The notes under the pieces are model-generated. The model was not told the DNA's origin. It was given only the letters and a program-made list of their open reading frames with translations, and made no database searches. The position numbers and the translations under genes were made by a program. 64,000 bases of DNA, taken from Fibrisoma limi BUZ 3 (lineage in GTDB: Bacteria > Bacteroidota > Bacteroidia > Cytophagales > Spirosomataceae). The stretch is from contig NZ_CAIT01000005.1 of assembly GCF_000296815.2 (NCBI RefSeq), forward strand, positions 1 to 64,000. The letters run 5' to 3'. Within the stretch, counting starts at the first letter, position 1, and every line of letters starts with the position of its first letter. Shown here one piece after another: positions 1 to 64,000 of this stretch.

Positions 1-23
1 TTTTTGTGGGGGTAATGTGTAGA

Positions 24-665
24 TCAAATACGTAGCGAATGCGTCTGCTCACCGTCGGTCTGGAACACCACCTTGCATTGCTGCTGAGCGGCAGGCACAT
101 CGGTAAACAACCAGTTGCGGCCGGTTTTGGCCAGAATGAACAGACCATAATCATCGCCGATAGCGTTGAAGTCGTTCATTGGCTGGCTTTTCAGAAACTG
201 CCCGATGCCGAATTGCCGCGACAGTTGCCGGGTGGTAGCCGGTACGTCGTTCGTTACTAGTCCAATTTCACTGATGCCCTGAAAGATATCCTCGGCCGGC
301 TCGATAAAGCCTGCATCCTGCCGTTCGATGAACTCGACGAGGTTGCCGTTCGTATCGAAAAAGTAGGCGGCCCGGGCTTTCCACTTCGGGAAATAAGCCA
401 CTTTGCAATGCGACGGACTCGTGTCGATATACGGCAGTTGAAACGAGTTCTGGTACTGCTCCAGCGAATAAAGCGGGATGTTGAACGCAAAATGGTACGG
501 CTTGACAGGCTTATTCGTTTGGCGGAACACCAGTTCGCTCCAGCCTACCCGGAACGTAGCGCTCCAGTAAGTATAGCTCACCATTGGCAGCAGCAACTGG
601 TGCGCGTAGAACTGCTGCGTAGCCAAAAGGTCGTTAGTTTCGAGTTCAAGTCGTACGATTTTCAT
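24..665 (-). CDS. VOC family (glyoxalase/bleomycin-resistance fold) protein
   Basis: This 213-residue protein looks like a two-module VOC protein. The first half runs from an N-terminal strand (VRLELETND) to the closing strand LVEFIERQD near residue 115. A second module opens near residue 130 with EIGLVTNDVPATT. The family uses paired beta-alpha-beta-beta-beta modules to hold a metal or small ligand; members include glyoxalases, dioxygenases and resistance proteins. A Glu sits in the closing strand of module one, but I cannot assign all metal ligands, so the substrate is unknown. The ATG at 665 gives the natural start of the first strand. It is the last of a loose run of minus-strand genes and has no obvious operon partner. 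Confidence 0.8.
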   Translation of the reverse strand: MKIVRLELETNDLLATQQFYAHQLLLPMVSYTYWSATFRVGWSELVFRQTNKPVKPYHFAFNIPLYSLEQYQNSFQLPYIDTSPSHCKVAYFPKWKARAAYFFDTNGNLVEFIERQDAGFIEPAEDIFQGISEIGLVTNDVPATTRQLSRQFGIGQFLKSQPMNDFNAIGDDYGLFILAKTGRNWLFTDVPAAQQQCKVVFQTDGEQTHSLRI

Positions 666-876
666 GGCTGGTCATATTGGTTGTGGCTACCGTCAGGCGT
701 AGTCGTTGCGTGGGTTGCCCGCCCTGGCTGAGCGTACGACAGGTGACTATCCATGACAATATAAGTCAATTCGCGCTTATTCATGTCCCCACCACACCTG
801 CGTGCGGGGTTTCGGCCGATGAACAGGCCGCCGGCGGGGCCTGGGCAGAAGGATTTGAATGAATCGTTTCATGGTT

Positions 877-1398
877 TTATACTGATTTCCAGGTCATGAA
901 AGCCGCGTATGCCTGCCCGTCTTCCGTGATTGATACCTTTACCTTCAGCGTGCTGGATGAAGATTCAACGACGGTCCATTCCGATACGTCGGTTGGGTTT
1001 TCGCCGTCGATGATGCGTAGTTTTTTCGATTGATCGTCGTATGACCAGGTGCTGGGTTTGACCGGGTTCGGGTCTGAATCGTCGTCGCAGCGGAGCCGGC
1101 CGGCATCGCCGGTCATCTTGCCGCCCCGCTCAAACGTAACGGTGTTGTCCAGATCGCAGGGGCGGAGGAACCTGGTCAGGTCCGAATCAAGTTTGCCGTC
1201 GCCGTCGAGGTCGATGGCCGGATCGAGCGTGAAAGCAGTCATCTGCCATTTTTTGCCCACAAAGTTGGGGGCTGACGTACCGTTGCCGGGCTGGCCGGGT
1301 TGCGGTTCAACGCCGTCTTTCGTTTTGTCACAGGCGGCTGTGAACAGGAGCAGGCCAAGCAGAATTGACCAGAGGGTGAGGGTTGATGTGCGGTTCAT
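877..1398 (-). CDS. Putative lipoprotein, lipocalin-like
   Basis: This 173-residue protein has a signal sequence ending in a lipobox (TAAC, Cys about residue 23), so it is probably a lipid-anchored envelope protein. The mature part starts with a Pro/Gly/Asn-rich linker. It continues with KKWQMTAFTLDPAIDLDGDG and later paired strands (TWSYDDQSKKLRIID, STLKVKVSI), the pattern of the lipocalin-like lipoproteins common in Bacteroidota. The DLDGDGKLDSD stretch resembles a calcium-loop sequence. The ligand and role are unknown. It is monocistronic: a gap with an inverted repeat separates it from the cupin gene upstream. Confidence 0.75.
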   Translation of the reverse strand: MNRTSTLTLWSILLGLLLFTAACDKTKDGVEPQPGQPGNGTSAPNFVGKKWQMTAFTLDPAIDLDGDGKLDSDLTRFLRPCDLDNTVTFERGGKMTGDAGRLRCDDDSDPNPVKPSTWSYDDQSKKLRIIDGENPTDVSEWTVVESSSSTLKVKVSITEDGQAYAAFMTWKSV

Positions 1399-1447
1399 GT
1401 TGTGTATTTGTTGTTGGTTGTTATTGGTTCAATCGGGTAGGTTGTAA

Positions 1448-1493
1448 GTTCCAGGTTTGATATTCAGACACCGGGTGTCATCAAACCTGGAAC
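1448..1493. repeat. Nested inverted repeat between lipoprotein and cupin genes
   Basis: Perfect 14-bp outer arms (GTTCCAGGTTTGAT and its complement) enclose an inner GACAC-CGG-GTGTC hairpin. There is no T-run on either side, so it is not a classic intrinsic terminator. The arms have the AACCTGGAAC-type composition seen in other intergenic repeats here. It lies 12 bp beyond the end of the cupin gene, so it may form the 3' end of that transcript. Confidence 0.6.
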
Positions 1494-1504
1494 CTGAAAC
1501 TCGA

Positions 1505-1981
1505 TTAGTGCACGTACTTGATGCCGTAACGGGTCGATGTTTCCAGGAATACGTTCATGACTTCGGCGGGCATGGGACCTTCGGGTTTCGGCGGCATGAT
1601 GGCTTCCGTAGCTTCTTCGCTCAGTTCATAGAAAAAGTTGACAAAGTTGCCGGGCGTCATATACACCAGAATGTTGGCCGTCGGGCTGATGACGCTGTAG
1701 GCGTGGGGAACCTGGCGGGGCAGAAACACCGTCTGACCGGCGGTAGCCTCGATGGTTTTGTCGCCGACCGTTACGCGCAGCACGCCTTCCTTGACGTAGA
1801 ACATTTCGTCTTCCAGTTCGTGAATGTGCATGGGTGGCTCAGAGCCGGGACGCATGTTGAATTCGACCAGGGAGAAAGCGCCGTTGGTTTGCTCGTTGCT
1901 AACGTGTACACGCATCAGGTACCCGCTGAAGTACCGAATAGCGCCGGTTTGGGCAATAGGTTGTGAAAGTTCAGTTGTCAT
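1505..1981 (-). CDS. Cupin-domain protein (quercetinase-like)
   Basis: This 158-residue single-domain cupin contains the first cupin motif, PPMHIHELEDEMFYVKEG (His-x-His then Glu, about residues 53-64). The second motif follows around PRQVPHAY near residue 90. These supply the usual three-His/one-Glu metal site. Homologous single-domain cupins are annotated as quercetin-dioxygenase-like or as small-molecule binding proteins; the real substrate cannot be read from sequence. It has no signal peptide, so it is presumably cytoplasmic. It starts at the ATG at 1981, after about 160 bp of gene-free sequence. Confidence 0.85.
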   Translation of the reverse strand: MTTELSQPIAQTGAIRYFSGYLMRVHVSNEQTNGAFSLVEFNMRPGSEPPMHIHELEDEMFYVKEGVLRVTVGDKTIEATAGQTVFLPRQVPHAYSVISPTANILVYMTPGNFVNFFYELSEEATEAIMPPKPEGPMPAEVMNVFLETSTRYGIKYVH

Positions 1982-2143
1982 GGCTGTTAAAATAGAGGTC
2001 TGTGTTTTGGTTGATGGCTCAAAGTTGGGGCGCTACGGCGCGTATTCTATGGACCACTCCAGTCAACCGGAAAAACGGACCGATGAAACGAGTTTTCGCG
2101 GTAACCAGGCGACTTAGACTGGAGCACTGAAGTCGACAGCCAT

Positions 2144-2172
2144 AAAAAAACGACCACGGTAAACCGTGGTCG
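2144..2172 (-). terminator. Intrinsic terminator of the barrel-protein gene
   Basis: On the minus strand a 10-bp stem (CGACCACGGT with its complement, 2-nt loop) is followed directly by seven T residues. It lies 35 bp past the stop codon of the gene ending at 2207. Confidence 0.9.
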
Positions 2173-2206
2173 CTGTTGGTGAATGTGAGATGACATTCGG
2201 GCGCGA

Positions 2207-2914
2207 TCAGAACGCAAAACCGGCTGTGATTTGCCAGAGACTTGTTTTACCCGTGAAGCGGGCGTCGTTGCTGGGCGTTTTCAAACCGACTGACGAGAAA
2301 TCGGACAGGCTGCCTTCGTAACGGAGGTCGAGCTGCAAGCCCAATAGTGAAAGGCCACCCCCGGCCTGGTAGCCAAACACCGCCTGTTTGGCCGTTTTGT
2401 CAATCGACTGGGTCGTATATTGCTTGAAAGCCTCTTTCAGGCTGTTATTCTCAGAAACCGTGAGCGAAGCGATGGGACCGGCGTTGAACCGCAGGGGACC
2501 CAGCCGGAAGCCTACCAGCAAAGGAATGTCGAACGTAGTAAACTTGACATTCACCTGCTGGGTCATGAGGCCCGTCTGCACAAGGTCAAATGTTCCCCCC
2601 TTCGACGATAGCAGCAACTCCGGCTGTAGGAAAACCTTGTTGCCCAGCCGTACGAATACCCCTCCGACAATTCCCGTCGTGCGTGAGTTGTTCGACTGGA
2701 AAAAGTCATAAACGACCTGCCCGCCCGACAGCACCGGCATGCCGTTCTCCATGAGTCGGGGTGTTCGAAACTCCAGGGTGTTTAATTGTGAAAAGTTAGC
2801 CCCGACTTTCAGGCCTATTGACATTTTCTTGCCCGACTGCGCCTGGCAGGGTAGGGTGGGGATAAGGGCTGACAAACTAAGCGAAACCGCGAGTACTGTT
2901 GAGCGAAAAGACAT
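2207..2914 (-). CDS. Outer-membrane beta-barrel protein (PorT/OMP_b-brl_2 type)
   Basis: Read from the ATG at 2914, this 235-residue protein begins with a clear Sec signal peptide (MSFRSTVLAVSLSLSALIP...CQAQ). An in-frame start at 2974 would add 20 residues that do not look like a leader, so I reject it. The mature chain shows amphipathic strands typical of small Bacteroidota barrels: MSIGLKVGANFS at the start, repeated alternating segments (VGGVFVRLGNKVFLQPELLLSS, FDIPLLVGFRLG) and a terminal aromatic strand WQITAGFAF. Such proteins sit in the outer membrane; many are of unknown function. The gene stands alone and ends in a strong terminator. Confidence 0.85.
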   Translation of the reverse strand: MSFRSTVLAVSLSLSALIPTLPCQAQSGKKMSIGLKVGANFSQLNTLEFRTPRLMENGMPVLSGGQVVYDFFQSNNSRTTGIVGGVFVRLGNKVFLQPELLLSSKGGTFDLVQTGLMTQQVNVKFTTFDIPLLVGFRLGPLRFNAGPIASLTVSENNSLKEAFKQYTTQSIDKTAKQAVFGYQAGGGLSLLGLQLDLRYEGSLSDFSSVGLKTPSNDARFTGKTSLWQITAGFAF

Positions 2915-3041
2915 TGGATGGCGTAAGGAGTTAGTTATACTACCAAAGATGCCGGGTTGGTGACAGATGGACAACCGCCGACTGTCCGAACTGGTATAAC
3001 CGCTGGTTGGAATGCGGTAGTTGCGGTGTCAGTTGCAACAC

Positions 3042-3079
3042 AAAAACGCCCGGCCGTCGGGATGGACCGAAGCCGGGCG
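3042..3079 (-). terminator. Intrinsic terminator after the cupin / small-ORF transcript
   Basis: On the minus strand the arms CGCCCGGC and GCCGGGCG form a GC-rich stem around a roughly 17-nt loop, followed by TTTTTG. It lies 35 bp beyond the stop of the 44-codon ORF, so a transcript starting at the upstream cupin gene would include that ORF. Confidence 0.75.
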
Positions 3080-3114
3080 AAATGGAATGGAAGCGTTGCC
3101 GGTGTGCCGGCGGC

Positions 3115-3249
3115 TTACATGATGAACGTACGTTGCGACATCTCCTCCAGGTTCGAGAACTGATAGGCCTCCGAAGGCGATGCATAAGCGGGCTGGTAGC
3201 CGGTAAGCCGGCCGATCCACCGGCGAAGTTTAAGTATGAGCAGTTGCAT
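3115..3249 (-). CDS. Possible small protein of 44 residues
   Basis: A short ORF starts with ATG at 3249, only 7 bp beyond the stop of the cupin gene, and ends 35 bp before a terminator. The product has a basic, hydrophobic N-terminus (MQLLILKLRRWIGRL) followed by a Tyr/Ser/Glu-rich tail ending TFIM. The tight spacing on the same strand and the terminator placement argue that it is translated. I recognise no family. The sequence could be a chance ORF, because only length and position support it. Confidence 0.4.
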   Translation of the reverse strand: MQLLILKLRRWIGRLTGYQPAYASPSEAYQFSNLEEMSQRTFIM

Positions 3250-3256
3250 AATGTTG

Positions 3257-3826
3257 TTAGCGGATCATAACGTACCGCCGATGCAGGGTGGCGGCAACCC
3301 CTTTTTCTATGGCCTTGCGGGATAACCAGCGCATAACCGGGGCCGCCAGAAACAACCAGCGGGGTAGTCCCGAATCGTCGAGTGTGTAGAGATAGCCCAT
3401 CGCAAGCGGACTCCTCGGAATGCCCGTCCGGTGGCTGTACTGACCATCGCAGGCCAGCCCGTAGGCAATCTGGATCGATTGCTCGAAATTAGGACAGCCG
3501 GGAGCGATCTCCCACCGAAACTGGCAGGTCTGAGCTGACCGATTCGTGATGCGATGCCGCGTTCCGGGCAGTATGGTTATCGACTCGCCGGGCTTCAGGT
3601 GAACAAACTGTTTGTTAATCAGGAGGGTCAATTCCCCATCCAGACACGTAAACGTCTCCTCATGCTGGTGCTGGGCATGGGCTGGTACGTTCCCGTTTGG
3701 GGGCAGAATAACCTCAAGCAACGTATGACGCCCCTGGCTCTCGCTGCTGGTCTCGATGAATGTAATGTAGTCCCGGGCGGCCGGGTTGCGGATTGTTCTC
3801 AGAACGTGTCTTCCATGAGTAACCAT
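3257..3826 (-). CDS. Cupin-domain protein
   Basis: This 189-residue protein has a cupin barrel in its first 115 residues. Motif one is AHAQHQHEETFTCLDGE (about residues 50-66) and motif two includes PGTRHRITN (about 88-96), giving the usual His/His/Glu/His metal ligands. After the barrel the chain carries an unusual tail with a hydrophobic stretch (LPRWLFLAAPVMRWLSRKAIEKG) that could touch a membrane. Similar proteins are annotated only as cupins; no substrate can be inferred. It is probably cotranscribed with the small ORF that follows. The upstream region is gene-free for about 500 bp. Confidence 0.8.
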   Translation of the reverse strand: MVTHGRHVLRTIRNPAARDYITFIETSSESQGRHTLLEVILPPNGNVPAHAQHQHEETFTCLDGELTLLINKQFVHLKPGESITILPGTRHRITNRSAQTCQFRWEIAPGCPNFEQSIQIAYGLACDGQYSHRTGIPRSPLAMGYLYTLDDSGLPRWLFLAAPVMRWLSRKAIEKGVAATLHRRYVMIR

Positions 3827-4349
3827 GATGTGGAGCGTTTTGGCTAAACGTAAAGAGTCTTTTTATATGAAATGGGTTGTACGATGTCAAAAAAATATTG
3901 CACTGGTTACGGCTGCGTCGGCAGATCATCCTGCCTTCTTTTTCGGATTAGCTTCAATTTTATCATCATTTAGTGAAAAAAATTTTACTTATCCGTGCAC
4001 CTTTCGGGCTATACGTTATGGCTGATGGTACCGTGCAGAACACCTCCATGTAGCCGGGAGATGAATGCAAACATCCGTATTGCGGGCAGGCGGATCAACT
4101 AAATTGGTATGAAGTGCCACGTATTGCCGCTGAATGGGCAATCTGGCCGTACGAAATGTGTACCTGCCGGCCTGTTTTGCGTTGTTTATGCCAATAAGAT
4201 GGGACTTTTTGAGCAGAAAAGCTACAAGCATCAAACCAGATGCAAGCACATACAGCACTCTGCAAACTAGTACATGTCAATTGCCTTTGATTGAAACCTG
4301 ATCGTTGAAGTCAGATTAAGGATTGACAGTAAAATGAGGATCTTTGTAC
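3827..4349. other. Gene-free region, divergent promoters expected
   Basis: About 520 bp lie between the divergent cupin and helicase genes. The part around 3840-4010 is AT-rich. The only ORFs are short, low-quality and overlap one another in several frames. I see no tRNA, hairpin terminator or repeat. GATCTTTG at 4339-4346, just before the helicase ATG, is one base off the local -7 consensus. Confidence 0.5.
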
Positions 4350-6248
4350 ATGGATTATTTTATAAATCTGCTTGATTTACTAAAGCTCGAACGCGAAGAA
4401 GACCGGAATCAATACCGAAAACTCACCGAAACCACCTCCATTACCGAACGCCGGGCCAATGGCATGACCTGGTATCCAGTCGCGATTCGCGGCTCTGAAC
4501 TAGGTCGGGGCGATTACCTGACTGTTGAACTCGAACGCACGACGCATCAGGAGATTCCGCATCAGTTTCGTTTCGGCATGCCCGCCGTCCTGTTCAGTAA
4601 TCACGATCCAAAAAATGATCGTGCAGAAGGCACCATTTCACACCAGAGTGGCAATCGGCTTAAACTCACCCTGCGCGTGGATGAACTTCCTGACTGGTCG
4701 CGGGACGGAAAGCTGGGCGTGGAACTGCTGTTCGACGACAACAGCTATGATGAAATGGAGCAGGCTCTGAAAACGGCCAGTACGTTGAGCCGGAAATCGG
4801 ACCATCGGCTCATTAATATTCTGACCGGCGAACAATCACCAACGTTTCGGTCTGAGGTAGCAGAGCTTTCCCTGCCCCAACTGAATCCGAGCCAGGTAGC
4901 CGCCGTCGACAAGATCCGGTCGGCCAACGAGCTGGCCATTGTTCACGGCCCGCCGGGCACCGGCAAAACCACAACGATCGTGCAGGCCATCAAAGCGCTG
5001 ATCAGGCAGGCCAATCAGAAAGTGCTGGTGGTCGCGCCCAGCAACACCGCCGTCGATTTGCTGAGTGAGCGACTACACGACCAGGGGCTGAACGTACTGC
5101 GGGTGGGCAACCCGGCCCGGGTGTCAGAACGGCTGATGGCGCTCACGCTCGATCATAAGGTGAACGAACATCCGTATATGAAGGAGGCCAAGAAGCTGAA
5201 GAAACAGGCGAATGAGTTCCGAAACATGGCCCATAAATACAAGCGTCAGTTCGGGAAGGCCGAACGTGAGCAGCGAAAAGCCCTGTTCGACGAGGCCCAC
5301 CGGATTATGAAGGACGTCGCTAATTCGGAGCAGTACGTCATTGATGATCTCATTGCCAGGGCTCAGGTGATCACCGCTACGTTGGTAGGGGCCAACCACC
5401 ACACCGTTCGGAATCTGACGTACCATACCGTCGTCATCGACGAGGCCGGTCAGGCGCTCGAACCGGCCTGCTGGATTCCGATCCTGAAAGCGCAGAAAGT
5501 CGTGCTGGCCGGGGATCATTGCCAACTGCCACCGACCATCAAATCGCCCGAAGCGGCCCGGCGCGGGTTGAGTGAGACCCTGCTCGAAAAATGTATAGCC
5601 ATGCACCCCGAAGCGGTTTCTTTACTTGATGAGCAATATCGGATGCACGAGCACATCATGGGCTACTCCTCGGAGGTGTTCTACGAGAAAAAGCTGAAGG
5701 CCCACGCGTCGGTAGCCCGCCATACCCTGTTCGACGGTGATACGTCGCTGGTGTTTGTGGATACGGCTGGTTGCGGTTTCGACGAGAAACTCGACGGCAC
5801 CAGTTCCACCAACCCCGACGAAGCAGCCCTGCTGGTAAAACACCTGACCCAGCTCGTAGCGGACCTTAGTACGTACTACAAACCGCAGGACTTCCCGACG
5901 ATCGCCGTCATCTCGCCCTACAAACAACAAATTGCCATTCTGAAAGAACAGATAGCGAACACTCCGGAGTTACAGCCCTATAGCCACGTGATTTCAGTGA
6001 ACACCATCGACAGTTTTCAGGGGCAGGAGCGGGATATTGTCTACATCTCGATGGTCCGCAGCAACGCTGACGGCGATATTGGCTTTCTGGCCGACATCCG
6101 GCGCATGAACGTCGCGATGACGCGGGCTCGTAAGAAACTGGTCATTGTCGGCGACAGCGCTACGTTGGCGGGGCTTCCATTCTACGCCGACTTCATTGCG
6201 TATGCTGAAGCACTCGATACCTACCAAAGCGCCTGGGAATGGCTGTGA
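4350..6248 (+). CDS. Superfamily 1 DNA/RNA helicase (IGHMBP2/UPF1-like AAA protein)
   Basis: This 632-residue ATP-dependent helicase of the UPF1/IGHMBP2 type has an N-terminal beta-barrel-like region (residues 1-180), then a Q-motif-like LNPSQVAAV. Walker A (GPPGTGKTTT) is near residue 201 and motif Ia (VVAPSNTAVDLL) follows. Motif II reads VIDEAGQALEP near 361, followed by LAGDHCQLPP (motif III), QYRMH, and the C-terminal motifs ISPYKQQ, VNTIDSFQGQERDIV and NVAMTRARKKLVIVGD. All core motifs are intact, so it should be active in nucleic-acid unwinding or RNA metabolism. I use the ATG at 4350; a TTG six bases upstream is also in frame. It is monocistronic. Confidence 0.92.
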   Translation: MDYFINLLDLLKLEREEDRNQYRKLTETTSITERRANGMTWYPVAIRGSELGRGDYLTVELERTTHQEIPHQFRFGMPAVLFSNHDPKNDRAEGTISHQSGNRLKLTLRVDELPDWSRDGKLGVELLFDDNSYDEMEQALKTASTLSRKSDHRLINILTGEQSPTFRSEVAELSLPQLNPSQVAAVDKIRSANELAIVHGPPGTGKTTTIVQAIKALIRQANQKVLVVAPSNTAVDLLSERLHDQGLNVLRVGNPARVSERLMALTLDHKVNEHPYMKEAKKLKKQANEFRNMAHKYKRQFGKAEREQRKALFDEAHRIMKDVANSEQYVIDDLIARAQVITATLVGANHHTVRNLTYHTVVIDEAGQALEPACWIPILKAQKVVLAGDHCQLPPTIKSPEAARRGLSETLLEKCIAMHPEAVSLLDEQYRMHEHIMGYSSEVFYEKKLKAHASVARHTLFDGDTSLVFVDTAGCGFDEKLDGTSSTNPDEAALLVKHLTQLVADLSTYYKPQDFPTIAVISPYKQQIAILKEQIANTPELQPYSHVISVNTIDSFQGQERDIVYISMVRSNADGDIGFLADIRRMNVAMTRARKKLVIVGDSATLAGLPFYADFIAYAEALDTYQSAWEWL

Positions 6249-6638
6249 GGGCACCTGTCGGTACGTTGCTTTGACGGACTATTTGCATCGTTTGTCGGTA
6301 TTACATGAGAGACAGCCATACGGTCTGGCAGAGTCGAAAGGAAGCCTCATTTTCATGCTTGAAAAAGCGAGAGGTTTTGGTTAGTCACGTAGTCTGAACG
6401 GGTAATTTTTCAATGGCTCTTAACGCGATTGTAGTCGGGGTGTTCCCGGTACGCGCAGTCGCACCTGTTTTTTCTGACCTTTTCCGCCGGTTCAAAGGCG
6501 TCAGATAACAATTCATACAGGAAAGCAAGCACTTGGTGCGAATTTACATAGCAGACGGACGCTTCACCCACCACCTTTGTATCGTCAAGCACAAAAAACA
6601 AGACAGAATCTTCCTCTTTTTAACCAACAACAACTACA
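6249..6638. other. Gene-free region
   Basis: About 390 bp lie between the helicase and the barrel-protein gene. A 63-codon minus-strand ORF (6410-6601) has no recognisable family and no good context, and I do not call it. CACCTTTG near 6572 is a weak match to the -7 box and may belong to the barrel gene. I see no strong terminator behind the helicase. Confidence 0.45.
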
Positions 6639-7169
6639 ATGAAACAACTACTTACTTTCGCTACCGCGCTGTTTTTGAGCGCATTTGCTACCAGCTCATT
6701 TGCCCAGTCGTACAAGAACGGCGATAACCTCCTGAACGTCGGTATCGGTCTGGGGGCTTACACGGCCGGCGGACTGCCCATCGGCGCATCATTCGAGAAG
6801 GGCATTACTGACCAGATCAGCGTTGGCGGTTCGTTCGATTTCGCCCGCTACGGTTACAACTACGGTGGCTACAAATGGAACTACACGTTTATGTACATTG
6901 GTGCCCGGGCTTCGTACCATGCCGGTGAACTGCTCAATATCAGCAACGACAAATTTGACCCATACGCTGGGGTATCGCTGGGTTTCCGGGCCGCTTCGTA
7001 TAAGGACAACTCCGGTTATTCAGACAACTACTACAACCCGTATAACAGCGGTCTGTTCCTGGGGCTGCACATCGGTAGCCGCTACCGGTTCAGTGAAAAA
7101 CTTGGGGTGTTCGGCGAGGTAGGCTACGGGATCGCAGCCCTGAAACTCGGCCTGAGCGCAAAATTCTAA
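6639..7169 (+). CDS. Outer-membrane beta-barrel protein
   Basis: This 176-residue protein has a textbook signal peptide (MKQLLTFATALFLSAFATSSFAQ, cut about residue 23). The mature protein is a small barrel: DNLLNVGIGLGAY, PIGASFEKGI, QISVGGSFDFARY, a Tyr/Gly/Asn-rich surface loop (YGYNYGGYKWNYT), FMYIGARASYHA, a second Tyr/Asn loop, and terminal strands KLGVFGEVGYGIAALKLGLSAKF. It belongs to the general opacity/OmpX-like barrel group; its function is unknown. It is transcribed alone and is closed by a strong terminator just downstream. Confidence 0.85.
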   Translation: MKQLLTFATALFLSAFATSSFAQSYKNGDNLLNVGIGLGAYTAGGLPIGASFEKGITDQISVGGSFDFARYGYNYGGYKWNYTFMYIGARASYHAGELLNISNDKFDPYAGVSLGFRAASYKDNSGYSDNYYNPYNSGLFLGLHIGSRYRFSEKLGVFGEVGYGIAALKLGLSAKF

Positions 7170-7200
7170 AAATACTACATAGAGTTTGGATAGAAGGCTG

Positions 7201-7235
7201 ACTCCCCGGCGACCCTGTCGCCGGGGAGTTTTTTG
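7201..7235 (+). terminator. Intrinsic terminator of the barrel-protein gene
   Basis: A perfect 13-bp stem (ACTCCCCGGCGAC and its complement, CCT loop) is followed by a run of T. It isolates the barrel gene from the histidine-kinase cluster. Confidence 0.93.
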
Positions 7236-7352
7236 TTACGTCTATGACCGTTGTGACAAACGGACTACAATTCATCAGGTTTTATCCTCAATTCATTCAG
7301 GCTGATACGCAATTCATACATTCCATTGGGAGGATGTTTTGCCGATTCCTGT

Positions 7353-7360
7353 TAAGTTTG
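7353..7360 (+). promoter_or_regulatory. Bacteroidota-type -7 box for the kinase cluster
   Basis: TAAGTTTG matches the TAnnTTTG consensus, with a TTG 24 bases upstream (7326-7328). Transcription would start near 7366, which leaves only the ATG at 7373 usable and excludes the earlier in-frame ATG at 7244. Confidence 0.5.
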
Positions 7361-7372
7361 ATAATAGTCAGC

Positions 7373-8443
7373 ATGAACGTTTTCATTAACCGAACACTAT
7401 TTTTCTTTTCCAAACCGGAGTGGTGGTACCACGTCCTGATGATGCCGTTGCTGTTTCCACTTGGCAACTACTACTTCATCGGAACGCGTTACTTCGACGA
7501 TACCCGGGTGTGTCTGGTTGGAACGGCTATTATCTTCGTTTTATACTGGATATCAATCGTTTTGCTGACGCTGGTGGTTCGGAGCGTGATCCGGTGGTAT
7601 CCGGATGTGCGGCAGACCTTGCCCCGGACGTTCGTAATGCTGGTGCTGGTGGGCTTGGTAACGGCGCTGCTGGCCCTCTTCGACGTGTGGGTGTACAGCC
7701 TGGTGCCGCTGACCGGCGTCCGGTTTTCATGGGAAACCGTGAAACCAATCTGGGCGCTGGGGCTTGTGTTCGACGTATCGATGTGCCTGACGCTGACGAT
7801 GCTTTATACCTACACGAAGTGGCACGAGAACCAGGCCGAAACGGAACAGCTTAAACGCGAGGCTCTCCAGCACCAGTTCGATACGCTCAAGAATCAGATC
7901 AATCCGCATTTTCTGTTCAACAGCCTCAACTCGCTCTCATCGCTGATCGGCGAAGACACCGAACGGGCCGAACAGTTTGTCGATCAGTTGGCGAAGGTTT
8001 ACCGCTATCTGTTGCAGTCCAATACCCGGGATCTAGTCCCTCTCCGGACGGAACTGGATTTCATCACGGCCTATATCAATCTGCTGCAAACCCGGCACGG
8101 AAACAGCCTGCAGGTTGAGCAGGTGGTTGATCCGGCGTATCTGGAAAGCAGTCTGCCACCGCTAAGCCTCCAGGTGCTGATCGATAATGCCATCAAGCAT
8201 AATGTTATGCTGGCCGACAAACCGCTTTACATTTCGATCCGCACGATGCCCGGGGGCCAGTTGCAGGTGGTTAATAACGTCCAGCGAAAGACCCGTCGGT
8301 TCGAAACCCACCGGTCGGGGCTGGCCAACCTGATGGCAAAATATCGGCTACTGAGTACCACCCCAATCGGGATTGAACAGACGGAGGTAAATTTCGGGGT
8401 CACGCTGCCTTTACTTACCGTTTCCGGCGTATTGACCTCCTGA
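7373..8443 (+). CDS. LytS-type sensor histidine kinase (first paralogue)
   Basis: This membrane sensor kinase of the LytS/YpdA class has four N-terminal hydrophobic segments within residues 1-150, then a short coiled segment. The His_kinase box NQINPHFLFNSLNSL follows with the phospho-acceptor His near residue 179, and a HATPase region (LIDNAIKHN) lies near 265. The start at 7373 gives 356 residues, matching the 357 of the paralogue downstream; the ATG at 7244 would add 43 unmatched residues. It probably phosphorylates the LytTR regulator encoded at 9721. The stimulus is unknown, and no periplasmic sensor domain is visible. A 49-bp stretch over the His box is identical in both kinases. Confidence 0.92.
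   Translation: MNVFINRTLFFFSKPEWWYHVLMMPLLFPLGNYYFIGTRYFDDTRVCLVGTAIIFVLYWISIVLLTLVVRSVIRWYPDVRQTLPRTFVMLVLVGLVTALLALFDVWVYSLVPLTGVRFSWETVKPIWALGLVFDVSMCLTLTMLYTYTKWHENQAETEQLKREALQHQFDTLKNQINPHFLFNSLNSLSSLIGEDTERAEQFVDQLAKVYRYLLQSNTRDLVPLRTELDFITAYINLLQTRHGNSLQVEQVVDPAYLESSLPPLSLQVLIDNAIKHNVMLADKPLYISIRTMPGGQLQVVNNVQRKTRRFETHRSGLANLMAKYRLLSTTPIGIEQTEVNFGVTLPLLTVSGVLTS
7901..7949 (+). repeat. 49-bp exact direct repeat, copy 1
   Basis: The bases covering the histidine box and the following serine-rich segment are identical to 9191-9239. The flanking sequence has diverged clearly, so identity is limited to this block. Confidence 0.9.
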
Positions 8444-8477
8444 CAACCCAGCCGAGTAGCCCTGATCCCGAAAGCTG

Positions 8478-8654
8478 ATGAAAATTTTTTATGAACTGCG
8501 GTTTATCCATTCGTACGCGCATTTACTCAGTACGCGTTACGGAAAGGACGTTTCGGTAAGTATTGACGTGGAATCGGCCCATATTGATAGTAATTTACCA
8601 CCTTTACCACGTCGACTACGTATCAGCCGGTCTGAACCGGTAGCTGTTTCATGA
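8478..8654 (+). pseudogene. Remnant of a third LytS-type histidine kinase
   Basis: A 58-codon ORF lies between the two intact kinases. Its product matches the segment just after the His box: ELRFIHSYAHLLSTRYG aligns with ELDFITAYINLLQTRHG (first kinase) and ELAFTRSYYHLLKTRYG (second). It then keeps a central LPPL before the match fades (RRLRI where the paralogues have LQVLI or LQMLI). The His box and ATP-binding region are absent, so it cannot be a kinase. Its TGA stop overlaps the ATG of the second kinase (ATGATGA region at 8651), so translation of the remnant could be coupled to that gene. Most likely it is a decayed tandem duplicate; a residual leader-peptide role is possible. Confidence 0.75.
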
Positions 8655-9724
8655 TGACACTTTCTCCCAAACAACGGGTGCCCTGGTGGCTCAGTCTGAA
8701 TGCCCGGATGCAATGGCATATGCTGCTGTTGTTTCCGTGGTTCATTCCGCTGGTGAGCTATCTATTGCTGGGGCCGCGTTACCTCGCCGACTGGCGGACG
8801 TTTGTGGGAGCTACTGCGTTAAACCTGACCATTGGAGTTCTGTGTCATTTCTCGCTCGATTCCCTGACAAAGAGTGTTGTTAGCTGGTATCCGGATCTGC
8901 GGCAGACGGGCCAGCGGGTGCTGCTCCTGCTGCTGGTGTTCCTGCTGGTCACGCCCGTTGCCATTCTGGGGGGGCTCTGGCTATACGACCACTTCCACCT
9001 GTTCGGGTACACTGTTCACCCTACCATTCTGAAGCGGGTTATGCTGTTTAATATCGCGGCTAATCTCGTTTCGGTGGGCGTGTACGAGAGCGTATACTCG
9101 CTCAACAAATGGCGGGAAAACATGCTCGAAAAAGAACAGTTGAAAAAAGCCAATCTGCAAAGCCAGTTCGAAAGCCTCAAGAACCAGGTAAATCCGCATT
9201 TTCTGTTCAACAGCCTCAACTCGCTCTCATCGCTGATCGCCGACGAACCCCGGAAGGCCGAAGAGTTTGTCGATGAGATGTCCAAAGTGTATCGCTACCT
9301 GTTGCAGACGAACGAGGGCGAACTGACGACGCTGGAAACGGAACTGGCATTTACCCGGTCGTATTATCACCTGTTAAAAACCCGCTATGGGGCTGGTATT
9401 CAACTGAACGTATCCGTAGCAGCACCGTATGAAACGTATCAGTTACCGCCCCTGACGCTTCAGATGTTGATTGAAAACGCCGTTAAACACAATGTTATCC
9501 ACGTCGGTCGTCCGCTCATCATTGATATCGTAGTGAACGAGTCCGGATACCTTCAGGTTCGTAATAACCTTCAGCGGAAGTCCGTTCGGGTTGCTTCGAA
9601 TCAGGTTGGGCTGGCGAATATTTCGGCTAAATATCGTCTGCTGACCCAAACCGAACCGACCGTCAGCGACGACGGCGGCTACTTTACCGTTGTTTTACCC
9701 CTTTTATCACCTGTAACTGTATGA
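8651..9724 (+). CDS. LytS-type sensor histidine kinase (second paralogue)
   Basis: This 357-residue paralogue of the kinase at 7373 has the same architecture: four hydrophobic segments in the first 150 residues, the coiled linker KWRENMLEKEQLKKANLQ, the His box NQVNPHFLFNSLNSL (His near residue 183) and the ATP-binding helix LIENAVKHN. The start overlaps the stop of the kinase remnant, and a second ATG follows immediately at 8654. Its own TGA overlaps the ATG of the response regulator at 9721 (ATGA), so the pair is probably translationally coupled and forms a cognate two-component system. The input signal is unknown. Confidence 0.93.
   Translation: MMTLSPKQRVPWWLSLNARMQWHMLLLFPWFIPLVSYLLLGPRYLADWRTFVGATALNLTIGVLCHFSLDSLTKSVVSWYPDLRQTGQRVLLLLLVFLLVTPVAILGGLWLYDHFHLFGYTVHPTILKRVMLFNIAANLVSVGVYESVYSLNKWRENMLEKEQLKKANLQSQFESLKNQVNPHFLFNSLNSLSSLIADEPRKAEEFVDEMSKVYRYLLQTNEGELTTLETELAFTRSYYHLLKTRYGAGIQLNVSVAAPYETYQLPPLTLQMLIENAVKHNVIHVGRPLIIDIVVNESGYLQVRNNLQRKSVRVASNQVGLANISAKYRLLTQTEPTVSDDGGYFTVVLPLLSPVTV
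9191..9239 (+). repeat. 49-bp exact direct repeat, copy 2
   Basis: Second copy of the block at 7901-7949, 1290 bp downstream and in the same orientation. Recombination between the copies would delete the remnant and fuse the two kinases in frame. Confidence 0.9.
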
Positions 9725-10503
9725 ATGTATTAATCGTGGAGGACGAAGATTTGGCGGTTCGTAAACTGAGAAAACTGGTGCAGGAAGTCGACCCGACGCT
9801 CGACATTGCGGGTGTTACAGCCAGCATCGAAGATACGGTTGACTGGATGAACCAGCACCCTGCTCCCGACCTGATTTTTATGGATATTGAACTCGCCGAC
9901 GGGCAGAGTTTCGAGATATTCGAGCGGGTCGATGTGCGCAGTACGGTCATCTTCACGACCTCCTACGATGAATACGCGCTCCAGGCATTTAAGGTCAACA
10001 GCATCGATTACCTCCTGAAGCCCATCCAGCGCGAAGATCTGCAACGTAGTCTGAAAAAATTCTACGACCTGCACGGCCGCAACCAGGCGCAGGAAGCCAC
10101 CAATCAGCCCCTGAATCTGGATAAGCTACTGCGCGAACTGCAATTGCAGCAACAGCCGAAAGAGTATCGCAAGCGGTTTCTGGTTCGGCAGGGGCAGCGA
10201 TTGCTCTCGATTGAAACCGGTGATATTTCTTATTTCTATACCGACGAACGGTTCAGCTTTTTCCGGACGCACAACAATCAGAAATTCCTGGTCGACTACA
10301 CGCTCGATGAACTGGCCGACGCGCTCGACCCAGCCCAGTTTTTCCGCATTAACCGGGGGCTGATCCTGACCCACCGGGCCGTGGAGCAGATGCAACCGTA
10401 TTTTGGTAACCGACTGGCCTTAACGCTCCGGCCTGCGTTCGAGAAGGAAGCCATCGTGAGCCGTGAGAAGGTGAGCGATTTCAAAAAGTGGATGGGAAAG
10501 TAG
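9721..10503 (+). CDS. LytTR-family response regulator
   Basis: This 260-residue regulator has a receiver domain at residues 1-120, with the acidic pocket VEDED (7-10), phospho-acceptor Asp55 in LIFMDIELADG, the TTS switch near 80 and Lys100 in YLLKPI. A Gln/Leu-rich linker follows, then a LytTR DNA-binding domain (about 148-258: RQGQRLLSIETGDISYFYTDE, FFRINRGLILTHRAVEQM). It is phosphorylated by LytS-type kinases and binds direct repeats upstream of target genes. The ATG overlaps the kinase stop, so this is the cognate regulator of at least the second kinase. It has the usual family length and all key residues are intact. Confidence 0.94.
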   Translation: MNVLIVEDEDLAVRKLRKLVQEVDPTLDIAGVTASIEDTVDWMNQHPAPDLIFMDIELADGQSFEIFERVDVRSTVIFTTSYDEYALQAFKVNSIDYLLKPIQREDLQRSLKKFYDLHGRNQAQEATNQPLNLDKLLRELQLQQQPKEYRKRFLVRQGQRLLSIETGDISYFYTDERFSFFRTHNNQKFLVDYTLDELADALDPAQFFRINRGLILTHRAVEQMQPYFGNRLALTLRPAFEKEAIVSREKVSDFKKWMGK

Positions 10504-10528
10504 ACCGTACAGCCTGTTTTCTACGTCC

Positions 10529-11008
10529 ATGGCCAGACTCATCTTTGGAGGCATCATTGCCATTCTGCTGCTGGGATTATACGCCTACGCGACCATCGTA
10601 GCGATCATTACGGTCGAATGTCTGGTGCAGCCCGGGCCAGATTCGGCCTGCCAGTACGGGCCAAACCTGACCGAGGGTTTTACAACCATCCTGAACCTGG
10701 TGGGCGGTCTTGTATCTGCCCTGGTAGTGGCCGTACTGGCCGTGACCAAACCCGACGATCCGCCGTCCGCCCTGGCGCTGACCGCTAAAATTCGGCCGGT
10801 AGATCTGACTAAAACTACCCAAAACGTCGTTACGGGCGTTTCAGTCGCCTACGTGATCGTGTGGCTGATCTGCGGCCTGGCTGCGCTGATTGTCGGTTAT
10901 ATGCAGCATGCCGACGTAGTGCCTGCCCTGACCGCTTCGGGCAAGTCGTGGCTGGGGTTGGCTGTTGCTGCGGCTTATTCCTACCTTGGGGTCAATCCGG
11001 CCCGTTAG
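10529..11008 (+). CDS. Integral membrane protein of unknown function
   Basis: This 159-residue hydrophobic protein has about four membrane spans: residues 4-28, 50-72, 100-122 and 134-150. Between spans one and two is an extracytoplasmic loop with two Cys (VECLVQPGPDSACQYGP) that could form a disulfide. I recognise no family. It starts 25 bp after the LytTR regulator on the same strand with no terminator between, so it is likely the last gene of the kinase/regulator operon and a candidate output of that system. RsmE, next downstream, has its own -7 box. Confidence 0.7.
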   Translation: MARLIFGGIIAILLLGLYAYATIVAIITVECLVQPGPDSACQYGPNLTEGFTTILNLVGGLVSALVVAVLAVTKPDDPPSALALTAKIRPVDLTKTTQNVVTGVSVAYVIVWLICGLAALIVGYMQHADVVPALTASGKSWLGLAVAAAYSYLGVNPAR

Positions 11009-11017
11009 TTTTGGCCG

Positions 11018-11025
11018 TATCTTTG
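11018..11025 (+). promoter_or_regulatory. -7 box upstream of rsmE
   Basis: TATCTTTG is an exact TAnnTTTG match, 8 bp before the rsmE ATG. A TTG at the expected -33 spacing is not clear (the nearest is 29 bp upstream). Confidence 0.45.
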
Positions 11026-11032
11026 GGGGAGT

Positions 11033-11746
11033 ATGCATTTGTTTTATCAACCCGACGTCCAGACGGTTCCCTACCTGACCGACGATGAATCCCGCCATGC
11101 GGTCAAAACCCTGCGCCTGGGTGTTGGCGACACCATTGCCGTGACGGATGGGCACGGAAACCGGTTTTCAGCCGTTATTACAAAAGCCGATGCCCGGCAG
11201 TGTGCATTCCGGATAACCGGTCAGCAAAGCACCCCTCCGCGTCCATTCTCCATCCGATTGTGCGTAGCGCCAACCAAAAATCTGGATCGCATAGAGTGGT
11301 TTGTCGAAAAAGCCGTTGAGGTAGGCATCGAACGTATCAGCTTTTTTTTCGGGCAGCATTCCGAGCGCCGGGTGCTCAAACTGGAGCGCCTGGAGAAAAT
11401 TGCCGTAGCCGCCATGAAGCAATCGCTGCAAAGCTGGTTGCCTCAGATCGATGAAGCTGTTTCATTCGATAACTTACTGAAAACCATAGGCGAGGGTGAG
11501 CGGTTTATAGCTCACCTGCCGGAGCGGTCAGCCGATACGGACGAACCGCCAGCGCATCTGTTGCGGGCAGCCACCTCGGGTGGAGAGTATGCCGTGTTGA
11601 TTGGGCCTGAGGGTGATTTTTCGGAACGGGAATTGCAGGCAGCTACGACAGCCGGATTCCGAATGGTAACGCTTGGGGCAAACCGGCTACGAACAGAAAC
11701 GGCCGCACTGGTAGCTTGCCAAATTTTGACTATATTGAATACGTAA
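11033..11746 (+). CDS. rsmE: 16S rRNA (uracil(1498)-N(3))-methyltransferase
   Basis: This 237-residue SPOUT-class methyltransferase methylates N3 of U1498 in 16S rRNA of the small subunit. The N-terminal PUA-like domain (residues 1-70; HLFYQPDVQT, DDESRHAVKTLRLGVGD) is followed by the knotted domain. Its signatures are CVAPTKNLDRIEWFVEKAVEVGIERI, the glycine-rich IGPEGDFSERE and the SAM-pocket segment TLGANRLRTETAALVACQI. All are in order and the length is normal for the family. The ATG at 11033 follows a -7 box. DUF4159 follows on the same strand, 96 bp away from its true start. Confidence 0.95.
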   Translation: MHLFYQPDVQTVPYLTDDESRHAVKTLRLGVGDTIAVTDGHGNRFSAVITKADARQCAFRITGQQSTPPRPFSIRLCVAPTKNLDRIEWFVEKAVEVGIERISFFFGQHSERRVLKLERLEKIAVAAMKQSLQSWLPQIDEAVSFDNLLKTIGEGERFIAHLPERSADTDEPPAHLLRAATSGGEYAVLIGPEGDFSERELQAATTAGFRMVTLGANRLRTETAALVACQILTILNT

Positions 11747-11842
11747 ACAGGTTTGCCACCAATTACACTGGGTCTACCAATTCTACTTCAGTTCCGTGTT
11801 GCTTTGTTTGATGTAATCCGCGTAGTCGGCGGTAAAGAAGAG

Positions 11843-12502
11843 ATGAGAAAATTAATTTGCTTACTAATAATCGGGTTTGTCTCGCTGGCTACGGCCAAGG
11901 CGCAGTATGCCTACAAAATTGCTAAACTGAAATACAATGGCGGGGGCGACTGGTACGCCAACAAAACATCGCTGCCGAACCTGATTAAGTTTGCCAATGC
12001 GAATCTCCGGATGAATATATTCCCCGAAGAAGACATTGTGGAGCCGGGTAGTCCTGATATTTTTAACTATCCGTTTGTGCATATGACCGGTCATGGCAAC
12101 GTGGTTTTTTCAGACGCTGAGGCCCAGAATATGCGTCGCTACCTGATGTCGGGCGGTTTTCTGCACATCGACGACAACTACGGGATGGACAAGTTTATCC
12201 GGCGGGAAATGAAAAAGGTATTTCCGGAGCTGAACTTCATCGAACTGCCGTTCAACCACCCCGTGTATCAGCAGAAGTATAAGTTTGCCACGGGGCTACC
12301 GAAAGTACATGAGCACGATGGTAAAGCACCCCAGGGATTTGGCCTGATCTATCAGGGGAGGCTGGTGTGTTTCTACAGCTACGAGTGTGATCTGGGCAAC
12401 GGCTGGGAGGATCAGAGTGTTTATAATGACCCTGAGCCCGTTCGGCAGCAGGCGTTGCGAATGGGCGCCAATCTGCTCCAATACGCGACAACCATAAATT
12501 AG
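11843..12502 (+). CDS. DUF4159 domain-containing exported protein
   Basis: Read from the ATG at 11843, the product has 219 residues and opens with a good signal peptide (MRKLICLLIIGFVSLATAKAQ). The upstream in-frame ATG at 11753 would bury this leader behind 30 residues, so I reject it. The mature chain is a DUF4159 domain: YKIAKLKYNGGGDWYANKTSLPNL, a THG-like FVHMTGHGNVVFSD, a glutamine-amidotransferase-like core (LRRYL-type MSGGFLHIDDNYG) and HEHDGKAPQGFGLIY. The family is common in Bacteroidota and often follows rsmE. Its biochemical role is unknown. Confidence 0.9.
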   Translation: MRKLICLLIIGFVSLATAKAQYAYKIAKLKYNGGGDWYANKTSLPNLIKFANANLRMNIFPEEDIVEPGSPDIFNYPFVHMTGHGNVVFSDAEAQNMRRYLMSGGFLHIDDNYGMDKFIRREMKKVFPELNFIELPFNHPVYQQKYKFATGLPKVHEHDGKAPQGFGLIYQGRLVCFYSYECDLGNGWEDQSVYNDPEPVRQQALRMGANLLQYATTIN

Positions 12503-12604
12503 TTTGGTATTTTTCGGTTGTCGAAATACAAAACCGCGCGAAAAACGTTAGTTTTGTATAGATTTTCTAAGTCTGTCTTTTATTCACTTTAACTATATTA
12601 CGTT

Positions 12605-13411
12605 GTGATTGTACTGGCTGCATTTATTGGGCATTGGTACCTCTCTCTGTTTTGCCAAACATTCTTCCTGCATCGCTACGCGGCTCATAAGATGTTTTCA
12701 ATGAGCAAATTCTGGGAGCGGTTCTTCTATTTCCTGACGTACCTGTCGCAGGGGTCGTCGTACCTGAGCCCCCGGGCCTATGCTGTGCTGCACCGGATGC
12801 ACCACGCGTTCAGCGATACGCCCAAAGACCCCCACTCTCCGCATCACACGAAGAACGTGTTCACGATGATGTGGAAGACGAAAGACATTTACAATGCGGT
12901 ACTGCACCGCAAGCAGCCGGTCGAACGTCAGTTCGATCGCAACTATCCCGTTTGGAACTGGATGGAGAAAGTAGGTGATTCGTGGGTATCACGAATTGGC
13001 TGGGGAGTACTCTATAGCCTGTTCTACATCTTTGCGTACATCTACCTGGATATGCACTGGGCGTTTTTCTTCCTGCTGCCGATTCACTTCCTGATGGGGC
13101 CTATTCACGGTGCCATCGTAAACTGGAGCGGCCACAAATACGGTTATTCGAACTTCGATAACCACGACCACTCGAAAAACTCGCTTATGCTGGACGTACT
13201 GATGCTGGGCGAATTGTTCCAGAACAACCACCACAAGCGGCCGAACTCGGCTAACTTCGGAGCCAAGTGGTTTGAGTTTGACCCCACCTACCCGGTTATT
13301 AAAGTGTTGCACAAGCTGCGCATTATCGAGCTACGGGCACCGAAGCAAAGCAGTCAGGCCCAGCAGGAAGTTGGCCATGATCGCGTTGTTAACAAAGAAG
13401 TGGAAGCATAA
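12605..13411 (+). CDS. Fatty-acid / acyl-lipid desaturase
   Basis: This 268-residue membrane di-iron desaturase carries the three histidine boxes: HRYAAH (23-28), HRMHH (63-67) and QNNHHKRPN (about 207-215), plus the accessory HDHS near 186. Four hydrophobic segments fit a multi-span enzyme that introduces double bonds into acyl chains, using electrons from a ferredoxin-type donor. The only start compatible with the first box is a GTG at 12605, because a stop codon lies 12 bp upstream in frame. TAGTTTTG at 12549-12556 is a plausible -7 box. A strong bidirectional terminator follows. Confidence 0.9.
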   Translation: MIVLAAFIGHWYLSLFCQTFFLHRYAAHKMFSMSKFWERFFYFLTYLSQGSSYLSPRAYAVLHRMHHAFSDTPKDPHSPHHTKNVFTMMWKTKDIYNAVLHRKQPVERQFDRNYPVWNWMEKVGDSWVSRIGWGVLYSLFYIFAYIYLDMHWAFFFLLPIHFLMGPIHGAIVNWSGHKYGYSNFDNHDHSKNSLMLDVLMLGELFQNNHHKRPNSANFGAKWFEFDPTYPVIKVLHKLRIIELRAPKQSSQAQQEVGHDRVVNKEVEA

Positions 13412-13426
13412 AGAATACGACTTATC

Positions 13427-13470
13427 ATCGACAAAAAAGGGAGCTCGACCGGGCTCCCTTTTTTGTCGAT
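13427..13470. terminator. Bidirectional intrinsic terminator
   Basis: Perfect 18-bp arms (ATCGACAAAAAAGGGAGC and its complement) surround an 8-nt loop. A T-run lies in the 3' arm for both directions. It separates the convergent desaturase (+) and nucleotidase (-) genes. Confidence 0.92.
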
Positions 13471-13479
13471 ATGAATTAT

Positions 13480-14007
13480 CTATAACAGAACGGCGGCTAC
13501 GTCCTGCCAGTTATTAACGCGCTGGTACGCGGTTTCGTCGCGGTTGTGCAGAGCCGTAAACAACAGACCCTGCCCCTGAAACGTACGGATGTTGCGAGGC
13601 AGATCGTCGATCAGGAAGTCGGTGTTCAGTACGCTCTTGTCGCCCATGAAAATGTAGTTGCGCCACGAGATGGCCGGGAAATGCTCCTGAAGCCAATCCC
13701 ATTTTTCACGTAACGAATTAGGGAATTCCTGGGCTGCGGACGCCACAAAGACGTCGTATTTCTGCATCAGTTCAGCGATAACAGCCTGCGCTCCTTCCAT
13801 TACCGGAATATCGCGGAAGAAACCCGGTTCGTAAACGCGTCGGGAAATTGTTTGATACTCGTCTTCGTCGAACAACTCATGGAATGACTTTTCTTTCAGC
13901 TGTTCCAGTGTGTAACGGGGCGCTTCGCCTTCCAGATACAATTTTACAAACTTAGCGTGGGTATCGGCCATGACATCATCCATGTCGATGGCAATGCGTT
14001 GTTTCAT
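13480..14007 (-). CDS. 5'(3')-deoxyribonucleotidase-like HAD phosphatase
   Basis: This 175-residue protein of the NT5C family is in the HAD superfamily. The nucleophile motif IDMDDVMAD is at residues 7-15 (Asp8 and Asp10). Motif II is the VASAAQE segment near 95, and motif IV includes LIDDLPRNI near 140. The family dephosphorylates deoxynucleoside monophosphates and limits dNTP pools. Starting at the ATG at 14007 places the nucleophile next to the N-terminus as usual; the in-frame ATG at 14085 adds 26 poorly fitting residues. The E2 gene ends 86 bp upstream on the same strand. Confidence 0.85.
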   Translation of the reverse strand: MKQRIAIDMDDVMADTHAKFVKLYLEGEAPRYTLEQLKEKSFHELFDEDEYQTISRRVYEPGFFRDIPVMEGAQAVIAELMQKYDVFVASAAQEFPNSLREKWDWLQEHFPAISWRNYIFMGDKSVLNTDFLIDDLPRNIRTFQGQGLLFTALHNRDETAYQRVNNWQDVAAVLL

Positions 14008-14092
14008 GCGTGTTAGAATTGCAGATATTGAACGTGGGCTATCAGACTTTTGGCTGGAGCAGGTCTGGTAGCTAACATCCAGCATCCAACGT

Positions 14093-15517
14093 CTATAAAG
14101 TTCGATTTATATCAAATTGCTCCAGATAATCCGCAACCCGCCGAACGAACTGACCGCCCAGCGATCCATCCACGACGCGGTGATCGTAGGAGTGGGAGAG
14201 GAACATCAACTGCCGGATGCCGATCAGGTCGCCCTGTGGCGTTTCGATCACGGCGGGCTTCTTCACGATTGCGCCGAACGCCATAATGGCCACCTGCGGC
14301 TGCAAAATGATCGGTGTCCCCATTACGTTGCCGAACGTACCGATGTTCGAAACGGTGTATGTACCCCCAGCCAGATCGTCGGCGGTGAGTTTGTTTTCGC
14401 GGGCGCGTTTGCTCAGATCGTTCACCTTCTTGGTCAGGCCGATGAGGTTGTACTGGTCGGCATCGTGAATAACCGGCACGATCAGGTTGCCGCTCGGTAG
14501 GGCCACCGCCATGCCGATGTTAATTGAGCGCTTGACAATGATGTTGTCGCCGTCGACCGATATGTTGATCATCGGAAAATCCCGGATGGCCTTCACCACC
14601 GCTTCGATCAGCAGGGGGGTGTACGTCAGGTTTTCGCCGGTCTGCTGCTTAAACTGATCTTTGATCTTGGTGCGCCACTGTACAACTGGGGTCATGTCAG
14701 CCTCAACAAACGAACTGACGTGGGGCGAAATCTGCTTCGACTCGACCATACGCTGCGCAATCATCTTGCGCATCCGATCCATCTGGATAATGTCCGTTTG
14801 GCCATTCAGCGACGTAGCCGGTTTAACCTGCCCATTACTGCCTGGCGTGGCTTCGGGCTTCGTAGGAGCCGGTTGCTGCGCAGCAGGAGCCGGTGTTGGT
14901 TCGGTCGTTACGGGTGCCTGAATTGGTTGCTCCTGCCGCTGCTGCACATAGGTCAGAATGTCTTTCTTGGTCACACGGTTGCCGGTGCCAGAGCCGGGTA
15001 TCCGGTCGAGTTCAGCCCGCGCAATGCCTTCCTCTCTGGCAATATTCAGCACCAGGGGCGAGTAGAACCGATTTTCATAAATAGGGGCATCGGTCGTGAG
15101 TGACGTAGCGGAGGCCGCCACTGCTTTTTCAGAGTCGTGGCTGCTCATTGACGAGATGCTGGCTTCCAGTTCCCGGGCGACTTCGTGTACTTCGGACTCC
15201 GCGGCTGCCGGTTCGTCTTGGTCAACTGTGGGAGCTTGGGCTGGAACAGGCTCTTTAGACTCCTCGGCGACGGTGGCATCAACCTCAATCCGAGCGATAG
15301 GGGCACCTACCGCTACGACATCGCCTTCGTTGACGAGCGTTTCTTTCAAGATGCCGTTGTGCAGAGCCGGTACCTCCGTATCCACCTTGTCGGTAGCTAC
15401 TTCCAGTACAGATTCGTCGGTTTCAATACGGTCGCCGGGCTTTTTGAGCCATGAAATGACCGTACATTCCATTATACTTTCGCCCATTCTGGGCATAACC
15501 ATGTCGATGAGTGCCAT
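14093..15517 (-). CDS. 2-oxo acid dehydrogenase E2 (dihydrolipoyl acyltransferase), one lipoyl domain
   Basis: This 474-residue E2 subunit moves acyl groups from an E1 to CoA. It has an N-terminal lipoyl domain (2-78) with the lipoylated Lys44 in EVATDKVDTEVPAL, then an Ala/Pro/Glu linker. A peripheral-subunit-binding domain spans about 150-190 (YSPLVLNIAREEGI...GTGNRVTKKDILTYV), followed by a second Pro/Ala/Thr linker and the catalytic domain (245-474) with YDHRVVDGSLGG (His about 446). The DKVDTE lipoyl sequence is typical of branched-chain or 2-oxoglutarate E2 rather than pyruvate E2. No E1 or E3 gene is nearby. A second, two-lipoyl E2 is encoded at 23744. Confidence 0.92.
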   Translation of the reverse strand: MALIDMVMPRMGESIMECTVISWLKKPGDRIETDESVLEVATDKVDTEVPALHNGILKETLVNEGDVVAVGAPIARIEVDATVAEESKEPVPAQAPTVDQDEPAAAESEVHEVARELEASISSMSSHDSEKAVAASATSLTTDAPIYENRFYSPLVLNIAREEGIARAELDRIPGSGTGNRVTKKDILTYVQQRQEQPIQAPVTTEPTPAPAAQQPAPTKPEATPGSNGQVKPATSLNGQTDIIQMDRMRKMIAQRMVESKQISPHVSSFVEADMTPVVQWRTKIKDQFKQQTGENLTYTPLLIEAVVKAIRDFPMINISVDGDNIIVKRSINIGMAVALPSGNLIVPVIHDADQYNLIGLTKKVNDLSKRARENKLTADDLAGGTYTVSNIGTFGNVMGTPIILQPQVAIMAFGAIVKKPAVIETPQGDLIGIRQLMFLSHSYDHRVVDGSLGGQFVRRVADYLEQFDINRTL

Positions 15518-15533
15518 TGTTTGTTAAATAAAA

Positions 15534-15600
15534 GGAATGATGAGTGATAAAGTATGAACGAATGCAGGGAGTTGATGTTCAGGCTTTACCCTTCGTCATT
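15534..15600. repeat. Imperfect inverted repeat overlapping the cinA stop codon
   Basis: AATGATGAGTGATAAAG (15534-15550) pairs with CTTTACCCTTCGTCATT (15584-15600) at 13 of 17 positions. The right arm contains the cinA stop codon. It may act as the cinA transcript end; there is no T-tract. Confidence 0.4.
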
Positions 15601-16849
15601 GGTTTAAGAGTTCTTCGCGGAGCAAATTTAACAGATACGTGCTGGTGAGTTGAATATTTTGGTCGCGATACTTCCCAAGTCTGAGCAGGCGGGTCACCGT
15701 ACGCTGTTCTGTCGCGCAGGCAATCCAGATCGTACCGACGGGTTTGTCGGGCGTACCGCCGTCTGGTCCGGCAATACCACTGGTTGCGATGCCAACGTCG
15801 GTTCCGAGCGTTTTCCGAACGCCCTCAGCCATTTGCCGAATGGTTTCTTCACTGACAGCCCCAAACTGCTCCAGGGTTTCAGGTTTAACACCTAATTGAC
15901 TAATCTTAACGGAGTTGCTGTAACTAACGACGCTGCCCCAGAAGTAAGCCGAAGAGCCGGGTACTTTCGTTATCTGAGCTGACACAAATCCGCCGGTGCA
16001 GCTTTCCGCAATGCCCAGCGTCTGGCTCCTGTCTTTCAGCAATCGACCAACAACAACCTCCAGTTCGTCGTCGTCAAAACCAAACACATGCTGCTGGATA
16101 AGGGGCATGACCTTATCAACCTGTTCGGCCAGTTCGCGGTCAATCTGAGCCGTATCCTGGCCTGTGGCCGTCAGCCGGAGTTTCACCTGCCCGAAGCTGG
16201 GCAGATACGCCAGCCGGATATGAGGGGGCAGGTTGTCTTCCCAATCGGCGATCCGTTCAGCCAGAAACGACTCGCCAATGCCGACTGTCCGGATGATTTT
16301 GTGTTTGATGACCGGCGTGCTGAAATGGCCCTGCAACCGGGGTAGAATCCGGTGGGTCATCAGGTTTTTCATCTCAAACGGAACGCCGGGCAACGATACG
16401 TACACTCGTCCGCCGTGCTCAAACCACATACCGGGCGCCGTACCCCAATCGTTCTGAATATACACCGCATTGGCCGGCAGATCGGCCTGACCGCGGTTGA
16501 GGTCGGTCATGGGGCGCCCCCGCTTCTCAAAAAAACTCGTGACCAGGGCCAGGGCTTCCTCGTTGCGAACCAGCCCGACACCAAAGTAATCGCAAAGCGT
16601 TTTTTTGGTGATGTCGTCCTTGGTTGGTCCAAGGCCCCCCGTCAGAATGATGACATCGGCGCGCTGGTGGGCTTCGTGCAGAACGGCCAGAATGGCCTCG
16701 GCCTGATCACCCACCGACGACTTGCGGACGGTGCGGATGCCAATGTTTGTAAGCTCGGTGCTGATCCACTGGGTGTTCGTGTCGGTGATTTGCCCGAACA
16801 AAATTTCGTCGCCGATCGTAACCACTTCGGCTCGTATAATGTTGGTCAT
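15596..16849 (-). CDS. cinA: CinA-family protein (MoCF-like domain plus nicotinamide-nucleotide amidase-like domain)
   Basis: This 417-residue CinA has an N-terminal MoCF/COG1058 domain (AEVVTIGDEILFGQITDTN at about residues 6-24, LTGGLGPTKDDITK near 70) and a C-terminal PncC-like domain (GIAESCTGGFVSAQITKVPGSSAYFWG near 275, TSGIAGPDGGTPDKPVGTIW near 350). The family is implicated in pyridine-nucleotide salvage (NMN deamidation, ADP-ribose hydrolysis); the name refers to competence. The ATG at 16849 fits the domain start; an upstream ATG at 16996 would add 49 unrelated residues and overlap the divergent DUF4197 gene. Confidence 0.93.
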   Translation of the reverse strand: MTNIIRAEVVTIGDEILFGQITDTNTQWISTELTNIGIRTVRKSSVGDQAEAILAVLHEAHQRADVIILTGGLGPTKDDITKKTLCDYFGVGLVRNEEALALVTSFFEKRGRPMTDLNRGQADLPANAVYIQNDWGTAPGMWFEHGGRVYVSLPGVPFEMKNLMTHRILPRLQGHFSTPVIKHKIIRTVGIGESFLAERIADWEDNLPPHIRLAYLPSFGQVKLRLTATGQDTAQIDRELAEQVDKVMPLIQQHVFGFDDDELEVVVGRLLKDRSQTLGIAESCTGGFVSAQITKVPGSSAYFWGSVVSYSNSVKISQLGVKPETLEQFGAVSEETIRQMAEGVRKTLGTDVGIATSGIAGPDGGTPDKPVGTIWIACATEQRTVTRLLRLGKYRDQNIQLTSTYLLNLLREELLNQ

Positions 16850-16857
16850 ACTGTAGC

Positions 16858-16873
16858 ACAGGCTGAAGCCTGT
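16858..16873. repeat. Short hairpin of the TGTAGCACAGGCT repeat family
   Basis: ACAGGCT-GA-AGCCTGT is a perfect 7-bp hairpin preceded by CTGTAGC, 9 bp upstream of the cinA start codon. The same TGTAGCACAGGCT core recurs at 25571. Confidence 0.5.
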
Positions 16874-16945
16874 ATTAATCAAGGAAGCACGTTTTAAACG
16901 TTTGCCTCCGAACGCGATCAAAAGTACGTAAAAACGTTGTATTGC

Positions 16946-17707
16946 ATGAACAGGAAGATGTGGCTGGCCTTCGTATTGGCCTCGTTCTTTATCCAACCGG
17001 CCCTGGCCCAGGATTCATCCCAGACTCAACCGCAAAAACGCAATGGGTTGGGCGGATTTCTCGAAAAAGTAATTACGACCGCCACCGGCGGAGAGGGTAA
17101 CCTGTCGGCAACCGAGATTGCCCAGGGCCTTAAGGAAGCCTTACAGGTAGGGGCCGGCAAAGGGGCCGACCAGGCGTCGGCAGTCGACGGATATTTTAAA
17201 AATCCGCTCATCCGAATCGCTTTTCCGCCCGAAGCCCAGCGCGTAGCGACCCGGCTGCGGCAATTAGGGTTTAATAAGCAGGTCGATCAGTTCGAACTGT
17301 CGCTGAACCGTGCCGCCGAGGATGCGGCCAAAAAAGCGAAGCCTGTATTTCTCAAAGCGATTACGCAGATGACTATTCAGGATGCGGTAGGGATTCTGCG
17401 GGGGCAGGACGATGCCGCTACGCAGTACCTGCGCCGGACGTCGGGTGCTGAACTGGTTCGTGAGTTTACGCCCATTGTCGATAAAGCACTGGCGCAGAAC
17501 AAGGCGACCCGCTACTACACTGATCTGGTGACCACCTACAACAGATTGCCACTGGTTCAGAAAGCCAACCCGAACCTGACGGAATACGCCACCAACAAGG
17601 CTGTAGATGGCCTTTTTCTGTTGATTGCGCAGGAAGAAAAACAGATTCGCGAAAATCCGCAGGCCCGCGTAACGGAGCTTCTGAAGCGGGTGTTTAACCG
17701 ACAATAG
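16946..17707 (+). CDS. DUF4197 domain-containing exported protein
   Basis: This protein of about 253 residues begins with a signal peptide (MNRKMWLAFVLASFFIQPALAQ). The mature part is helical and matches the DUF4197 pattern: LSATEIAQGLKEALQVGAGKGADQASAVDGYFKNPLIRIAFPPEA, LNRAAEDAAKKAKPVFLKAI, MTIQDAVGILRGQDDAATQYLRRTSG and a closing KAVDGLFLLIAQEEKQIRENP. It is presumably periplasmic; the family has no known activity. I prefer the ATG over the TTG three codons earlier. It is divergent from cinA, and a terminator follows the stop. Confidence 0.88.
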   Translation: MNRKMWLAFVLASFFIQPALAQDSSQTQPQKRNGLGGFLEKVITTATGGEGNLSATEIAQGLKEALQVGAGKGADQASAVDGYFKNPLIRIAFPPEAQRVATRLRQLGFNKQVDQFELSLNRAAEDAAKKAKPVFLKAITQMTIQDAVGILRGQDDAATQYLRRTSGAELVREFTPIVDKALAQNKATRYYTDLVTTYNRLPLVQKANPNLTEYATNKAVDGLFLLIAQEEKQIRENPQARVTELLKRVFNRQ

Positions 17708-17729
17708 CAATCCCTTCGACTATAGGCGT

Positions 17730-17767
17730 TAACTTTGCCAACGTATTACACGTTGGCAATTTTTTTG
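17730..17767 (+). terminator. Intrinsic terminator overlapping a -7-like box, abutting gldC
   Basis: TTGCCAACGT and its complement (17735-17744, 17750-17759) form a 10-bp stem followed by seven T, ending the DUF4197 transcript. TAACTTTG at 17730-17737, a TAnnTTTG match, overlaps the left arm. The gldC ATG comes 2 bp after the T-run. If this box is used, the hairpin becomes the extreme 5' end of the gldC mRNA. Confidence 0.75.
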
Positions 17768-17768
17768 T

Positions 17769-18119
17769 ATGAGAAAATCTGACATCCATTTCAGCGTTGA
17801 ATTAGACGACCAGAGTGTTCCCGATAAAATTTACTGGGATGCAACCGATAACCCCAACGAAGGGCTGAGCGACACGCGGGCCATTGCGATTGCGCTCTGG
17901 GATCATTATCACAACAGTACGCTCAAAATTGACCTTTGGACGAAGGATATGGAGGTAGTTGATATGAAACGCTTCCTGATCGAAATCATGAGTGGTATCG
18001 CTGATACAGCCGTCAGCGCCACCGGCGATCAGCGCATGGCGACCGATATCGAAAATACCTGCCGTATTCTGAGCAAGCGACTGGAGGAAGAGATTCGGGC
18101 GCAAAAGCAACAACAGTAA
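17769..18119 (+). CDS. gldC: Gliding motility protein GldC
   Basis: This 116-residue cytoplasmic protein matches GldC of Bacteroidota: RKSDIHFSVELDD, the conserved KIYWDATD, LSDTRAIAIALWDHYHNSTLKIDLWTKDMEVVDMKRF and a C-terminal helix ending in a Gln run. GldC is linked to gliding motility / type IX secretion in Flavobacterium, but it is widespread in non-gliders and its precise role is unclear. No other gld gene lies in this window. The start is fixed by the short gap to the preceding terminator. The thioredoxin-fold gene follows after 11 bp, suggesting a two-gene operon. Confidence 0.93.
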   Translation: MRKSDIHFSVELDDQSVPDKIYWDATDNPNEGLSDTRAIAIALWDHYHNSTLKIDLWTKDMEVVDMKRFLIEIMSGIADTAVSATGDQRMATDIENTCRILSKRLEEEIRAQKQQQ

Positions 18120-18130
18120 GCGTCGCTTGT

Positions 18131-19279
18131 ATGAAAAAAGTAGTGTTTTTGTTTTTCCTGGCCGTTCAGGCGGCCGTGGCTCAGAAAGCCGGTATTCAGT
18201 TTCGGGCGACTCCGCTGGACAAGGTATTTCAGGAGGCCCGACGGACGGGAAAGCCGGTGTTTGTGGAGGTTTTCTCGCCTACCTGTCACGTCTGTGAAAG
18301 CTTCGTGCCAACGCTGAACGATGCCCGGGTAGGCCGGTTCTACAATGATAAGTTTATCAGCACAAAGCTGGACATTGGCCTGCCGACCACGAAGCAGTTT
18401 CTGGACCGACGCCAGTTGTTTGTGCCGTCGCTGCCGTTGTTTCTGTATTTCGACCCCCAGCAGAACCTGATCCACTTCGCGATGAGTAATAACTCCACCG
18501 ACGAAGTGATCCGCCACGGTACCAACGCCCTGAACCCCCAGGCCCGGAGCCAGACTATGAAGGCGCGGTACCAGCAGGGCGAGCGGGCAGCCAATTTCCT
18601 GATTGACTACGCAATGTACGCCCGGGTCACCCGCGACACCGTAGCTGGCATGGCGGCTATGAACGACTACGCCAAACAGCAGAACCCGGCTACGTTCGCT
18701 AATCAGACGAACTGGCTGGTGTTGCAGAAACTGATACTGGACTACGAAAACCCTATGTTTCAGTACATGATGGCGCACCTCGATACGTATCGGAAAGCCT
18801 ACGGCGCAGAACCAACGCTGCGGGTGGCTGAGAACATCCTGATGTCGTCGCTGTACAGCGGCCGGGGTGCCCAGTATCCGCCAGCCAAGATTTTGCAGAT
18901 TCAGCAGCAACTGGTGAAGGCGGGTATCGAACCCCGGGTGGCGGCTAACCGTACGCTTCTGCCGGAGGTCAATGCCTATTTCAGAACGCATCAGACGGCT
19001 AAAGCAACCGAGCGCATGGATGCGCAGGCCACTACCAATCCGCTGACAGTGCCTGAATACCTGTACATCTCACGGTTGTTTAACCGGAACAGTCCGGACG
19101 CCAGCGACGTACCGACAGTGGTGAAGTGGATTAACAAGGCCCTTACATTAAAGCCATCGGTTAAGGAACAGGCTGATCTGTATGCGGAGCTGGCGAATGC
19201 GTACCGCAGGGGCGGAAAAGCGGACGAAGCCCAGAAAGCTGCGCAGCGGTCAAAAGAATTGACGCAGGCCAGACGGTAA
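18131..19279 (+). CDS. Exported thioredoxin-fold protein with C-terminal helical repeats
   Basis: This 382-residue protein has a signal peptide (MKKVVFLFFLAVQAAVAQ). A thioredoxin-like domain follows at about 20-140, with FVEVFSPTCHVCESF (CHVC redox pair near residues 56-59) and the cis-Pro-like segment FVPSLPLFLYFD. The rest is alpha-helical and ends with TPR-like helices (EQADLYAELANAYRRGGKADEAQKAAQRS). It is probably a periplasmic thiol reductase or chaperone-like protein; the substrate is unknown. It lies 11 bp behind gldC, so the two are probably cotranscribed. An inverted repeat begins about 20 bp past the stop. Confidence 0.85.
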   Translation: MKKVVFLFFLAVQAAVAQKAGIQFRATPLDKVFQEARRTGKPVFVEVFSPTCHVCESFVPTLNDARVGRFYNDKFISTKLDIGLPTTKQFLDRRQLFVPSLPLFLYFDPQQNLIHFAMSNNSTDEVIRHGTNALNPQARSQTMKARYQQGERAANFLIDYAMYARVTRDTVAGMAAMNDYAKQQNPATFANQTNWLVLQKLILDYENPMFQYMMAHLDTYRKAYGAEPTLRVAENILMSSLYSGRGAQYPPAKILQIQQQLVKAGIEPRVAANRTLLPEVNAYFRTHQTAKATERMDAQATTNPLTVPEYLYISRLFNRNSPDASDVPTVVKWINKALTLKPSVKEQADLYAELANAYRRGGKADEAQKAAQRSKELTQARR

Positions 19280-19299
19280 GCGGTTTACGGATTTTGATA

Positions 19300-19379
19300 T
19301 ACGGTTTTCGGTTTACAGATAGGAACGCTGGCAGCATCACCAAGTGCCACCCACCAAAAACTGTATACCGAAAACTGTA
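19300..19379. repeat. Heptamer-type inverted repeat, copy 1
   Basis: ATACGGTTTTCGGTTTACAG pairs with CTGTATACCGAAAACTGTAT (18 of 20) across a central segment of about 40 nt. The arms are built from seven-base units of the GGTTTAC / GGTTTTC type. Further copies are at 30423, 56412 and 61025. Confidence 0.7.
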
Positions 19380-19381
19380 TC

Positions 19382-19936
19382 TTATTTTTGCTGGTATACC
19401 GGCCGGGTGAACGGCGGCTGGCAGAGGAGGTGGAATGAATTTTCGTCGCCCAGCGATACGGCCCGGCGCAGATCACTCTCGGCCTGCGGGAGCTGTCGAA
19501 CCTGAATACGGGCTAAAGCCCGCCAGCGGTAGGCATCCGGGTTTTCGTCGCGGAAGTGCCAGACGGCCTTGTCAAACTCCCGGAACGCTTCGTTATACTG
19601 TTCGACGTGGTAGTGAGCAATACCGCGGTCTAAGTAACAGTCGGCAAGGGTGTTGTCGCGGTTGACGGCCTGGGTGAGATCGTAAATGGCTGAATAGTAA
19701 TTTTCCTGGGCAAGCTGGCATTTACCCCGATAGGCGTAGGCAACCGCCGATTTCGGGTACTGCCGGACCGCTTCGTCGAAAAACCGGTGGGCTTCAACGA
19801 AATGCCGGCTTTTGATCAGCTTAATACCCTTCTGAAAACGCTTGAGATCCTTGTCGGACGGAGTGTCGTGATCAGTCAGGTAATAGCGGATAACCAAATA
19901 AGGGATAAACAGCAGACTTAACAGCGCAACTTCCAT
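19382..19936 (-). CDS. Membrane-anchored TPR-repeat protein
   Basis: This 184-residue protein has an N-terminal membrane anchor (MEVALLSLLFIPYLVIRYYLTD) followed by four to five tetratricopeptide helices. Typical repeats read AHRFFDEAVRQYPKSAVAYAYRGKC, AIYDLTQAVNRDNTLADCYLDRGIAHYHVEQYNEA and AFREFDKAVWHFRDENPDAYRWRALA. TPRs mediate protein contacts; the partner is unknown. The gene converges with the gldC operon, with the inverted repeat lying between. The downstream neighbour on the minus strand is the MmcQ/YjbR gene, whose stop is 63 bp upstream. Confidence 0.87.
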   Translation of the reverse strand: MEVALLSLLFIPYLVIRYYLTDHDTPSDKDLKRFQKGIKLIKSRHFVEAHRFFDEAVRQYPKSAVAYAYRGKCQLAQENYYSAIYDLTQAVNRDNTLADCYLDRGIAHYHVEQYNEAFREFDKAVWHFRDENPDAYRWRALARIQVRQLPQAESDLRRAVSLGDENSFHLLCQPPFTRPVYQQK

Positions 19937-19998
19937 AACTCAGTCTGGTTTAGAACCTCAAATTACGCATTTTGCCAGCAGGCAGACAAGTGCGTTAC

Positions 19999-20349
19999 TC
20001 AGTTTAATTGCTCCCGTACGGCTTTCGGCAATCCTTTCTTTACCAGTTCGTAGGAGTGGTCAATCCATTCCTGGACCTGATTTGTACGGATGCTACCATC
20101 CAGCGTAATGGAGTTCCAATGCGTTTTATTCATGTGATAGCCGGGGCGCACAGCCGAGAACGTTTCGCGAAGCTGTAAGGCTCGCTCCGGATCACATTTA
20201 AGCGCCAGCGTCGTAGGCTGATTATCCAGCGACAGTAAGGCGAACATCTTACCACCCACTTTGAAAACCAGCGTCACATCATCAAATGGAAACGATTCCG
20301 TGACGCCCGGTTTTGCTATACAATAATCTCGTATGCTTTCGCTGTTCAT
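19999..20349 (-). CDS. MmcQ/YjbR family protein
   Basis: This 116-residue single-domain protein of the YjbR/MmcQ family starts MNSESIRDYCIAKPGVTESFPFDDVTLVFKV. It has the family core GGKMFALLSLD, LALKCDPERALQLRE, PGYHMNKTHWNSITLDG and a C-terminal WIDHSYELVKKGLPK. The fold is a CyaY-like / double-wing DNA-binding-type domain; the biological role is not established. The gene overlaps the stop of the DUF6728 gene by 4 bp (20346-20349), so the two are translationally coupled. Confidence 0.92.
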   Translation of the reverse strand: MNSESIRDYCIAKPGVTESFPFDDVTLVFKVGGKMFALLSLDNQPTTLALKCDPERALQLRETFSAVRPGYHMNKTHWNSITLDGSIRTNQVQEWIDHSYELVKKGLPKAVREQLN

Positions 20350-20534
20350 CGCGTACAGGCGCGAAAAATCATCACAATTAGACAGATGGTGAACATGATG
20401 ATGGAGATTCGGTTAATGCCATGCATCATGCGCAAATTGACACTTGTTGGGCGATTGGGGTCCGGCTTGCGGAAAACGCGCAGGAAGTACCGGAAAACTT
20501 CGCCCAACTTGAAATAATCACTTATTCTACGCAC
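20346..20534 (-). CDS. Small membrane protein, DUF6728-like
   Basis: This 62-residue protein has a basic N-terminal half (RRISDYFKLGEVFRYFLRVFRKPDPNRPTS), the conserved NLRMMHGINRISI and a single C-terminal membrane span (ISIIMFTICLIVMIFRA). The layout fits the DUF6728 family of small Bacteroidota membrane proteins; I recall this family from sequence pattern only. The 4-bp overlap with the following MmcQ gene supports real translation. Function unknown. Confidence 0.75.
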   Translation of the reverse strand: MRRISDYFKLGEVFRYFLRVFRKPDPNRPTSVNLRMMHGINRISIIMFTICLIVMIFRACTR

Positions 20535-20640
20535 AGGTTTTGGTGTTGCTACAGGTTGATAAGGAACTGTTTAGGCATATTGTTCCCTCCTCAGGCAACT
20601 ATTTTACGGTAATTTTGGAGGCTGAGCAGGCTGGCTCAGA

Positions 20641-22704
20641 TCATGACGCTACCACTTCCGGCTCAATCCAGCGGTCGTCTTCGCGAATTAGCTCGATCAA
20701 CTCATCAACCGCCCGATCGGCCGGAACTGATTTTTTGATCACCTGCTGGCCACGGTACAGCGCGATCTTATCCCGCCCAATACCAACGTAGCCGTAATCC
20801 GCGTCGGCCATCTCGCCGGGGCCGTTCACGATACAGCCCATGATGCCGATCTTGACACCCTTGAGGTGATCGGTACGCTGGCGGATCATGGCCGTTGTCT
20901 CCTGCAAATCAAACAGCGTACGGCCGCACGATGGGCACGAGATGTACTCGGTTTTTGTAATACGTGTCCGGGCTGCCTGCAAAATACCGAATGCCAGGTT
21001 ATTGAGCGATTTAAGATTCTCTGGTGTTGGAGGTTCGGCTTGAGTAAGGGCAGGAGAGAGCATCACGCCATCGCCCAGCCCATCAACCAGCAACCCGCCG
21101 AGGTCGGTAGCCGCAAAGAGAGGAATGTCTTCGGATGGTACGTCCGGATAGCTCCGTTGGATCACAACCGGTGTCGTGATACCGTTGTTGATCAGTTCGA
21201 CGAACAGCCGGCGCAGTTCGGGCATGGCATGGGCGTTGTCGGTTTGCGCTAACAGAACAACGGTTCGGTCGTTTTGTAGAGCGTTCAGTAAGTCAGTTCC
21301 TGTCAGAGGTGATAAGTCGGTTAGCTGACCGAAGATCTGACGAGGCAGTAAATCATTCAGCGACACCCGCACAAAGTTCAGTCGGGGATGCCGGTCGCTA
21401 CCGTTCAGGTATTCGTCGACCGTCAGCAGCGGAAAGGTGTTAACCTGATCGGCTACCGTCTGCCAGACGGCGTAATCCAGGATTTCCTTCAACCCGTTGG
21501 GCAACATAAACTGCGCCGGTTGCGAACCCGTGTATATATAATCCGCGCCAAGGTCGTTCATCCGCCATTTGTCGGGGACAGGCAGGTAAAAGTGCCCGAT
21601 CGGCCGCAACACCTCATGGTCGGTCACAGGTACGTGGCTAAAATCGGCAATGACACGCGGTACGTTGCCACCGCCAATGTTGGCAGTTTCGAGCGTAGCT
21701 CGGCGGGTGTACTGAAACGGGTTGATTGGATAGGTCGTAACGGCCGGGATAGGCGCGCTGTGGCTGGCCCGGTGTGTATATCGATCGATCAGAGCTTTGG
21801 CCACCGGTGCTTCGCGCTCGGGTTCTTCGGTCAGGGATACGCGGACGGTATCGCCCAGGCCATCTTCCAGCAACGTACCAATCCCTACGGCCGACTTGAT
21901 ACGACCGTCTTCGGCTTCACCTGCTTCCGTAACCCCCAGGTGCAGCGGATACGGCTTCAGTCCTTCCTCATCCAGTCGTTGAACCAGTAGTCGGTATGCC
22001 TGAACCATTACCTGCGGATTGCTCGACTTCATCGACAACACGATGTTGTAATAGTTCTCGTCTTCGCAGATGCGCAGAAACTCCAGCGCCGATTCCACCA
22101 TCCCAACCGGCGTATCACCGTAGCGGCTCAGGATACGGTCCGATAACGAGCCATGGTTAGTGCCGATGCGCATAGCCGTACCGTATTCCTTACAGATGCG
22201 AACCAGCGGTAGAAATTTTTCGCGGATCCGGTCGAGTTCGGCCGCGTAGGAAGCATCTGTATACTCAATATGTTCGAAGCGTTTCCGATCGGCGTAATTA
22301 CCGGGATTGATACGCACTTTCTCTACGATCCGGGCGGCCAGTTCGGCAGCATTGGGTGTGAAGTGAATATCCGCAACGAGGGGCGTAGTATAGCCCCGTC
22401 CCCGCAGTTCCTTACGGATGTTTTCCAGGTTCTGCGCTTCCTTCACACTGGGAGCCGTAATGCGAACGTATTCGCAACCGGCCTCAATCATGCGGATGGT
22501 TTGTTCAACGGAACCCAGCGTGTCCATGGTATCGATGGTCGTCATGGATTGCACCCGGATGGGGTAGTCCGAACCCATCGGAACGTCGCCAATAGTTACG
22601 GTTATGGTTTTACGGCGAACGTATTCCGTTAATGAAGGTGTATAAAGAACCGGCAAACTGATATTGTCAACCGGGGTTACTGGCGTTTGCAGTGAATCGA
22701 GCAT
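20641..22704 (-). CDS. ispG: 4-hydroxy-3-methylbut-2-enyl-diphosphate synthase (long form)
   Basis: This enzyme catalyses the penultimate step of the MEP isoprenoid pathway, converting MEcPP to HMBPP with a [4Fe-4S] cluster. The N-terminal TIM barrel (about 30-330) shows PIRVQSMTTIDTMDTLGSVEQTIRMIEAGCEYVRITAPS, PLVADIHF and KVRINPGNYADRKRFE. A large insertion of about 250 residues follows. The C-terminal iron-sulfur domain has cluster ligands CPSCGRTLFDLQ (near 590) and MGCIVNGPGEMADADYGYVG (near 623). The 687-residue length matches the insertion-bearing form of Bacteroidetes, Chlamydiae and plants rather than the roughly 370-residue E. coli form. Confidence 0.96.
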   Translation of the reverse strand: MLDSLQTPVTPVDNISLPVLYTPSLTEYVRRKTITVTIGDVPMGSDYPIRVQSMTTIDTMDTLGSVEQTIRMIEAGCEYVRITAPSVKEAQNLENIRKELRGRGYTTPLVADIHFTPNAAELAARIVEKVRINPGNYADRKRFEHIEYTDASYAAELDRIREKFLPLVRICKEYGTAMRIGTNHGSLSDRILSRYGDTPVGMVESALEFLRICEDENYYNIVLSMKSSNPQVMVQAYRLLVQRLDEEGLKPYPLHLGVTEAGEAEDGRIKSAVGIGTLLEDGLGDTVRVSLTEEPEREAPVAKALIDRYTHRASHSAPIPAVTTYPINPFQYTRRATLETANIGGGNVPRVIADFSHVPVTDHEVLRPIGHFYLPVPDKWRMNDLGADYIYTGSQPAQFMLPNGLKEILDYAVWQTVADQVNTFPLLTVDEYLNGSDRHPRLNFVRVSLNDLLPRQIFGQLTDLSPLTGTDLLNALQNDRTVVLLAQTDNAHAMPELRRLFVELINNGITTPVVIQRSYPDVPSEDIPLFAATDLGGLLVDGLGDGVMLSPALTQAEPPTPENLKSLNNLAFGILQAARTRITKTEYISCPSCGRTLFDLQETTAMIRQRTDHLKGVKIGIMGCIVNGPGEMADADYGYVGIGRDKIALYRGQQVIKKSVPADRAVDELIELIREDDRWIEPEVVAS

Positions 22705-22733
22705 GTGCTTATCAGCAAAGACGATGTATAAAG

Positions 22734-22741
22734 CAAAGGTA
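22734..22741 (-). promoter_or_regulatory. -7 box of ispG
   Basis: On the minus strand TACCTTTG matches TAnnTTTG 29 bp before the ispG ATG. Immediately upstream, TACCCTT-TT-AAGGGTA (22756-22771) is a short palindrome in the -33 region and could be an operator. Confidence 0.5.
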
Positions 22742-23146
22742 CGGAAAAAGTAGCTACCCTTTTAAGGGTAAAACAGTAGGCTTCTTGTAATTGTTCGCTA
22801 AATTATAGATATAAACAAAGGGTGAAATTGTGCATTGGTATAGAAATTGTGAGGGAATTTAACCGCAATTTATTGGCCTGTTAAGTTTATCTAAACTGGC
22901 GCGAAATGTTTATTTGAAACTGTGTCAAATCACTCTATAAATAAACATGTAAACCGTTTATGATAAAACAGTCAATAATTGCTTATCGTCAATAATTGCA
23001 TTTTGTATGTGATTACCGTTTGCACAGTCTTCATTACCTTATATGTAATTAGTGATGATTAATTACATTATTTGACTCTATATTGTGCATTCTAAAATTC
23101 TTTTCTTAATCTTGTATTGACACTCAAAAAACAGCTTTGTATTAAT
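22742..23146. other. AT-rich divergent intergenic region with direct repeats and a palindrome
   Basis: About 400 bp, strongly AT-rich compared with its flanks, between ispG (-) and the AT-hook-like gene (+). It holds a 12-bp direct repeat GTCAATAATTGC (22971-22982 and 22988-22999, 17-bp period) and a perfect ATGTAATTA / TAATTACAT inverted repeat (23043-23068). No DnaA boxes of the TTATCCACA type were seen, so I do not call an origin. It is probably a regulatory region. Confidence 0.55.
23043..23068. promoter_or_regulatory. Candidate operator palindrome
   Basis: Perfect 9-bp arms (ATGTAATTA, TAATTACAT) are separated by 8 bp, about 80 bp before the start of the AT-hook-like gene. The geometry suits a dimeric DNA-binding protein; possible autoregulation is an inference. 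Confidence 0.4.
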
Positions 23147-23617
23147 ATGAAAAATAAACCTCTTCATTTTTTCTCGCCGTCTGACAATGAGCTGCCTGCA
23201 CCCGAAAAAGTGGTCAAGGCAGAGCCATTAAAAGGATCTGTTTCCAGCGCTGGTAAATTGGTTTTTCCGCTTAAAACCATCGAAGGATTAGGCCTTAATC
23301 CGTCCGAAGCTCGTTTTAAAATTGGTACACCTCAGGGAAAACGAAAGCTGAAATCATTGTACCTGATACCAACTTCTGACGACACCGAGAACACGTTTGA
23401 GCTGTCAAAAGTAGGACGTACGTATGGTATTCCACTGAGTGGCATTCTTCAGAAACAAGGCGTCGACTACTCCACAAATAAATTAGGGTTTTCGGTAAAG
23501 CCGTTTGATTATGAAGAAGGTACAACCGGTTATGAACTACGATTAGAGGAGGTTTCAGATGAACCACGCGTACCGAAACCGCGTGGACGCCGGCCTAAAA
23601 ATCAAGCGGCAAGCTGA
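23147..23617 (+). CDS. Unknown protein with C-terminal AT-hook-like motif
   Basis: This 156-residue protein belongs to no family I recognise. An extended N-terminus (1-32) precedes a compact region (GKLVFPLKTIEGLGLNPSEARFKIG, KLKSLYLIPT, FELSKVGRTYGIPLSGIL). The tail RVPKPRGRRPKNQ (141-153) resembles the AT-hook core (basic residues around RGRP), with an extra Arg. That suggests minor-groove binding to AT-rich DNA, and the gene sits beside such DNA. ATG at 23147 is preferred to the earlier in-frame start at 23117 because the extra ten residues add nothing recognisable. A long hairpin terminator follows. Confidence 0.75.
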   Translation: MKNKPLHFFSPSDNELPAPEKVVKAEPLKGSVSSAGKLVFPLKTIEGLGLNPSEARFKIGTPQGKRKLKSLYLIPTSDDTENTFELSKVGRTYGIPLSGILQKQGVDYSTNKLGFSVKPFDYEEGTTGYELRLEEVSDEPRVPKPRGRRPKNQAAS

Positions 23618-23676
23618 TAGTAAACGCTCAGCGTATTGCTGAAAATATGCTACTAACTTTTGTAAATCAGTATATA

Positions 23677-23726
23677 GTATCTAACAAAAACGTCGACTCC
23701 ATAGAGTCGACGTTTTTGTTAGATAC
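23677..23726. terminator. Bidirectional terminator with 23-bp perfect arms
   Basis: Arms of 23 bp (inner part ACGTCGACTC / GAGTCGACGT) enclose a CATA loop. AAAAA/TTTTT tracts in the stem serve both directions. It lies between the convergent AT-hook-like and pyruvate dehydrogenase E2 genes. Confidence 0.9.
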
Positions 23727-23743
23727 AAATTTTAAATACGAGG

Positions 23744-25498
23744 TTACACCAGCATCCGCATTGGATTCTCCAGCAGTTCTTTAAACGTCTGGAGGAAAGC
23801 GGCACCCGTAGCGCCATCGACCACGCGGTGATCGCACGACAGTGTCACTTTCATTACGTTAGTCGGCTTCGGAGTTTCGCCTTCAAACTTCACCGTTTGC
23901 TTGATTGTTCCCACAGCCAGAATGCACGAATCGGGCGGGTTAATGATAGCCGTAAATTCATCAATACCGAACATACCGAGGTTCGAAATGGAGAACGTAC
24001 TGCCTTCCCAATCTTTCGGTTGAAGCTTACGGTCTTTCGCTTTACCGGCCAGGTCTTTCACCTCTCCCGCGATGGTCGACAGTGTTTTCTGATCGGCATT
24101 ACGTACAACAGGTACCAGCAAGCCCTCGTCGATGGCAACGGCCACACCGATGTTAACGTAGTGGTATTTCCGGATTTTGTCGCCGAGCCACGATGCGTTT
24201 ACATTCGGGTGCTGCTTCAGCGCGATAGCAGCCGCTTTGATCACGAAATCGTTGAAAGAAATTTTGACCGGGCTTATGCCGTTGACCGTACCGCGCAGTT
24301 CCATAGCCTTGTCCATGTTGATTTCCATGGTCAGGTAGAAATGCGGGGCGGTATACATGCTTTCGCTCAGACGACGGGCAATGGTCTTGCGCATCTGGCT
24401 GACCGGTACATCTTCGAAATCTCCCTGGGCAACCGGGGCAGGGCTTGGTGCTGGAGCCGGTTGAGTTGCCTGTGGCTGAGCTGGAGCAGCTTGAGGAGTC
24501 TGAGCAGGTGCCTGAGTCGGTTTCTGCTGCGGTACAAACGACTCAACGTCACTTTTTACGATTCGGCCTTCCGGACCGCTGCCATGCACCTGCGCGAGGT
24601 TGATGCCCCGTTCTTCGGCAATTCGTTTGGCCAGTGGCGATGCTTTAATACGGCCGTTTGATCCGGCTGCCTCCTCGTTTTCGCCGGCATACGACAGGTC
24701 CGTAGCAGCATTGTCGGGCTGGGTAGCCTGCGGGTTCTGCTGAGCGGTCGCGTTGCCTGATTCGGCCGGTTGGCTGGCTGCGGGAGCCGGGGCTGCTGAG
24801 CCACTGCCGTCGAGCAGAACTTTGAAGTTGGCACCTTTCTCGCCGACTACGGCAATGACGTCATCAACTGCAACGGCCTGACCTTCTTTTACGCCGATGT
24901 ACAGCAGGGTACCCTCCTCGTAAGCTTCGAGGTCCATGGTCGCCTTATCGGTTTCTACCTCAGCCAGAATATCACCGGATTTTACCGTATCGCCTTCTTT
25001 TTTGTGCCACGCCACAATGGTCCCTTCGGTCATCGTGTCGCTCATCTTAGGCATCCGGATCACCGCAGCGTTTACGTTTTCAGTTGGGGCGGCCGAAACC
25101 GCTTCCTGATCCGGCAGGTTTTTCGCCACCTCGTCCTGCTTGATTGGGCCACTGGGGGCCGGAGCTGCCCCGTTCGAGGCTGATGCTGCCGGTTTAGCTT
25201 CTTCGGCCGGAGCCTGGCTGCCGCCACTCGAACCATCGAGCAGCGCTTTGTAATCTTCGCCATCAGCACCGATCACCGCAATGACACCGTCTATCGGTAC
25301 CGACTGACCTTTTTCAACGCCGATGTACAACAAAGTACCTTCTTCATAGGCTTCGAGGTCCATCGTGGCTTTATCGGTTTCCACTTCAGCCAGCACATCG
25401 CCGGATTTTACTTTATCACCCACTTTTTTGTGCCACTCCGCAATGACCCCTTCGGTCATGGTGTCGCTCATTTTGGGCATTCGGATTAGTTCAGCCAT
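23744..25498 (-). CDS. pdhC: Pyruvate dehydrogenase E2, two lipoyl domains (dihydrolipoyl acetyltransferase)
   Basis: This 584-residue acetyltransferase core of the pyruvate dehydrogenase complex transfers acetyl groups to CoA. Two near-identical lipoyl domains (about 2-80 and 146-222) carry VETDKATMDLEAYEEG with lipoylated Lys43 and Lys185. They are joined by Ala/Pro/Ser linkers. A peripheral-subunit-binding domain follows (KASPLAKRIAEERGINLAQVHGSGPEGRIVKSDVE, about 287-320), then a Pro/Gln/Ala linker and the catalytic domain ending in SCDHRVVDGATGAAF (His about 557). ETDKATM lipoyl sequences are typical of pyruvate E2. The E1 and E3 genes are not in this window. TAATTTTG at 25549-25556 (-) is a candidate -7 box. 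Confidence 0.94.
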   Translation of the reverse strand: MAELIRMPKMSDTMTEGVIAEWHKKVGDKVKSGDVLAEVETDKATMDLEAYEEGTLLYIGVEKGQSVPIDGVIAVIGADGEDYKALLDGSSGGSQAPAEEAKPAASASNGAAPAPSGPIKQDEVAKNLPDQEAVSAAPTENVNAAVIRMPKMSDTMTEGTIVAWHKKEGDTVKSGDILAEVETDKATMDLEAYEEGTLLYIGVKEGQAVAVDDVIAVVGEKGANFKVLLDGSGSAAPAPAASQPAESGNATAQQNPQATQPDNAATDLSYAGENEEAAGSNGRIKASPLAKRIAEERGINLAQVHGSGPEGRIVKSDVESFVPQQKPTQAPAQTPQAAPAQPQATQPAPAPSPAPVAQGDFEDVPVSQMRKTIARRLSESMYTAPHFYLTMEINMDKAMELRGTVNGISPVKISFNDFVIKAAAIALKQHPNVNASWLGDKIRKYHYVNIGVAVAIDEGLLVPVVRNADQKTLSTIAGEVKDLAGKAKDRKLQPKDWEGSTFSISNLGMFGIDEFTAIINPPDSCILAVGTIKQTVKFEGETPKPTNVMKVTLSCDHRVVDGATGAAFLQTFKELLENPMRMLV

Positions 25499-25548
25499 AC
25501 GAAACGCTATATCGATTTATGCAACGAGACAATTGTGTACTGATGGGT

Positions 25549-25556
25549 CAAAATTA
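25549..25556 (-). promoter_or_regulatory. -7 box of the pyruvate dehydrogenase E2 gene
   Basis: TAATTTTG on the minus strand fits TAnnTTTG and lies about 50 bp before the start codon. No clear -33 TTG is seen at normal spacing. Confidence 0.35.
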
Positions 25557-25570
25557 GCGGAAAGCGGTCA

Positions 25571-25642
25571 TGTAGCACAGGCTTCTGTCTGATTTTTTGG
25601 TATTGCGAGTTCAAGACCAGACAGGTTATAGCCTGCACTACA
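25571..25642. repeat. Imperfect inverted repeat of the TGTAGCACAGGCT family
   Basis: TGTAGCACAGGC (25571-25582) pairs with GCCTGCACTACA (25631-25642) at 11 of 12 positions. Inner arms TGTCTG / CAGACA also pair. The left end repeats the TGTAGCACAGGCT core found at 16853. Confidence 0.5.
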
Positions 25643-25689
25643 CGATAATGCATTCATCAACCTGAAAATAGAAACTTCAGCTACGTCAA

Positions 25690-26466
25690 TTATAGCTGGG
25701 GCTTTATATCATATTTGTGGGTTGGTCCTGAAATACCATTCACTTGTAAACTGGCCTCCCCATAACCGGTTGAAGGATTCAATGAAAACGTAATGTACGC
25801 TACGTCTGCCTGTAAAAACCTGACTGGCTGCTTTATGTTTCTTCGATACATTACCGACGTATTTTTACCATTCGTTATGGCTATTCGCGCTTCCGGGGCC
25901 GCCGATACCGTTCGTTCTGCGGTCGAATTATATTGAAAGCTAAGATTACCAATAAACTGAATCGTATTCTCGGAAAAATCAGCAACCGGTACTGCATAAT
26001 TATTGATCGTTTGAGGAGCTGCCAGCCCAAACATCGTAGCGCCTGATGCCAGCACTTTCCCCATTGCATGATAGATTACTACGCAGGAAACCGTTACTAA
26101 TTGACGATTTACCTGGAATGGAACATCGAGTCGAATCGCCCTCAATGAACTATCTGTTTGGTTAAGTAGCCCATTTGTACAGCCTTCGTCAAACGGGTTC
26201 CTGCTTTCGCAATCAGCAGCTACCGCATGCATAGGTGCCAGTTGCCTGTATTGCTTCAGCAACGTTATTAAACTGGCACTCCCCTCCGTGCGGGCCACCG
26301 CTCGCAGATACGCCCACGAAACAGGAGGTGATGTTGAAATGGCCGAAAGTGAACTTGTTTTCACCGTAGTTCTGGAGAAACCCGTAAGAAAAATCAGCAG
26401 GGCAAAACCAGAAAAATAGCCTATCAATAAATACGTGTGGTGCCTGAACCGACGACTGGTTGACAT
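25690..26466 (-). CDS. Unknown membrane-anchored or exported protein
   Basis: This 258-residue protein has an N-terminal hydrophobic segment (YLLIGYFSGFALLIFLTGF, about 13-31), so it is anchored in the inner membrane or exported. The rest is rich in Ser/Thr and beta-strand-like segments (LDVPFQVNRQLVTVSCVVIYHAMG, ISPTGYGEASLQVNG-like end). Two Cys (DCESRNPFDEGC) might form a disulfide. I recognise no family. The surrounding gaps and lower GC suggest an accessory gene. ATG at 26466 puts the membrane span at the usual distance from the N-terminus. Confidence 0.65.
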   Translation of the reverse strand: MSTSRRFRHHTYLLIGYFSGFALLIFLTGFSRTTVKTSSLSAISTSPPVSWAYLRAVARTEGSASLITLLKQYRQLAPMHAVAADCESRNPFDEGCTNGLLNQTDSSLRAIRLDVPFQVNRQLVTVSCVVIYHAMGKVLASGATMFGLAAPQTINNYAVPVADFSENTIQFIGNLSFQYNSTAERTVSAAPEARIAITNGKNTSVMYRRNIKQPVRFLQADVAYITFSLNPSTGYGEASLQVNGISGPTHKYDIKPQL

Positions 26467-26553
26467 AACGTAACGTACTGAAAGTTATAAAACTCAAATC
26501 AGAGCCCGCTAAGCTAAAAACTGTTCAAAAATGTTTCATTTCACTCTTTTCAT

Positions 26554-27789
26554 TTATTCAACCCATAACACCAGCCCTTTCAGATAGCCACCTTCGGGGT
26601 GGAAGAGGCTCACCGGATGGTCGGCGGGCTGACTCAGGTGGTGCAGCACCCGGACCTGCCGACCCGCTTCGATGGCAGCCGCTACGATGGTGTTGTAAAA
26701 CAGTTCACGATCCACTACCTGCGAGCAGGAGAACGTGAACAGAATACCGCCTTTGGCTACCCGGCGTAGTCCTTCGGCGTTCAGGCGCTTGTAACCCTGC
26801 ACGGCCCGGTGCCGGGCCGATAAACTTTTGGCGTAGGCCGGAGGGTCCAGAATCACTACGTCGTACTGCTCATCGTCGGGCGATGTTTCGTCCTCGTCTG
26901 TTTCGTGAGCGTGTGCCTGTGCTTTCAGAAAATGCATGACATCATCGGCGTAGGATTCGTGGGCATCGGCCTGATCGAAATTGGCTGCTACGTTCCGGTT
27001 CGTAAGGTCAATGGCTTTCTGCGATACATCGACCGAATGCACCGCCCGGGCACCGGCTTTCAGGGCATATACGGAAAAGCCACCCGAATAACAGAACGCA
27101 TTCAATACTTTCTTGCCTTTGGCGTAACGGGCCAGCAGATAGCGGTTATCACGCTGATCGAGGAAAAAGCCGGTTTTCTGCCCTGTAACCCAGTCGACCA
27201 TAAACGTGTGTCCATTTTCAAGCACCGGATGGGGCGTTTCAACCTGCCCGAGAAGATAACCGTTCTGTACGGTCTGGCCGTACTGCTCCGGCAAGGTTTC
27301 GGCGCTTTTGTCGTAAACGGCGATCAATTCATCACCCAGTACCTGCTTTAGCGCTTCAGTAATCAGATGGCGTTCGCGGTGCATGCCAATTGAATGAGAC
27401 TGCACAACTGCCACGCCGTTGTACACGTCGATGATCAGCCCCGTGCAGCCGTCGCCCTCACCGTGAACGAGCCGGTAGCAGTTGGTATCAGTTGGAATGA
27501 TGGCCTGCCGTACGCTACGGATTCCGGTCAGCTTACGGGTCCAGTAGTCGACGTCGGGCGTAACGGGGCCTTCTTCGGTGGCTGCAAATGAAAAGATACG
27601 AACGGCGATGCTGCCGTCGTGGTAGTGACCCGTTGCCAGGTAGTGACCTTTCCGGTCGTACACCTCAACGACATCGCCATCCTGTGGGTTGCCTTCGTAG
27701 CGCCCGATAGCACCCGAAAATACCCAGGGATGAAACCGCCGGACAGCTTCGTCGCGGCCGTTCTGCAAATATATTTTTGATGAACTCAT
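26554..27789 (-). CDS. Class I rRNA large-subunit methyltransferase (RlmI-like)
   Basis: This 411-residue protein has an N-terminal PUA domain (KIYLQNGRDEAVRRFHPWVFSGAI, YDRKGHYLATGHYHDGSIAVRIFSF), a central EEHEA-type beta-hairpin region (HTFMVDWVTGQKTGFFLDQRDNR) and a Rossmann methyltransferase domain. The latter has KKVLNAFCYSGGFSVYALKAGA (SAM motif I), HSVDVSQKA, and VVILDPPAYAKS (DPPxY motif IV). E. coli RlmI methylates C1962 of 23S rRNA; the same activity is likely here. Starting at the ATG at 27789 gives the PUA domain directly; the longer ORF from 27888 runs into the divergent promoter region. Confidence 0.92.
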   Translation of the reverse strand: MSSSKIYLQNGRDEAVRRFHPWVFSGAIGRYEGNPQDGDVVEVYDRKGHYLATGHYHDGSIAVRIFSFAATEEGPVTPDVDYWTRKLTGIRSVRQAIIPTDTNCYRLVHGEGDGCTGLIIDVYNGVAVVQSHSIGMHRERHLITEALKQVLGDELIAVYDKSAETLPEQYGQTVQNGYLLGQVETPHPVLENGHTFMVDWVTGQKTGFFLDQRDNRYLLARYAKGKKVLNAFCYSGGFSVYALKAGARAVHSVDVSQKAIDLTNRNVAANFDQADAHESYADDVMHFLKAQAHAHETDEDETSPDDEQYDVVILDPPAYAKSLSARHRAVQGYKRLNAEGLRRVAKGGILFTFSCSQVVDRELFYNTIVAAAIEAGRQVRVLHHLSQPADHPVSLFHPEGGYLKGLVLWVE

Positions 27790-27904
27790 TCGATCCATGT
27801 ATGCTCTAACGAAAAACGGATTGCAAAGGTCGCAAAGAATATGGTGTTGATTTTGCCAAAACTTAATAACCTTTGCGTTTAGTATCATAAATCCTTTTCT
27901 GCGT

Positions 27905-28774
27905 ATGCAACGTCGCTTATTTCTGAAACAGGCCGGCTTCCTCAGCGCCGGTGCCTTTGCCCTTAACCAGACCGATTTATTGGCCGGTGCGCCCGCCGAA
28001 ACGTTTAAAACCTTCGGCGTTCAATTGTACAGCGTTCGGGACGTATTGCCTAAGGACCCGAAAGGTATTATGACCCAACTGGCTCAGATGGGCTACAAGC
28101 AGTTCGAAAGCTACAGTGGGCCACAGGGCTTTCTGTGGGGCATGTCGCCGAAAGAAATCAAATCATTCCTGAACGATCAGGGCGTAACGATGGTCAGCAC
28201 GCATTTTAACTACGGTGCGCAGGCCGGCAAACCCGACGAACTAAAGAAAAGCATCGACATGGCCAGCGAGGCCGGATTGAGCTACCTGTTGTGCCCGTAC
28301 ATTGGCGCGCAGAAAACGATGGACGACTGGAAACGCATTGCCGACGGCTTCAACCGGGACGGTGAACTGGTGCGCAAAAGCGGGCTTAAATTCGGCTACC
28401 ATAACCACGATTATTCATTTAAGCCGCTCGATGGGCAAATTCCGCAGGAGTTTTTGCTGGCGAATACGGACCCCAAGAACGTCATGTTCGAGTTGGATCT
28501 GTGCTGGATCGACGTAGCAGGGCAAGATACGATCGCGCACCTGAAAAAGTACGGGAAGCGGTACGAGCTGTGCCACATCAAGGATTATACGAAGCAGAAC
28601 GGTAAACCGGTGCAGAATGACCTTGGCAAAGGCGCGGTTGACTTCAAAAAGACCTTACGCGTAGCCAAAGACAGCGGCATCAAATACTTTATTGTGGAGC
28701 AGGAAGAATACCCGCAGGCGGTCATGACCAGCATGAAGAATGACGCTGAGTACATGAAAAAACTGGTGGTGTAG
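27905..28774 (+). CDS. Sugar phosphate isomerase/epimerase family TIM-barrel protein, exported
   Basis: This 289-residue protein starts with a twin-Arg-type leader (MQRRLFLKQAGFLSAGAFAL), which suggests Tat export. The rest is an AP-endonuclease-2-like (xylose-isomerase-like) TIM barrel: TFGVQLYSVRDVLPKDP, MGYKQFESYSG, the conserved GLKFGYHNHDYSF near 160, NVMFELDLCWIDVAGQD and HIKDYTKQNGK, ending YFIVEQEEY. Metal ligands of the family (E, D, H, E) appear in place. Substrates of these Bacteroidota paralogues vary (sugars, inositols) and cannot be fixed here. It is divergent from the methyltransferase gene, with a typical TAACCTTTG-like box about 40 bp upstream. Confidence 0.9.
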   Translation: MQRRLFLKQAGFLSAGAFALNQTDLLAGAPAETFKTFGVQLYSVRDVLPKDPKGIMTQLAQMGYKQFESYSGPQGFLWGMSPKEIKSFLNDQGVTMVSTHFNYGAQAGKPDELKKSIDMASEAGLSYLLCPYIGAQKTMDDWKRIADGFNRDGELVRKSGLKFGYHNHDYSFKPLDGQIPQEFLLANTDPKNVMFELDLCWIDVAGQDTIAHLKKYGKRYELCHIKDYTKQNGKPVQNDLGKGAVDFKKTLRVAKDSGIKYFIVEQEEYPQAVMTSMKNDAEYMKKLVV

Positions 28775-28848
28775 TTCTGACCCGAAATTCAGACTTACCC
28801 TAAGCCCCTTCAGCGGTTTGGGGTAAGTCACAGTATCGATGCGACAAT

Positions 28849-29877
28849 CTATTCTTCCCGCGCCGAAAACAGTCGTTTCAGCCAGCCTTTTTTCTCTTCT
28901 GCTTCTTCCTGCTGCTCCTGTTCCGTAAGCTGGTATCTGGCCAGCGCTTTCATGTCGGGCTGACCCGCGTCGACCCAGCAGGTATACCAGAAATCGCCGA
29001 CCATCTTCACCGACGCCCGCATCTGGCGTTCGACCTGACCCCGTAGTAGGGTGTGGTACTGCTGCGAAAAATCGGCTGAATACACTTTTGTGGTCAATCC
29101 ATTACGTTCCTCAAAGCTGAATTTCCGGGTATCGCCGGTTGCGGCCGTCAGTTCCCGTTCGAACCGTAGCACCGAATCCAAGGCTGCATGGGCGGTAAAG
29201 ACTGCCCGCCAGGCAGCCTTTTGTGGCGAATAGAGGTACTCGGCCGACCCCGTCAGAAAATCATAATCCGAACTGAATAACTCCGGTAAACGCGACTCCC
29301 AGAAGCCATGAATGCCCTGCTGCCCGGTCAACTGGCCATTGTAGTTGCGGGTGGTGTGAAGTGGTACGTTCGCGTCGGCAATGTAATGCCCCAGATCGGC
29401 CGCTACGCGCAGAATTCGCCGGACGTCGCGCTGACGGAATGCCTCGGTCAACTGATACTTGGTCAGTTGGATCTGCCACGGCACAATACCGTGTAAGGCT
29501 AGTGTATCGGCCCCGTACCGCTCAGTCGCATCCCGGTACAAGCGGGGTAGGGTTGCTGCCGACGTGTCGGCGTACACATCCAGATCGATGAAATGGCGGG
29601 GGGCTTCTCCAACGACAGCATACCGGCGTTTGTCGGGGTTAACGGCGTTGTCGGTCAGAAATCCAAGGTGTTTTTTAAAGAAGGGCATCATCTCGGCGGG
29701 GAGTGTAAAAACGGCCAGCCGATTGATTTGCTGATGGGCATGAAAGCCCCAGCCAGGCGCCTTTGCAATAACCTGATCGCCAGTTGATGGCAGGTTTAAA
29801 CGACAAAAGTCGGTAGAGGCAGTAGCTACGCCGGACGCCCCGGTAAGAAAACAGATGATAAAAAAGTTACGGAACAT
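28849..29877 (-). CDS. Zinc-dependent phospholipase C / S1-P1-nuclease-like secreted hydrolase
   Basis: This 342-residue protein has a signal peptide (MFRNFFIICFLTGASGVATA). The mature N-terminus carries the family signature APGWGFHAHQQINRLAVFTLP (Trp and His zinc ligands). RHFIDLDVYAD and the second signature LGHYIADANVPLHTTRNYNG (His and Asp ligands) follow, then GIHGFWESRLPE. These match the all-helical tri-zinc PLC/S1-P1 fold. Substrate (phospholipid or nucleic acid) cannot be decided from sequence. The tail is strongly Glu/Gln/Lys-rich. The ATG at 29877 is chosen because it begins the leader; an ATG at 29904 adds nine residues. Confidence 0.85.
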   Translation of the reverse strand: MFRNFFIICFLTGASGVATASTDFCRLNLPSTGDQVIAKAPGWGFHAHQQINRLAVFTLPAEMMPFFKKHLGFLTDNAVNPDKRRYAVVGEAPRHFIDLDVYADTSAATLPRLYRDATERYGADTLALHGIVPWQIQLTKYQLTEAFRQRDVRRILRVAADLGHYIADANVPLHTTRNYNGQLTGQQGIHGFWESRLPELFSSDYDFLTGSAEYLYSPQKAAWRAVFTAHAALDSVLRFERELTAATGDTRKFSFEERNGLTTKVYSADFSQQYHTLLRGQVERQMRASVKMVGDFWYTCWVDAGQPDMKALARYQLTEQEQQEEAEEKKGWLKRLFSAREE

Positions 29878-30007
29878 TATTTGCAAAATAAAAGTTAAGT
29901 ACATTTGTGTTGCTGTAGTACTTTTTGGTGAAAAAATTTAAACATTCACACAAAACTACAGCATATTTCAGAATAAAATTTTGTTAAAAACATAACTTAC
30001 CAAAACA

Positions 30008-30406
30008 ATGAATCGTAAATCCATTGGATACGCGTTAGTTACAGGATTCTTTCTGGCATTTGCCCTGATAATCTACGGTGCCTATTCACCCGCCCGCAAA
30101 GCGCAAAAACAGCGGATTGTGTGCGTTAAATTCAAAAAAGGGGTAGAAAATCAAGCAGTTGAGCAGCATATGCACGGTTTTGCGGCCCTGAAACACGAAA
30201 TTCCGCAGATCGTCAATTACTCATCTGGCCGGACCATTTTGCCAAATGGAGCCGTTTCTGATTATGACGTAATGCATTACCTGACGTTTCAAAGTGAAGA
30301 CGATATTCTGGCGTACGAGAAAAGTGAAGCTTATCGCCAGTTCATTGAACGGAACAAGGGTATATGGGAAAAGACCCTGGTTGTCAATGCCGACATCCGG
30401 CCGTAG
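30008..30406 (+). CDS. Dabb (stress-responsive alpha/beta barrel) domain protein, membrane-anchored
   Basis: This 132-residue protein has an N-terminal membrane segment (IGYALVTGFFLAFALIIYGAY, 6-26) followed by a Dabb domain: RIVCVKFKKGVENQAVEQHMHGFAALKHEIPQIVNYSSG, DYDVMHYLTFQSEDDILAYEKSEAYRQFIERN. The domain forms dimeric ferredoxin-like barrels; the family's function is mostly unknown. It is monocistronic and followed by an inverted repeat of the heptamer family. Confidence 0.88.
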   Translation: MNRKSIGYALVTGFFLAFALIIYGAYSPARKAQKQRIVCVKFKKGVENQAVEQHMHGFAALKHEIPQIVNYSSGRTILPNGAVSDYDVMHYLTFQSEDDILAYEKSEAYRQFIERNKGIWEKTLVVNADIRP

Positions 30407-30422
30407 TACGAAGGGCTTTACT

Positions 30423-30486
30423 GGTTTACGGTTTTCAGTTCACAGTGGTGTAGCGTCGTTAAGGCGTAAACTGAAAGCCGTAAACC
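30423..30486. repeat. Heptamer-type inverted repeat, copy 2
   Basis: GGTTTACGGTTTTCAGTTCAC pairs with GTAAACTGAAAGCCGTAAACC (19 of 21) over a central segment of about 22 nt. It lies between the Dabb gene and the rpsT promoter. Confidence 0.75.
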
Positions 30487-30529
30487 AAATGACTACCAGT
30501 CACTAAACTAAGATTTTTGAGCAGACCTG

Positions 30530-30560
30530 TTGCTGTTTCTGACTAATTCTGCTATCTTTG
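30530..30560 (+). promoter_or_regulatory. rpsT promoter (TTG-N20-TATCTTTG)
   Basis: A TTG at 30530-30532 and TATCTTTG at 30553-30560 are spaced 20 bp apart, a full Bacteroidota sigma-ABfr-type promoter. Transcription would start near 30566, 33 bp before the rpsT ATG. This rules out the upstream in-frame ATG at 30530. Confidence 0.75.
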
Positions 30561-30598
30561 CGGACTCATTTGGCGACTTCGAAATTTATTGCATAAAA

Positions 30599-30871
30599 AT
30601 GGCAAATCACAAATCCGCTAAGAAAGCGATCCGGTCAAGTGCAAAAAAGCGGCTGTTGAACCGTTATCAGCACACCACGACCCGGAATTTAGTTAAAAAG
30701 CTGCGCACGACAACTGACCACGCGATGGCGGTTGAACTGTTCAAAAAGGTTTCTTCAGCCCTGGACAAGCTGGCGAAGCGTAACGTCATCCACAAAAACA
30801 AGGCTTCTAACAGCAAGTCGAAGCTGGCTCGTTTTGTTAACAAACTGGCTCCTGCTCAGGCAACTGCCTAA
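30599..30871 (+). CDS. rpsT: 30S ribosomal protein S20
   Basis: This 90-residue, Lys/Arg-rich protein binds 16S rRNA in the body of the small subunit. The N-terminus MANHKSAKKAIRSSAKKRLLNR is the S20 signature. The long helices (NLVKKLRTTTDHAMAVELFKKVSSALDKLAKRN) and the closing KNKASNSKSKLARFVNKL are typical. Length is normal. The start is set by the MANHKSA signature and the promoter. Confidence 0.97.
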   Translation: MANHKSAKKAIRSSAKKRLLNRYQHTTTRNLVKKLRTTTDHAMAVELFKKVSSALDKLAKRNVIHKNKASNSKSKLARFVNKLAPAQATA

Positions 30872-31017
30872 AGATTGGCTTCTTGTCACGGCCGGTTTTG
30901 AAGCTGGCTGGCAGTAAAGATGGCCCTGCTTTCATGAATCAGACCTTATCTGCATGCCGGGTAAGGTTTTTTTATGCATTTTCGGGACGTATTCCATCCG
31001 TAACGTTACCCGAATTA

Positions 31018-31713
31018 ATGTCCTACGATAATCCCCGCAAAATCCTGAGCTGGGCGGAAGAAGACCGTCCCCGCGAAAAATTGATGCTCAAGGGCAAAGC
31101 AGCTCTATCTGACGCTGAACTCATTGCTATCCTGATCGGCTCCGGCACCACAGATATGACTGCCGTTGACGTATCAAAAATTATTCTTCAGAGTGTCAGC
31201 AACAACCTGAACGACCTGGCCCGATTAAGCGTCAAAGACCTCTCGAAATTCAGGGGAATCGGCGAAGCAAAAGCGATCAGCATTGTGTCAGCACTGGAAC
31301 TGGGCCGTCGGCGCAAAGAGCAGGATCGGCCGCAGCGGGCGCGGATAACCTGTTCGCGCGATGCCTACAATGAGATGATCCCCCACCTGATGGACAAGCC
31401 GCACGAAGAGTTCTGGATTCTGTTGATGAACCGGGCCAACGAGATTTTGCGGCCGGTGCAGATTAGTGCCGGAGGAATATCAGGAACGGTTGCCGACCCC
31501 AAGCTGATCTTTAAGCAGGCTATCGAGCACCTGGCCAGTTCCATGATCCTCTTCCACAATCATCCGTCGGGTAATCTGACGCCCTCGCAGGCCGACAAGG
31601 ATCTGACGCGAAAGCTCAAGGATGCCGGTCGCCTGCTCGACATTCCGGTGCTGGATCACCTTATTTTTACCGATAAGGCATACTTCAGCTTTGCCGACGA
31701 AGGTTTGCTGTAG
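31018..31713 (+). CDS. radC: RadC family JAB1/MPN-type protein
   Basis: This 231-residue protein has an N-terminal helix-hairpin-helix UPF0758 region (WAEEDRPREKLMLKGKAALSDAELIAILIGSGT, FRGIGEAKAISIVSALELGRRR) and a C-terminal JAB domain. The metal motif is complete: HNHPSGNLTPSQADKDLTRK (His-x-His ... Asp, about 179-191). The role in DNA repair suggested by the name is doubtful; the family is often linked to mobile DNA or DNA metabolism. The ATG at 31018 fits the family N-terminus; the ORF extends upstream without recognisable sequence. Confidence 0.93.
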   Translation: MSYDNPRKILSWAEEDRPREKLMLKGKAALSDAELIAILIGSGTTDMTAVDVSKIILQSVSNNLNDLARLSVKDLSKFRGIGEAKAISIVSALELGRRRKEQDRPQRARITCSRDAYNEMIPHLMDKPHEEFWILLMNRANEILRPVQISAGGISGTVADPKLIFKQAIEHLASSMILFHNHPSGNLTPSQADKDLTRKLKDAGRLLDIPVLDHLIFTDKAYFSFADEGLL

Positions 31714-31764
31714 CAACGCTATGCTGATCGTTCGGACGGGTTACGCTGGCCTGTCCGGACGAGA

Positions 31765-32916
31765 TCAGCCGATTATGAACGGTCTGGGACTGAAACACAA
31801 CACAAACACGACCAAAGCCAGCCAGCCAAGAATCTGACGCTTCAGGTCTAGTGGCTCGTCGAGTTGGGTTTCGGGGTGATAAATGCCTAAAACTCGTCCG
31901 AGAACGAACGTAAAGACTAAGAAATTTGAATAGCCTTCCCAATCGGGTCGTATCCACGAGAACACCAATTGAGCAGCCACAATGCTGAGAGCAACCATCA
32001 GGCTATTCAAGCGGTTTTCGCTGATGCGGGAACAGCAGATGTAGACGAACAGGATATACCCGCCAAAGTAGAGCAATTCCGAAAAGAAAGCTTCGTCAGT
32101 CGACACGGCAAAGTCGCTGGGTTTGAAAACGCCCAGCCCGGCGTAAAACACAAAGACGATGAACAGAGCCGGGGCCACCCATTGAAATCGCTCCCGACCG
32201 ATGAGTCCGTAAAGGATATGTCCGCCATCCAACTGACCAATTGGAATCAGGTTCAGCGAGGTGAAGAACAAAGCCAGATACCCCGCCAGCAGAAACGGAT
32301 AATGCGTAATCTCGTTGGGATGTGGTAATAGTGTTGGGTCGGCTACGTATGTCTTGAAAAACCAGAACAATGGCGAGTTACCCAGACTGATAGCAGCACC
32401 TTTGGGAAGGTTCAGGTAGGCGTATTCACCGTAGCGCAACCCCCATTTTTTGTACTCCGGATGGATCGTGAAAATGTAATCGATAGGAGGCAGATGCGTA
32501 AATCCATACCACAGCACGATCAGCGCCAGGACAAAGCCGGCCAGTGGTCCGGCGATGCCAATATCGAAGTATTTCCGGCGGCTGTTCACATAATCCTGAA
32601 TACGGATAAACGCCCCCAGCGTACCGATGCTTTGCCCGATGCCAAACCACAACGGTATGTAATAGGGTAGGGTAACGCGTACCCGGTTAGCTTTAGCGAC
32701 AAAGTAATGCCCGAATTCATGAACGGTCAGGATGGCCAGAAATGGAACAGAAAATTGCAGACCAGCCAAAAACTCCGGCCAGCCGAGCGTTTGCATACCT
32801 TCAACGGGAATAAACAACCGGCCATAGATCCACTCCGCACCTGCCAGGGTGGTGGTGATGAGCGTGATCACGAATAAGCCGATGTGGATGAGGTAACTTC
32901 TAATGCGTGGGTTCAT
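31765..32916 (-). CDS. Site-2 protease family (M50) membrane metalloprotease
   Basis: This 383-residue polytopic protein has the zinc motif TVHEFGHYFVA (HEFGH about residues 66-70). The distal motif NLIPIGQLDGGHILYGLIG near 232 provides the third ligand Asp. About eight hydrophobic segments are visible. The family cleaves substrates inside the membrane; targets here are unknown. The layout (no PDZ domain between the motifs) resembles the Bacteroidota/plant EGY-like branch rather than RseP. It is convergent with radC, and the HAD gene lies upstream on the same strand after a 62-bp gap. Confidence 0.93.
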   Translation of the reverse strand: MNPRIRSYLIHIGLFVITLITTTLAGAEWIYGRLFIPVEGMQTLGWPEFLAGLQFSVPFLAILTVHEFGHYFVAKANRVRVTLPYYIPLWFGIGQSIGTLGAFIRIQDYVNSRRKYFDIGIAGPLAGFVLALIVLWYGFTHLPPIDYIFTIHPEYKKWGLRYGEYAYLNLPKGAAISLGNSPLFWFFKTYVADPTLLPHPNEITHYPFLLAGYLALFFTSLNLIPIGQLDGGHILYGLIGRERFQWVAPALFIVFVFYAGLGVFKPSDFAVSTDEAFFSELLYFGGYILFVYICCSRISENRLNSLMVALSIVAAQLVFSWIRPDWEGYSNFLVFTFVLGRVLGIYHPETQLDEPLDLKRQILGWLALVVFVLCFSPRPFIIG

Positions 32917-32940
32917 TGAAACTATATGATGCGTGATGTA

Positions 32941-32988
32941 AGATGTATGATTTCAGGCAATACATCATAGCTACTACATCATACATCT
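32941..32988. repeat. ATGATGTA-type inverted repeat at the HAD gene stop codon
   Basis: AGATGTATGAT (32941-32951) and ATCATACATCT (32978-32988) are perfect 11-bp arms. Additional GATGTA/TACATC copies flank them. The TGA stop of the HAD gene lies within the right arm. Confidence 0.6.
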
Positions 32989-33647
32989 TTCAGGTAATCG
33001 ATGATAGTTAATGGGGGCTGCACGTGCACGGCCGTAATACCTAACTCTGCAGCGGCCCGGATGTTCGCGGCATTGTCGTCGAGGAAAGCCGTTTCGTCGG
33101 CTGCAATACCGGCTTCGGACAATACGTGCTGGTAGATCTCGGGCGATGGCTTGGCGAGCCGGACTTCATAAGAATAAAAAACGCGTTCGAAGAGTTCCTC
33201 CAGGGTTGGTTGACCCAGTTCCGTCAGGATATGGTTTACCTGCCGGATGTGGATCGGGCTCGTGTTGCTGAGCAGAAACAGACGGTACCGATCTTTCAGT
33301 TGCCTGATTCGTTCAACCCGTTCGACGGGCAGTTCAAGCAGTACGGTGTTCCAGGCCGTATCGATTACTTCATCAGCCCAGTGGTCTGCCGTTTCCGTAT
33401 TGGGATTGTTGCTACGGTTGTTGAGCAACTGGCGAACGTGGGCGCGGAAGGCTTCATCGTCGATCAGGCCGGTTTCGTACTGCATACCGATGTTGTGCTG
33501 GTTCCAGATCGCCCGTACGTCGTCTTCGGGCATATTGGCCAGCATAGCAAAGTTGCGGAGGGGAGCGCTCAGGTCGATCGGGATGATGACATCGCCAAGG
33601 TCGAAGATGATATTTTTCAGATTGGGTTGAGTCAGAATTGAAGACAT
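32979..33647 (-). CDS. HAD-IA family hydrolase (YihX-like phosphatase)
   Basis: This 222-residue HAD phosphatase has the nucleophile motif NIIFDLGDVIIPID (Asp near residue 16, with the common DxG variation in the second position), a helical cap, motif II LFLLSNTSPIHI near 113, Lys in VRLAKPSPEIY near 163, and motif IV AFLDDNAANIRAA near 185. Substrates of this group are sugar phosphates or nucleotides; not predictable here. The ATG at 33647 is preferred; the upstream one at 33686 overlaps the divergent pepT promoter zone. Confidence 0.9.
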   Translation of the reverse strand: MSSILTQPNLKNIIFDLGDVIIPIDLSAPLRNFAMLANMPEDDVRAIWNQHNIGMQYETGLIDDEAFRAHVRQLLNNRSNNPNTETADHWADEVIDTAWNTVLLELPVERVERIRQLKDRYRLFLLSNTSPIHIRQVNHILTELGQPTLEELFERVFYSYEVRLAKPSPEIYQHVLSEAGIAADETAFLDDNAANIRAAAELGITAVHVQPPLTIIDYLKDV

Positions 33648-33695
33648 TTGTAGCGGATGAATGTTCGTCGGCGCAAAGTAAGCCAAACTTACGTT

Positions 33696-33703
33696 TACAT
33701 TTG
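33696..33703 (+). promoter_or_regulatory. -7 box of pepT
   Basis: TACATTTG matches TAnnTTTG 28 bp before the pepT ATG. Confidence 0.45.
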
Positions 33704-33731
33704 CAGCCTACGTGAATAACGGCAAAACGAT

Positions 33732-34979
33732 ATGAACGACTATCGCTTCACGGCACTCGAGCGGTTCCTCCGCTACGTCCAGATTGATACTCAATCGGAC
33801 CCGCAATCGACGGCCAACCCATCGACCGAAAAACAGAAAGACCTCAGCCGCGTCCTGGTCCAGGAATTGCACGGGATGGGCATTACAGACGCCGAGCTTG
33901 ACGAGTGGGGCTACGTATACGCGACTATCCCGGCCAATACCGATAAGTCAGATGTGCCGGTCATCTGCTTCTGCTCGCACGTGGACACATCGCCCGACGT
34001 AACCGGGGCCGGGGTGAAACCGATCGTGCATGAGCATTGGAATGGGGCCGATATTGTTCTGCCGGATGACCCGGCGCAGGTTATTCGCGTGGCCGACCAC
34101 CCCGATTTGCGGGAACAAATTGGTAACGACATCGTCACGGCCAGTGGCACAACGCTCCTCGGAGCCGACAACAAAGCGGGGGTAGCTGAAATTATGGATG
34201 CCGCGCATTATCTGATGACCCATCCGGAGGTGAAGCATGGTACCATTCGGCTGCTGTTCACACCCGACGAAGAAGTTGGGCGCGGTACCGAGAAAGTGGA
34301 TATTCAGAAACTGGGTGCTCAATTCGGCTACACGATCGATGGCGAAGCTCTCGGGACGCTGGAAGACGAAACGTTCTCGGCCGATGCCGTTAAGGTTATC
34401 ATTCAGGGCGTCAGTACGCACCCTGGTTTCGCGAAGGGTAAACTCGAGAACGCGCTGAAAATAGCCGCCGATTTTCTGGCCGTCCTGCCTAAGGACACGC
34501 TATCGCCCGAAACGACCGAGGGCAAGGAAGGCTTCGTTCACCCGACGCGGATGGAAGGCAACCAGGATCAGGCTGTGGTGGAGTTCATCATTCGAGACTT
34601 TACCGTAGCGGGGTTGCACGAAAAGGAAGCGTACCTGCAGGAACAACTGGACAACGTACTGGCCCATTATCCTAACTCAACGGCGCAGTTCATCGTAAAA
34701 GAACAGTACCGGAACATGAAAGAAGTGCTGGATCAGCATCCGGCCGTAGTGGACAATGCCCTCGAAGCGATTCGCCGGGCTGGCCTGGCTCCCGAACGAC
34801 GTAGTATTCGGGGTGGTACGGACGGGTCGCGGCTGTCGTTCATGGGACTGCCCTGCCCGAATATTTTCGCCGGTGAACACGCCTTTCACTCCCGGCTGGA
34901 GTGGGTATCGGTGCAGGACATGCAGAAGGCCGTGGAGGTGATTGTAAACGTGTGTCAAGTTTGGGAAGAACGAGCGTAG
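33732..34979 (+). CDS. pepT: Peptidase T (tripeptide aminopeptidase)
   Basis: This 415-residue M20B zinc peptidase releases the N-terminal residue of tripeptides in the cytoplasm. Recognisable parts are FLRYVQIDTQSDPQS, the first ligand CSHVDTSPDVTG (His near 78), the bridging Asp and ligands in TLLGADNKAGVAEIM (near 140), the catalytic LFTPDEEVGRGTEK (near 175), the dimerisation region with GVSTHPGFAKGKLENA, and the C-terminal IRGGTDGSRLSFMGLPCPNIFAGEHAFHSRLEWVS. All conserved segments and the normal length are present. Confidence 0.96.
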   Translation: MNDYRFTALERFLRYVQIDTQSDPQSTANPSTEKQKDLSRVLVQELHGMGITDAELDEWGYVYATIPANTDKSDVPVICFCSHVDTSPDVTGAGVKPIVHEHWNGADIVLPDDPAQVIRVADHPDLREQIGNDIVTASGTTLLGADNKAGVAEIMDAAHYLMTHPEVKHGTIRLLFTPDEEVGRGTEKVDIQKLGAQFGYTIDGEALGTLEDETFSADAVKVIIQGVSTHPGFAKGKLENALKIAADFLAVLPKDTLSPETTEGKEGFVHPTRMEGNQDQAVVEFIIRDFTVAGLHEKEAYLQEQLDNVLAHYPNSTAQFIVKEQYRNMKEVLDQHPAVVDNALEAIRRAGLAPERRSIRGGTDGSRLSFMGLPCPNIFAGEHAFHSRLEWVSVQDMQKAVEVIVNVCQVWEERA

Positions 34980-34991
34980 TCAACAAATTGT

Positions 34992-35462
34992 ATGCTGGCC
35001 AAAACGTTTGACATACTTTTCGCGCGGGATTTAAAGCGATTATTACAACAGATCGAGGCTTATCCCGATGAGGCAATATTGTGGGAGGTGGCACCGGGCA
35101 TCAGCAACTCGGCCGGTAATTTATGCCTGCACCTGATCGGAAACCTGAACACCTACATTGGTAAACAATTGGGTGGAACCAACTACGTGCGTGATCGGGA
35201 TGCTGAGTTCTCGACGAAACACGTACCCCGAGCCGAACTGCTGGCTGGTTTGACCACAACAAGCGAGGTCGTAAGCCGAACGTTATCCGCGTTGCCGGAT
35301 GATTCCTTCAACGAGCCTTACCCCGAGGAGGTGCTGGGCTATCCCATGACGATCCATTACTTTCTGACGCACCTCAGTGGTCATCTGAACTACCACCTGG
35401 GCCAGATCGACTACCACCGTCGCCTGCTGACAAAAGGCCAACGCGTTACGTACGTACAATGA
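34992..35462 (+). CDS. DinB-like domain protein
   Basis: This 156-residue four-helix DinB/YfiT-like protein has the metal-ligand histidines in the typical places: NLCLHLIGNLNTYIG (His near 43) and HYFLTHLSGHLNYHLGQIDYHRRLL (near 128-140). DinB-fold proteins include metal-dependent thiol transferases; the reaction here is unknown. It starts 12 bp after pepT and is followed after 14 bp by a small membrane protein gene, so the three genes probably form one transcript. Confidence 0.85.
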   Translation: MLAKTFDILFARDLKRLLQQIEAYPDEAILWEVAPGISNSAGNLCLHLIGNLNTYIGKQLGGTNYVRDRDAEFSTKHVPRAELLAGLTTTSEVVSRTLSALPDDSFNEPYPEEVLGYPMTIHYFLTHLSGHLNYHLGQIDYHRRLLTKGQRVTYVQ

Positions 35463-35476
35463 CCAACCATTAACCT

Positions 35477-35881
35477 ATGCCTGCTGCCCGACTTGTCGTA
35501 GACTTTGGCTTAGTGGTGCTGATCTGGCTCGTACAGCTTATTATATATCCCAGTTTTCGGTACATGAGTCCGGAACAACTAGCGGTCTGGCATCCCAAAT
35601 ACACCAATCTCATTACGGTTATTGTCGGGCCGTTGATGCTGGCGCAGGTGGGGCTAGTAGGGTGGGAGCTGTTCACCCGTTTTTCGTGGCTGGCGCTGAT
35701 CTCGGCCGTTCTTGTGGGATTGACCTGGGTTCTAACTGTGTTTCAGGCGATACCGCTACATAATCAGATCGCGGCCGGAATAAACCTGTCAGACACGATC
35801 GAACGACTGATTTCGGCAAATTGGCTTCGAACGGTAATATGGACGGTGATTTTTCTACTGGGGCTGGTGCGGACCGGCTGA
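35477..35881 (+). CDS. Small four-span membrane protein of unknown function
   Basis: This 134-residue protein consists almost entirely of four hydrophobic helices (about 5-25, 44-64, 68-90, 110-131). Conserved-looking loops are YPSFRYMSPEQLAVWHPKYT and FQAIPLHNQIAAG. The layout resembles small hypothetical membrane proteins seen next to DinB genes; I cannot name a family. It is the last gene of the pepT-DinB run; the terminator follows at 35887. Confidence 0.75.
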   Translation: MPAARLVVDFGLVVLIWLVQLIIYPSFRYMSPEQLAVWHPKYTNLITVIVGPLMLAQVGLVGWELFTRFSWLALISAVLVGLTWVLTVFQAIPLHNQIAAGINLSDTIERLISANWLRTVIWTVIFLLGLVRTG

Positions 35882-35886
35882 TATGA

Positions 35887-35922
35887 AAACCGGTAGGCCA
35901 TTGCAAAATAACCTACCGGTTT
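35887..35922. terminator. Terminator hairpin between convergent genes
   Basis: AAACCGGTAGG and CCTACCGGTTT are perfect 11-bp arms with a 14-nt loop. T-rich ends lie in both directions. Confidence 0.75.
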
Positions 35923-35931
35923 CGGTCAAAT

Positions 35932-37602
35932 CTACAGCATTGTCAGGCTGGCGCTACCTTCTTCAAGCGCGGTGACCTCCAATTTTAGAGCCGGGTTCTT
36001 GGTCAACAGGTCGATCAATTCGTCGGTGGTTCCGGTATGTTCAATCCGAATCGTACCTTCTGTGCCTTTGAACGTTTTCTGCACGCCTTTTACTTTCGGA
36101 TTTTTCTGAAGTGCTGCTGCCACTGCATTGACTTTGGCAAAAGTGGTGTTAGCGATAGTAATCTCCGTGTTACTAGTCGAAGCACCGACACTGGCTGGTT
36201 TTGCCGATGGGGCTCCACCGCCCGTTCCGGCAAAGATAATGTTGCGGGCGCAGAGTTGTTCCAGCATATAATCAGCCATTTTGTTCCCCACATTGGTCAG
36301 AGCCATCTTTGCCGCTACCGTTTCGGATACGTCCACCGCGCCGGCCTGTAATACGTTAGATGCCAGGATGGTTGCGTCGTCGGTGGTTAAAGCCCGCAGT
36401 TCAATACGTCCTCTGAATGCATTCATACCATTGTTAGCATTGACAAGTTCGCTGGTAGCCATCCCCGTGATGATGATGTTAGCCCCCATCTTCAGGCCGA
36501 GAGCGGCAAGTTTGGCCGGATCGCTCGCCAGACTGTCGGAGCGGGTCCGCATTTTTTCGTATACCTTGGGGTCAATTACCCGAAATCCAGCTTCGATGAA
36601 CTTCCGGATAATCTCGTTTTCGGCGGTTGCCTGCTCAATGACTACAGGTTTGTAAACGGCGTTTGTCTGCGGTTTTGCAGGTTCGGCAGTTTGTTTCTTA
36701 CGTCCGAAAATGGCGGTAATCATTTCGCGGGTTTCTTTCCGTTCCTGATACTCACGCTCTTCATCCGTTAACCGGCGAGTCTGGGCATTAGCCGTACTGG
36801 CCGAACCGGTCTGGGCTTCCGGGATTAAAATCATCACTTTGGGCGCACCCTTTTTGAGCATGTTGCAGCGCGACGGATCAAATTTTTTAGCCGTTTCAGG
36901 CTTCATTGGCTCCGGTATCTCTATCTTATCTTTGGTGTCGGCCAGGAACTCTGCCGAGCGGATGACTGCGATTCCACAGGCATCTGTAACGGCGCTGTTC
37001 TGGCTGCTTGTAGAAGTTTCGATGCCAAAAATCTTCGTTGTACGAGCACCAGCTTCCTGCCCTTCGGCCCGTACTATTTTTGACGCCAGAATCTCACCGG
37101 TTTGTGGATCAAGAATTTTGAGCGTGAAGCCAACTTTGGCCGACTTTTTGGAACTGCCGAAGCCCATTACCTGCTGCGATCGCTCAGAAACCAGGTACTC
37201 CGTTACTTCGCCCGTGACGATTAGTTGCGCCATAAGCATCTTGCCCGCTTCGGGGCCGCCACTGCCGTATCCACTTTGGGCAAAGCTCATTTCGCCGGTC
37301 ATGTCGCTGGCATTTCGCTGCATTTCCAATACCCGGAAGCAGTTTGTCTGTTGTAGCGCCGAGGTAAGCATTGTGGCCAGTTCATCGCCGAATTTTCCAT
37401 CAGCACTGGTTTTTGATACGTCGAAACGAGCTACACGTACCGTTACGCGTTTGCTGGCTGGCAGAGCCTGGCACTTTTCTGCCACTTGAGCAATCGTAAT
37501 TTCCGGTTCTTTCGACTCGTTTTTGTTTTTCTGGGCCAGCAACAAGGTTGGCAATAAAAGCCAGATACTAATCAATACAAGTGAGGGGTAAATAGACTTC
37601 AT
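35932..37602 (-). CDS. CsgG/HfaB-like exported protein with extra C-terminal domains
   Basis: This 556-residue protein has a Sec signal peptide (MKSIYPSLVLISIWLLLPTLLLAQ) without a lipobox Cys. Residues about 50-230 match the CsgG fold (RVARFDVSKTSADGKFGDELATMLTSALQQTNCFRVLE, LIVTGEVTEYL, GFTLKILDPQTGEILASK). Residues about 320-460 look like a second related module (IIRKFIEAGFRVIDPKVYEKM, KMGANIIITGMATSELV, FRGRIELRALTTDDATIL). The last 75 residues form a small alpha/beta domain. CsgG is the lipid-anchored curli secretion pore. The missing lipobox, the tandem module and the absence of curli genes nearby argue for a different envelope role. Confidence 0.8.
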   Translation of the reverse strand: MKSIYPSLVLISIWLLLPTLLLAQKNKNESKEPEITIAQVAEKCQALPASKRVTVRVARFDVSKTSADGKFGDELATMLTSALQQTNCFRVLEMQRNASDMTGEMSFAQSGYGSGGPEAGKMLMAQLIVTGEVTEYLVSERSQQVMGFGSSKKSAKVGFTLKILDPQTGEILASKIVRAEGQEAGARTTKIFGIETSTSSQNSAVTDACGIAVIRSAEFLADTKDKIEIPEPMKPETAKKFDPSRCNMLKKGAPKVMILIPEAQTGSASTANAQTRRLTDEEREYQERKETREMITAIFGRKKQTAEPAKPQTNAVYKPVVIEQATAENEIIRKFIEAGFRVIDPKVYEKMRTRSDSLASDPAKLAALGLKMGANIIITGMATSELVNANNGMNAFRGRIELRALTTDDATILASNVLQAGAVDVSETVAAKMALTNVGNKMADYMLEQLCARNIIFAGTGGGAPSAKPASVGASTSNTEITIANTTFAKVNAVAAALQKNPKVKGVQKTFKGTEGTIRIEHTGTTDELIDLLTKNPALKLEVTALEEGSASLTML

Positions 37603-37947
37603 GCGGATAGGATTTGAAATGATTAACTAGTTTGTATATGTGTTAAATCAAATACTTATATAAAAGTCAGCCGGATTCATAGTCATTCCGGTTCGAGGCT
37701 GGCACGTATGTATTCAGGCCGATCTGCGATAAGTGACAGAGAATCAAAAAATATTTTTGGGAAGTCGAAAATGCAGAGATGTCGGTTCTGTCGTATTTAC
37801 TTAAGGTGTTCTCTAAAGATTCAATAGTTACCAAGGCGTAGTACATCTATCACTCTACTTTATAAGTAGGCCATTGGGTTGATGTATTGAACATTCTCCG
37901 TGGGGCAACGTTGACCTCATGAGATAAACTCATTGACGCCAACCGTT
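37603..37947. other. Gene-free divergent region
   Basis: About 345 bp of moderately AT-rich sequence separate the CsgG-like (-) and metallo-hydrolase (+) genes. No ORF, hairpin terminator, tRNA-like fold or repeat was found, and no exact TAnnTTTG box stands out. Confidence 0.45.
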
Positions 37948-38943
37948 ATGGAAACAATGCCAATAGCTGACCGGCCTGTCGCCGAAGCGCCTGATGCCAG
38001 TGGGATACCCATGACCCCGTACGACGTAACCGACGACGTTCGGGGCATGAAAATCCTCTTTGTGAACGTATTTTTTATCGGTAAACCCGGTCCTGGTAAT
38101 TCATGGGTCCTGGTCGACGCTGGTTTACCTGGCTTCGCAGGCCAAATCAGGAAACGGGCTGAAGAGTTGTTCGGACCCGGTACCAAACCGCAGGCCATCG
38201 TACTCACCCATGGCCACTTCGACCACACGGGGGCGTTGAAAGCATTGTTGACGGAGTGGGATGTACCTGTCTACGCGCATACGCTGGAGACTCCGTTTTT
38301 ACGTGGAAAATCGCATTATCCGCCACCGGACCCGGCTATTGGTGGGGGAGCCATGGCGTATATGTCGTGGATGTTTCCGACCGGCCCGACCGATCTGGGC
38401 GACCGGCTGCAGACCGTTGGAGATGGCGATGAGATTCCTGGATTATCCGGCTGGCGGGTAATTCATACACCTGGCCATGCGCCCGGTCATATCTCGCTGT
38501 TCCGCGACAGCGACCGGACGTTGATTGCAGGCGATGCCTTTATCACGACTGATCAGAACTCAGTGACGGCTGTCGCGACGCAGCGGCAGGAATTCCACGG
38601 GCCACCGGCTTATTTTACCATCGATTGGCAGGCTGCCAGGCAATCGGTTCAGAAGCTGAATCGGCTAAATCCAACCGCTGCGGGGGTTGGACATGGCGTA
38701 TCCGTACATGGACTGGATTTGCAGGTTGGTCTGAACCGACTCGCGCATGACTTTGAAGCCATGTCAATTCCGTCGGAAGGTCGATACGTGAAGCAGCCGG
38801 CCGTGACCGACGAGAACGGTATAATAGATATGCCGGCTCCCACATCGTATAACGTAGCCCGGGCTATTGGCTGGGGACTACTAGCCGGGGTGGCGCTGTA
38901 CCTGCTCTGGCCCGGTGGCAGTAGTGATGACGATGACGAATAG
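37948..38943 (+). CDS. MBL-fold metallo-hydrolase with C-terminal membrane anchor
   Basis: This 331-residue metallo-beta-lactamase-fold protein has the zinc motif VLTHGHFDHTGAL (His88, His90, Asp92, His93). The third His follows in IHTPGHAPGHISLF (about 173-180), Asp in LIAGDAFITT, and a late His in GVGHGVSVHG. The C-terminus adds a single membrane span (AIGWGLLAGVALYLLWPG, about 304-322) and an acidic tail of Ser and Asp. Such a tail anchor is unusual for the family. The ATG at 37948 is preferred over the TTG at 37933. Substrate unknown. Confidence 0.88.
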   Translation: METMPIADRPVAEAPDASGIPMTPYDVTDDVRGMKILFVNVFFIGKPGPGNSWVLVDAGLPGFAGQIRKRAEELFGPGTKPQAIVLTHGHFDHTGALKALLTEWDVPVYAHTLETPFLRGKSHYPPPDPAIGGGAMAYMSWMFPTGPTDLGDRLQTVGDGDEIPGLSGWRVIHTPGHAPGHISLFRDSDRTLIAGDAFITTDQNSVTAVATQRQEFHGPPAYFTIDWQAARQSVQKLNRLNPTAAGVGHGVSVHGLDLQVGLNRLAHDFEAMSIPSEGRYVKQPAVTDENGIIDMPAPTSYNVARAIGWGLLAGVALYLLWPGGSSDDDDE

Positions 38944-38963
38944 CCACTATAAGACGTGATAAG

Positions 38964-38995
38964 CGGCTCTGACTACGTAGTCAGAGCCGTTTTTG
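38964..38995 (+). terminator. Intrinsic terminator of the MBL gene
   Basis: CGGCTCTGACTAC and its exact complement form a loopless 26-bp palindrome followed by TTTTTG. Confidence 0.9.
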
Positions 38996-39001
38996 TTTCC
39001 G

Positions 39002-39009
39002 TATCTTTG
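39002..39009 (+). promoter_or_regulatory. -7 box of the RNase H - trmN6 operon
   Basis: TATCTTTG, an exact TAnnTTTG match, 22 bp before the RNase H ATG and immediately behind the terminator. Confidence 0.5.
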
Positions 39010-39031
39010 CTGATCACTTAGTTGACGTTAA

Positions 39032-39664
39032 ATGGCGAAGAAGCCAAAATTTTATGTTGTCTGGCGGGGTCGGAAAACGGGCGTTTTCGATAGCTGGGAA
39101 GAGTGCCAGGCACAAACGGCCGGCTTTGACGGGGCGCTGTACAAATCTTTTGATACGAAACCGGCGGCCCTGAAGGCATTTCAGGAAAAACCTCATCTGC
39201 ACATTGGCGGAACCCCGAAACCCGCCAAACAGGGCAAATTATCGGCGTTGGTGGGAAACCCAATTCAGGACAGTCTGGTGGTCGATGCGGCCTGGAACAC
39301 GGCTACCGGCGATATGGAGTACCAGGGAATCTACCTGGCAACAAAGCAAAAGCTTTTCACGATGGGACCGTATGCCGACGGGACTAATAACATCGGTGAG
39401 TTCCTGGCAATTGTGCATGCGCTGGCCCTCCTGCACCAGAAGGGGAGCAACATCCCCGTTTATTCCGATTCACGAACGGCCATCGGCTGGGTCAGCAAGA
39501 AGAAAGCGAACACAAAGCTGGAAGAAACGTCACGGAACGAAGAGCTCTTCGACCTGATTGAGCGTGCTGAGAAGTGGCTTCAGACGCACCGCTACGCTAA
39601 CCCCGTATTGAAGTGGGAAACCGAATACTGGGGCGAAAACCCGGCTGATTTTGGCCGAAAATAA
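39032..39664 (+). CDS. Ribonuclease H with N-terminal viroplasmin (Cauli_VI) domain
   Basis: This 210-residue protein has an N-terminal hybrid-binding domain (KFYVVWRGRKTGVFDSWEECQAQTAGFDGALYKSFDTKPAALKAF, residues 5-50) and a C-terminal RNase H domain (about 72-208). The catalytic acids are in VDAAWNTATGDMEYQGI (Asp), NNIGEFLAIVHAL (Glu), VYSDSRTAIGWV (Asp) and the final WGENPADFGRK (Asp). The enzyme degrades RNA in RNA-DNA hybrids. Its stop overlaps the trmN6 start by one base (TAATG), indicating translational coupling. Confidence 0.93.
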   Translation: MAKKPKFYVVWRGRKTGVFDSWEECQAQTAGFDGALYKSFDTKPAALKAFQEKPHLHIGGTPKPAKQGKLSALVGNPIQDSLVVDAAWNTATGDMEYQGIYLATKQKLFTMGPYADGTNNIGEFLAIVHALALLHQKGSNIPVYSDSRTAIGWVSKKKANTKLEETSRNEELFDLIERAEKWLQTHRYANPVLKWETEYWGENPADFGRK

Positions 39665-40362
39665 TGTTCCGTTTTAAGCAATTTATCATTCAGCAGGATC
39701 GGACAGCCATGAAGGTCTGCACCGATGCCTGTGTGCTGGGGGCCTTCGCCGACGTAACGGCCGGCCGAATCCTTGACATCGGTACCGGAACGGGTCTATT
39801 GGCGTTGATGGCTGCTCAACGGAATCCTGACGCATTTATCGATGCGGTCGAATTAGACGATGCGGCTTATGGTCAGGCTTCCGAGAACGTATCGGCCAGT
39901 GCGTTCAGAGAACGTATTTGGGTCATACACAGCCGGATTCAGGCATTTGGCAGTGAGGAAAAACGTTACGATCGTATCCTTACCAATCCGCCTTTTTACT
40001 CCAATCACCTCCGGTCGCCGGATGCGGCCGTCAATCGGGCTTTGCATACTGATGATCTGCCATTTACGGAACTGATTGAGGCTGTCGGGCGGTTACTGAA
40101 AACAGATGGACAGTGGTGGGTGCTGCTACCGCCTTACGAGACGGGCGTACTGACTCAACTGGCCGGGGCTATTGGACTGTGGCCGTTCAGCCGCTTGCAC
40201 CTGCGGCACCATGCCCGTAAGTCGGTTTTTCGAATTATTACCGGCCTGCAATATGGTACTGAGGACGTTACCGACGAAACGCTGGACATCTACGAGCCGG
40301 ACGGCCGAACGTACACGGCTGCGTTCCGGGCGCTGCTACAGCCGTTTTATTTGATTTTCTGA
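39664..40362 (+). CDS. trmN6: tRNA1(Val) (adenine(37)-N6)-methyltransferase
   Basis: This 232-residue Rossmann-fold methyltransferase modifies A37 of tRNA-Val. It contains FKQFIIQQDRTAMKVCTDACVLGAF, SAM motif I RILDIGTGTGLLALMAAQRNP, the acidic VELDDAAYGQA, and the adenine-N6 signature RILTNPPFYSNHLRSP (NPPF). The length and order match YfiC/TrmN6. The start overlaps the RNase H stop by one base, so the pair is cotranscribed. Confidence 0.93.
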   Translation: MFRFKQFIIQQDRTAMKVCTDACVLGAFADVTAGRILDIGTGTGLLALMAAQRNPDAFIDAVELDDAAYGQASENVSASAFRERIWVIHSRIQAFGSEEKRYDRILTNPPFYSNHLRSPDAAVNRALHTDDLPFTELIEAVGRLLKTDGQWWVLLPPYETGVLTQLAGAIGLWPFSRLHLRHHARKSVFRIITGLQYGTEDVTDETLDIYEPDGRTYTAAFRALLQPFYLIF

Positions 40363-40435
40363 TGAGTTGTTGCAGCCCTTGCGCTAATCCTTGCGAACTT
40401 TGCGTTTATAGTTTGTCTCCGGTGGAGATACATTC

Positions 40436-41428
40436 ATGACTGACACCTTGCAACTTACCGTCCTTATCCCGCTCCTGAACGAAGATGAGTCGCTGCCCGA
40501 ACTGCACGACTGGATCACACGGGTCGCGACGGAACAAAATTATACGTACGAAATTATGTTTATCGACGACGGCAGTACCGACAACTCCTGGGAGGTGATC
40601 GAACGGCTGGCCAGCGTCGATGCCCATGTACGGGCTATTCGCTTCAACCGCAACTACGGCAAAACGGCCGCGCTGCAAACCGGTTTTCTGGCTGCCCGTG
40701 GACAGGTCGTCATTACGATGGATGCCGACTTGCAGGACAGCCCCGACGAAATACCGGAACTGTACCGAATGATTACGCAGGACGGCTACGACCTCGTGTC
40801 GGGCTGGAAGCAGAAACGTTACGATCCGCTCAGCAAAACCCTGCCAACCAAGTTGTTCAACGGGGTATCACGCTGGATTTCGGGCGTTCAACTGCACGAT
40901 TTCAACTGCGGTCTGAAAGCCTACAAGCAGAAAGTGGTCAAGTCTATTGCGCCGACGCTGTACGGCGATATGCACCGCAACCTGCCGATTGTAGCCAACT
41001 GGAACGGCTTCCGGAAAATTGGTGAGAAAGTGGTGCAGCACCGGGCCCGTAAATACGGTACCACTAAGTTTGGCCTGGAGCGGTTTATCAACGGCTTTCT
41101 TGATGTGCTGGTTATTGCGTTCGTGCACCGATTCAGCAAACGCCCTATGCACCTGTTTGGCGGGCTTGGTACGTTGTCGTTCTTCGTCGGAACGGTCCTG
41201 ACAACGTACCTGATCGGCGAGAAGCTATATAACATTGCGCACCAGATCCGTTACCGAAACGTCACGGACAATCCACTGTTTTTCTTGGCGCTGGTGGCAA
41301 TTATCCTCGGTGTTCAACTGTTTCTGACGGGCTTTCTGGGTGAAATGCTTGTGCGCCAAAACCTGAATAAAACGGCAGATTTTCAGGTTGCCGAACGAAT
41401 TGGTTTTTTGGACAACATCTCCGTTTAA
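40436..41428 (+). CDS. Family 2 glycosyltransferase, polyprenyl-phosphate type
   Basis: This 330-residue inner-membrane enzyme has a GT-A domain first: LTVLIPLLNEDESLPELHDWI, the nucleotide-sugar motif MFIDDGSTDNSWEVIE, the FNRNYGKTAALQTGF segment and the metal-binding VVITMDADLQDSPDEI. LYGDMHRNLPIVANWNGFRKIGE is typical of dolichol/undecaprenyl-phosphate mannose or glucose synthases. Two C-terminal membrane spans (about 235-257 and 275-302) follow. It probably makes a polyprenyl-phospho-sugar for envelope glycans. It lies 73 bp after trmN6. Confidence 0.92.
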   Translation: MTDTLQLTVLIPLLNEDESLPELHDWITRVATEQNYTYEIMFIDDGSTDNSWEVIERLASVDAHVRAIRFNRNYGKTAALQTGFLAARGQVVITMDADLQDSPDEIPELYRMITQDGYDLVSGWKQKRYDPLSKTLPTKLFNGVSRWISGVQLHDFNCGLKAYKQKVVKSIAPTLYGDMHRNLPIVANWNGFRKIGEKVVQHRARKYGTTKFGLERFINGFLDVLVIAFVHRFSKRPMHLFGGLGTLSFFVGTVLTTYLIGEKLYNIAHQIRYRNVTDNPLFFLALVAIILGVQLFLTGFLGEMLVRQNLNKTADFQVAERIGFLDNISV

Positions 41429-41440
41429 AAATAAAACCGT

Positions 41441-41468
41441 TTGTTGTCAACGCAAGTTTGTATTTTTG
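41441..41468 (+). promoter_or_regulatory. ppa promoter (TTG-N17-TATTTTTG)
   Basis: TTG at 41441-41443 and TATTTTTG at 41461-41468 fit the Bacteroidota promoter. The predicted start near 41474 leaves an untranslated leader of at least 120 nt that contains a strong hairpin. Confidence 0.55.
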
Positions 41469-41480
41469 GAGCGTATACCC

Positions 41481-41540
41481 ATTCCGCCCCTGCCTTGTCA
41501 GTGCGCCAAGCGCATCAAACTGATCAGGCAGGGGCGGAAT
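41481..41540. repeat. Nested palindrome in the ppa leader
   Basis: Outer 15-bp perfect arms (ATTCCGCCCCTGCCT / AGGCAGGGGCGGAAT), a 2x2 internal mismatch, a TCAG/CTGA stem and an inner TGCGC-CAA-GCGCA hairpin. No T-tract follows. It could terminate the GT2 transcript, act as a leader structure for ppa, or be a REP-like element. Confidence 0.75.
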
Positions 41541-41632
41541 GTGTGTTTAAACAACCTGACAAACCAAGATTTTTACAGTTTTTTCTTTAAAATCGTATGC
41601 AAGCACAATTTGACGCTACTCAACTGGATCAA

Positions 41633-42244
41633 ATGGCTAAAACTCCTTCAAAAGCGCATCCCTGGCACGGTATCTCGGCGGGCGATAATGCTCCCGAAAT
41701 CATTACGGCCTTCATCGAAATCGTACCGACCGATACGGTCAAATATGAAATTGACAAAGAGTCGGGCTATCTCAAAATTGACCGCCCGCAACAGTATTCA
41801 AACATCATTCCGGCCCTATACGGCTTTGTGCCACGGACCTACTGTGGCGACCGGATCGCCCAACTGGCTTCCGAGCGGTCGGGGCGGCTGGTCGAAATGG
41901 GCGACGGCGACCCCCTCGACATCTGCGTACTGACAGAACGTGAAATTACCCACGGCGACATCCTGTTGCAGGCTATTCCCATCGGCGGTTTCCGGCTGAT
42001 CGACAAAGGCGAAGCGGATGATAAAATTATTGCTGTGCTGAAAGGGGATGCCATGTATGGGCAGTACCGGGATCTAAGCGAACTACCGGAAGCGGTTGTA
42101 AAGCGGCTGCGCCACTATTTCCTGACCTACAAAAACCTGCCAGGGGAGCCTGAGATTATGGAACTGGCCAGCATCTACGGCCGTGATGAAGCCCTGGAGG
42201 TGATTCGTACGTCCATGGACGATTATGCCGAAATGCCGGCGTAA
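41633..42244 (+). CDS. ppa: Inorganic pyrophosphatase (family I)
   Basis: This soluble enzyme of about 203 residues hydrolyses pyrophosphate to drive biosynthesis. It has HPWHGISAGDNAPEIITAFIEIVP, KYEIDKESGYLKIDR, YGFVPRTYCGD, the metal-binding signature MGDGDPLDICVL, KGDAMYGQYRDL and LRHYFLTYKNLPG. An in-frame ATG at 41597 would add 12 residues and is also possible. Family I members need Mg2+. A terminator follows. Confidence 0.93.
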   Translation: MAKTPSKAHPWHGISAGDNAPEIITAFIEIVPTDTVKYEIDKESGYLKIDRPQQYSNIIPALYGFVPRTYCGDRIAQLASERSGRLVEMGDGDPLDICVLTEREITHGDILLQAIPIGGFRLIDKGEADDKIIAVLKGDAMYGQYRDLSELPEAVVKRLRHYFLTYKNLPGEPEIMELASIYGRDEALEVIRTSMDDYAEMPA

Positions 42245-42295
42245 CGGTGGCTGTTGTGCAGAACATATGACGGTAACCAATTGAATTTGACTAAT

Positions 42296-42325
42296 AAATA
42301 GCCCGGTGACAGCCGGGCTATTTTG
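42296..42325 (+). terminator. Intrinsic terminator of ppa
   Basis: AATAGCCCGG / CCGGGCTATT stem of 10 bp, a 6-nt loop, then TTTTG. Confidence 0.9.
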
Positions 42326-42394
42326 TTGGGTACCATTTATCCGCCATATTGTACACTCAACATTTTTTGAGTCATGTGACGCATAAACTGCGTT

Positions 42395-42402
42395 TACTTT
42401 TG
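42395..42402 (+). promoter_or_regulatory. -7 box of sppA
   Basis: TACTTTTG fits TAnnTTTG. A TTTG lies 25 bp upstream, somewhat longer than usual. The start codon follows after 39 bp. Confidence 0.4.
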
Positions 42403-42441
42403 TTATTCATCCAATGACTAACCAACGCGAAATACCCATTC

Positions 42442-44211
42442 ATGCGACAGTTTTTTAAATACGTACTGGCCACCATCGTAGGCCTGTTACTGTTCTCGAT
42501 CGTTGGATTTTTGCTGTTGATCGGCATTGGCTCGGCGATTTCGTCGACAGCCGACCGGCAAACCACGGTGAAGGAGAATTCAGTGTTGAAGCTTAACCTG
42601 AACAGCCCTATTCAAGAACGAAGCGTTGACAATCCATTCAACGGATTTGGACCGTTCGATTCATCGGGCGACGCAATTGGCCTTGTTGAACTCAAACAGG
42701 CACTTAAAGCCGCTAAGGAAGACGATAATATCAAGGGCATCTATTTGCAAAGTGAATACCCTCAGGGCGGCTGGGCGTCGCTGGAGGAAGTTCGTAACGC
42801 CCTGATTGACTTCAAAACTTCGAAAAAGTTCGTGTATGCCTTCGGTGAAAACATGACCGAGAAAGGTTACTACGTGGCTTCAATGGCCGATAAAATCTAC
42901 ATCACCCCAACCGGCGGTCTGGAGTGGAACGGTCTGAATGCCGAATTGACCTTCTTCAAGGGGACGCTGGATAAGCTGGGTGTGAAGCCGGAAATCTTCC
43001 GCGTAGGGGAATTCAAGAGCGCTATCGAGCCGTTCGTGCGCGACGACATGAGCGAACCCAACCGGCTCCAGGTTTCGTCGTTCCTGAACTCGGTGAATAA
43101 TCACATGCTCGTGAAGGTAGCCGAAAGCCGTAAGGTACGTGTGGACTCGTTGAAGCAATACGCCGATAACCTGCGTATTGAAGAACCCGAGGACGCGCTA
43201 CGTACCAAACTGATTACCAACGTTGGCTACCAGGACGAGTTTGAAAGCCAGATCCGGAAGCAACTCGGTATCGAGGAAAAGAAAAAGATTAACTACATCT
43301 CACTCGGTAAGTACGAGGATGCGAACAAACCGGATGCTGAACTGGGCAATAGCCGAAACCGGATTGCAGTGATTGTGGCTTCGGGCGACATCACCGACGG
43401 TGAAAGCAGCGAAGGAACGATCGGCTCCGAAACCGTAGTGGAGGAACTGCGCAAAGCCCGGCTCGACGAGAAAGTGAAGGCCATCGTGCTACGTGTCAAC
43501 TCCGGTGGGGGCAGTGGGCAGGCGTCGGACGCAATGTACCGCGAGGTAGAACTGGCCCGCAGAGTGAAACCCGTCATCGGCTCTATGTCCGATTACGCGG
43601 CTTCGGGCGGGTACTACATGCTCATGGGTTGCAACCGGATCGTTGCCGAGCCGAACACCATTACCGGATCGATTGGCGTGTTCTCGTTGCTGTTCAATAC
43701 CGAAACGTTCTTCAAGGACAAACTGGGTATTACCTACGACCGCGTAAAAACTAACACGAACGCTGACTTTCCGGCTGTAACGCACGAAATGACACCGTTC
43801 CAGAAACAGGTGCTGCAGCGTGGTACGGATCGGTTCTACAAAATTTTTACGACGAAAGTGGCGAACGGTCGCAAACTGCCCATCGATAGTGTGAAAGCTA
43901 TCGCGGGTGGACGCGTCTGGACGGGTCAGCAGGCCAAAGCAATCGGGCTGGTGGATCAGCTCGGTGGCCTTGACGATGCTATAAAGGTCGCAGCCCAATC
44001 GGCCAAGCTGAAGGAAGGTGACTATCGGATACGCTACCAGCCTCGGAAGAAAGAGTTCTTTGAGCGGTTGTTCAGCGCATTTGGCGATAGTGAAGAAGCC
44101 CGGCTTCAAACACAGCTAGGCGAACTGGCCCCCTATGTTAAATACCTGAAGAAGCTCCGGACGATGGAGGGCATTCAGATGCGACTACCGTTCGACCTCG
44201 ATATTCGCTGA
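42442..44211 (+). CDS. sppA: Signal peptide peptidase SppA, 67-kDa type
   Basis: This 589-residue inner-membrane serine protease degrades cleaved signal peptides. An N-terminal membrane anchor (about 7-30) is followed by two tandem S49 halves. The first half supplies the general-base Lys192 in VGEFKSAIEPFVRDDMSE. The second supplies the nucleophile Ser362 in RVNSGGGSGQASDAMYRE, with downstream YAASGGYYMLMGCNRIVAEPNTITGSIGVF. Length and both catalytic residues agree with the duplicated E. coli form. A strong terminator follows. Confidence 0.95.
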   Translation: MRQFFKYVLATIVGLLLFSIVGFLLLIGIGSAISSTADRQTTVKENSVLKLNLNSPIQERSVDNPFNGFGPFDSSGDAIGLVELKQALKAAKEDDNIKGIYLQSEYPQGGWASLEEVRNALIDFKTSKKFVYAFGENMTEKGYYVASMADKIYITPTGGLEWNGLNAELTFFKGTLDKLGVKPEIFRVGEFKSAIEPFVRDDMSEPNRLQVSSFLNSVNNHMLVKVAESRKVRVDSLKQYADNLRIEEPEDALRTKLITNVGYQDEFESQIRKQLGIEEKKKINYISLGKYEDANKPDAELGNSRNRIAVIVASGDITDGESSEGTIGSETVVEELRKARLDEKVKAIVLRVNSGGGSGQASDAMYREVELARRVKPVIGSMSDYAASGGYYMLMGCNRIVAEPNTITGSIGVFSLLFNTETFFKDKLGITYDRVKTNTNADFPAVTHEMTPFQKQVLQRGTDRFYKIFTTKVANGRKLPIDSVKAIAGGRVWTGQQAKAIGLVDQLGGLDDAIKVAAQSAKLKEGDYRIRYQPRKKEFFERLFSAFGDSEEARLQTQLGELAPYVKYLKKLRTMEGIQMRLPFDLDIR

Positions 44212-44231
44212 TTGCTGATGAACAGTTATTG

Positions 44232-44262
44232 AAAGCGGACGGTTTAAACCGTCCGCTTTTGT
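44232..44262 (+). terminator. Intrinsic terminator of sppA
   Basis: AAAGCGGACGGTTT and its complement form a perfect loopless 28-bp palindrome ending in TTTTG. Confidence 0.88.
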
Positions 44263-44289
44263 AATTTAGAGCGGTTATCCTGTTTTGCT

Positions 44290-45480
44290 ATGCGTACGCT
44301 GCCCCCTAACCTTGATTTGTTTGCTTTGATTATCCTGCTCGGGGTAGCGCAAGGAGTATTTCTGGGGTTATTTTTTCTGACTGGTAGCCGGGGGCGGCTT
44401 GTTGCTAACCGGTGCCTGGGCTGGTTCAATCTGGCCCTGTCGGCTATCAGCGCCGAAATCTTTCTAAATTACACAAACTATACGTTCCAGGTGTTATGGA
44501 CGGTCGATCTGGCCGAACCATTCAACTTTGTGCTGGGGCCGCTGTTTTATTTCTACGTTTTCAGCCACATTTATCAGCGATTGCCCCGGGGCTGGGTTTT
44601 GCATTTACTGCCATTTGCCATCTGGCTGGTCAACGCCGTGACCTGGGTCTATCAGCCCCCGGAATTTAAATACAACTCGTACATCTATTCCTGGCATCCC
44701 GAAATAATGTACATACCCTCCGGATCGTATCTGGATGAGGATTTTACGGGCGTTCGTGGCTTAATCAACGAACTAACCTTATTAAGCTGCGTCATCTATG
44801 CAGCGACGGCATTATTGACCATCCGCAAGGCAGCGCAATCCGTCGCGACACGGGCTGCGGCCAAACTGCCGATGCTACGGTATTTGAGCTGGTTGTTTGC
44901 GTCGGTGCCGGTACTGATTACCGTTGTAAAGCTTCAGTTTTATAAAGACCTGGGCGATCACCTGCTGGCATCGTATATGGCGCTAACCATCTACGTAACC
45001 AGCTTTCTGGTCATGCGCGGTTCCAATTTTTTTCAGCCCGACCCGCCCGTGAAGGAAGCGGAGGGGAGCGGTGAATCGCGTAAAAAGTACGAAAAGTCAT
45101 CTATTTCGGAGGAGGTGGAAGAGGCCGTTCTGCAAAAGCTGAATCGCCTGATGACCGACGAGAAACCGTACCTGCAAAGTGATCTGTCGCTGCCCAAACT
45201 GGCCGGTCAGTTGAACACCACTCCGCACCACCTTTCGCAGTTGCTCAACGACCGGCTGCAGCAAAGTTTCTTCGACATGATGGCCGAATACCGCATTCGT
45301 GAAGCGAAGACCCTCCTCCATGATCCTGCCATCGCACACCTCAAGATCGACGAGATTGCCGAGCGGGTAGGGTATAACTCCACATCGGCATTCCATACGG
45401 CATTTAAACGAATCACCGGCCAGACGCCCGCCCAGTTTCGGGCATCTGCAACTTCGTCCCGGTCGGCGCGAACTTCGTAA
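44290..45480 (+). CDS. Membrane-bound AraC-family transcriptional regulator
   Basis: This 396-residue protein has seven or so N-terminal membrane spans (residues 10-250), a charged linker (EAEGSGESRKKYEKSSISEE), and a C-terminal AraC-type double helix-turn-helix of about 100 residues. The latter has LSLPKLAGQLNTTPHHLSQLLNDRLQQSFFDMMAEYRIREAK and IAERVGYNSTSAFHTAFKRITGQTPAQF. This fusion is common in Bacteroidota and probably lets a membrane-sensed signal control transcription directly. Targets are unknown; the divergent or adjacent acyltransferase genes are candidates by position only. Confidence 0.92.
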   Translation: MRTLPPNLDLFALIILLGVAQGVFLGLFFLTGSRGRLVANRCLGWFNLALSAISAEIFLNYTNYTFQVLWTVDLAEPFNFVLGPLFYFYVFSHIYQRLPRGWVLHLLPFAIWLVNAVTWVYQPPEFKYNSYIYSWHPEIMYIPSGSYLDEDFTGVRGLINELTLLSCVIYAATALLTIRKAAQSVATRAAAKLPMLRYLSWLFASVPVLITVVKLQFYKDLGDHLLASYMALTIYVTSFLVMRGSNFFQPDPPVKEAEGSGESRKKYEKSSISEEVEEAVLQKLNRLMTDEKPYLQSDLSLPKLAGQLNTTPHHLSQLLNDRLQQSFFDMMAEYRIREAKTLLHDPAIAHLKIDEIAERVGYNSTSAFHTAFKRITGQTPAQFRASATSSRSARTS

Positions 45481-45547
45481 CTATCGGAAAATAGCTTGTT
45501 TTGGGGCAAACAGGGCCACTTTTGTGCATCATCTTACTTGCAACGAA

Positions 45548-46771
45548 ATGGTTACTGCTTCCGCACATTCCCCAACCTTAACGCCCTCTGCGCTAACAGC
45601 GAGCCGCCGGTACGACCTGGACTGGCTGCGTGTATTCGCTATCATCACCCTATTGTTTTACCACACCGGTATGATCTACGTGAGCTGGGGGTGGCACGTG
45701 CAGAGTAAAGAAACCAGCCCCGTGTTTGAGCTAATTATGCGCTGGCTTCATAACTGGCGGATGCCGTTGTTGTTCTTTATTTCCGGGGCGGGCAGCTTCT
45801 TCGCCCTACGTAAAGGGTCTTTTGGAAAATATGCCGGTGAGCGTTTTCGGCGGCTGTTCATCCCGGTTGTATTCGGCATCTTCGTGATTGTACCTCCCCA
45901 GATTTATTACGAATGGCTGTTCCGGGGACGCTTCACGGGAAGTTACACCGAATTTTACCCCTACGTCTTTCAATTCGAATCCTACGAAGATGGTGGTACA
46001 GGCGGGGCCTTTAGCTGGCATCATCTATGGTTCGTGGCTTACCTGTTTCACTACGCCATTCTAAGCATTCCGTTGTTCTGGTTTCTAAAAACCGAACGTG
46101 GGCAGCGGCTCACCGACCGCATTGGTGGGCTCATCGCGCGAAAAGGGGGCGCTTTGTGGCTGGTTGTTCCTCTATTGGTGAACGACGTAGCGCTGGGTGG
46201 TTTATTTCCCGATGAAACTCACGCCCTCACCGACGACTGGGCGTATTTTATGAAGAATATGATCCTGTTCTGGCTGGGTTACGTACTGATCAGCCGACCA
46301 AATTTCTGGCAGATCATCACGGACCAACGCCGATATTTTGTCGTTGCGACGCTGATTTGTACCGTCATCATGTACGCGGCTCCTGTCGTGCTGGGCTACG
46401 ACCGTATTGATGGATCTGTACTGCTTACAACGTTGTACAGTTTCGTTAAGCTGGGACTAACCTGGTTCTCGGTGCTGATGACGGTGGCGTACGGCTACCG
46501 CTACCTGAATGTCAACCGACCAATTCTAGCGCACCTGACCGAAGCGGTTTATCCGTTCTACATTCTGCACCAGACGGTTATCGTCATCATTGGCTATTAC
46601 GTACTAAAAACGAGCCTGGGCGTGTACGATGGATTTCTGGTGGTGAGCCTTTCGTCATTTATCGTATCGGTCGCTATGTATCTTCTGCTGATCCGGCCGT
46701 TTAGCTTACCAAGGGTGCTGTTTGGGATGAAGGCCCGGAGTGTTAGGCAACTCAACGAAAAAGCTGCCTGA
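45548..46771 (+). CDS. Acyltransferase-3 family membrane protein
   Basis: This 407-residue polytopic protein has about ten spans. The N-terminal RYDLDWLRVFAIITLLFYHTGMIYVSWGWHV carries the family Arg and the invariant His in the first span. RMPLLFFISGAGSFFALRKGSFGKYAGERFRRLFIPVVFGIF and the GGAFSWHHLWFVAYLFHYAIL region are typical of the OpgC / glucan- or O-antigen-modifying branch. The ATG at 45548 starts the conserved domain at the usual distance; a GTG at 45524 is also in frame. Its 3' end overlaps the next, convergent acyltransferase gene by 20 bp. Confidence 0.9.
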   Translation: MVTASAHSPTLTPSALTASRRYDLDWLRVFAIITLLFYHTGMIYVSWGWHVQSKETSPVFELIMRWLHNWRMPLLFFISGAGSFFALRKGSFGKYAGERFRRLFIPVVFGIFVIVPPQIYYEWLFRGRFTGSYTEFYPYVFQFESYEDGGTGGAFSWHHLWFVAYLFHYAILSIPLFWFLKTERGQRLTDRIGGLIARKGGALWLVVPLLVNDVALGGLFPDETHALTDDWAYFMKNMILFWLGYVLISRPNFWQIITDQRRYFVVATLICTVIMYAAPVVLGYDRIDGSVLLTTLYSFVKLGLTWFSVLMTVAYGYRYLNVNRPILAHLTEAVYPFYILHQTVIVIIGYYVLKTSLGVYDGFLVVSLSSFIVSVAMYLLLIRPFSLPRVLFGMKARSVRQLNEKAA

Positions 46772-47954
46772 CTTTAGTGAGGAATAGTGGCGTATCGGCC
46801 GTGCTGCGTCGAAGCTGAAGTACCATACGCCAGATAGGCGTAGCACGGCGGCCATTCAGAACCTGCCCTACAACCGTGTCGCGGACGAACAAATCATAGC
46901 TGATTAGAGAAAGAGCGAACGTTATTGCCAGCCCTACAGCGAATTTACCGAAGGCTGTCCACGCTACCGGCATCAGCCAGATCTGAACGTACGTGCAAAT
47001 GAGCAGGTGAATGATATAGACCCAATACGATGATTGGGCGAGGTAGCGCGAAAGTGGACTGGGTTGGTCGAGGTAGCGCTGGAACAGACCAATCAGACCA
47101 AACGAAATTAACCAGGTACTGGTCGCCGACAGGGCCGAAAGATCTACGCGATACGTTGTTGGCAGGGCCGTGTTGTGGCTGATCTGCAACATCATTATGG
47201 CGTAGATCACAAACACGACCAGTCCCCCCAGGAGCAACCACCAGGCTGGTCGCTGTATTGAGGTCAACCAGTGGGGTTGCTGAAACAGGAGCCACCCAAA
47301 AACGAAATACATACCCAGCCCAGCCAGAATGATTGGGCTGGGGGTCAGGTCGCTGGGGGTGTAAAAAGTAGCGCCGGGCATGAACCACAAAAACAGCGCA
47401 CTGAAGGCAATCCAGACCGGGATAGCCCAGCCGGATACCAGCCAGCGGCTGAGGGTATGTCCAGGAAGCGTAGCTTTCAGCCCTTTGATACGTACGGCCA
47501 CGTACACCCCCACGTAGAATATAAGCAGGAAGTACAGAAACCACAGGTGAACGGTAGGCGTGATAACAGGCAGCAGAAACGTACCGGTCGAAAACCATTT
47601 GACGACCGGTGCCATCGTGTAGTTTGAAAAGCAGTAGACGTATGCGGCCTGAATCAGGATATTGATCGTGAAGTAGCCAATCAGAAAAGGGATCAGAATC
47701 CGGTTGGCCCGATTTTTTACGAACGTGACCACACCCCGGCGCTCAACCAGAAGGGCGGAAAAGAAGCCGGACATGATGAAAAAAGCGGGCATTCTGAACG
47801 TATGAATGAACAGAAACATCATGTCAAAAAAGGGATGATTCGCTATGGGGTCATCCGGGAGGTAAGCTGCCTCCATATAGGGACCGGCTGCGTGGAGTAC
47901 CAGCCCCATCAGCATCATAGTTGTTCTCAGATTGTCAAGCGAATGGTAGTGCAT
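46752..47954 (-). CDS. Acyltransferase-3 family membrane protein (second, convergent)
   Basis: This 400-residue polytopic protein is related in layout to the preceding gene. It begins YHSLDNLRTTMMLMGLVLHAAGPYM (conserved Arg and His), then TFRMPAFFIMSGFFSALLVERRGVVTFVKNRANRILIPFLIGYF and TVHLWFLYFLLIFYVGVYV, and ends in a long membrane region. It probably transfers acyl groups to envelope glycans; substrate unknown. It shares 20 bp of 3' sequence with the convergent paralogue, so the last codons of each are read from opposite strands. Confidence 0.9.
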   Translation of the reverse strand: MHYHSLDNLRTTMMLMGLVLHAAGPYMEAAYLPDDPIANHPFFDMMFLFIHTFRMPAFFIMSGFFSALLVERRGVVTFVKNRANRILIPFLIGYFTINILIQAAYVYCFSNYTMAPVVKWFSTGTFLLPVITPTVHLWFLYFLLIFYVGVYVAVRIKGLKATLPGHTLSRWLVSGWAIPVWIAFSALFLWFMPGATFYTPSDLTPSPIILAGLGMYFVFGWLLFQQPHWLTSIQRPAWWLLLGGLVVFVIYAIMMLQISHNTALPTTYRVDLSALSATSTWLISFGLIGLFQRYLDQPSPLSRYLAQSSYWVYIIHLLICTYVQIWLMPVAWTAFGKFAVGLAITFALSLISYDLFVRDTVVGQVLNGRRATPIWRMVLQLRRSTADTPLFLTKVRQLFR

Positions 47955-48118
47955 TGACAGTACGGATACAGTTTGGAGTAGTAAATTAAAGCCTCACCCC
48001 TCCTTTGAAAAACTAATCTACTGAATGGATGTCTATGTAGTTGATTATCAACCCGAATATGTAACCAGTAACGGCTCTTTTGTTTGAAAAGCCGTTGTAT
48101 CTGGTTCGGGAAAGAAAA

Positions 48119-49354
48119 TCATTTAGGTGTTCGCGTTGCAATCAGATCGGGCGTCTTGTCCCGGTCGTTTTTCACCGTCCCTCTTGAATAAATCTTGCCC
48201 TTAGTTACCAGTAAAATCCCGGATGCATGGGCCGTGCATAACGTTGTACCGCCATACACATTGACATAGCCGCCGTTATAGTATGTGCTTTTGATCCGGT
48301 TGCCGGGAGCCGCAAAGTCGATGGGTGGATTGCCCATGCAGGAGAATGAGCCACAGAAATTTCCACTCTGGTCATGAGCCGAGATCGTATAGAAATTGGT
48401 CGTGTTGACCCGGGCCGGTGAAATTTTATTGGCATCCCGATTCCCGTTTTCAACATTTCCCGCGGCTGCCGCTGCGTATATATCCCCACGGCTCATCATC
48501 CGCACAATGGCATCGTCGGCCGCCTGATTGGCTGCGAAGCCTAAGCTTAGGTTAACCACATCGCCGGACCGGGCGTTGGCTGTAACAAAATCAAGGCCGG
48601 CAATTGTATTGGCTACCGTACTGGTATTATCCTTCCCTTTTGTTTTCACTGGCACAACCCGGACACCGGCGGCAACCCCTACCAGACCGATTGAGTTATT
48701 GACCGCACCGATAATACCAGCTACCACCGTGCCATGCCCGTTCAGATCGTCCAGGGTCTGAGCGTCGGGGCCCGTTGTGAAAACGTTGTATCCGCGACTA
48801 ACATCGATCCGTAAGTCCGGATGGTCGAGATCAATCCCAGTATCCAGAATATACACGACGTTTGGATGGTTCGAACAGTCAACAAAACCACCTACTGAGT
48901 TAATCCCCCAGGGAACCTCCTGACCCGCTGCAGCTTTGGCTCCTTTTTCCGTGACCTCCCCCTCAATGACGTCCGGCAGCGACGCCTGATTAGGGGCAAT
49001 GTAGTCAATACGGGGGTCTTGCCGAAGAGCGGTCACCTGTTCGGTGGTCAGTTTGGCCGCAAAACCGAATAGCGCATGGCTAAAGACGTGTTGAACCGCC
49101 GTGGATTTAACATGAAACTGGGTTAGAAATTGATTGGTAAACTGTCGGTTTGCTTTTTGCAGATTTTGGAATGTCCGGTCAATTCGTGCGCCGGCCATTG
49201 GGTCTTTTTTGTAAACGACGATATACTCGCCTTCAATCGTCGTCGGAATGGTGGATGGATCGAAAGAGCTATCAATCGGGCGACAGCCGTTTGTCCATAC
49301 GAAAACCAAGGCAATTGCGCTTGTGGATAGAACTTTAAAAAATGAAAGCTTCAT
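48119..49354 (-). CDS. Subtilisin-like (S8) lipoprotein with the catalytic Ser replaced by Thr
   Basis: This 411-residue protein starts with a lipoprotein signal (Cys24 in TNGC). An I9-like propeptide (about 40-125: EGEYIVVYKKDP, GFAAKLTTEQVTALRQDPRIDYIAPNQ) precedes the S8 domain. Asp171 (VVYILDTGIDLDHPDL), His207 (LNGHGTVVAGIIGA) and the oxyanion Asn300 (AAAAGNVENG) are intact. Where subtilases have GTSMAAPHVAG the sequence reads GTTLCTAHASG, so Thr371 (codon ACG, 48242-48244) sits in place of the nucleophilic Ser. It may be an inactive protease, a weak threonine protease or a binding protein. Alternatively it could be a single-base error, since TCG to ACG is one change. Confidence 0.9.
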   Translation of the reverse strand: MKLSFFKVLSTSAIALVFVWTNGCRPIDSSFDPSTIPTTIEGEYIVVYKKDPMAGARIDRTFQNLQKANRQFTNQFLTQFHVKSTAVQHVFSHALFGFAAKLTTEQVTALRQDPRIDYIAPNQASLPDVIEGEVTEKGAKAAAGQEVPWGINSVGGFVDCSNHPNVVYILDTGIDLDHPDLRIDVSRGYNVFTTGPDAQTLDDLNGHGTVVAGIIGAVNNSIGLVGVAAGVRVVPVKTKGKDNTSTVANTIAGLDFVTANARSGDVVNLSLGFAANQAADDAIVRMMSRGDIYAAAAAGNVENGNRDANKISPARVNTTNFYTISAHDQSGNFCGSFSCMGNPPIDFAAPGNRIKSTYYNGGYVNVYGGTTLCTAHASGILLVTKGKIYSRGTVKNDRDKTPDLIATRTPK

Positions 49355-49585
49355 GATGGTAAAGGACAGAGCCTGTTAATCAATGCAATTATTGATTAAA
49401 TAAAGAAGCTTACAGACACTCAATAATGATTTATTTACTGGTTGGTATAGATAATTTGGTAAGCGGATGTAAAATGGTAGATAAGTTAAAATATACTATT
49501 CTGACTTATGTTAATTCATTCGTCTACATAAATTAGTTCGAGTGGGCAGACCTGAACATCAACAGGTCTGCTCAAGTGCTAACCA

Positions 49586-50860
49586 TCAAACCTGCTGATC
49601 TACCTTTTGATGGTGCGACTGCGATAATGGCGAGGAGGCTATCAAAGCGTTTTCAAGCCGGTCAACGGCGTCTTCAACGCTCCACCGCTCCCGAACAACC
49701 TGCCGACCATTTGCCGACAGCCGTTCGAAGAGAGCCGGATTGGTCAGGACCTGCTCCAGAGCTCGGGCTATTTCGGCGGGACTACGACCGGTCAGTAATC
49801 CATTGTACCCATTGATGACCGTTTCCCGAACCCCACCTTCGCCAATGGCTACCACCGGAAGGCCACAGGCGTTGGCTTCCAGTGGAGCGAAACCAAATGG
49901 CTCGAGGGTTGATGTGTACAACAGACATGAAGCGGTATTTAGCAGTTGTACTAACTCACGATGGGGAACGTACTGACGGGGTTCGAATGCTACCCCTTCC
50001 TGCTGGCTGAGGGCCAACAGACTTGCCATATAGTCTTTGTTGCCAATGTTGCCTACCCACACCAGTTTAGGACGGATGGATTCGGGAATACGGGCCAGCG
50101 TGCGAATAGCCGTGTCAACTCCTTTGGGCGGGTGAAATGATCCCAATCCCATCACGAAGTTTTCGCGGGCCATATCCAGAAACGGGAACAGGTCGACATC
50201 GACGCCCAGATAGCAGACCTCACCAGGGCCGCCATAGGCCCGTAGCAGGCTTTCGTTGCTGAAATACGAATTAACCAGAATTTTGTCATAGCTCTGGTAG
50301 TTTGTAAACTCCTCACGCACCAGCACGCGTGCCCGGTGCGTCCTAAGCAAGTCCTGCCAGTATGACGTGTAATAGGAAGGCTTCAGAATGTTGTGCTGAA
50401 TAGAGGGTAAGCCTTTCCAGATCAGGTTGGGATAAGCTTCGTATAGACTGCGGTTCGGCTCCTGCAGATACAGTACTTTAGGGATTGTCTTAACGAAACG
50501 GCCGATAAACGGCATGTTGAAGAAGTGGCACGAATTCGCAAACAGAATATCAAAATCACCCGCTTCAATCTCTTTGGCGCAGGCCTCGCAAAAGGCCATC
50601 ATTCGCTTGATACGGGTACTATTGAGGAACAGCAACGAACGAACATCATCTACGTATTCGATCCGTAGTCGGGTGGCAATGGTGAGGGGGAGTATGTGTG
50701 TACGAGCGACATACGCGTCTACATCCAGGAATTGGCTGTCGGCCAGTGACGATGTCCAGACTTCGATGTGATGACCTCGCTGAGCTAATCCTTTTATGTG
50801 CTGGTGTAACGCCCGGCTCGCTCCGCCACTGGGCAGATTGTGCCATACTGCGATTTTCAT
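49586..50860 (-). CDS. Family 4 glycosyltransferase
   Basis: This 424-residue GT-B enzyme opens MKIAVWHNLPSGGASRALHQHIKGLAQRGHHIEVWTSS (N-terminal acceptor domain). The nucleotide-sugar domain is marked by VMGLGSFHPPKGVDTAIRTLARI, VWVGNIGNKDYM, YVPHRELVQLLNTASCLLYTSTLEPFGFAPLEANACGLPVVAIGEGGVRETV (the E-x7-E signature) and a final RWSVEDAVDRLENAL. It likely adds a sugar to a surface polysaccharide or lipid. Donor and acceptor are unknown. It is isolated: no polysaccharide cluster surrounds it. Confidence 0.92.
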   Translation of the reverse strand: MKIAVWHNLPSGGASRALHQHIKGLAQRGHHIEVWTSSLADSQFLDVDAYVARTHILPLTIATRLRIEYVDDVRSLLFLNSTRIKRMMAFCEACAKEIEAGDFDILFANSCHFFNMPFIGRFVKTIPKVLYLQEPNRSLYEAYPNLIWKGLPSIQHNILKPSYYTSYWQDLLRTHRARVLVREEFTNYQSYDKILVNSYFSNESLLRAYGGPGEVCYLGVDVDLFPFLDMARENFVMGLGSFHPPKGVDTAIRTLARIPESIRPKLVWVGNIGNKDYMASLLALSQQEGVAFEPRQYVPHRELVQLLNTASCLLYTSTLEPFGFAPLEANACGLPVVAIGEGGVRETVINGYNGLLTGRSPAEIARALEQVLTNPALFERLSANGRQVVRERWSVEDAVDRLENALIASSPLSQSHHQKVDQQV

Positions 50861-51023
50861 AATTCGTAAAACTGCGTAATGGAATGGAGTTGTATTGAAA
50901 TGCCCTAAAATAAGATACCAAACGTAATTATTTTGCTGCTTGACTTACAACAAAACATTCTTATTTATTACACGAATATAGTAAGAATTGTGTACATGGT
51001 AGGTATCCGATGCTAACACAAGA

Positions 51024-51054
51024 TTGGCAAACTGATGAACTCTGCCTATTTTTG
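51024..51054 (+). promoter_or_regulatory. bioB promoter (TTG-N20-TATTTTTG)
   Basis: TTG at 51024-51026 and TATTTTTG at 51047-51054 with 20-bp spacing, the best promoter match in this part of the window. It predicts a start near 51060 and supports the ATG at 51074 rather than the earlier ATG at 51035. Confidence 0.7.
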
Positions 51055-51073
51055 GCTTTCGACTCTCAATACT

Positions 51074-52075
51074 ATGACCGCTATACGTAACGACTGGACT
51101 CGGGCCGAAATCTCCGAAATATACAATTCTCCTGTTCTTGACCTGGTGTACCGCGCTGCTACGGTTCACCGACAGTTCCACGATCCGCAGGAAGTGCAGG
51201 TCTGTACACTATTATCGGTCAAGACGGGCGGCTGTCCTGAAGACTGTGCTTACTGTCCGCAGGCGGCCCGTTACCATACCGGCGTGACGGTGCATAAGCT
51301 CATGGAAGTTGATGAGGTGCTGACGGCCGCGCAACGGGCTAAAGAAGCCGGTAGCACGCGATTTTGCATGGGCGCGGCCTGGCGGGAAGTTCGCGACAAC
51401 CGCGATTTTGACAAAGTACTCGATATGGTACAGGGCGTCAACGCAATGGGGATGGAGGTTTGTTGTACTCTCGGGATGCTGACCGAAAGCCAGGCCCAGA
51501 AGTTGAAAGATGCTGGCCTGTATGCCTATAATCACAACCTCGACACCAGCGAAGAATTCTACGGCGATATTATCAGCACCCGCACCTACGATGACCGGCT
51601 GGAAACCATTGGTCACGCCCGTAAAGCCGGTATTTCGGTCTGCTCGGGGGGAATTATCGGTATGGGCGAGTCCGATTCCGACCGGATTGGTATGCTGCAT
51701 ACACTGGCTACGCTACCTGAACATCCTGAATCGGTGCCCGTGAATGCACTCGTTCCGGTTGAAGGCACACCGCTTGAAGATCAGCCGCGTGTGTCGGTCT
51801 GGGAAATGGTACGGATGATCGCTACCGCCCGGCTCATCATGCCGAAAGCGATGGTAAGGCTCTCGGCCGGTCGCGTCCGGATGAGCATTGAAGAACAGGC
51901 ACTGTGCTTCCTGGCCGGAGCAAACTCGATTTTTGCCGGCGATAAACTGCTCACCACCCCGAACCCGGGCGATGACCTGGATCAGCAACTTTTCCAGACG
52001 CTGAATATCCGCCCTCGTCAGGCATTCAAGGATGCCAGTCAGCCTGCCATAAAGTTTGAACAGATTCCTGTCTGA
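51074..52075 (+). CDS. bioB: Biotin synthase
   Basis: This 333-residue radical-SAM enzyme inserts sulfur into dethiobiotin in the last step of biotin synthesis. The SAM-cluster motif [18 protein letters not shown] (CxxxCxxC, about 52-60) follows [50 protein letters not shown] and the arginine-rich RLSAGRVRM, with [20 protein letters not shown], are all typical. The sequence is full length. Other bio genes are not in this window. The following lipoprotein gene is 44 bp away and may be cotranscribed. Confidence 0.97.
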
Positions 52076-52119
52076 AGATACGATAATGGCAACTTGGGCG
52101 TTGGTCTGAAAAAAGACGT

Positions 52120-52617
52120 ATGCAATTTGTACAAAAGAAAGGGTGGCTGGTCGCTGCTTTGTTAACCGGCCAGTTGGCTCTGAACGCCTGCCAAACACAA
52201 TCTGACATCGTAACGCCTGATCAGGCAGTAGCCATCAATTCCGTAACGTCGGCATCTGACTGGACAGCCGTTAAAGCCGAGAACTGGACCGAGAATGCGG
52301 CAGATCCGGGCAAGCGGGTCGCTGGTTTTGTCGATAATGCCATCACGTCGTCTATCGTCGCCGATGGAATGGTGGTAGCGTTCTTCCGCGATGCCACGAC
52401 CAAAGAGATTAAAACCCTGCCCGCCGTAATCGACGGTCGGCTGATATCGTTCTCGTACCACGCCCTCAATGATAAGGGTATCATCAGCATCGAGCAGGAG
52501 AGCAACCAACCTGTTGCCGGTGAGTATCGCTGGGTAGTAGTGTCCAAGGAAGCACTCGCAACGGCCAATTGGAATGAGTACACGGCCGCTAAACAACGAC
52601 TCGGTCTAACTGACTAA
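52120..52617 (+). CDS. Putative lipoprotein, unknown function
   Basis: This 165-residue protein has a lipoprotein signal ending LALNAC (Cys about residue 24). The mature chain is strand-rich (VAINSVTSASDWTAVKAENWTEN, VADGMVVAFFRDATTKEIKTLPAVIDGRLISFSYHALNDKGIISIEQ) and ends WNEYTAAKQRLGLTD. I recognise no family. It follows bioB on the same strand and is closed by the long palindrome at 52630. Confidence 0.75.
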   Translation: MQFVQKKGWLVAALLTGQLALNACQTQSDIVTPDQAVAINSVTSASDWTAVKAENWTENAADPGKRVAGFVDNAITSSIVADGMVVAFFRDATTKEIKTLPAVIDGRLISFSYHALNDKGIISIEQESNQPVAGEYRWVVVSKEALATANWNEYTAAKQRLGLTD

Positions 52618-52629
52618 GTTTTCATGCTA

Positions 52630-52687
52630 TACACCTATTAGCCAGGAAGGCCCGGTACGTACCGGGCCTTCCTGGCTAATAGGTGTA
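52630..52687. repeat. Perfect 58-bp loopless palindrome
   Basis: Two exact 29-bp arms meet at a GTAC|GTAC centre with no spacer. I checked the reverse complement base by base. It lies between two convergent lipoprotein genes, 12 bp past one stop codon and 9 bp before the other, so it probably ends both transcripts. There is no T-run on either side. Palindromes this long and perfect are normally unstable in replication. Confidence 0.92.
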
Positions 52688-52696
52688 ATTGCGAGC

Positions 52697-53500
52697 TTAC
52701 TCAGCCACATCCAGATCAGCATTTACATCATCAAAGTGAGACAATAGTACACCGGCAAGCTGAACGGCCTTGTTCATGCGAACTTCCGGTTTTTCTTTTG
52801 TCTGGACTTTCAGATTCAGAATGTGATTATTGTACAGCACATGCAGCGTGTTTTTAGCCGGCTCCCAGATGGCCTTGTCCCCAACGCCCGTAATAGCAAC
52901 GCCGGTTACTGTGTTTACAGCCGGTTCGGTGAAGACCGTTGCCTGGGGCGGAATGCGGGCAACGGTCGTCGCCGTATCATTCTGGGCCAGCGTATCACGA
53001 CCCGCCGGGCTGGTTGGTAAAACGGGCGGCCGTTCAGAAACAGTTCCCGTTGGGTCGGGTCCAAACAGCGATTCAGCTCCTACATCGCCCATCTGACCAG
53101 TAGTAATTCCCTGTTTAGAGGGCTGGTACATCTTGTCAAAAATGTATTCCGCGTGGTAGATCGACGGATACGGTTTAGGACCGCCAAAAGCGACGCTTAC
53201 CTGATTGCCTTCCCACTCGAACGTACAACCGTTGCGGGCATCCGTAACGGATAGTTCTTCCAGTAAGCCCACATTAAACGTACTTTGAATCATCCCTTCG
53301 TCCAGTACGTTACACGGTGCATCATAGGCGAAGCGGTGGTCTGTGCTCAACAGCCAGGTGCCCGATACTTCCCGGGCCAGGTATGGGCTTCCGGTGCCGC
53401 CCGCATCGTTGGCGTCGTCGACGGTATTACCGTTATCGCCCTGGAAGCAAGAGGAAAGGCTCACCAGCGGAATGGCCAGCCACAGTAATTTGGTTTTCAT
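52697..53500 (-). CDS. Putative lipoprotein, unknown function
   Basis: This 267-residue protein has a lipobox LSSC (Cys about residue 18) after MKTKLLWLAIPLVS. The mature region begins with an Asp/Asn/Gly-rich linker (GDNGNTVDDANDAGG), continues ATWLL-like SGTWLLSTDHRFAYDAPCNVLDE and NGCTFEWEGNQVSVAFGG, and ends in Val/Leu-rich strands (NTLHVLYNNHILNLKVQTK) and an acidic tail. No family recognised; a surface or periplasmic role is inferred. It is convergent with the preceding lipoprotein and shares the palindromic terminator region. Confidence 0.75.
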   Translation of the reverse strand: MKTKLLWLAIPLVSLSSCFQGDNGNTVDDANDAGGTGSPYLAREVSGTWLLSTDHRFAYDAPCNVLDEGMIQSTFNVGLLEELSVTDARNGCTFEWEGNQVSVAFGGPKPYPSIYHAEYIFDKMYQPSKQGITTGQMGDVGAESLFGPDPTGTVSERPPVLPTSPAGRDTLAQNDTATTVARIPPQATVFTEPAVNTVTGVAITGVGDKAIWEPAKNTLHVLYNNHILNLKVQTKEKPEVRMNKAVQLAGVLLSHFDDVNADLDVAE

Positions 53501-53630
53501 AACGTGTACGTAGTAAATCCAGCGTTTTTGATACTACCAATTTGCCCGCCGGGTTGTTTGATTTACCAATACAATTTGACGAATTCGGCCTCAAGCCAGG
53601 AGGACGTACCGACAATTCAAACCGGGATAT

Positions 53631-53638
53631 TATTTTTG
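53631..53638 (+). promoter_or_regulatory. -7 box of the lpxH-like gene
   Basis: TATTTTTG 18 bp before the ATG at 53656. It lies inside the longer ORF starting at 53542, which argues for the later start. Confidence 0.5.
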
Positions 53639-53655
53639 TACGTTGCACTGAACGA

Positions 53656-54444
53656 ATGTCTGTTATCGAAACGATTGCTTTGCCCACTGGCCGAAAGGTT
53701 TATTTTGCTTCTGATTTTCACCTGGGGGCTCCCCCGCTTGAGAAGAGCCGCGAACGGGAACAGGCGGTTGTGAACTGGCTGCAGTGCATTGAAGCTGATG
53801 CCGAAGTTATTTTCCTGGTGGGCGATGTGTTCGATTTCTGGTTCGAGTATAAGCGGGCTATTCCCAAGGGATTTATCCGATTACAGGGTAAACTGGCACA
53901 ACTGACGGATGCAGGTACGAAAGTCGTGCTGTTCACGGGGAACCACGATATGTGGATGAACGATTATTTTACGCAGGAACTGGGTATTCCGGTGTATCGT
54001 CAACCACGGCAGTACGAGATCGGCGGCAAACGCTTCCTGATTGGGCACGGCGACGGACTTGGTCCCGGCGACTACGTATACAAACGGCTGAAACAGGTTT
54101 TTGAAAACGACATGGCCCGGCGACTGTTTCGCTGGGTACACCCGGACGTAGGTATTCGGCTGGCGCATGCATGGTCGCACCGGAGCCGGATCAGCAACAA
54201 CGAGAAGGGGGAAGACGAATTTCTGGGTGAGGACCGTGAATGGCTGATGCTTTACTGTCGGGAGGTGGAGCAGCGGCAGCACCACGATTTCTACATCTTT
54301 GGCCACCGGCACCTGCCCCTCGATCTGGCCGTAGCCGCAAGTAGTCGGTACGTGAACCTCGGCGAATGGGTATCCGCCCGGACGTACGCCGAATTCGATG
54401 GGACAGACCTGCACTTGAAGACCTGGAAATCTGGTCAGGAGTAA
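53656..54444 (+). CDS. lpxH: UDP-2,3-diacylglucosamine diphosphatase (LpxH-like metallophosphoesterase)
   Basis: This 262-residue calcineurin-like phosphoesterase probably makes lipid X in lipid A synthesis. The motifs are DFHLGAPPLEKSREREQ, FLVGDVFDFWFEYKRAIPKGF, FTGNHDMWMNDYF, FLIGHGDGLGPGDYVYKRLKQVFENDMARRLFRWVHPD and YIFGHRHLPLD. All dinuclear metal ligands are present. The ATG at 53656 is consistent with the -7 box; the earlier ATG at 53542 would add 38 unmatched residues. Assignment to LpxH rather than a paralogue rests on the GDYVYK and WVHPD context. Confidence 0.85.
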   Translation: MSVIETIALPTGRKVYFASDFHLGAPPLEKSREREQAVVNWLQCIEADAEVIFLVGDVFDFWFEYKRAIPKGFIRLQGKLAQLTDAGTKVVLFTGNHDMWMNDYFTQELGIPVYRQPRQYEIGGKRFLIGHGDGLGPGDYVYKRLKQVFENDMARRLFRWVHPDVGIRLAHAWSHRSRISNNEKGEDEFLGEDREWLMLYCREVEQRQHHDFYIFGHRHLPLDLAVAASSRYVNLGEWVSARTYAEFDGTDLHLKTWKSGQE

Positions 54445-54492
54445 TCCCGATCAGGTGTAGCGAATCTAGTGCCGCACGCACCGCCAACTTAA

Positions 54493-55218
54493 TTACTGAT
54501 TCTGCAAAATGTCTTTGCGGGATACGTTCTCACGCGGGGCTTTGTTCAGTTCGCTCCGCCACTCCTTGCTCTTTAAGTCGCCCCGTTTGACCGATCGGAT
54601 AAAATTAGCCCAGGCAAAGGGGTTTGTGAAGGCAAACGTAGTAGCCTGGCTTCGGTTAATGATGTTCTCCCGCCCGAAAAACTGCTGATTGACAAAGTTC
54701 TGGTGGTTTGCTACGGCGCCCATCGGCATTGTAGCGGCCTGACGCAGAATGGCCTGCGGGTCCAGGTTTTTAGCCAGGTTTTCGCGTTCCTGCTCGTCGG
54801 GAAGCTTCAGGTTTACGAACGCATTCTTAAACAGTTCTTCCGTAGCATACGGGTATACCTTCACTTCGGCCAGCGTTTTTACGTCTTCCTGCAGCGCAAC
54901 CACCGCCGAATAGGTTACGTCGCTGAGACGACGCGGGATAATGTGATACTGTGTTTTAAAACCGACGTAGCTGAAAATGATACTGTCGCCGGGGAATACG
55001 GGCAGGGCAAAGTAACCGTTCTGGGCTGACAGAACGCCTTTTCCGGCTTTAGGAATGTAGATATAGGCACCCGGCAGCGGCTCGTTGGATTTGCCACCGG
55101 TGATGAATCCTGTAAAGGTAATCTGTCGATCCTGACCCTGCCCGAACGCGGTTGTAAAGAACCCCGTCATCACGAGCAGACCCAGCCCGACCACTATATG
55201 AGTCAACGCTTGTTTCAT
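54493..55218 (-). CDS. Exported carboxypeptidase-regulatory-like (CarboxypepD_reg) domain protein
   Basis: This 241-residue protein has a signal peptide (MKQALTHIVVGLGLLVMTGFFTTAFGQ). A CarboxypepD_reg-like beta-sandwich follows (about 32-115): FTGFITGGKSNEPLPGAYIYIPKAGKGVLSAQNGYFALPVFPGDSIIFSYVGFKT. A helical C-terminal half (EELFKNAFVNLKLPDEQERENLAK) follows. Such domains are usually the N-terminal plug-side extension of TonB receptors; here it occurs alone, as in many Bacteroidota surface proteins. Function unknown. Confidence 0.85.
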   Translation of the reverse strand: MKQALTHIVVGLGLLVMTGFFTTAFGQGQDRQITFTGFITGGKSNEPLPGAYIYIPKAGKGVLSAQNGYFALPVFPGDSIIFSYVGFKTQYHIIPRRLSDVTYSAVVALQEDVKTLAEVKVYPYATEELFKNAFVNLKLPDEQERENLAKNLDPQAILRQAATMPMGAVANHQNFVNQQFFGRENIINRSQATTFAFTNPFAWANFIRSVKRGDLKSKEWRSELNKAPRENVSRKDILQNQ

Positions 55219-55343
55219 AGCAAAAGACCAACGGAGGTCAGAAAGACGGTACTATTATACAAAACAACGAATGAATTGGTAATGTCCGATATAATAGCAA
55301 ATAATTTAAGAAAAGTTAGGAATTACCAGTTCAAGCGGTAGCG

Positions 55344-56156
55344 TTATGTAAACAACTTCAGAAACGTAATGATAAACGGTGCGGCCAGTAGAAGCCCATC
55401 AAACCGGTCCAGAAAGCCACCGTGGCCCGGAATGCTGCTACCCGAGTCTTTAATGGCGATGCTCCGTTTGAACAGCGATTCGACCAGGTCGCCGTAGGTA
55501 CCCGTTACGACGATAATGGCGCCAACGCAATACCACTGCCACGGGCGCAGCTCGGGGGCGTAGAAAGCCAGTCCCAGGGCAATCAGGGCGGCTGCCGCTG
55601 CACCCCCGAGGGCTCCTTCCCACGATTTCTTTGGGGATACTCGTTCAAATAATTTTCGACGCCCAAATTTGGTTCCGGCGAAGTAAGCGCCAATGTCGCT
55701 GGCCCAGAGCAGCAACAGACAACCCAGAATAATCATTGGGTGGTAGGTGCCGCCCCGTAGCGCCATCACAATCAGAAGCGCAAACGGTACGGCTACGTAA
55801 ATGATGCCCAGGAACGTAAAGCCGATGTTGGTAAAGGGCTTCATATCGCGTTTTTTGTACAGCTTGATCAGAAAGATCATCGACGAGGCCGGGCAGATTA
55901 GAAAGTAGTTATCGAATCCAATCATCCGCTTTTCGATGAAGAAAGCCAGCGCACACACAAAACACCCGACAATGGTGCCGTAGACGGTCAGGGGCTGGAA
56001 GCCGTCGAGGCCGAGCAGCCGATAAAATTCGAGTTGGGTTAGGGCACTAATGACACAGAACAGCAGCGCGAAAGTCCAGTCCTGGTACCAGATGCAGAAT
56101 AAAATTACCAACACCCCAACAACGGCCGCAACGACCCGTTGTTGGAGGTTAGTCAT
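55344..56156 (-). CDS. cdsA: Phosphatidate cytidylyltransferase
   Basis: This 270-residue inner-membrane enzyme makes CDP-diacylglycerol from phosphatidate and CTP, the branch point of phospholipid synthesis. About eight hydrophobic segments precede the family signature LFKRSIAIKDSGSSIPGHGGFLDRFDGLL near residue 230, with the conserved Lys, Asp, Gly, Pro and Asp. Additional motifs include LLLWASDIGAYFAGTKFGRRKLFERVSPKKSWEG. The ATG at 56156 begins right after the DUF2007 stop, so the genes are coupled. Confidence 0.95.
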   Translation of the reverse strand: MTNLQQRVVAAVVGVLVILFCIWYQDWTFALLFCVISALTQLEFYRLLGLDGFQPLTVYGTIVGCFVCALAFFIEKRMIGFDNYFLICPASSMIFLIKLYKKRDMKPFTNIGFTFLGIIYVAVPFALLIVMALRGGTYHPMIILGCLLLLWASDIGAYFAGTKFGRRKLFERVSPKKSWEGALGGAAAAALIALGLAFYAPELRPWQWYCVGAIIVVTGTYGDLVESLFKRSIAIKDSGSSIPGHGGFLDRFDGLLLAAPFIITFLKLFT

Positions 56157-56157
56157 G

Positions 56158-56376
56158 TTAGCTAAACGTTGCTTCATTCTCCAGAATTACTTTGGCCAGC
56201 ACGGCGTGGCTGACCGGTACGTGCACTTCACTTTTACCCCAGCCAATGGTTGGGTAACTACTGCTTTGCCGATTCACCACTACCGCCGGAATGTCGTGTT
56301 CGGCGAGTAGTGCCTTGGCCAGTTCGGCCCGATGCGGCATTGGGGACACATATACTTTTTCCCAGTTTTCAGTCAT
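56158..56376 (-). CDS. DUF2007 domain-containing small protein
   Basis: This 72-residue protein belongs to the DUF2007 (putative signal-transducing) family: WEKVYVSPMPHRAELAKALLAEHDIPAVVVNRQSSSYPTIGWGKSEVHVPVSHAVLAKVILE. The fold resembles a PII-like or ACT-like alpha/beta module. The ATG at 56376 is used because the ORF extension upstream runs through repeat DNA. It ends 2 bp before cdsA, an arrangement that suggests a link to phospholipid synthesis. Confidence 0.85.
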   Translation of the reverse strand: MTENWEKVYVSPMPHRAELAKALLAEHDIPAVVVNRQSSSYPTIGWGKSEVHVPVSHAVLAKVILENEATFS

Positions 56377-56411
56377 GATGAGGTTGTGTTTGCCGGGCAG
56401 GGGCGGTTTGT

Positions 56412-56494
56412 GGTTTACGGTTTTCGGTGAAAAGCCAATCTGATTAAATCTACGCGGATTCTTCCGTGAACCGTAAACCGACAACCGTGAACCG
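56412..56494. repeat. Heptamer-type inverted repeat, copy 3
   Basis: GGTTTACGGTTTTCGG on the left and CCGTAAACCGACAACCGTGAACC units on the right are imperfect inverted copies of the GGTTTAC/GGTTTTC heptamer array. Located between the CPBP and DUF2007 genes. Confidence 0.65.
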
Positions 56495-56502
56495 ATGATC
56501 GG

Positions 56503-57447
56503 TCAGGGTATAGCCCGGTTACGTTCACGAAAGTAATACAATATCCCTAACGACACCGCCAGGGAGGCCACGGCCGCTGCTACGGGAACGGCCTCGGTGC
56601 TTTCAATGTCGACCGGTACCATCTTCTGCTGGTACAGATAAACCATCAGCACAGTGAATCCATTATTGACAAAATGGGCCAGAATGGGTACCCACAAATT
56701 CCCCGACCAGACGTAGAGATAACCAAACAGGGCACCCAGCAGCATCCGGGGAACGAAGCCGAGAAATTGCACGTGAATGGCACTGAACAGAATCGCAGCC
56801 AGCCAGATGCCCGCGTGAACGTTGCCAGTCCAGACGACCAGATTTCGTTGCAGGATACCCCGAAACAGTACTTCTTCGCCGATGGCCGGGATGATGGCAA
56901 TAACGAGCAGGGCAACGATGAGCTGAAGGGGTGTATTAAACGTAGTCAGGTATTTTGTGACGCCTTCGAGGTCTTTCTCCTTGTCCCGAATCCATTGTTC
57001 GAGCGGGGCGAGCGTCTGTGGGAGCCGCAGGTTCTGGTTCCATTCAATTACCAGACCGTTGAAGGGCATGAACGCAATAACCACCAGCACTACCAGCCCA
57101 AGCCCGGCTACGGCCGACAGCGGCCGTCGGCTGAACTGCGGCCAGGTCCGGTGTTCGACCCAATACCAATAGGCCAGTGATGGCAACAGGAACGTACCTA
57201 GGTGATTAACAGCCTGCAAAACCATCAGTTCGAACCAGCCGTTCGGTTGGGAGGCTGGTCGGGATGCGAGGGCCAAAAGGTACGCCTGAGCTTCGGTCAG
57301 ACCGACGCCTTTGATGGCAATAAAGCCCAGCAGCGCAAGAATGGCGCTGAATACACCGCCCAGCAGCGTAAAGCCCACGAGCATCATCAGACCGCCCAGG
57401 GTGGGCGGGCGCGAGGATGGGTGGTTAGAAGTATTAATTGGTTGCAT
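56503..57447 (-). CDS. CPBP-family intramembrane glutamic-type metalloprotease
   Basis: This 314-residue membrane protein of the CAAX prenyl protease/bacteriocin-processing (Abi) family has about eight spans. The motif IGEEVLFRGILQRNLV contributes the Glu-Glu pair and Arg (about 200). ILFSAIHVQFLGFVPRMLLGALFGYLYV supplies the first His, and LAHFVNNGFTVLM the last His and Asn. The function in bacteria is variable (protein processing, regulation). The ATG at 57447 gives the usual N-terminus (the longer ORF from 57504 begins in the dusB intergenic region). Confidence 0.9.
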   Translation of the reverse strand: MQPINTSNHPSSRPPTLGGLMMLVGFTLLGGVFSAILALLGFIAIKGVGLTEAQAYLLALASRPASQPNGWFELMVLQAVNHLGTFLLPSLAYWYWVEHRTWPQFSRRPLSAVAGLGLVVLVVIAFMPFNGLVIEWNQNLRLPQTLAPLEQWIRDKEKDLEGVTKYLTTFNTPLQLIVALLVIAIIPAIGEEVLFRGILQRNLVVWTGNVHAGIWLAAILFSAIHVQFLGFVPRMLLGALFGYLYVWSGNLWVPILAHFVNNGFTVLMVYLYQQKMVPVDIESTEAVPVAAAVASLAVSLGILYYFRERNRAIP

Positions 57448-57623
57448 ATTTCCTCGTAAATTTACAGACTCATTTGCACAATCGGTGCGTTGAACTTGTT
57501 TCAACTACGTATTGTACTAAACCTACCGTTTTAAACGGTTGTTAGAAAATAGGTTAGGGGCCTGGGGCAGGGGTGTCGCGTAACCCCTAAGCCCTCTGTC
57601 ACAAGCTCACTGCAACAAGCGAT

Positions 57624-58616
57624 ATGGTTAAAATTGGCAACATAGCATTACCGGATTTTCCACTGCTGCTGGCTCCGATGGAGGATGTCAGCGATCCTCC
57701 GTTTCGGGCGGTATGTAAAGCAAACGGGGCCGACCTGATGTACACCGAGTTTATTTCGTCGGAAGGGCTGATTCGCGATGCGGCTAAAAGCGTTCAGAAA
57801 CTGGATATTTTCGAATACGAACGGCCCATCGGTATTCAATTGTTCGGCTCCGATATTGAAACCATGGGTGCTTGCGCCGAAATCGCTAGTCGGGCCAACC
57901 CGGACCTGATCGATATCAACTACGGCTGCCCGGTCAAGAACGTAGCCTGCCGGGGAGCTGGCGCTGCCTTGCTGCAGGATATTCCTAAAATGGTTCGCAT
58001 GACCGAGGCCGTAGTGAAAGCGACGCACCTGCCCGTGACGGTTAAGACGCGGCTCGGCTGGGACGAAAACACGAAGAACATACTGGAAGTGGCCGAACGG
58101 CTACAGGATATCGGTATTCAGGCGCTCACCGTTCACGGCCGGACGCGCGTACAGATGTACAAGGGCGAAGCTGACTGGACGCTGATTGGTCGGATCAGGG
58201 AGAACCCCCGCATCAACATTCCTATCTTTGGCAACGGTGATATCGACAGTCCCGAAAAAGCGCTGGAATACAAAAATCGATACGGCGTCGATGGCGTTAT
58301 GATCGGCCGGGCGACGATTGGGTACCCCTGGATTTTCAACGAGATCAAGCATTTTGTGAAAACTGGTGAGCATTTGCCCGCGCCAACCGTGGCCGATCGG
58401 GTGGCCGTATGCCGACAGCACCTGGATTTTTCGATCCGCTGGAAAGGCGAAATCACCGGGATTTTCGAAATGCGCCGACACTACGCCAATTACTTCAAAG
58501 GACTGGATAACTTTAAAGCGTATCGGATGCAACTGGTGCAGGCTGGTACGTACGACGAATTACTTCGCATTCTGGATGAGGTTTCGGAGCACTATGCCGA
58601 AGCCGTATTAGCCTGA
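57624..58616 (+). CDS. dusB: tRNA-dihydrouridine synthase
   Basis: This 330-residue FMN enzyme reduces uridines in the tRNA D-loop. The FMN-barrel start LLLAPMEDVSDPPFRAVCKANGADLMYTEFISSEGL, GIQLFGSDIETM, INYGCPVKNVACRGAGAALL (catalytic Cys), LTVHGRTRVQMYKGEADW, IPIFGNGDIDSPEKALEY and VDGVMIGRATIGYPWIFNEIKH are all in order. DusB-type rather than DusA/C is likely from length and GAALL context. The stop codon forms part of a hairpin repeat. Confidence 0.95.
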   Translation: MVKIGNIALPDFPLLLAPMEDVSDPPFRAVCKANGADLMYTEFISSEGLIRDAAKSVQKLDIFEYERPIGIQLFGSDIETMGACAEIASRANPDLIDINYGCPVKNVACRGAGAALLQDIPKMVRMTEAVVKATHLPVTVKTRLGWDENTKNILEVAERLQDIGIQALTVHGRTRVQMYKGEADWTLIGRIRENPRINIPIFGNGDIDSPEKALEYKNRYGVDGVMIGRATIGYPWIFNEIKHFVKTGEHLPAPTVADRVAVCRQHLDFSIRWKGEITGIFEMRRHYANYFKGLDNFKAYRMQLVQAGTYDELLRILDEVSEHYAEAVLA

Positions 58617-58645
58617 TAGAACCGAACCTAACGTTCGGTTCTATC
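58615..58645. terminator. Hairpin at the dusB stop codon
   Basis: GATAGAACCGAAC and GTTCGGTTCTATC are perfect 13-bp arms with a 5-nt loop. The TGA of dusB overlaps the left arm by two bases. No T-run follows, so it is a probable but untypical transcript end. Confidence 0.65.
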
Positions 58646-58657
58646 CCTACTGACTAC

Positions 58658-59569
58658 ATGACAACTACTACCGCTCCTGTTGCCGTCGATCAAAAGCGTC
58701 CACTGCTGGTGTGGGGGCTGCTGTTTGTGCTGGCACTCGTATGGGGTAGTTCCTTCATTCTGATCAAGCGGAGTCTGACAGTTTTTCCGCCGGAGCAGGT
58801 GGCCGCCGGACGTATCTTTTTTGCGCTGTTGTTCTTCATTCCCTTTCTGGGCGTTCAGACTCGAAGCGCCGATATCCGGCAATCAGTACGGGGGCGATGG
58901 GTAGCGTTGCTGGCTGCCGGGCTGCTGGGCTTTCTGTTTCCTGCCTTTTTATTTGCTATAGCCGGTGCTCACCTGAACAGTTCACTAGCGGGAGCACTCA
59001 ATGCATTGAGTCCGCTGTTCACGCTTGTTACAGGTGCCCTGTTTTTCGGTCGGGTGATTCGTCCTACACAGGTGCTGGGCATTCTGATTGGGCTCGGCGG
59101 TTCGATTCTATTGATTTTCTACAGCGCTACCGGCTCGTTTTCCATCAATGGGTACGCCCTGCTGATTGTGCTGGCTACCGTTTGCTACGGTACGAATATT
59201 AACCTCATCGGCCGACACCTAAGCCATTTGCCCGCGCTCGTGTCAACGGCCTGGCTGTTTGCCTTCATTGGTCCGCTGGCCTTGCTGATTCTGTTTACTA
59301 CCGACTTTTTTACCCGGATTACCCTTTCCAACGCGTCGCTGGCGCTGTCGGCGCTGGCATGCCTGGGTATTCTGGGGTCAGGAGCCATGTCGGTGCTGTT
59401 CAACCGAATCATTCAACTGGCGTCGCCCCTGTTTGCGTCGTCGGTGACGTACCTGATGCCGGGCGTTGCGTTGCTATGGGGCGTGCTGGATGGTGAACAG
59501 GTGCATCTGGTGCAATACGCCGGTATGGGCATCTGTCTGTTTGGTATCTGGCTGATTAATAAATCTTGA
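58658..59569 (+). CDS. DMT/EamA-family permease
   Basis: This 303-residue transporter has ten membrane spans arranged as two EamA repeats: VWGLLFVLALVWGSSFILIKRSL at the start of the first, and NLIGRHLSHLPALVSTAWLFAFIG in the second. The GSNAL-type segment SSLAGALNALSPLFTLVTGALFFGRVIRPTQVLGILIGLGGSILL is typical. Members export amino acids, nucleosides or metabolites; the substrate cannot be read. It ends 61 bp before the biotinyl-carrier gene. Confidence 0.92.
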   Translation: MTTTTAPVAVDQKRPLLVWGLLFVLALVWGSSFILIKRSLTVFPPEQVAAGRIFFALLFFIPFLGVQTRSADIRQSVRGRWVALLAAGLLGFLFPAFLFAIAGAHLNSSLAGALNALSPLFTLVTGALFFGRVIRPTQVLGILIGLGGSILLIFYSATGSFSINGYALLIVLATVCYGTNINLIGRHLSHLPALVSTAWLFAFIGPLALLILFTTDFFTRITLSNASLALSALACLGILGSGAMSVLFNRIIQLASPLFASSVTYLMPGVALLWGVLDGEQVHLVQYAGMGICLFGIWLINKS

Positions 59570-59629
59570 CAAGGTAACAGGCCGAGACTGCTAACTAAAC
59601 CAATCAACAACGTAAACGAATTCAGGAAA

Positions 59630-60124
59630 ATGTACCAGATAACCCTTACCGATCAGCCGGTTACTATTGATTTCACCGCCGAGGGGCCTACTATCAACGG
59701 CCAGTCCTACGCCTGGGATGTTGTTCGGCTTTCGGAACGGCAATTTCATATTCTACACGACAACCGGTCGTTTCGGGCTGAACTGCTCGACCTCAATGCC
59801 GCTGAAAAGACGGTTCGGGTAAAAATCAATGATCACATCCACGAAGTGAAGTTGAAAGACCGCTTCGATCTGCTGCTGGAGCAGATGGGGATGAGCAGTG
59901 CGGCCGGTTCGAAAGTCAACGATCTGAAAGCGCCCATGCCAGGTCTAATTGTAGGCATCAGTGTGCAACCCGGCGACGTAGTCAAGAAGGGGGATAGCCT
60001 GCTGGTTCTGGAGGCTATGAAGATGGAAAACGTCCTGAAAGCCCCCGGCGAAGGAACCGTTCGGACCGTCCGCATTGCCAAAGGCGACCGGGTCGAAAAA
60101 GGGCAGGTGCTGATTGAATTTTAA
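59630..60124 (+). CDS. Biotinyl/lipoyl-carrier domain protein
   Basis: This 164-residue protein has a small N-terminal domain (about 1-75, DUF-like with a strand-rich core) and a C-terminal biotin-carboxyl-carrier domain. LKAPMPGLIVGISVQPGDVVKKGDSLLVLEAMKMENVLKAPGEGTVRTVRIAKGDRVEKGQVLIEF carries the biotinylation site Lys131 in EAMKMEN. It resembles the carrier subunit of propionyl- or acetyl-CoA carboxylases; in Bacteroidota this layout is often the methylmalonyl/propionyl carrier. No carboxylase subunits are adjacent, so the partner is unknown. Confidence 0.88.
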   Translation: MYQITLTDQPVTIDFTAEGPTINGQSYAWDVVRLSERQFHILHDNRSFRAELLDLNAAEKTVRVKINDHIHEVKLKDRFDLLLEQMGMSSAAGSKVNDLKAPMPGLIVGISVQPGDVVKKGDSLLVLEAMKMENVLKAPGEGTVRTVRIAKGDRVEKGQVLIEF

Positions 60125-60264
60125 AAAGAAGCAGGAAAGGGAGAAAGGGGAGGAGAGGGAGAAAAAAGTAAAAGCCTGGCCCCTCTTTCCTTTCGTCCCC
60201 TTTCTCCCTTTCCTCCTTCCCATCCTTTTCTCCCTTCCTCCTTTCCTCCTTTCCTCCCTTTCCC
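60125..60264. repeat. Purine-rich run followed by a long pyrimidine-rich run
   Basis: About 48 nt of almost pure purine follow the stop codon (60125-60172), then about 85 nt almost purely pyrimidine (from 60180) up to the pyrH -7 box. The two runs are roughly complementary (GGGAGAAAGGGG-like against CCCCTTTCTCCC), so the transcript could form a long imperfect hairpin, and the DNA has triplex-forming (H-DNA) character. It may terminate the carrier gene. Confidence 0.75.
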
Positions 60265-60272
60265 TATCTTTG
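60265..60272 (+). promoter_or_regulatory. -7 box of pyrH
   Basis: TATCTTTG, exact TAnnTTTG, 17 bp before the ATG. The -33 region is the pyrimidine tract without TTG. Confidence 0.5.
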
Positions 60273-60289
60273 CCCGCAAAATTTTCCGA

Positions 60290-61009
60290 ATGTCTCAGCC
60301 AACTAAGTACAAACGAATTCTGCTCAAGTTGAGCGGAGAAGCTTTGGCCGGTCCCAGCGGCTACAACATCGATCCCGCCGTACTCGAGCAGTACAGTAAA
60401 GAAATCAGGCAAGTTGTTGACATGGGCGTCCAGGTTGCCATCGTGATCGGCGGGGGCAATATCTTCCGGGGCGTGTCGGGCGAGCGCTCGGGCATCGACC
60501 GGGTGCAGGGTGACTACATGGGAATGCTGGCTACGGTCATCAACGCCATGGCCATTCAGAGTTCGCTCGAAAAGCACGGGATGTTCACGCGGGTCATGTC
60601 GGCCATCAAGATGGAGCAGGTCTGCGAACCGTACGTTCGTCGGCGGGCAGTACGTCACCTCGAAAAAGGTCGGGTCGTAATCTTCGGCGCTGGAACTGGT
60701 AGCCCCTACTTCACGACCGACACCACGGCTAGTCTGCGGGCTATTGAAATTGAAGCCGACGTCGTGCTGAAAGGAACGAAGGTGGATGGGGTGTACTCGG
60801 CTGATCCGATGAAAGACAAAACCGCTGAGCGCTATACCAGCATCTCGTTTCAGGACGTTTACGAAAAGAAACTGAACGTAATGGACCTGACGGCTTTTAC
60901 GCTCTGCCAGGAAAATAATCTTCCGATCATTGTCTTCAACATGAACCAGCAGGGCAGTCTGCTCCGGGTGGTACGTGGCGACGAAGATGCGGGAACGTTA
61001 ATTCACTGA
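60290..61009 (+). CDS. pyrH: UMP kinase
   Basis: This 239-residue amino-acid-kinase-fold enzyme phosphorylates UMP to UDP in pyrimidine synthesis. It includes [94 protein letters not shown] and the C-terminal [25 protein letters not shown]. Length and order are standard. The frr gene follows on the same strand after a repeat, a common arrangement in bacteria. Confidence 0.97.
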
Positions 61010-61024
61010 TCTTAACAAAACAGT

Positions 61025-61092
61025 GTTTTCGGTTTACAGTTTTTGGTACGAGTACATACGCCTAAAACCGTAAACCATAAACCGAAAGCCAT
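61025..61092. repeat. Heptamer-type inverted repeat, copy 4
   Basis: GTTTTCGGTTTACAGTTTTTGG pairs imperfectly with CCTAAAACCGTAAACC / ATAAACCGAAAGCC. It fills the pyrH-frr gap, ending 5 bp before the frr ATG, so it lies in the frr untranslated leader or transcript. Confidence 0.7.
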
Positions 61093-61096
61093 ACAA

Positions 61097-61657
61097 ATGG
61101 AAGACATCGAGCTATATCTCGAAGACGCGAAAGACACGATGGAGAAGGCCCTCAAGCACCTGGCCATCGAACTGACTAAAATCCGCGCCGGTAAGGCATC
61201 GCCCGATATGCTCAACGGCATTCAGGTTGAATATTATGGGTCCATGACTCCGCTCAACCAGGTGGCCTCTGTTAACACGCCCGATGCCCGGACGATTGCC
61301 ATCAAGCCATTCGAAAGGAAAACGATCGGTGACGTTGAAAAAGCCATTCGAAACAGTAATCTGGGCCTGGCGCCAATGAATGATGGCGAAACAATCCGGT
61401 TAAGCATTCCTCCCCTGACCGAAGAACGTCGGCGCGACCTGGTGAAGAAGGTCAAGCAGGAGGTTGAGGTAGCCAAAGTAAACATCCGCAACATCCGCAA
61501 GGACACCAACGAAGACATCCGCAAACTGACCAAAGAAGGCGTTTCGGAAGACGCCGTGAAGCAGGGCGAAGAGCGCGTTCAGAAACTGACTGACAGCTTC
61601 ATTGCGCGGGTGGACGAGGTGTTTGCCGCGAAGGAGAAAGATATTTTGTCGGTGTAG
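61097..61657 (+). CDS. frr: Ribosome recycling factor
   Basis: This 186-residue protein splits post-termination ribosomes with EF-G. The N-terminus MEDIELYLEDAKDTMEKALKHLAIELTKIRAGKASPDML and the second domain IEYYGSMTPLNQVASVNTPDARTIAIKPFE-type segment (here QVEYYGS) are followed by ERRRDLVKKVKQEVEVAKVNIRNIRKDTNEDIRKL. Length is normal. The ATG at 61097 is selected over 61043, which would start inside repeat DNA. The TAG stop is formed by the first bases of a REP-like palindrome. Confidence 0.96.
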   Translation: MEDIELYLEDAKDTMEKALKHLAIELTKIRAGKASPDMLNGIQVEYYGSMTPLNQVASVNTPDARTIAIKPFERKTIGDVEKAIRNSNLGLAPMNDGETIRLSIPPLTEERRRDLVKKVKQEVEVAKVNIRNIRKDTNEDIRKLTKEGVSEDAVKQGEERVQKLTDSFIARVDEVFAAKEKDILSV

Positions 61658-61681
61658 AGACGCAACATATTGCGTCTCTAC
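61654..61681. repeat. REP-like palindrome (GTAGAGACGCAA family) carrying the frr stop codon
   Basis: GTAGAGACGCAA and TTGCGTCTCTAC are perfect 12-bp arms with a CATA loop. The TAG of GTAGAG is the frr stop. It lies 84 bp before a truncated REP-associated tyrosine transposase, which fits the known pairing of such repeats with RAYT genes. Confidence 0.8.
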
Positions 61682-61697
61682 GAGCCGTAGAATTATT

Positions 61698-61732
61698 AAC
61701 CGGTCCTGGTTATCAGGACCGGTTATTTTTTT
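61698..61732 (+). terminator. Intrinsic terminator of pyrH-frr
   Basis: AACCGGTCCTG / CAGGACCGGTT form an 11-bp stem with a GTTAT loop, followed by ATTTTTTT. Confidence 0.92.
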
Positions 61733-61764
61733 GAATTTTACCAATTCACCGTAACTACTCAGTA

Positions 61765-61917
61765 ATGCAATCTATCTCTGATGATCCGGTTGAGCGGTTG
61801 ATCCAACACCAGTACCGTATTGATTCGGCACACCTGGCTGGTTATGATTATGGATCGAATGGGATGTATTTCGTGACCATCTGTACCCGGAGCCGGGAAT
61901 CGTATTTTGGCCAACAA
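61765..61917 (+). pseudogene. Truncated REP-associated tyrosine transposase (RAYT / IS200-like)
   Basis: The first about 50 codons read RIDSAHLAGYDYGSNGMYFVTICTRSRESYFG, the typical N-terminus of RAYT (Y1/IS200-like) transposases. They match the family phrase of Tyr-Asp-Tyr ... Gly-x-Tyr-Phe-Val-Thr-Ile-Cys-Thr. After FGQQ the similarity stops. The reading frame continues 80 codons into the next gene without family sequence. The catalytic HUH histidines and Tyr are lost, so it cannot act. It is probably a deletion remnant whose 3' end was replaced by the YfhO gene region. Confidence 0.7.
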
Positions 61918-61981
61918 TCCGCCTGCTCCGCCTGCCGTTATCCCCTAAACCTGTATCTTTGGGCTACGTATCGTTTGCTCT

Positions 61982-64000
61982 ATGAATCAACCTACTTTAT
62001 TCCAAAGGCTTCGGCCGCATCTGATCGCGTTGCTGGGGCTGCTGGTGCTCGCTACCATCTACTTCGCTCCGGTGCTGTCGGGCAAGACGCTGGCCATGCC
62101 CGATGTGCAGGAGAGTGCAGCAGCCGCTCGCGAAATCCGCGAAATTGCCAAAGCTACCGGCGATAAACCGATCTGGACCGATGCCGTCTTCAGCGGGATG
62201 CCGGCCTACATGATTGATTTTGAATACCCATATATCTTTGTTTATAAAGTCGTCAGTACGGTCATCTGGTGGTTGCCCGCCAACGCCAACATCGTGTTTG
62301 TGTTGATGCTCGGAGCCTATATCCTGCTGGTGGTGCTGGGGTGTAATCCGTGGCTGTCGGCGTTAGGAGCCGCTGCTTACGGACTCGGTACGTTCAGTAT
62401 CGTCAGCCTGGAAGCCGGGCACGTATCGAAGCTGTTTGCGCTGGGCTACGGTGCCGGTATGCTGGCGGGCGTGGTCCTTTGTCTGCGCGGACGCTACTGG
62501 GTGGGAGCGGCCGTAACGGGTCTGTTCACCAGCATGGAATTTGGGGCCAACCACATCCAGATTACGTATTACCTCTTCATGACCATTGGCCTCTATGTCC
62601 TGTACGAAGCCATTGCCCTGTTTCGGGCCGGCAAAACGCGACAGCTTGCCCTGGGACTGGCTACGCTGGCGGTAGTCGGGGTGGTAGCGGCTGGTAGCTT
62701 TGGTAAGCGGCTGCTGGTGCTGAATCAGTACACGAAGGAAACCATCCGGGGGGCATCGGAACTGACGGCCAAGACGACAAATCCTGATGGACAGTCGACC
62801 ACCAGCGAATCGAAAGGCGGTCTCGATAAGGATTATGCGTTTACGTACAGCTATGGCATTGCCGAAACACTGACGTTGCTGATTCCCAACTTTTCTGGTG
62901 GCGCATCGGTTGGCGGAGGACTTGGTGCCGACTCTGAGTTTTACAAGGCGATGGTCAACAAGGGCGTCGACCCGGCCGCAGCCCGGCAGTTTGTCGAACT
63001 CGGTGCGCCAACCTACTGGGGTGATCAGCCGGCGGTGGGTGGCCCGGCCTACGCGGGGGCGGCTCTGCTGTTCCTGTTTGTGCTCGGGATGTTCATCATC
63101 CGAACCCCGCTCCGGTGGTGGCTGCTCAGCGCGACCGTATTGCTGGTCATGCTGACTTGGGGGAAGAACTTCGCGGCTTTTAACTATTTCCTGTTCGATA
63201 CGCTGCCGTATCTGAATAAATTCCGGGCGATGACCATGGCCTTTACGCTGGCGCAGTTGTTCATCGCGGTTGGGGCAGCTCTGGCCGTGCAGACCATTGT
63301 GACGCAGAAGCTGACGTTCGCGCAATTGAAACAGCCGCTGCTTATTAGCTTAGGCCTGACGGCGGGCGTAGCACTCATTCTAGCTGTGCTGGGGGGCTCT
63401 TTCTTCGATTTCCAGTCGGACTTTGATGTGGATCGGCTGACGCGCATCTTCGGCGATCCCAGCGTGGCCAATGACATGGTTCGGGCACTGGTCAGCGACC
63501 GGATTAGCCTGATGCGGGGTGATGCCTTCCGGTCAATTATTCTGATTCTGCTGACGGCCGGGGCGGTCTGGCTGTTCGTGACCAACAAACTGAAGCCGTC
63601 TATTTTCTACCCGCTGGTGTTTGCCGTTGTGGTATTTGACCTGTTTGCGGTCGACAAGCGGTTTTTGAACAACTCGGATTTTGTAGCGAAAACGGAACTG
63701 AGCATACCGTATCAGCCGACAGCCGCCGATCAGCAGATTTTGCAGGACAAATCGCTCGGCTACCGGGTGTTCGATCAGACCGGTTCGTTTATGGAAAGCA
63801 ACCGGGCATCGTATTTCCATCGTTCGATTGGGGGCTATAACGTAGCGCGGCTGCGTCGCTACAACGAGTTGATTACGTACGCGTTTCCGGTCAACACGCT
63901 CAACATCCTGAACATGTTGAACGCCAAGTACGTCATCGCGCAGGGGCAACCAGCCGCTAATCCGCAGCAACAGGAGGCACCCGCTCCGGTTGCCCAACAG
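61982..64000 (+). CDS. YfhO family membrane protein (5' part, runs off the window)
   Basis: At least 673 codons of an integral membrane protein are visible; the 3' end is beyond the window. It starts MNQPTLFQRLRPHLIALLGLLVLATIYFAPVLSGKTLAMPDVQES. It has many membrane spans, including GAYILLVVLGCNPWLSALGAAAYGLGTF, and the family-typical TMAFTLAQLFIAVGAAL and NKFRAMT. An extracytoplasmic domain then contains YRVFDQTGSF, SYFHRSIGGYNVARLRRYNELI and NMLNAKYVI. YfhO-family proteins are implicated in glycosylation of envelope polymers or lipids. The start overlaps the tail of the transposase remnant ORF. Confidence 0.9.
   Translation, partial: MNQPTLFQRLRPHLIALLGLLVLATIYFAPVLSGKTLAMPDVQESAAAAREIREIAKATGDKPIWTDAVFSGMPAYMIDFEYPYIFVYKVVSTVIWWLPANANIVFVLMLGAYILLVVLGCNPWLSALGAAAYGLGTFSIVSLEAGHVSKLFALGYGAGMLAGVVLCLRGRYWVGAAVTGLFTSMEFGANHIQITYYLFMTIGLYVLYEAIALFRAGKTRQLALGLATLAVVGVVAAGSFGKRLLVLNQYTKETIRGASELTAKTTNPDGQSTTSESKGGLDKDYAFTYSYGIAETLTLLIPNFSGGASVGGGLGADSEFYKAMVNKGVDPAAARQFVELGAPTYWGDQPAVGGPAYAGAALLFLFVLGMFIIRTPLRWWLLSATVLLVMLTWGKNFAAFNYFLFDTLPYLNKFRAMTMAFTLAQLFIAVGAALAVQTIVTQKLTFAQLKQPLLISLGLTAGVALILAVLGGSFFDFQSDFDVDRLTRIFGDPSVANDMVRALVSDRISLMRGDAFRSIILILLTAGAVWLFVTNKLKPSIFYPLVFAVVVFDLFAVDKRFLNNSDFVAKTELSIPYQPTAADQQILQDKSLGYRVFDQTGSFMESNRASYFHRSIGGYNVARLRRYNELITYAFPVNTLNILNMLNAKYVIAQGQPAANPQQQEAPAPVAQQ

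Follow-up and report, generated by a model that had tools for sequence, protein, structure and literature searches.

Subtilisins E and BPN' and the proteinase K group (MEROPS S8A) share with the protein described here (P0001 of Fibrisoma limi BUZ 3) a fold with an I9 propeptide, the residues Asp32, His64 and Asn155, and the GT motif in register. P0001 differs from them in having threonine for Ser221, alanine for Pro225, one more residue ahead of Gly219, cysteine at position 191 and altered pockets; in addition, its N-terminus is of lipoprotein type and its C-terminal tail is short. In the engineered subtiligase (S221C/P225A), alanine at position 225 eases the crowding around the larger nucleophile, and the structures have a shortened helix with residue 221 shifted by 0.5 Å (PMC7921005). 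P0001 and three threonine-bearing relatives (the Thr members) resemble subtiligase/peptiligase in combining a bulkier replaced nucleophile with P225A, but they are natural and carry threonine instead of cysteine; the likeness is one of sequence. Threonine was also put in place of the catalytic serine in engineered S195T trypsin and thrombin, where most of the activity was lost, easing of a neighbouring clash restored part of it, and no natural case among trypsin-like proteases is documented (PMC8695361). These enzymes, unlike P0001, have a trypsin-like fold and are laboratory-made. The C. difficile proteins CspC and CspA are subtilase paralogues with a changed triad that occur beside an active one; unlike P0001, they have two changed triad residues and a jelly-roll insertion (PMC6636752 and PMC3567191). 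No report of a subtilase with the catalytic serine replaced by threonine (S221T, Asp-His-Thr) was found in the literature covered, which includes few subscription papers.

Gene product and catalytic site of P0001

The gene for P0001 was located at 48119-49354 (minus strand, ATG start) of the window, which is the whole 64,000-nucleotide stretch of DNA analysed, and it encodes a lipoprotein-type subtilase of 411 amino acids with threonine at the nucleophile position; the features of P0001 given below lie on the same strand. A signal peptide with a putative lipobox (49283-49354) was inferred from the N-terminus. TNG precedes Cys24 (codon 49285-49283), the lipobox being judged by eye against the canonical consensus, and Cys24 is invariant in 25 of 25 aligned rows, as the conserved N-terminal cysteine of lipoproteins. 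The I9 propeptide of subtilisin zymogens was recognized at residues 44-123 (48986-49225; PF05922 Inhibitor_I9, E 8e-9, 36.5 bits compared to a cut-off of 21.2) and was predicted with high pLDDT over most of its length. The Peptidase S8 domain, residues 166-386 (48197-48859), matched PF00082 with E 1.4e-26 and 93.9 bits compared to the curated cut-off of 21.8, which places P0001 in the S8 fold. A ColabFold model built on an alignment of 25 proteins (mean pLDDT 87.2, pTM 0.86) was closest to pro-subtilisin E (3whi; Z 39.8, rmsd 2.4, 329 aligned residues), and the 50 PDB matches listed for the predicted model were all subtilase-type (Z 33.5-39.8).

The first-pass annotation described the Asp, His and Asn of the S8 site as intact, and this was borne out by the alignments: Asp171 (48842-48844), His207 (48734-48736) and Asn300 (48455-48457), which correspond to subtilisin Asp32, His64 and the oxyanion-hole Asn155, respectively, are each kept in all 76 proteins compared. 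The nucleophilic serine of the GTS motif is missing, and the threonine annotated in its place (Thr371, codon ACG, 48242-48244) was confirmed at the position of Ser221. In phmmer it was paired with the nucleophile of subtilisin BL, a serine, and with the corresponding residue of subtilisin E, printed as alanine in 3whi, and two further alignments agreed that no other serine aligns there. Ser378, considered as a candidate nucleophile, was rejected; the alignments place it at position 228, in the same helix. Because the nucleophile position is occupied by Thr371, P0001 was not classed as a serine peptidase. Thr371 is internal within the predicted subtilisin fold, unlike the N-terminal threonine nucleophile of Ntn-type enzymes, and the nucleophile is the sole changed site of the Asp/His/Asn/Ser set, whereas more than one triad residue is lost in CspC-type proteins.

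Deviations among the neighbours of the motif, also annotated at first pass, are real: it reads GTTLCTAHASG in P0001. Ala375 (48230-48232) occupies position 225, Gly368 (48251-48253) is a one-residue insertion before GT[ST], and Cys339 (48338-48340) occupies position 191. Cys339 may conceivably serve as a new nucleophile, but it was treated as a structural or S'-side change, because only one residue separates it from position 189 of the S2' pocket and because His64 and Asn155 are kept in the clade to which P0001 belongs.

An eight-member clade with threonine or serine at position 221

When 222 genomes of the family were searched (best eight candidates per genome), a clade of eight members was found in three of them. 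It consists of P0001, L002 and L003 in the window's own genome (G000, 7.6 Mb), L011 in the genus mate G001, and L063, L064a, L064b and L065 in G237, a genome of another genus. L064a and L064b are tandem Thr-subtilases (480-1742 and 1890-3098 of L064, minus strand), and the wider family, at E 1e-60, has eight or more representatives in G237. The eight clade members scored 529.8 to 706.3 bits in the order search, compared to 425.6 bits for the next protein. Clade-level scores were found in 3 of 390 genomes of the order draw, and in the class draw the clade was not found outside G000 (1 of 395 genomes), with the best four candidates per genome taken in both draws. The two named loci that matched belong to Algoriphagus species (51% in the best segment). 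There were 16 PF00082 matches in G000, and the motif listing gave serine in 14 and threonine in two (P0001 and L003).

Single residues were compared in 76 distinct proteins including P0001 (loci L001-L099), drawn from ORFs of 340-480 amino acids with an HG[TS] motif and a phmmer E no higher than 1e-45. Duplicate rows, ORFs outside this length range and listed matches without a locus sequence were excluded. Position 221 was found to be threonine in four proteins and serine in 72, and all four with threonine belong to the clade. Position 225 is alanine in the eight clade members and proline in the other 68, and position 191 is cysteine in the same eight and asparagine in the other 68. In the tree alignment, all eight clade rows and none of the 30 outside rows have the insertion at Gly368, and Ser125, Gly127, Gly154, Gly219 and Thr220 are kept throughout the clade. 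Thr221 and Ala225 occur together in all four Thr members, the pairing of replaced nucleophile and P225A known from subtiligase; P225A need not be the partner of threonine, since the four Ser members have it too.

The motif is GTTMATAHASG in L064a, which has GTTxxTAHASG in common with P0001, and GTTAATAHLSG in L003 and L064b. The Ser members read GTSMATAHMAG (L063), GTSMATAHLSG (L011), GTSMSTAHLAG (L002) and GTSMSAAYMTA (L065). The last of these (489-1712, minus strand) has tyrosine for His226 and alanine for Gly229. Another S8 protein of G000, L120 (G000:C9:1938089-1938889, minus strand), has GSSYATAYFSG, a motif with alanine and tyrosine where Pro225 and His226 would be expected.

A one-base sequencing or assembly error at Thr371, with TCG read as ACG, was considered. 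ACG is one base from TCG, which is the commonest codon outside the clade (24 of 68), and no close orthologue of P0001 that could confirm the threonine was found in the 222 genomes of the family (best relative 51% identical). However, threonine is found at the same place in three other genes, with the codon ACC and with two of the genes in a second genome, and the residues around the motif of P0001 deviate as well. Because other genes and another genome carry the threonine, an error was rejected as highly improbable.

The tree was calculated from 38 rows chosen from the 76, with the motif columns removed, and the eight clade members were joined with 100/100 support. P0001 branches first and has a long end branch (0.8); the other seven are joined with 91/91, below the star mark of the tool, and within the clade the four Ser members make up one side (90/88). 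The four Thr proteins represent three lineages with mutual identities of 43-50% and do not form one clade in the rooted tree. Forcing them together costs 6.87 log units, and monophyly of the Thr members is not rejected at 0.05 (AU p 0.06). Threonine may have had one origin followed by loss, or several origins.

The catalytic serine is encoded by TCN in all 68 outside proteins. Within the clade, the threonine codon is ACG in P0001 and ACC in the other three Thr members, and the serine codon is TCA in three members and AGC in L065. A change from TCN to AGC needs two simultaneous changes or an intermediate, for example threonine or cysteine. Codon parsimony gave 16 steps with threonine and 17 steps with serine at the clade root. 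Among 1000 bootstrap trees the threonine root was cheaper in 968, the two roots tied in 31 and the serine root was cheaper in 1, and when L065 was removed the two roots cost 15 steps each. The codon argument for a threonine ancestor is a pointer only, because a single gene, L065, carries it. Threonine may have appeared early in the history of the clade, against a P225A background, with serine coming back later; for a return to serine to make sense, the site must presumably have stayed usable. Such a history, if true, would provide a living example of a catalytic serine crossing between the two serine codon sets through threonine. How catalytic serines switch codon sets is a question reportedly raised by Brenner in 1988, and the presence of TCA, ACG, ACC and AGC at one catalytic site makes such switching testable with real proteins. 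Among the S8 proteins of G000 (L106-L121), L106, L107 and L109 use AGY for the catalytic serine and the remaining 11 Ser members use TCN, and both codon sets thus occur within S8 of one genome.

Substrate cleft and conservation of the threonine

Positions 96-104 and 128 lie at the substrate cleft of subtilisin, where the clade differs from its relatives. All 30 outside rows have Gly100, Gly102, Leu96 and Phe189, and 29 of them have Gly128. Gly100, Gly102, Leu96 and Gly128 are lost in all eight clade members, and Phe189 is lost in seven and kept in P0001; position 156 is a further cleft difference from ordinary relatives. Near the S' side, where the comparison with subtiligase applies, the clade has the insertion before 219 in eight of eight members and changes at position 189 in seven and at position 222 in three. 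Substrate-cleft or pocket roles are given for positions 189, 217, 222 and 225 in PMC7921005. Three of the four Thr members (P0001, L003 and L064b, not L064a) have lost both His67 and Met222; none of the 72 Ser proteins has lost either.

L003 and L064b, which come from two genera, are orthologues at syntenic places. They are 75.9% identical by BLAST (74-76% as the overall range), and the nearest shared genes on the two sides are collinear and 74% and 82% identical. At this place G237 has two extra genes, one of which is L064a. The Nei-Gojobori dN/dS for the pair was 0.070, a rough value because the dS of 2.64 is close to saturation. Identity in L003/L064b was 60/65 in the cleft, 174/205 in the rest of the catalytic domain and 72/154 in the propeptide. 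Four pairs of Ser proteins, orthologues or near-paralogues, gave for the same three parts 56/61, 157/194 and 92/153 (L005/L068), 59/61, 189/200 and 99/137 (L004/L066), 61/62, 179/193 and 116/138 (L006/L042), and 56/64, 179/200 and 102/140 (L002/L011), respectively. The cleft was the best-kept part in L003/L064b and in three of the four Ser pairs; in L002/L011 it was kept approximately as well as the rest. When pairs with 45-68% identity outside the cleft were compared, the cleft was more conserved than the rest in all 336 outside pairs and in 2 of 24 clade pairs, the cleft positions being hand-picked and the pairs mutually dependent. Out of this range were 99 of the 435 outside pairs and 4 of the 28 clade pairs.

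At the level of sequence, these comparisons indicate that the specificity cleft is diversified between the clade paralogues, that the catalytic core is fixed, and that the cleft is held in the Thr orthologue pair. They also indicate that threonine is a conserved variant in part of the clade and not an accident. The check on homologues proposed at first pass had a divided outcome: threonine is present in both members of the one Thr orthologue pair found, and serine is present in 72 of the 76 proteins, these 72 being paralogues or more distant relatives of P0001.

Function and genomic context

The likeliest reading, with a probability of about 0.5, is that P0001 is an active subtilase that uses threonine as its nucleophile and is probably narrow in specificity or self-processing. 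The clade is narrow and diversifying. In its members, which would be exported lipoproteins, Pro225 became alanine, and half of those known have Thr221. The O-gamma of Thr371 would still act as the nucleophile through Asp171 and His207, and Ala375 would give room to the helix and the added methyl group, as P225A does for Cys221 in subtiligase. P0001 would cut its own I9 propeptide at least once, and it probably cleaves few substrates, because its cleft differs from that of ordinary relatives (96-102, 128, 156 and the insertion before 219). A usable site is suggested by the presence of threonine, and never alanine, glycine or asparagine, in four proteins that belong to three lineages and all retain Asp, His and Asn. 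The leaning to catalysis comes from the conserved Asp/His/Asn and the P225A background, to which the serine-codon pattern adds a little.

The first-pass annotation had left two options, a threonine variant or a pseudoprotease. The finding that homologues keep threonine in part of the clade favours the former; the latter stays a rival, to which we give an appreciable probability short of even odds. In that case the threonine methyl group would block catalysis, and the unprocessed pro-form at the surface would serve as a binding or signalling module resembling CspC, or as a propeptide-capped binder of the kind represented by PCSK9. Evidence pointing this way, and against catalysis, is the loss of His67 and Met222 in three of the four Thr members and the small number of clade pairs (2 of 24) with a better-kept cleft; relaxed catalysis would also produce the cleft pattern of the clade and its second-shell changes. 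The activity lost in the trypsin-like threonine variants and the changes at positions 226 and 229 of the Ser member L065 likewise speak against catalysis. The best fit of the predicted model to unprocessed pro-subtilisin E is weak support, because the whole pro-form was modelled. CspC itself (G485, T170, D105) leaves its propeptide unprocessed yet functions (PMC6636752). However, CspC lost two of its three triad residues, whereas Asp, His and Asn are invariant here, and the changed residue is threonine in each of the four cases. The cleft is also the best-kept part of the Thr orthologue pair, though a binder could show the same.

The interest of a Thr-subtilase rests on whether Thr371 works. 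If threonine is the nucleophile, acyl transfer may be favoured over hydrolysis in P0001. Somewhat more tentatively than the rival above, P0001 could be a natural threonine-nucleophile peptidase with a subtilisin fold and a P225A background, from a lineage that later went back to serine (with AGC in one branch), and maybe biased to acyl transfer. The Thr and Ser paralogues of the clade, which all have P225A, are matched pairs for comparison, and the clade would offer a natural scaffold for the engineering of peptide ligases.

P0001 lies in a segment of approximately 2.9 kb (46738-49637) together with an Acyl_transf_3 gene (46752-47954), as found by BLAST of the window against L123 and by Pfam. 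This segment is absent at the syntenic place (L123) in the sister species G001, where the flanks are 81-86% identical. The absence of P0001 and its neighbour from the sister species, together with the long end branch, would fit a decaying paralogue, that is, a gene becoming a pseudogene in an expanded family. Against this, the 411-residue frame is intact and each of its two domains scores above the cut-off, L003 and L064b look to be under purifying selection, and P0001 has GTTxxTAHASG in common with L064a; decay was thus considered unlikely. When ORFs of at least 90 amino acids were compared in the stretches L100-L105 and positions 40001-60000 of the window, no flanking gene common to non-orthologous members was found at E 1e-20, and only orthologous places shared any. 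With no flanking gene in common, the context therefore gives no substrate. The adjoining genes code for another Acyl_transf_3 protein and for a glycosyl transferase. The two Acyl_transf_3 genes, at 45524-46771 on the plus strand and 46752-47954 on the minus strand, converge with an overlap of 20 bases (46752-46771).
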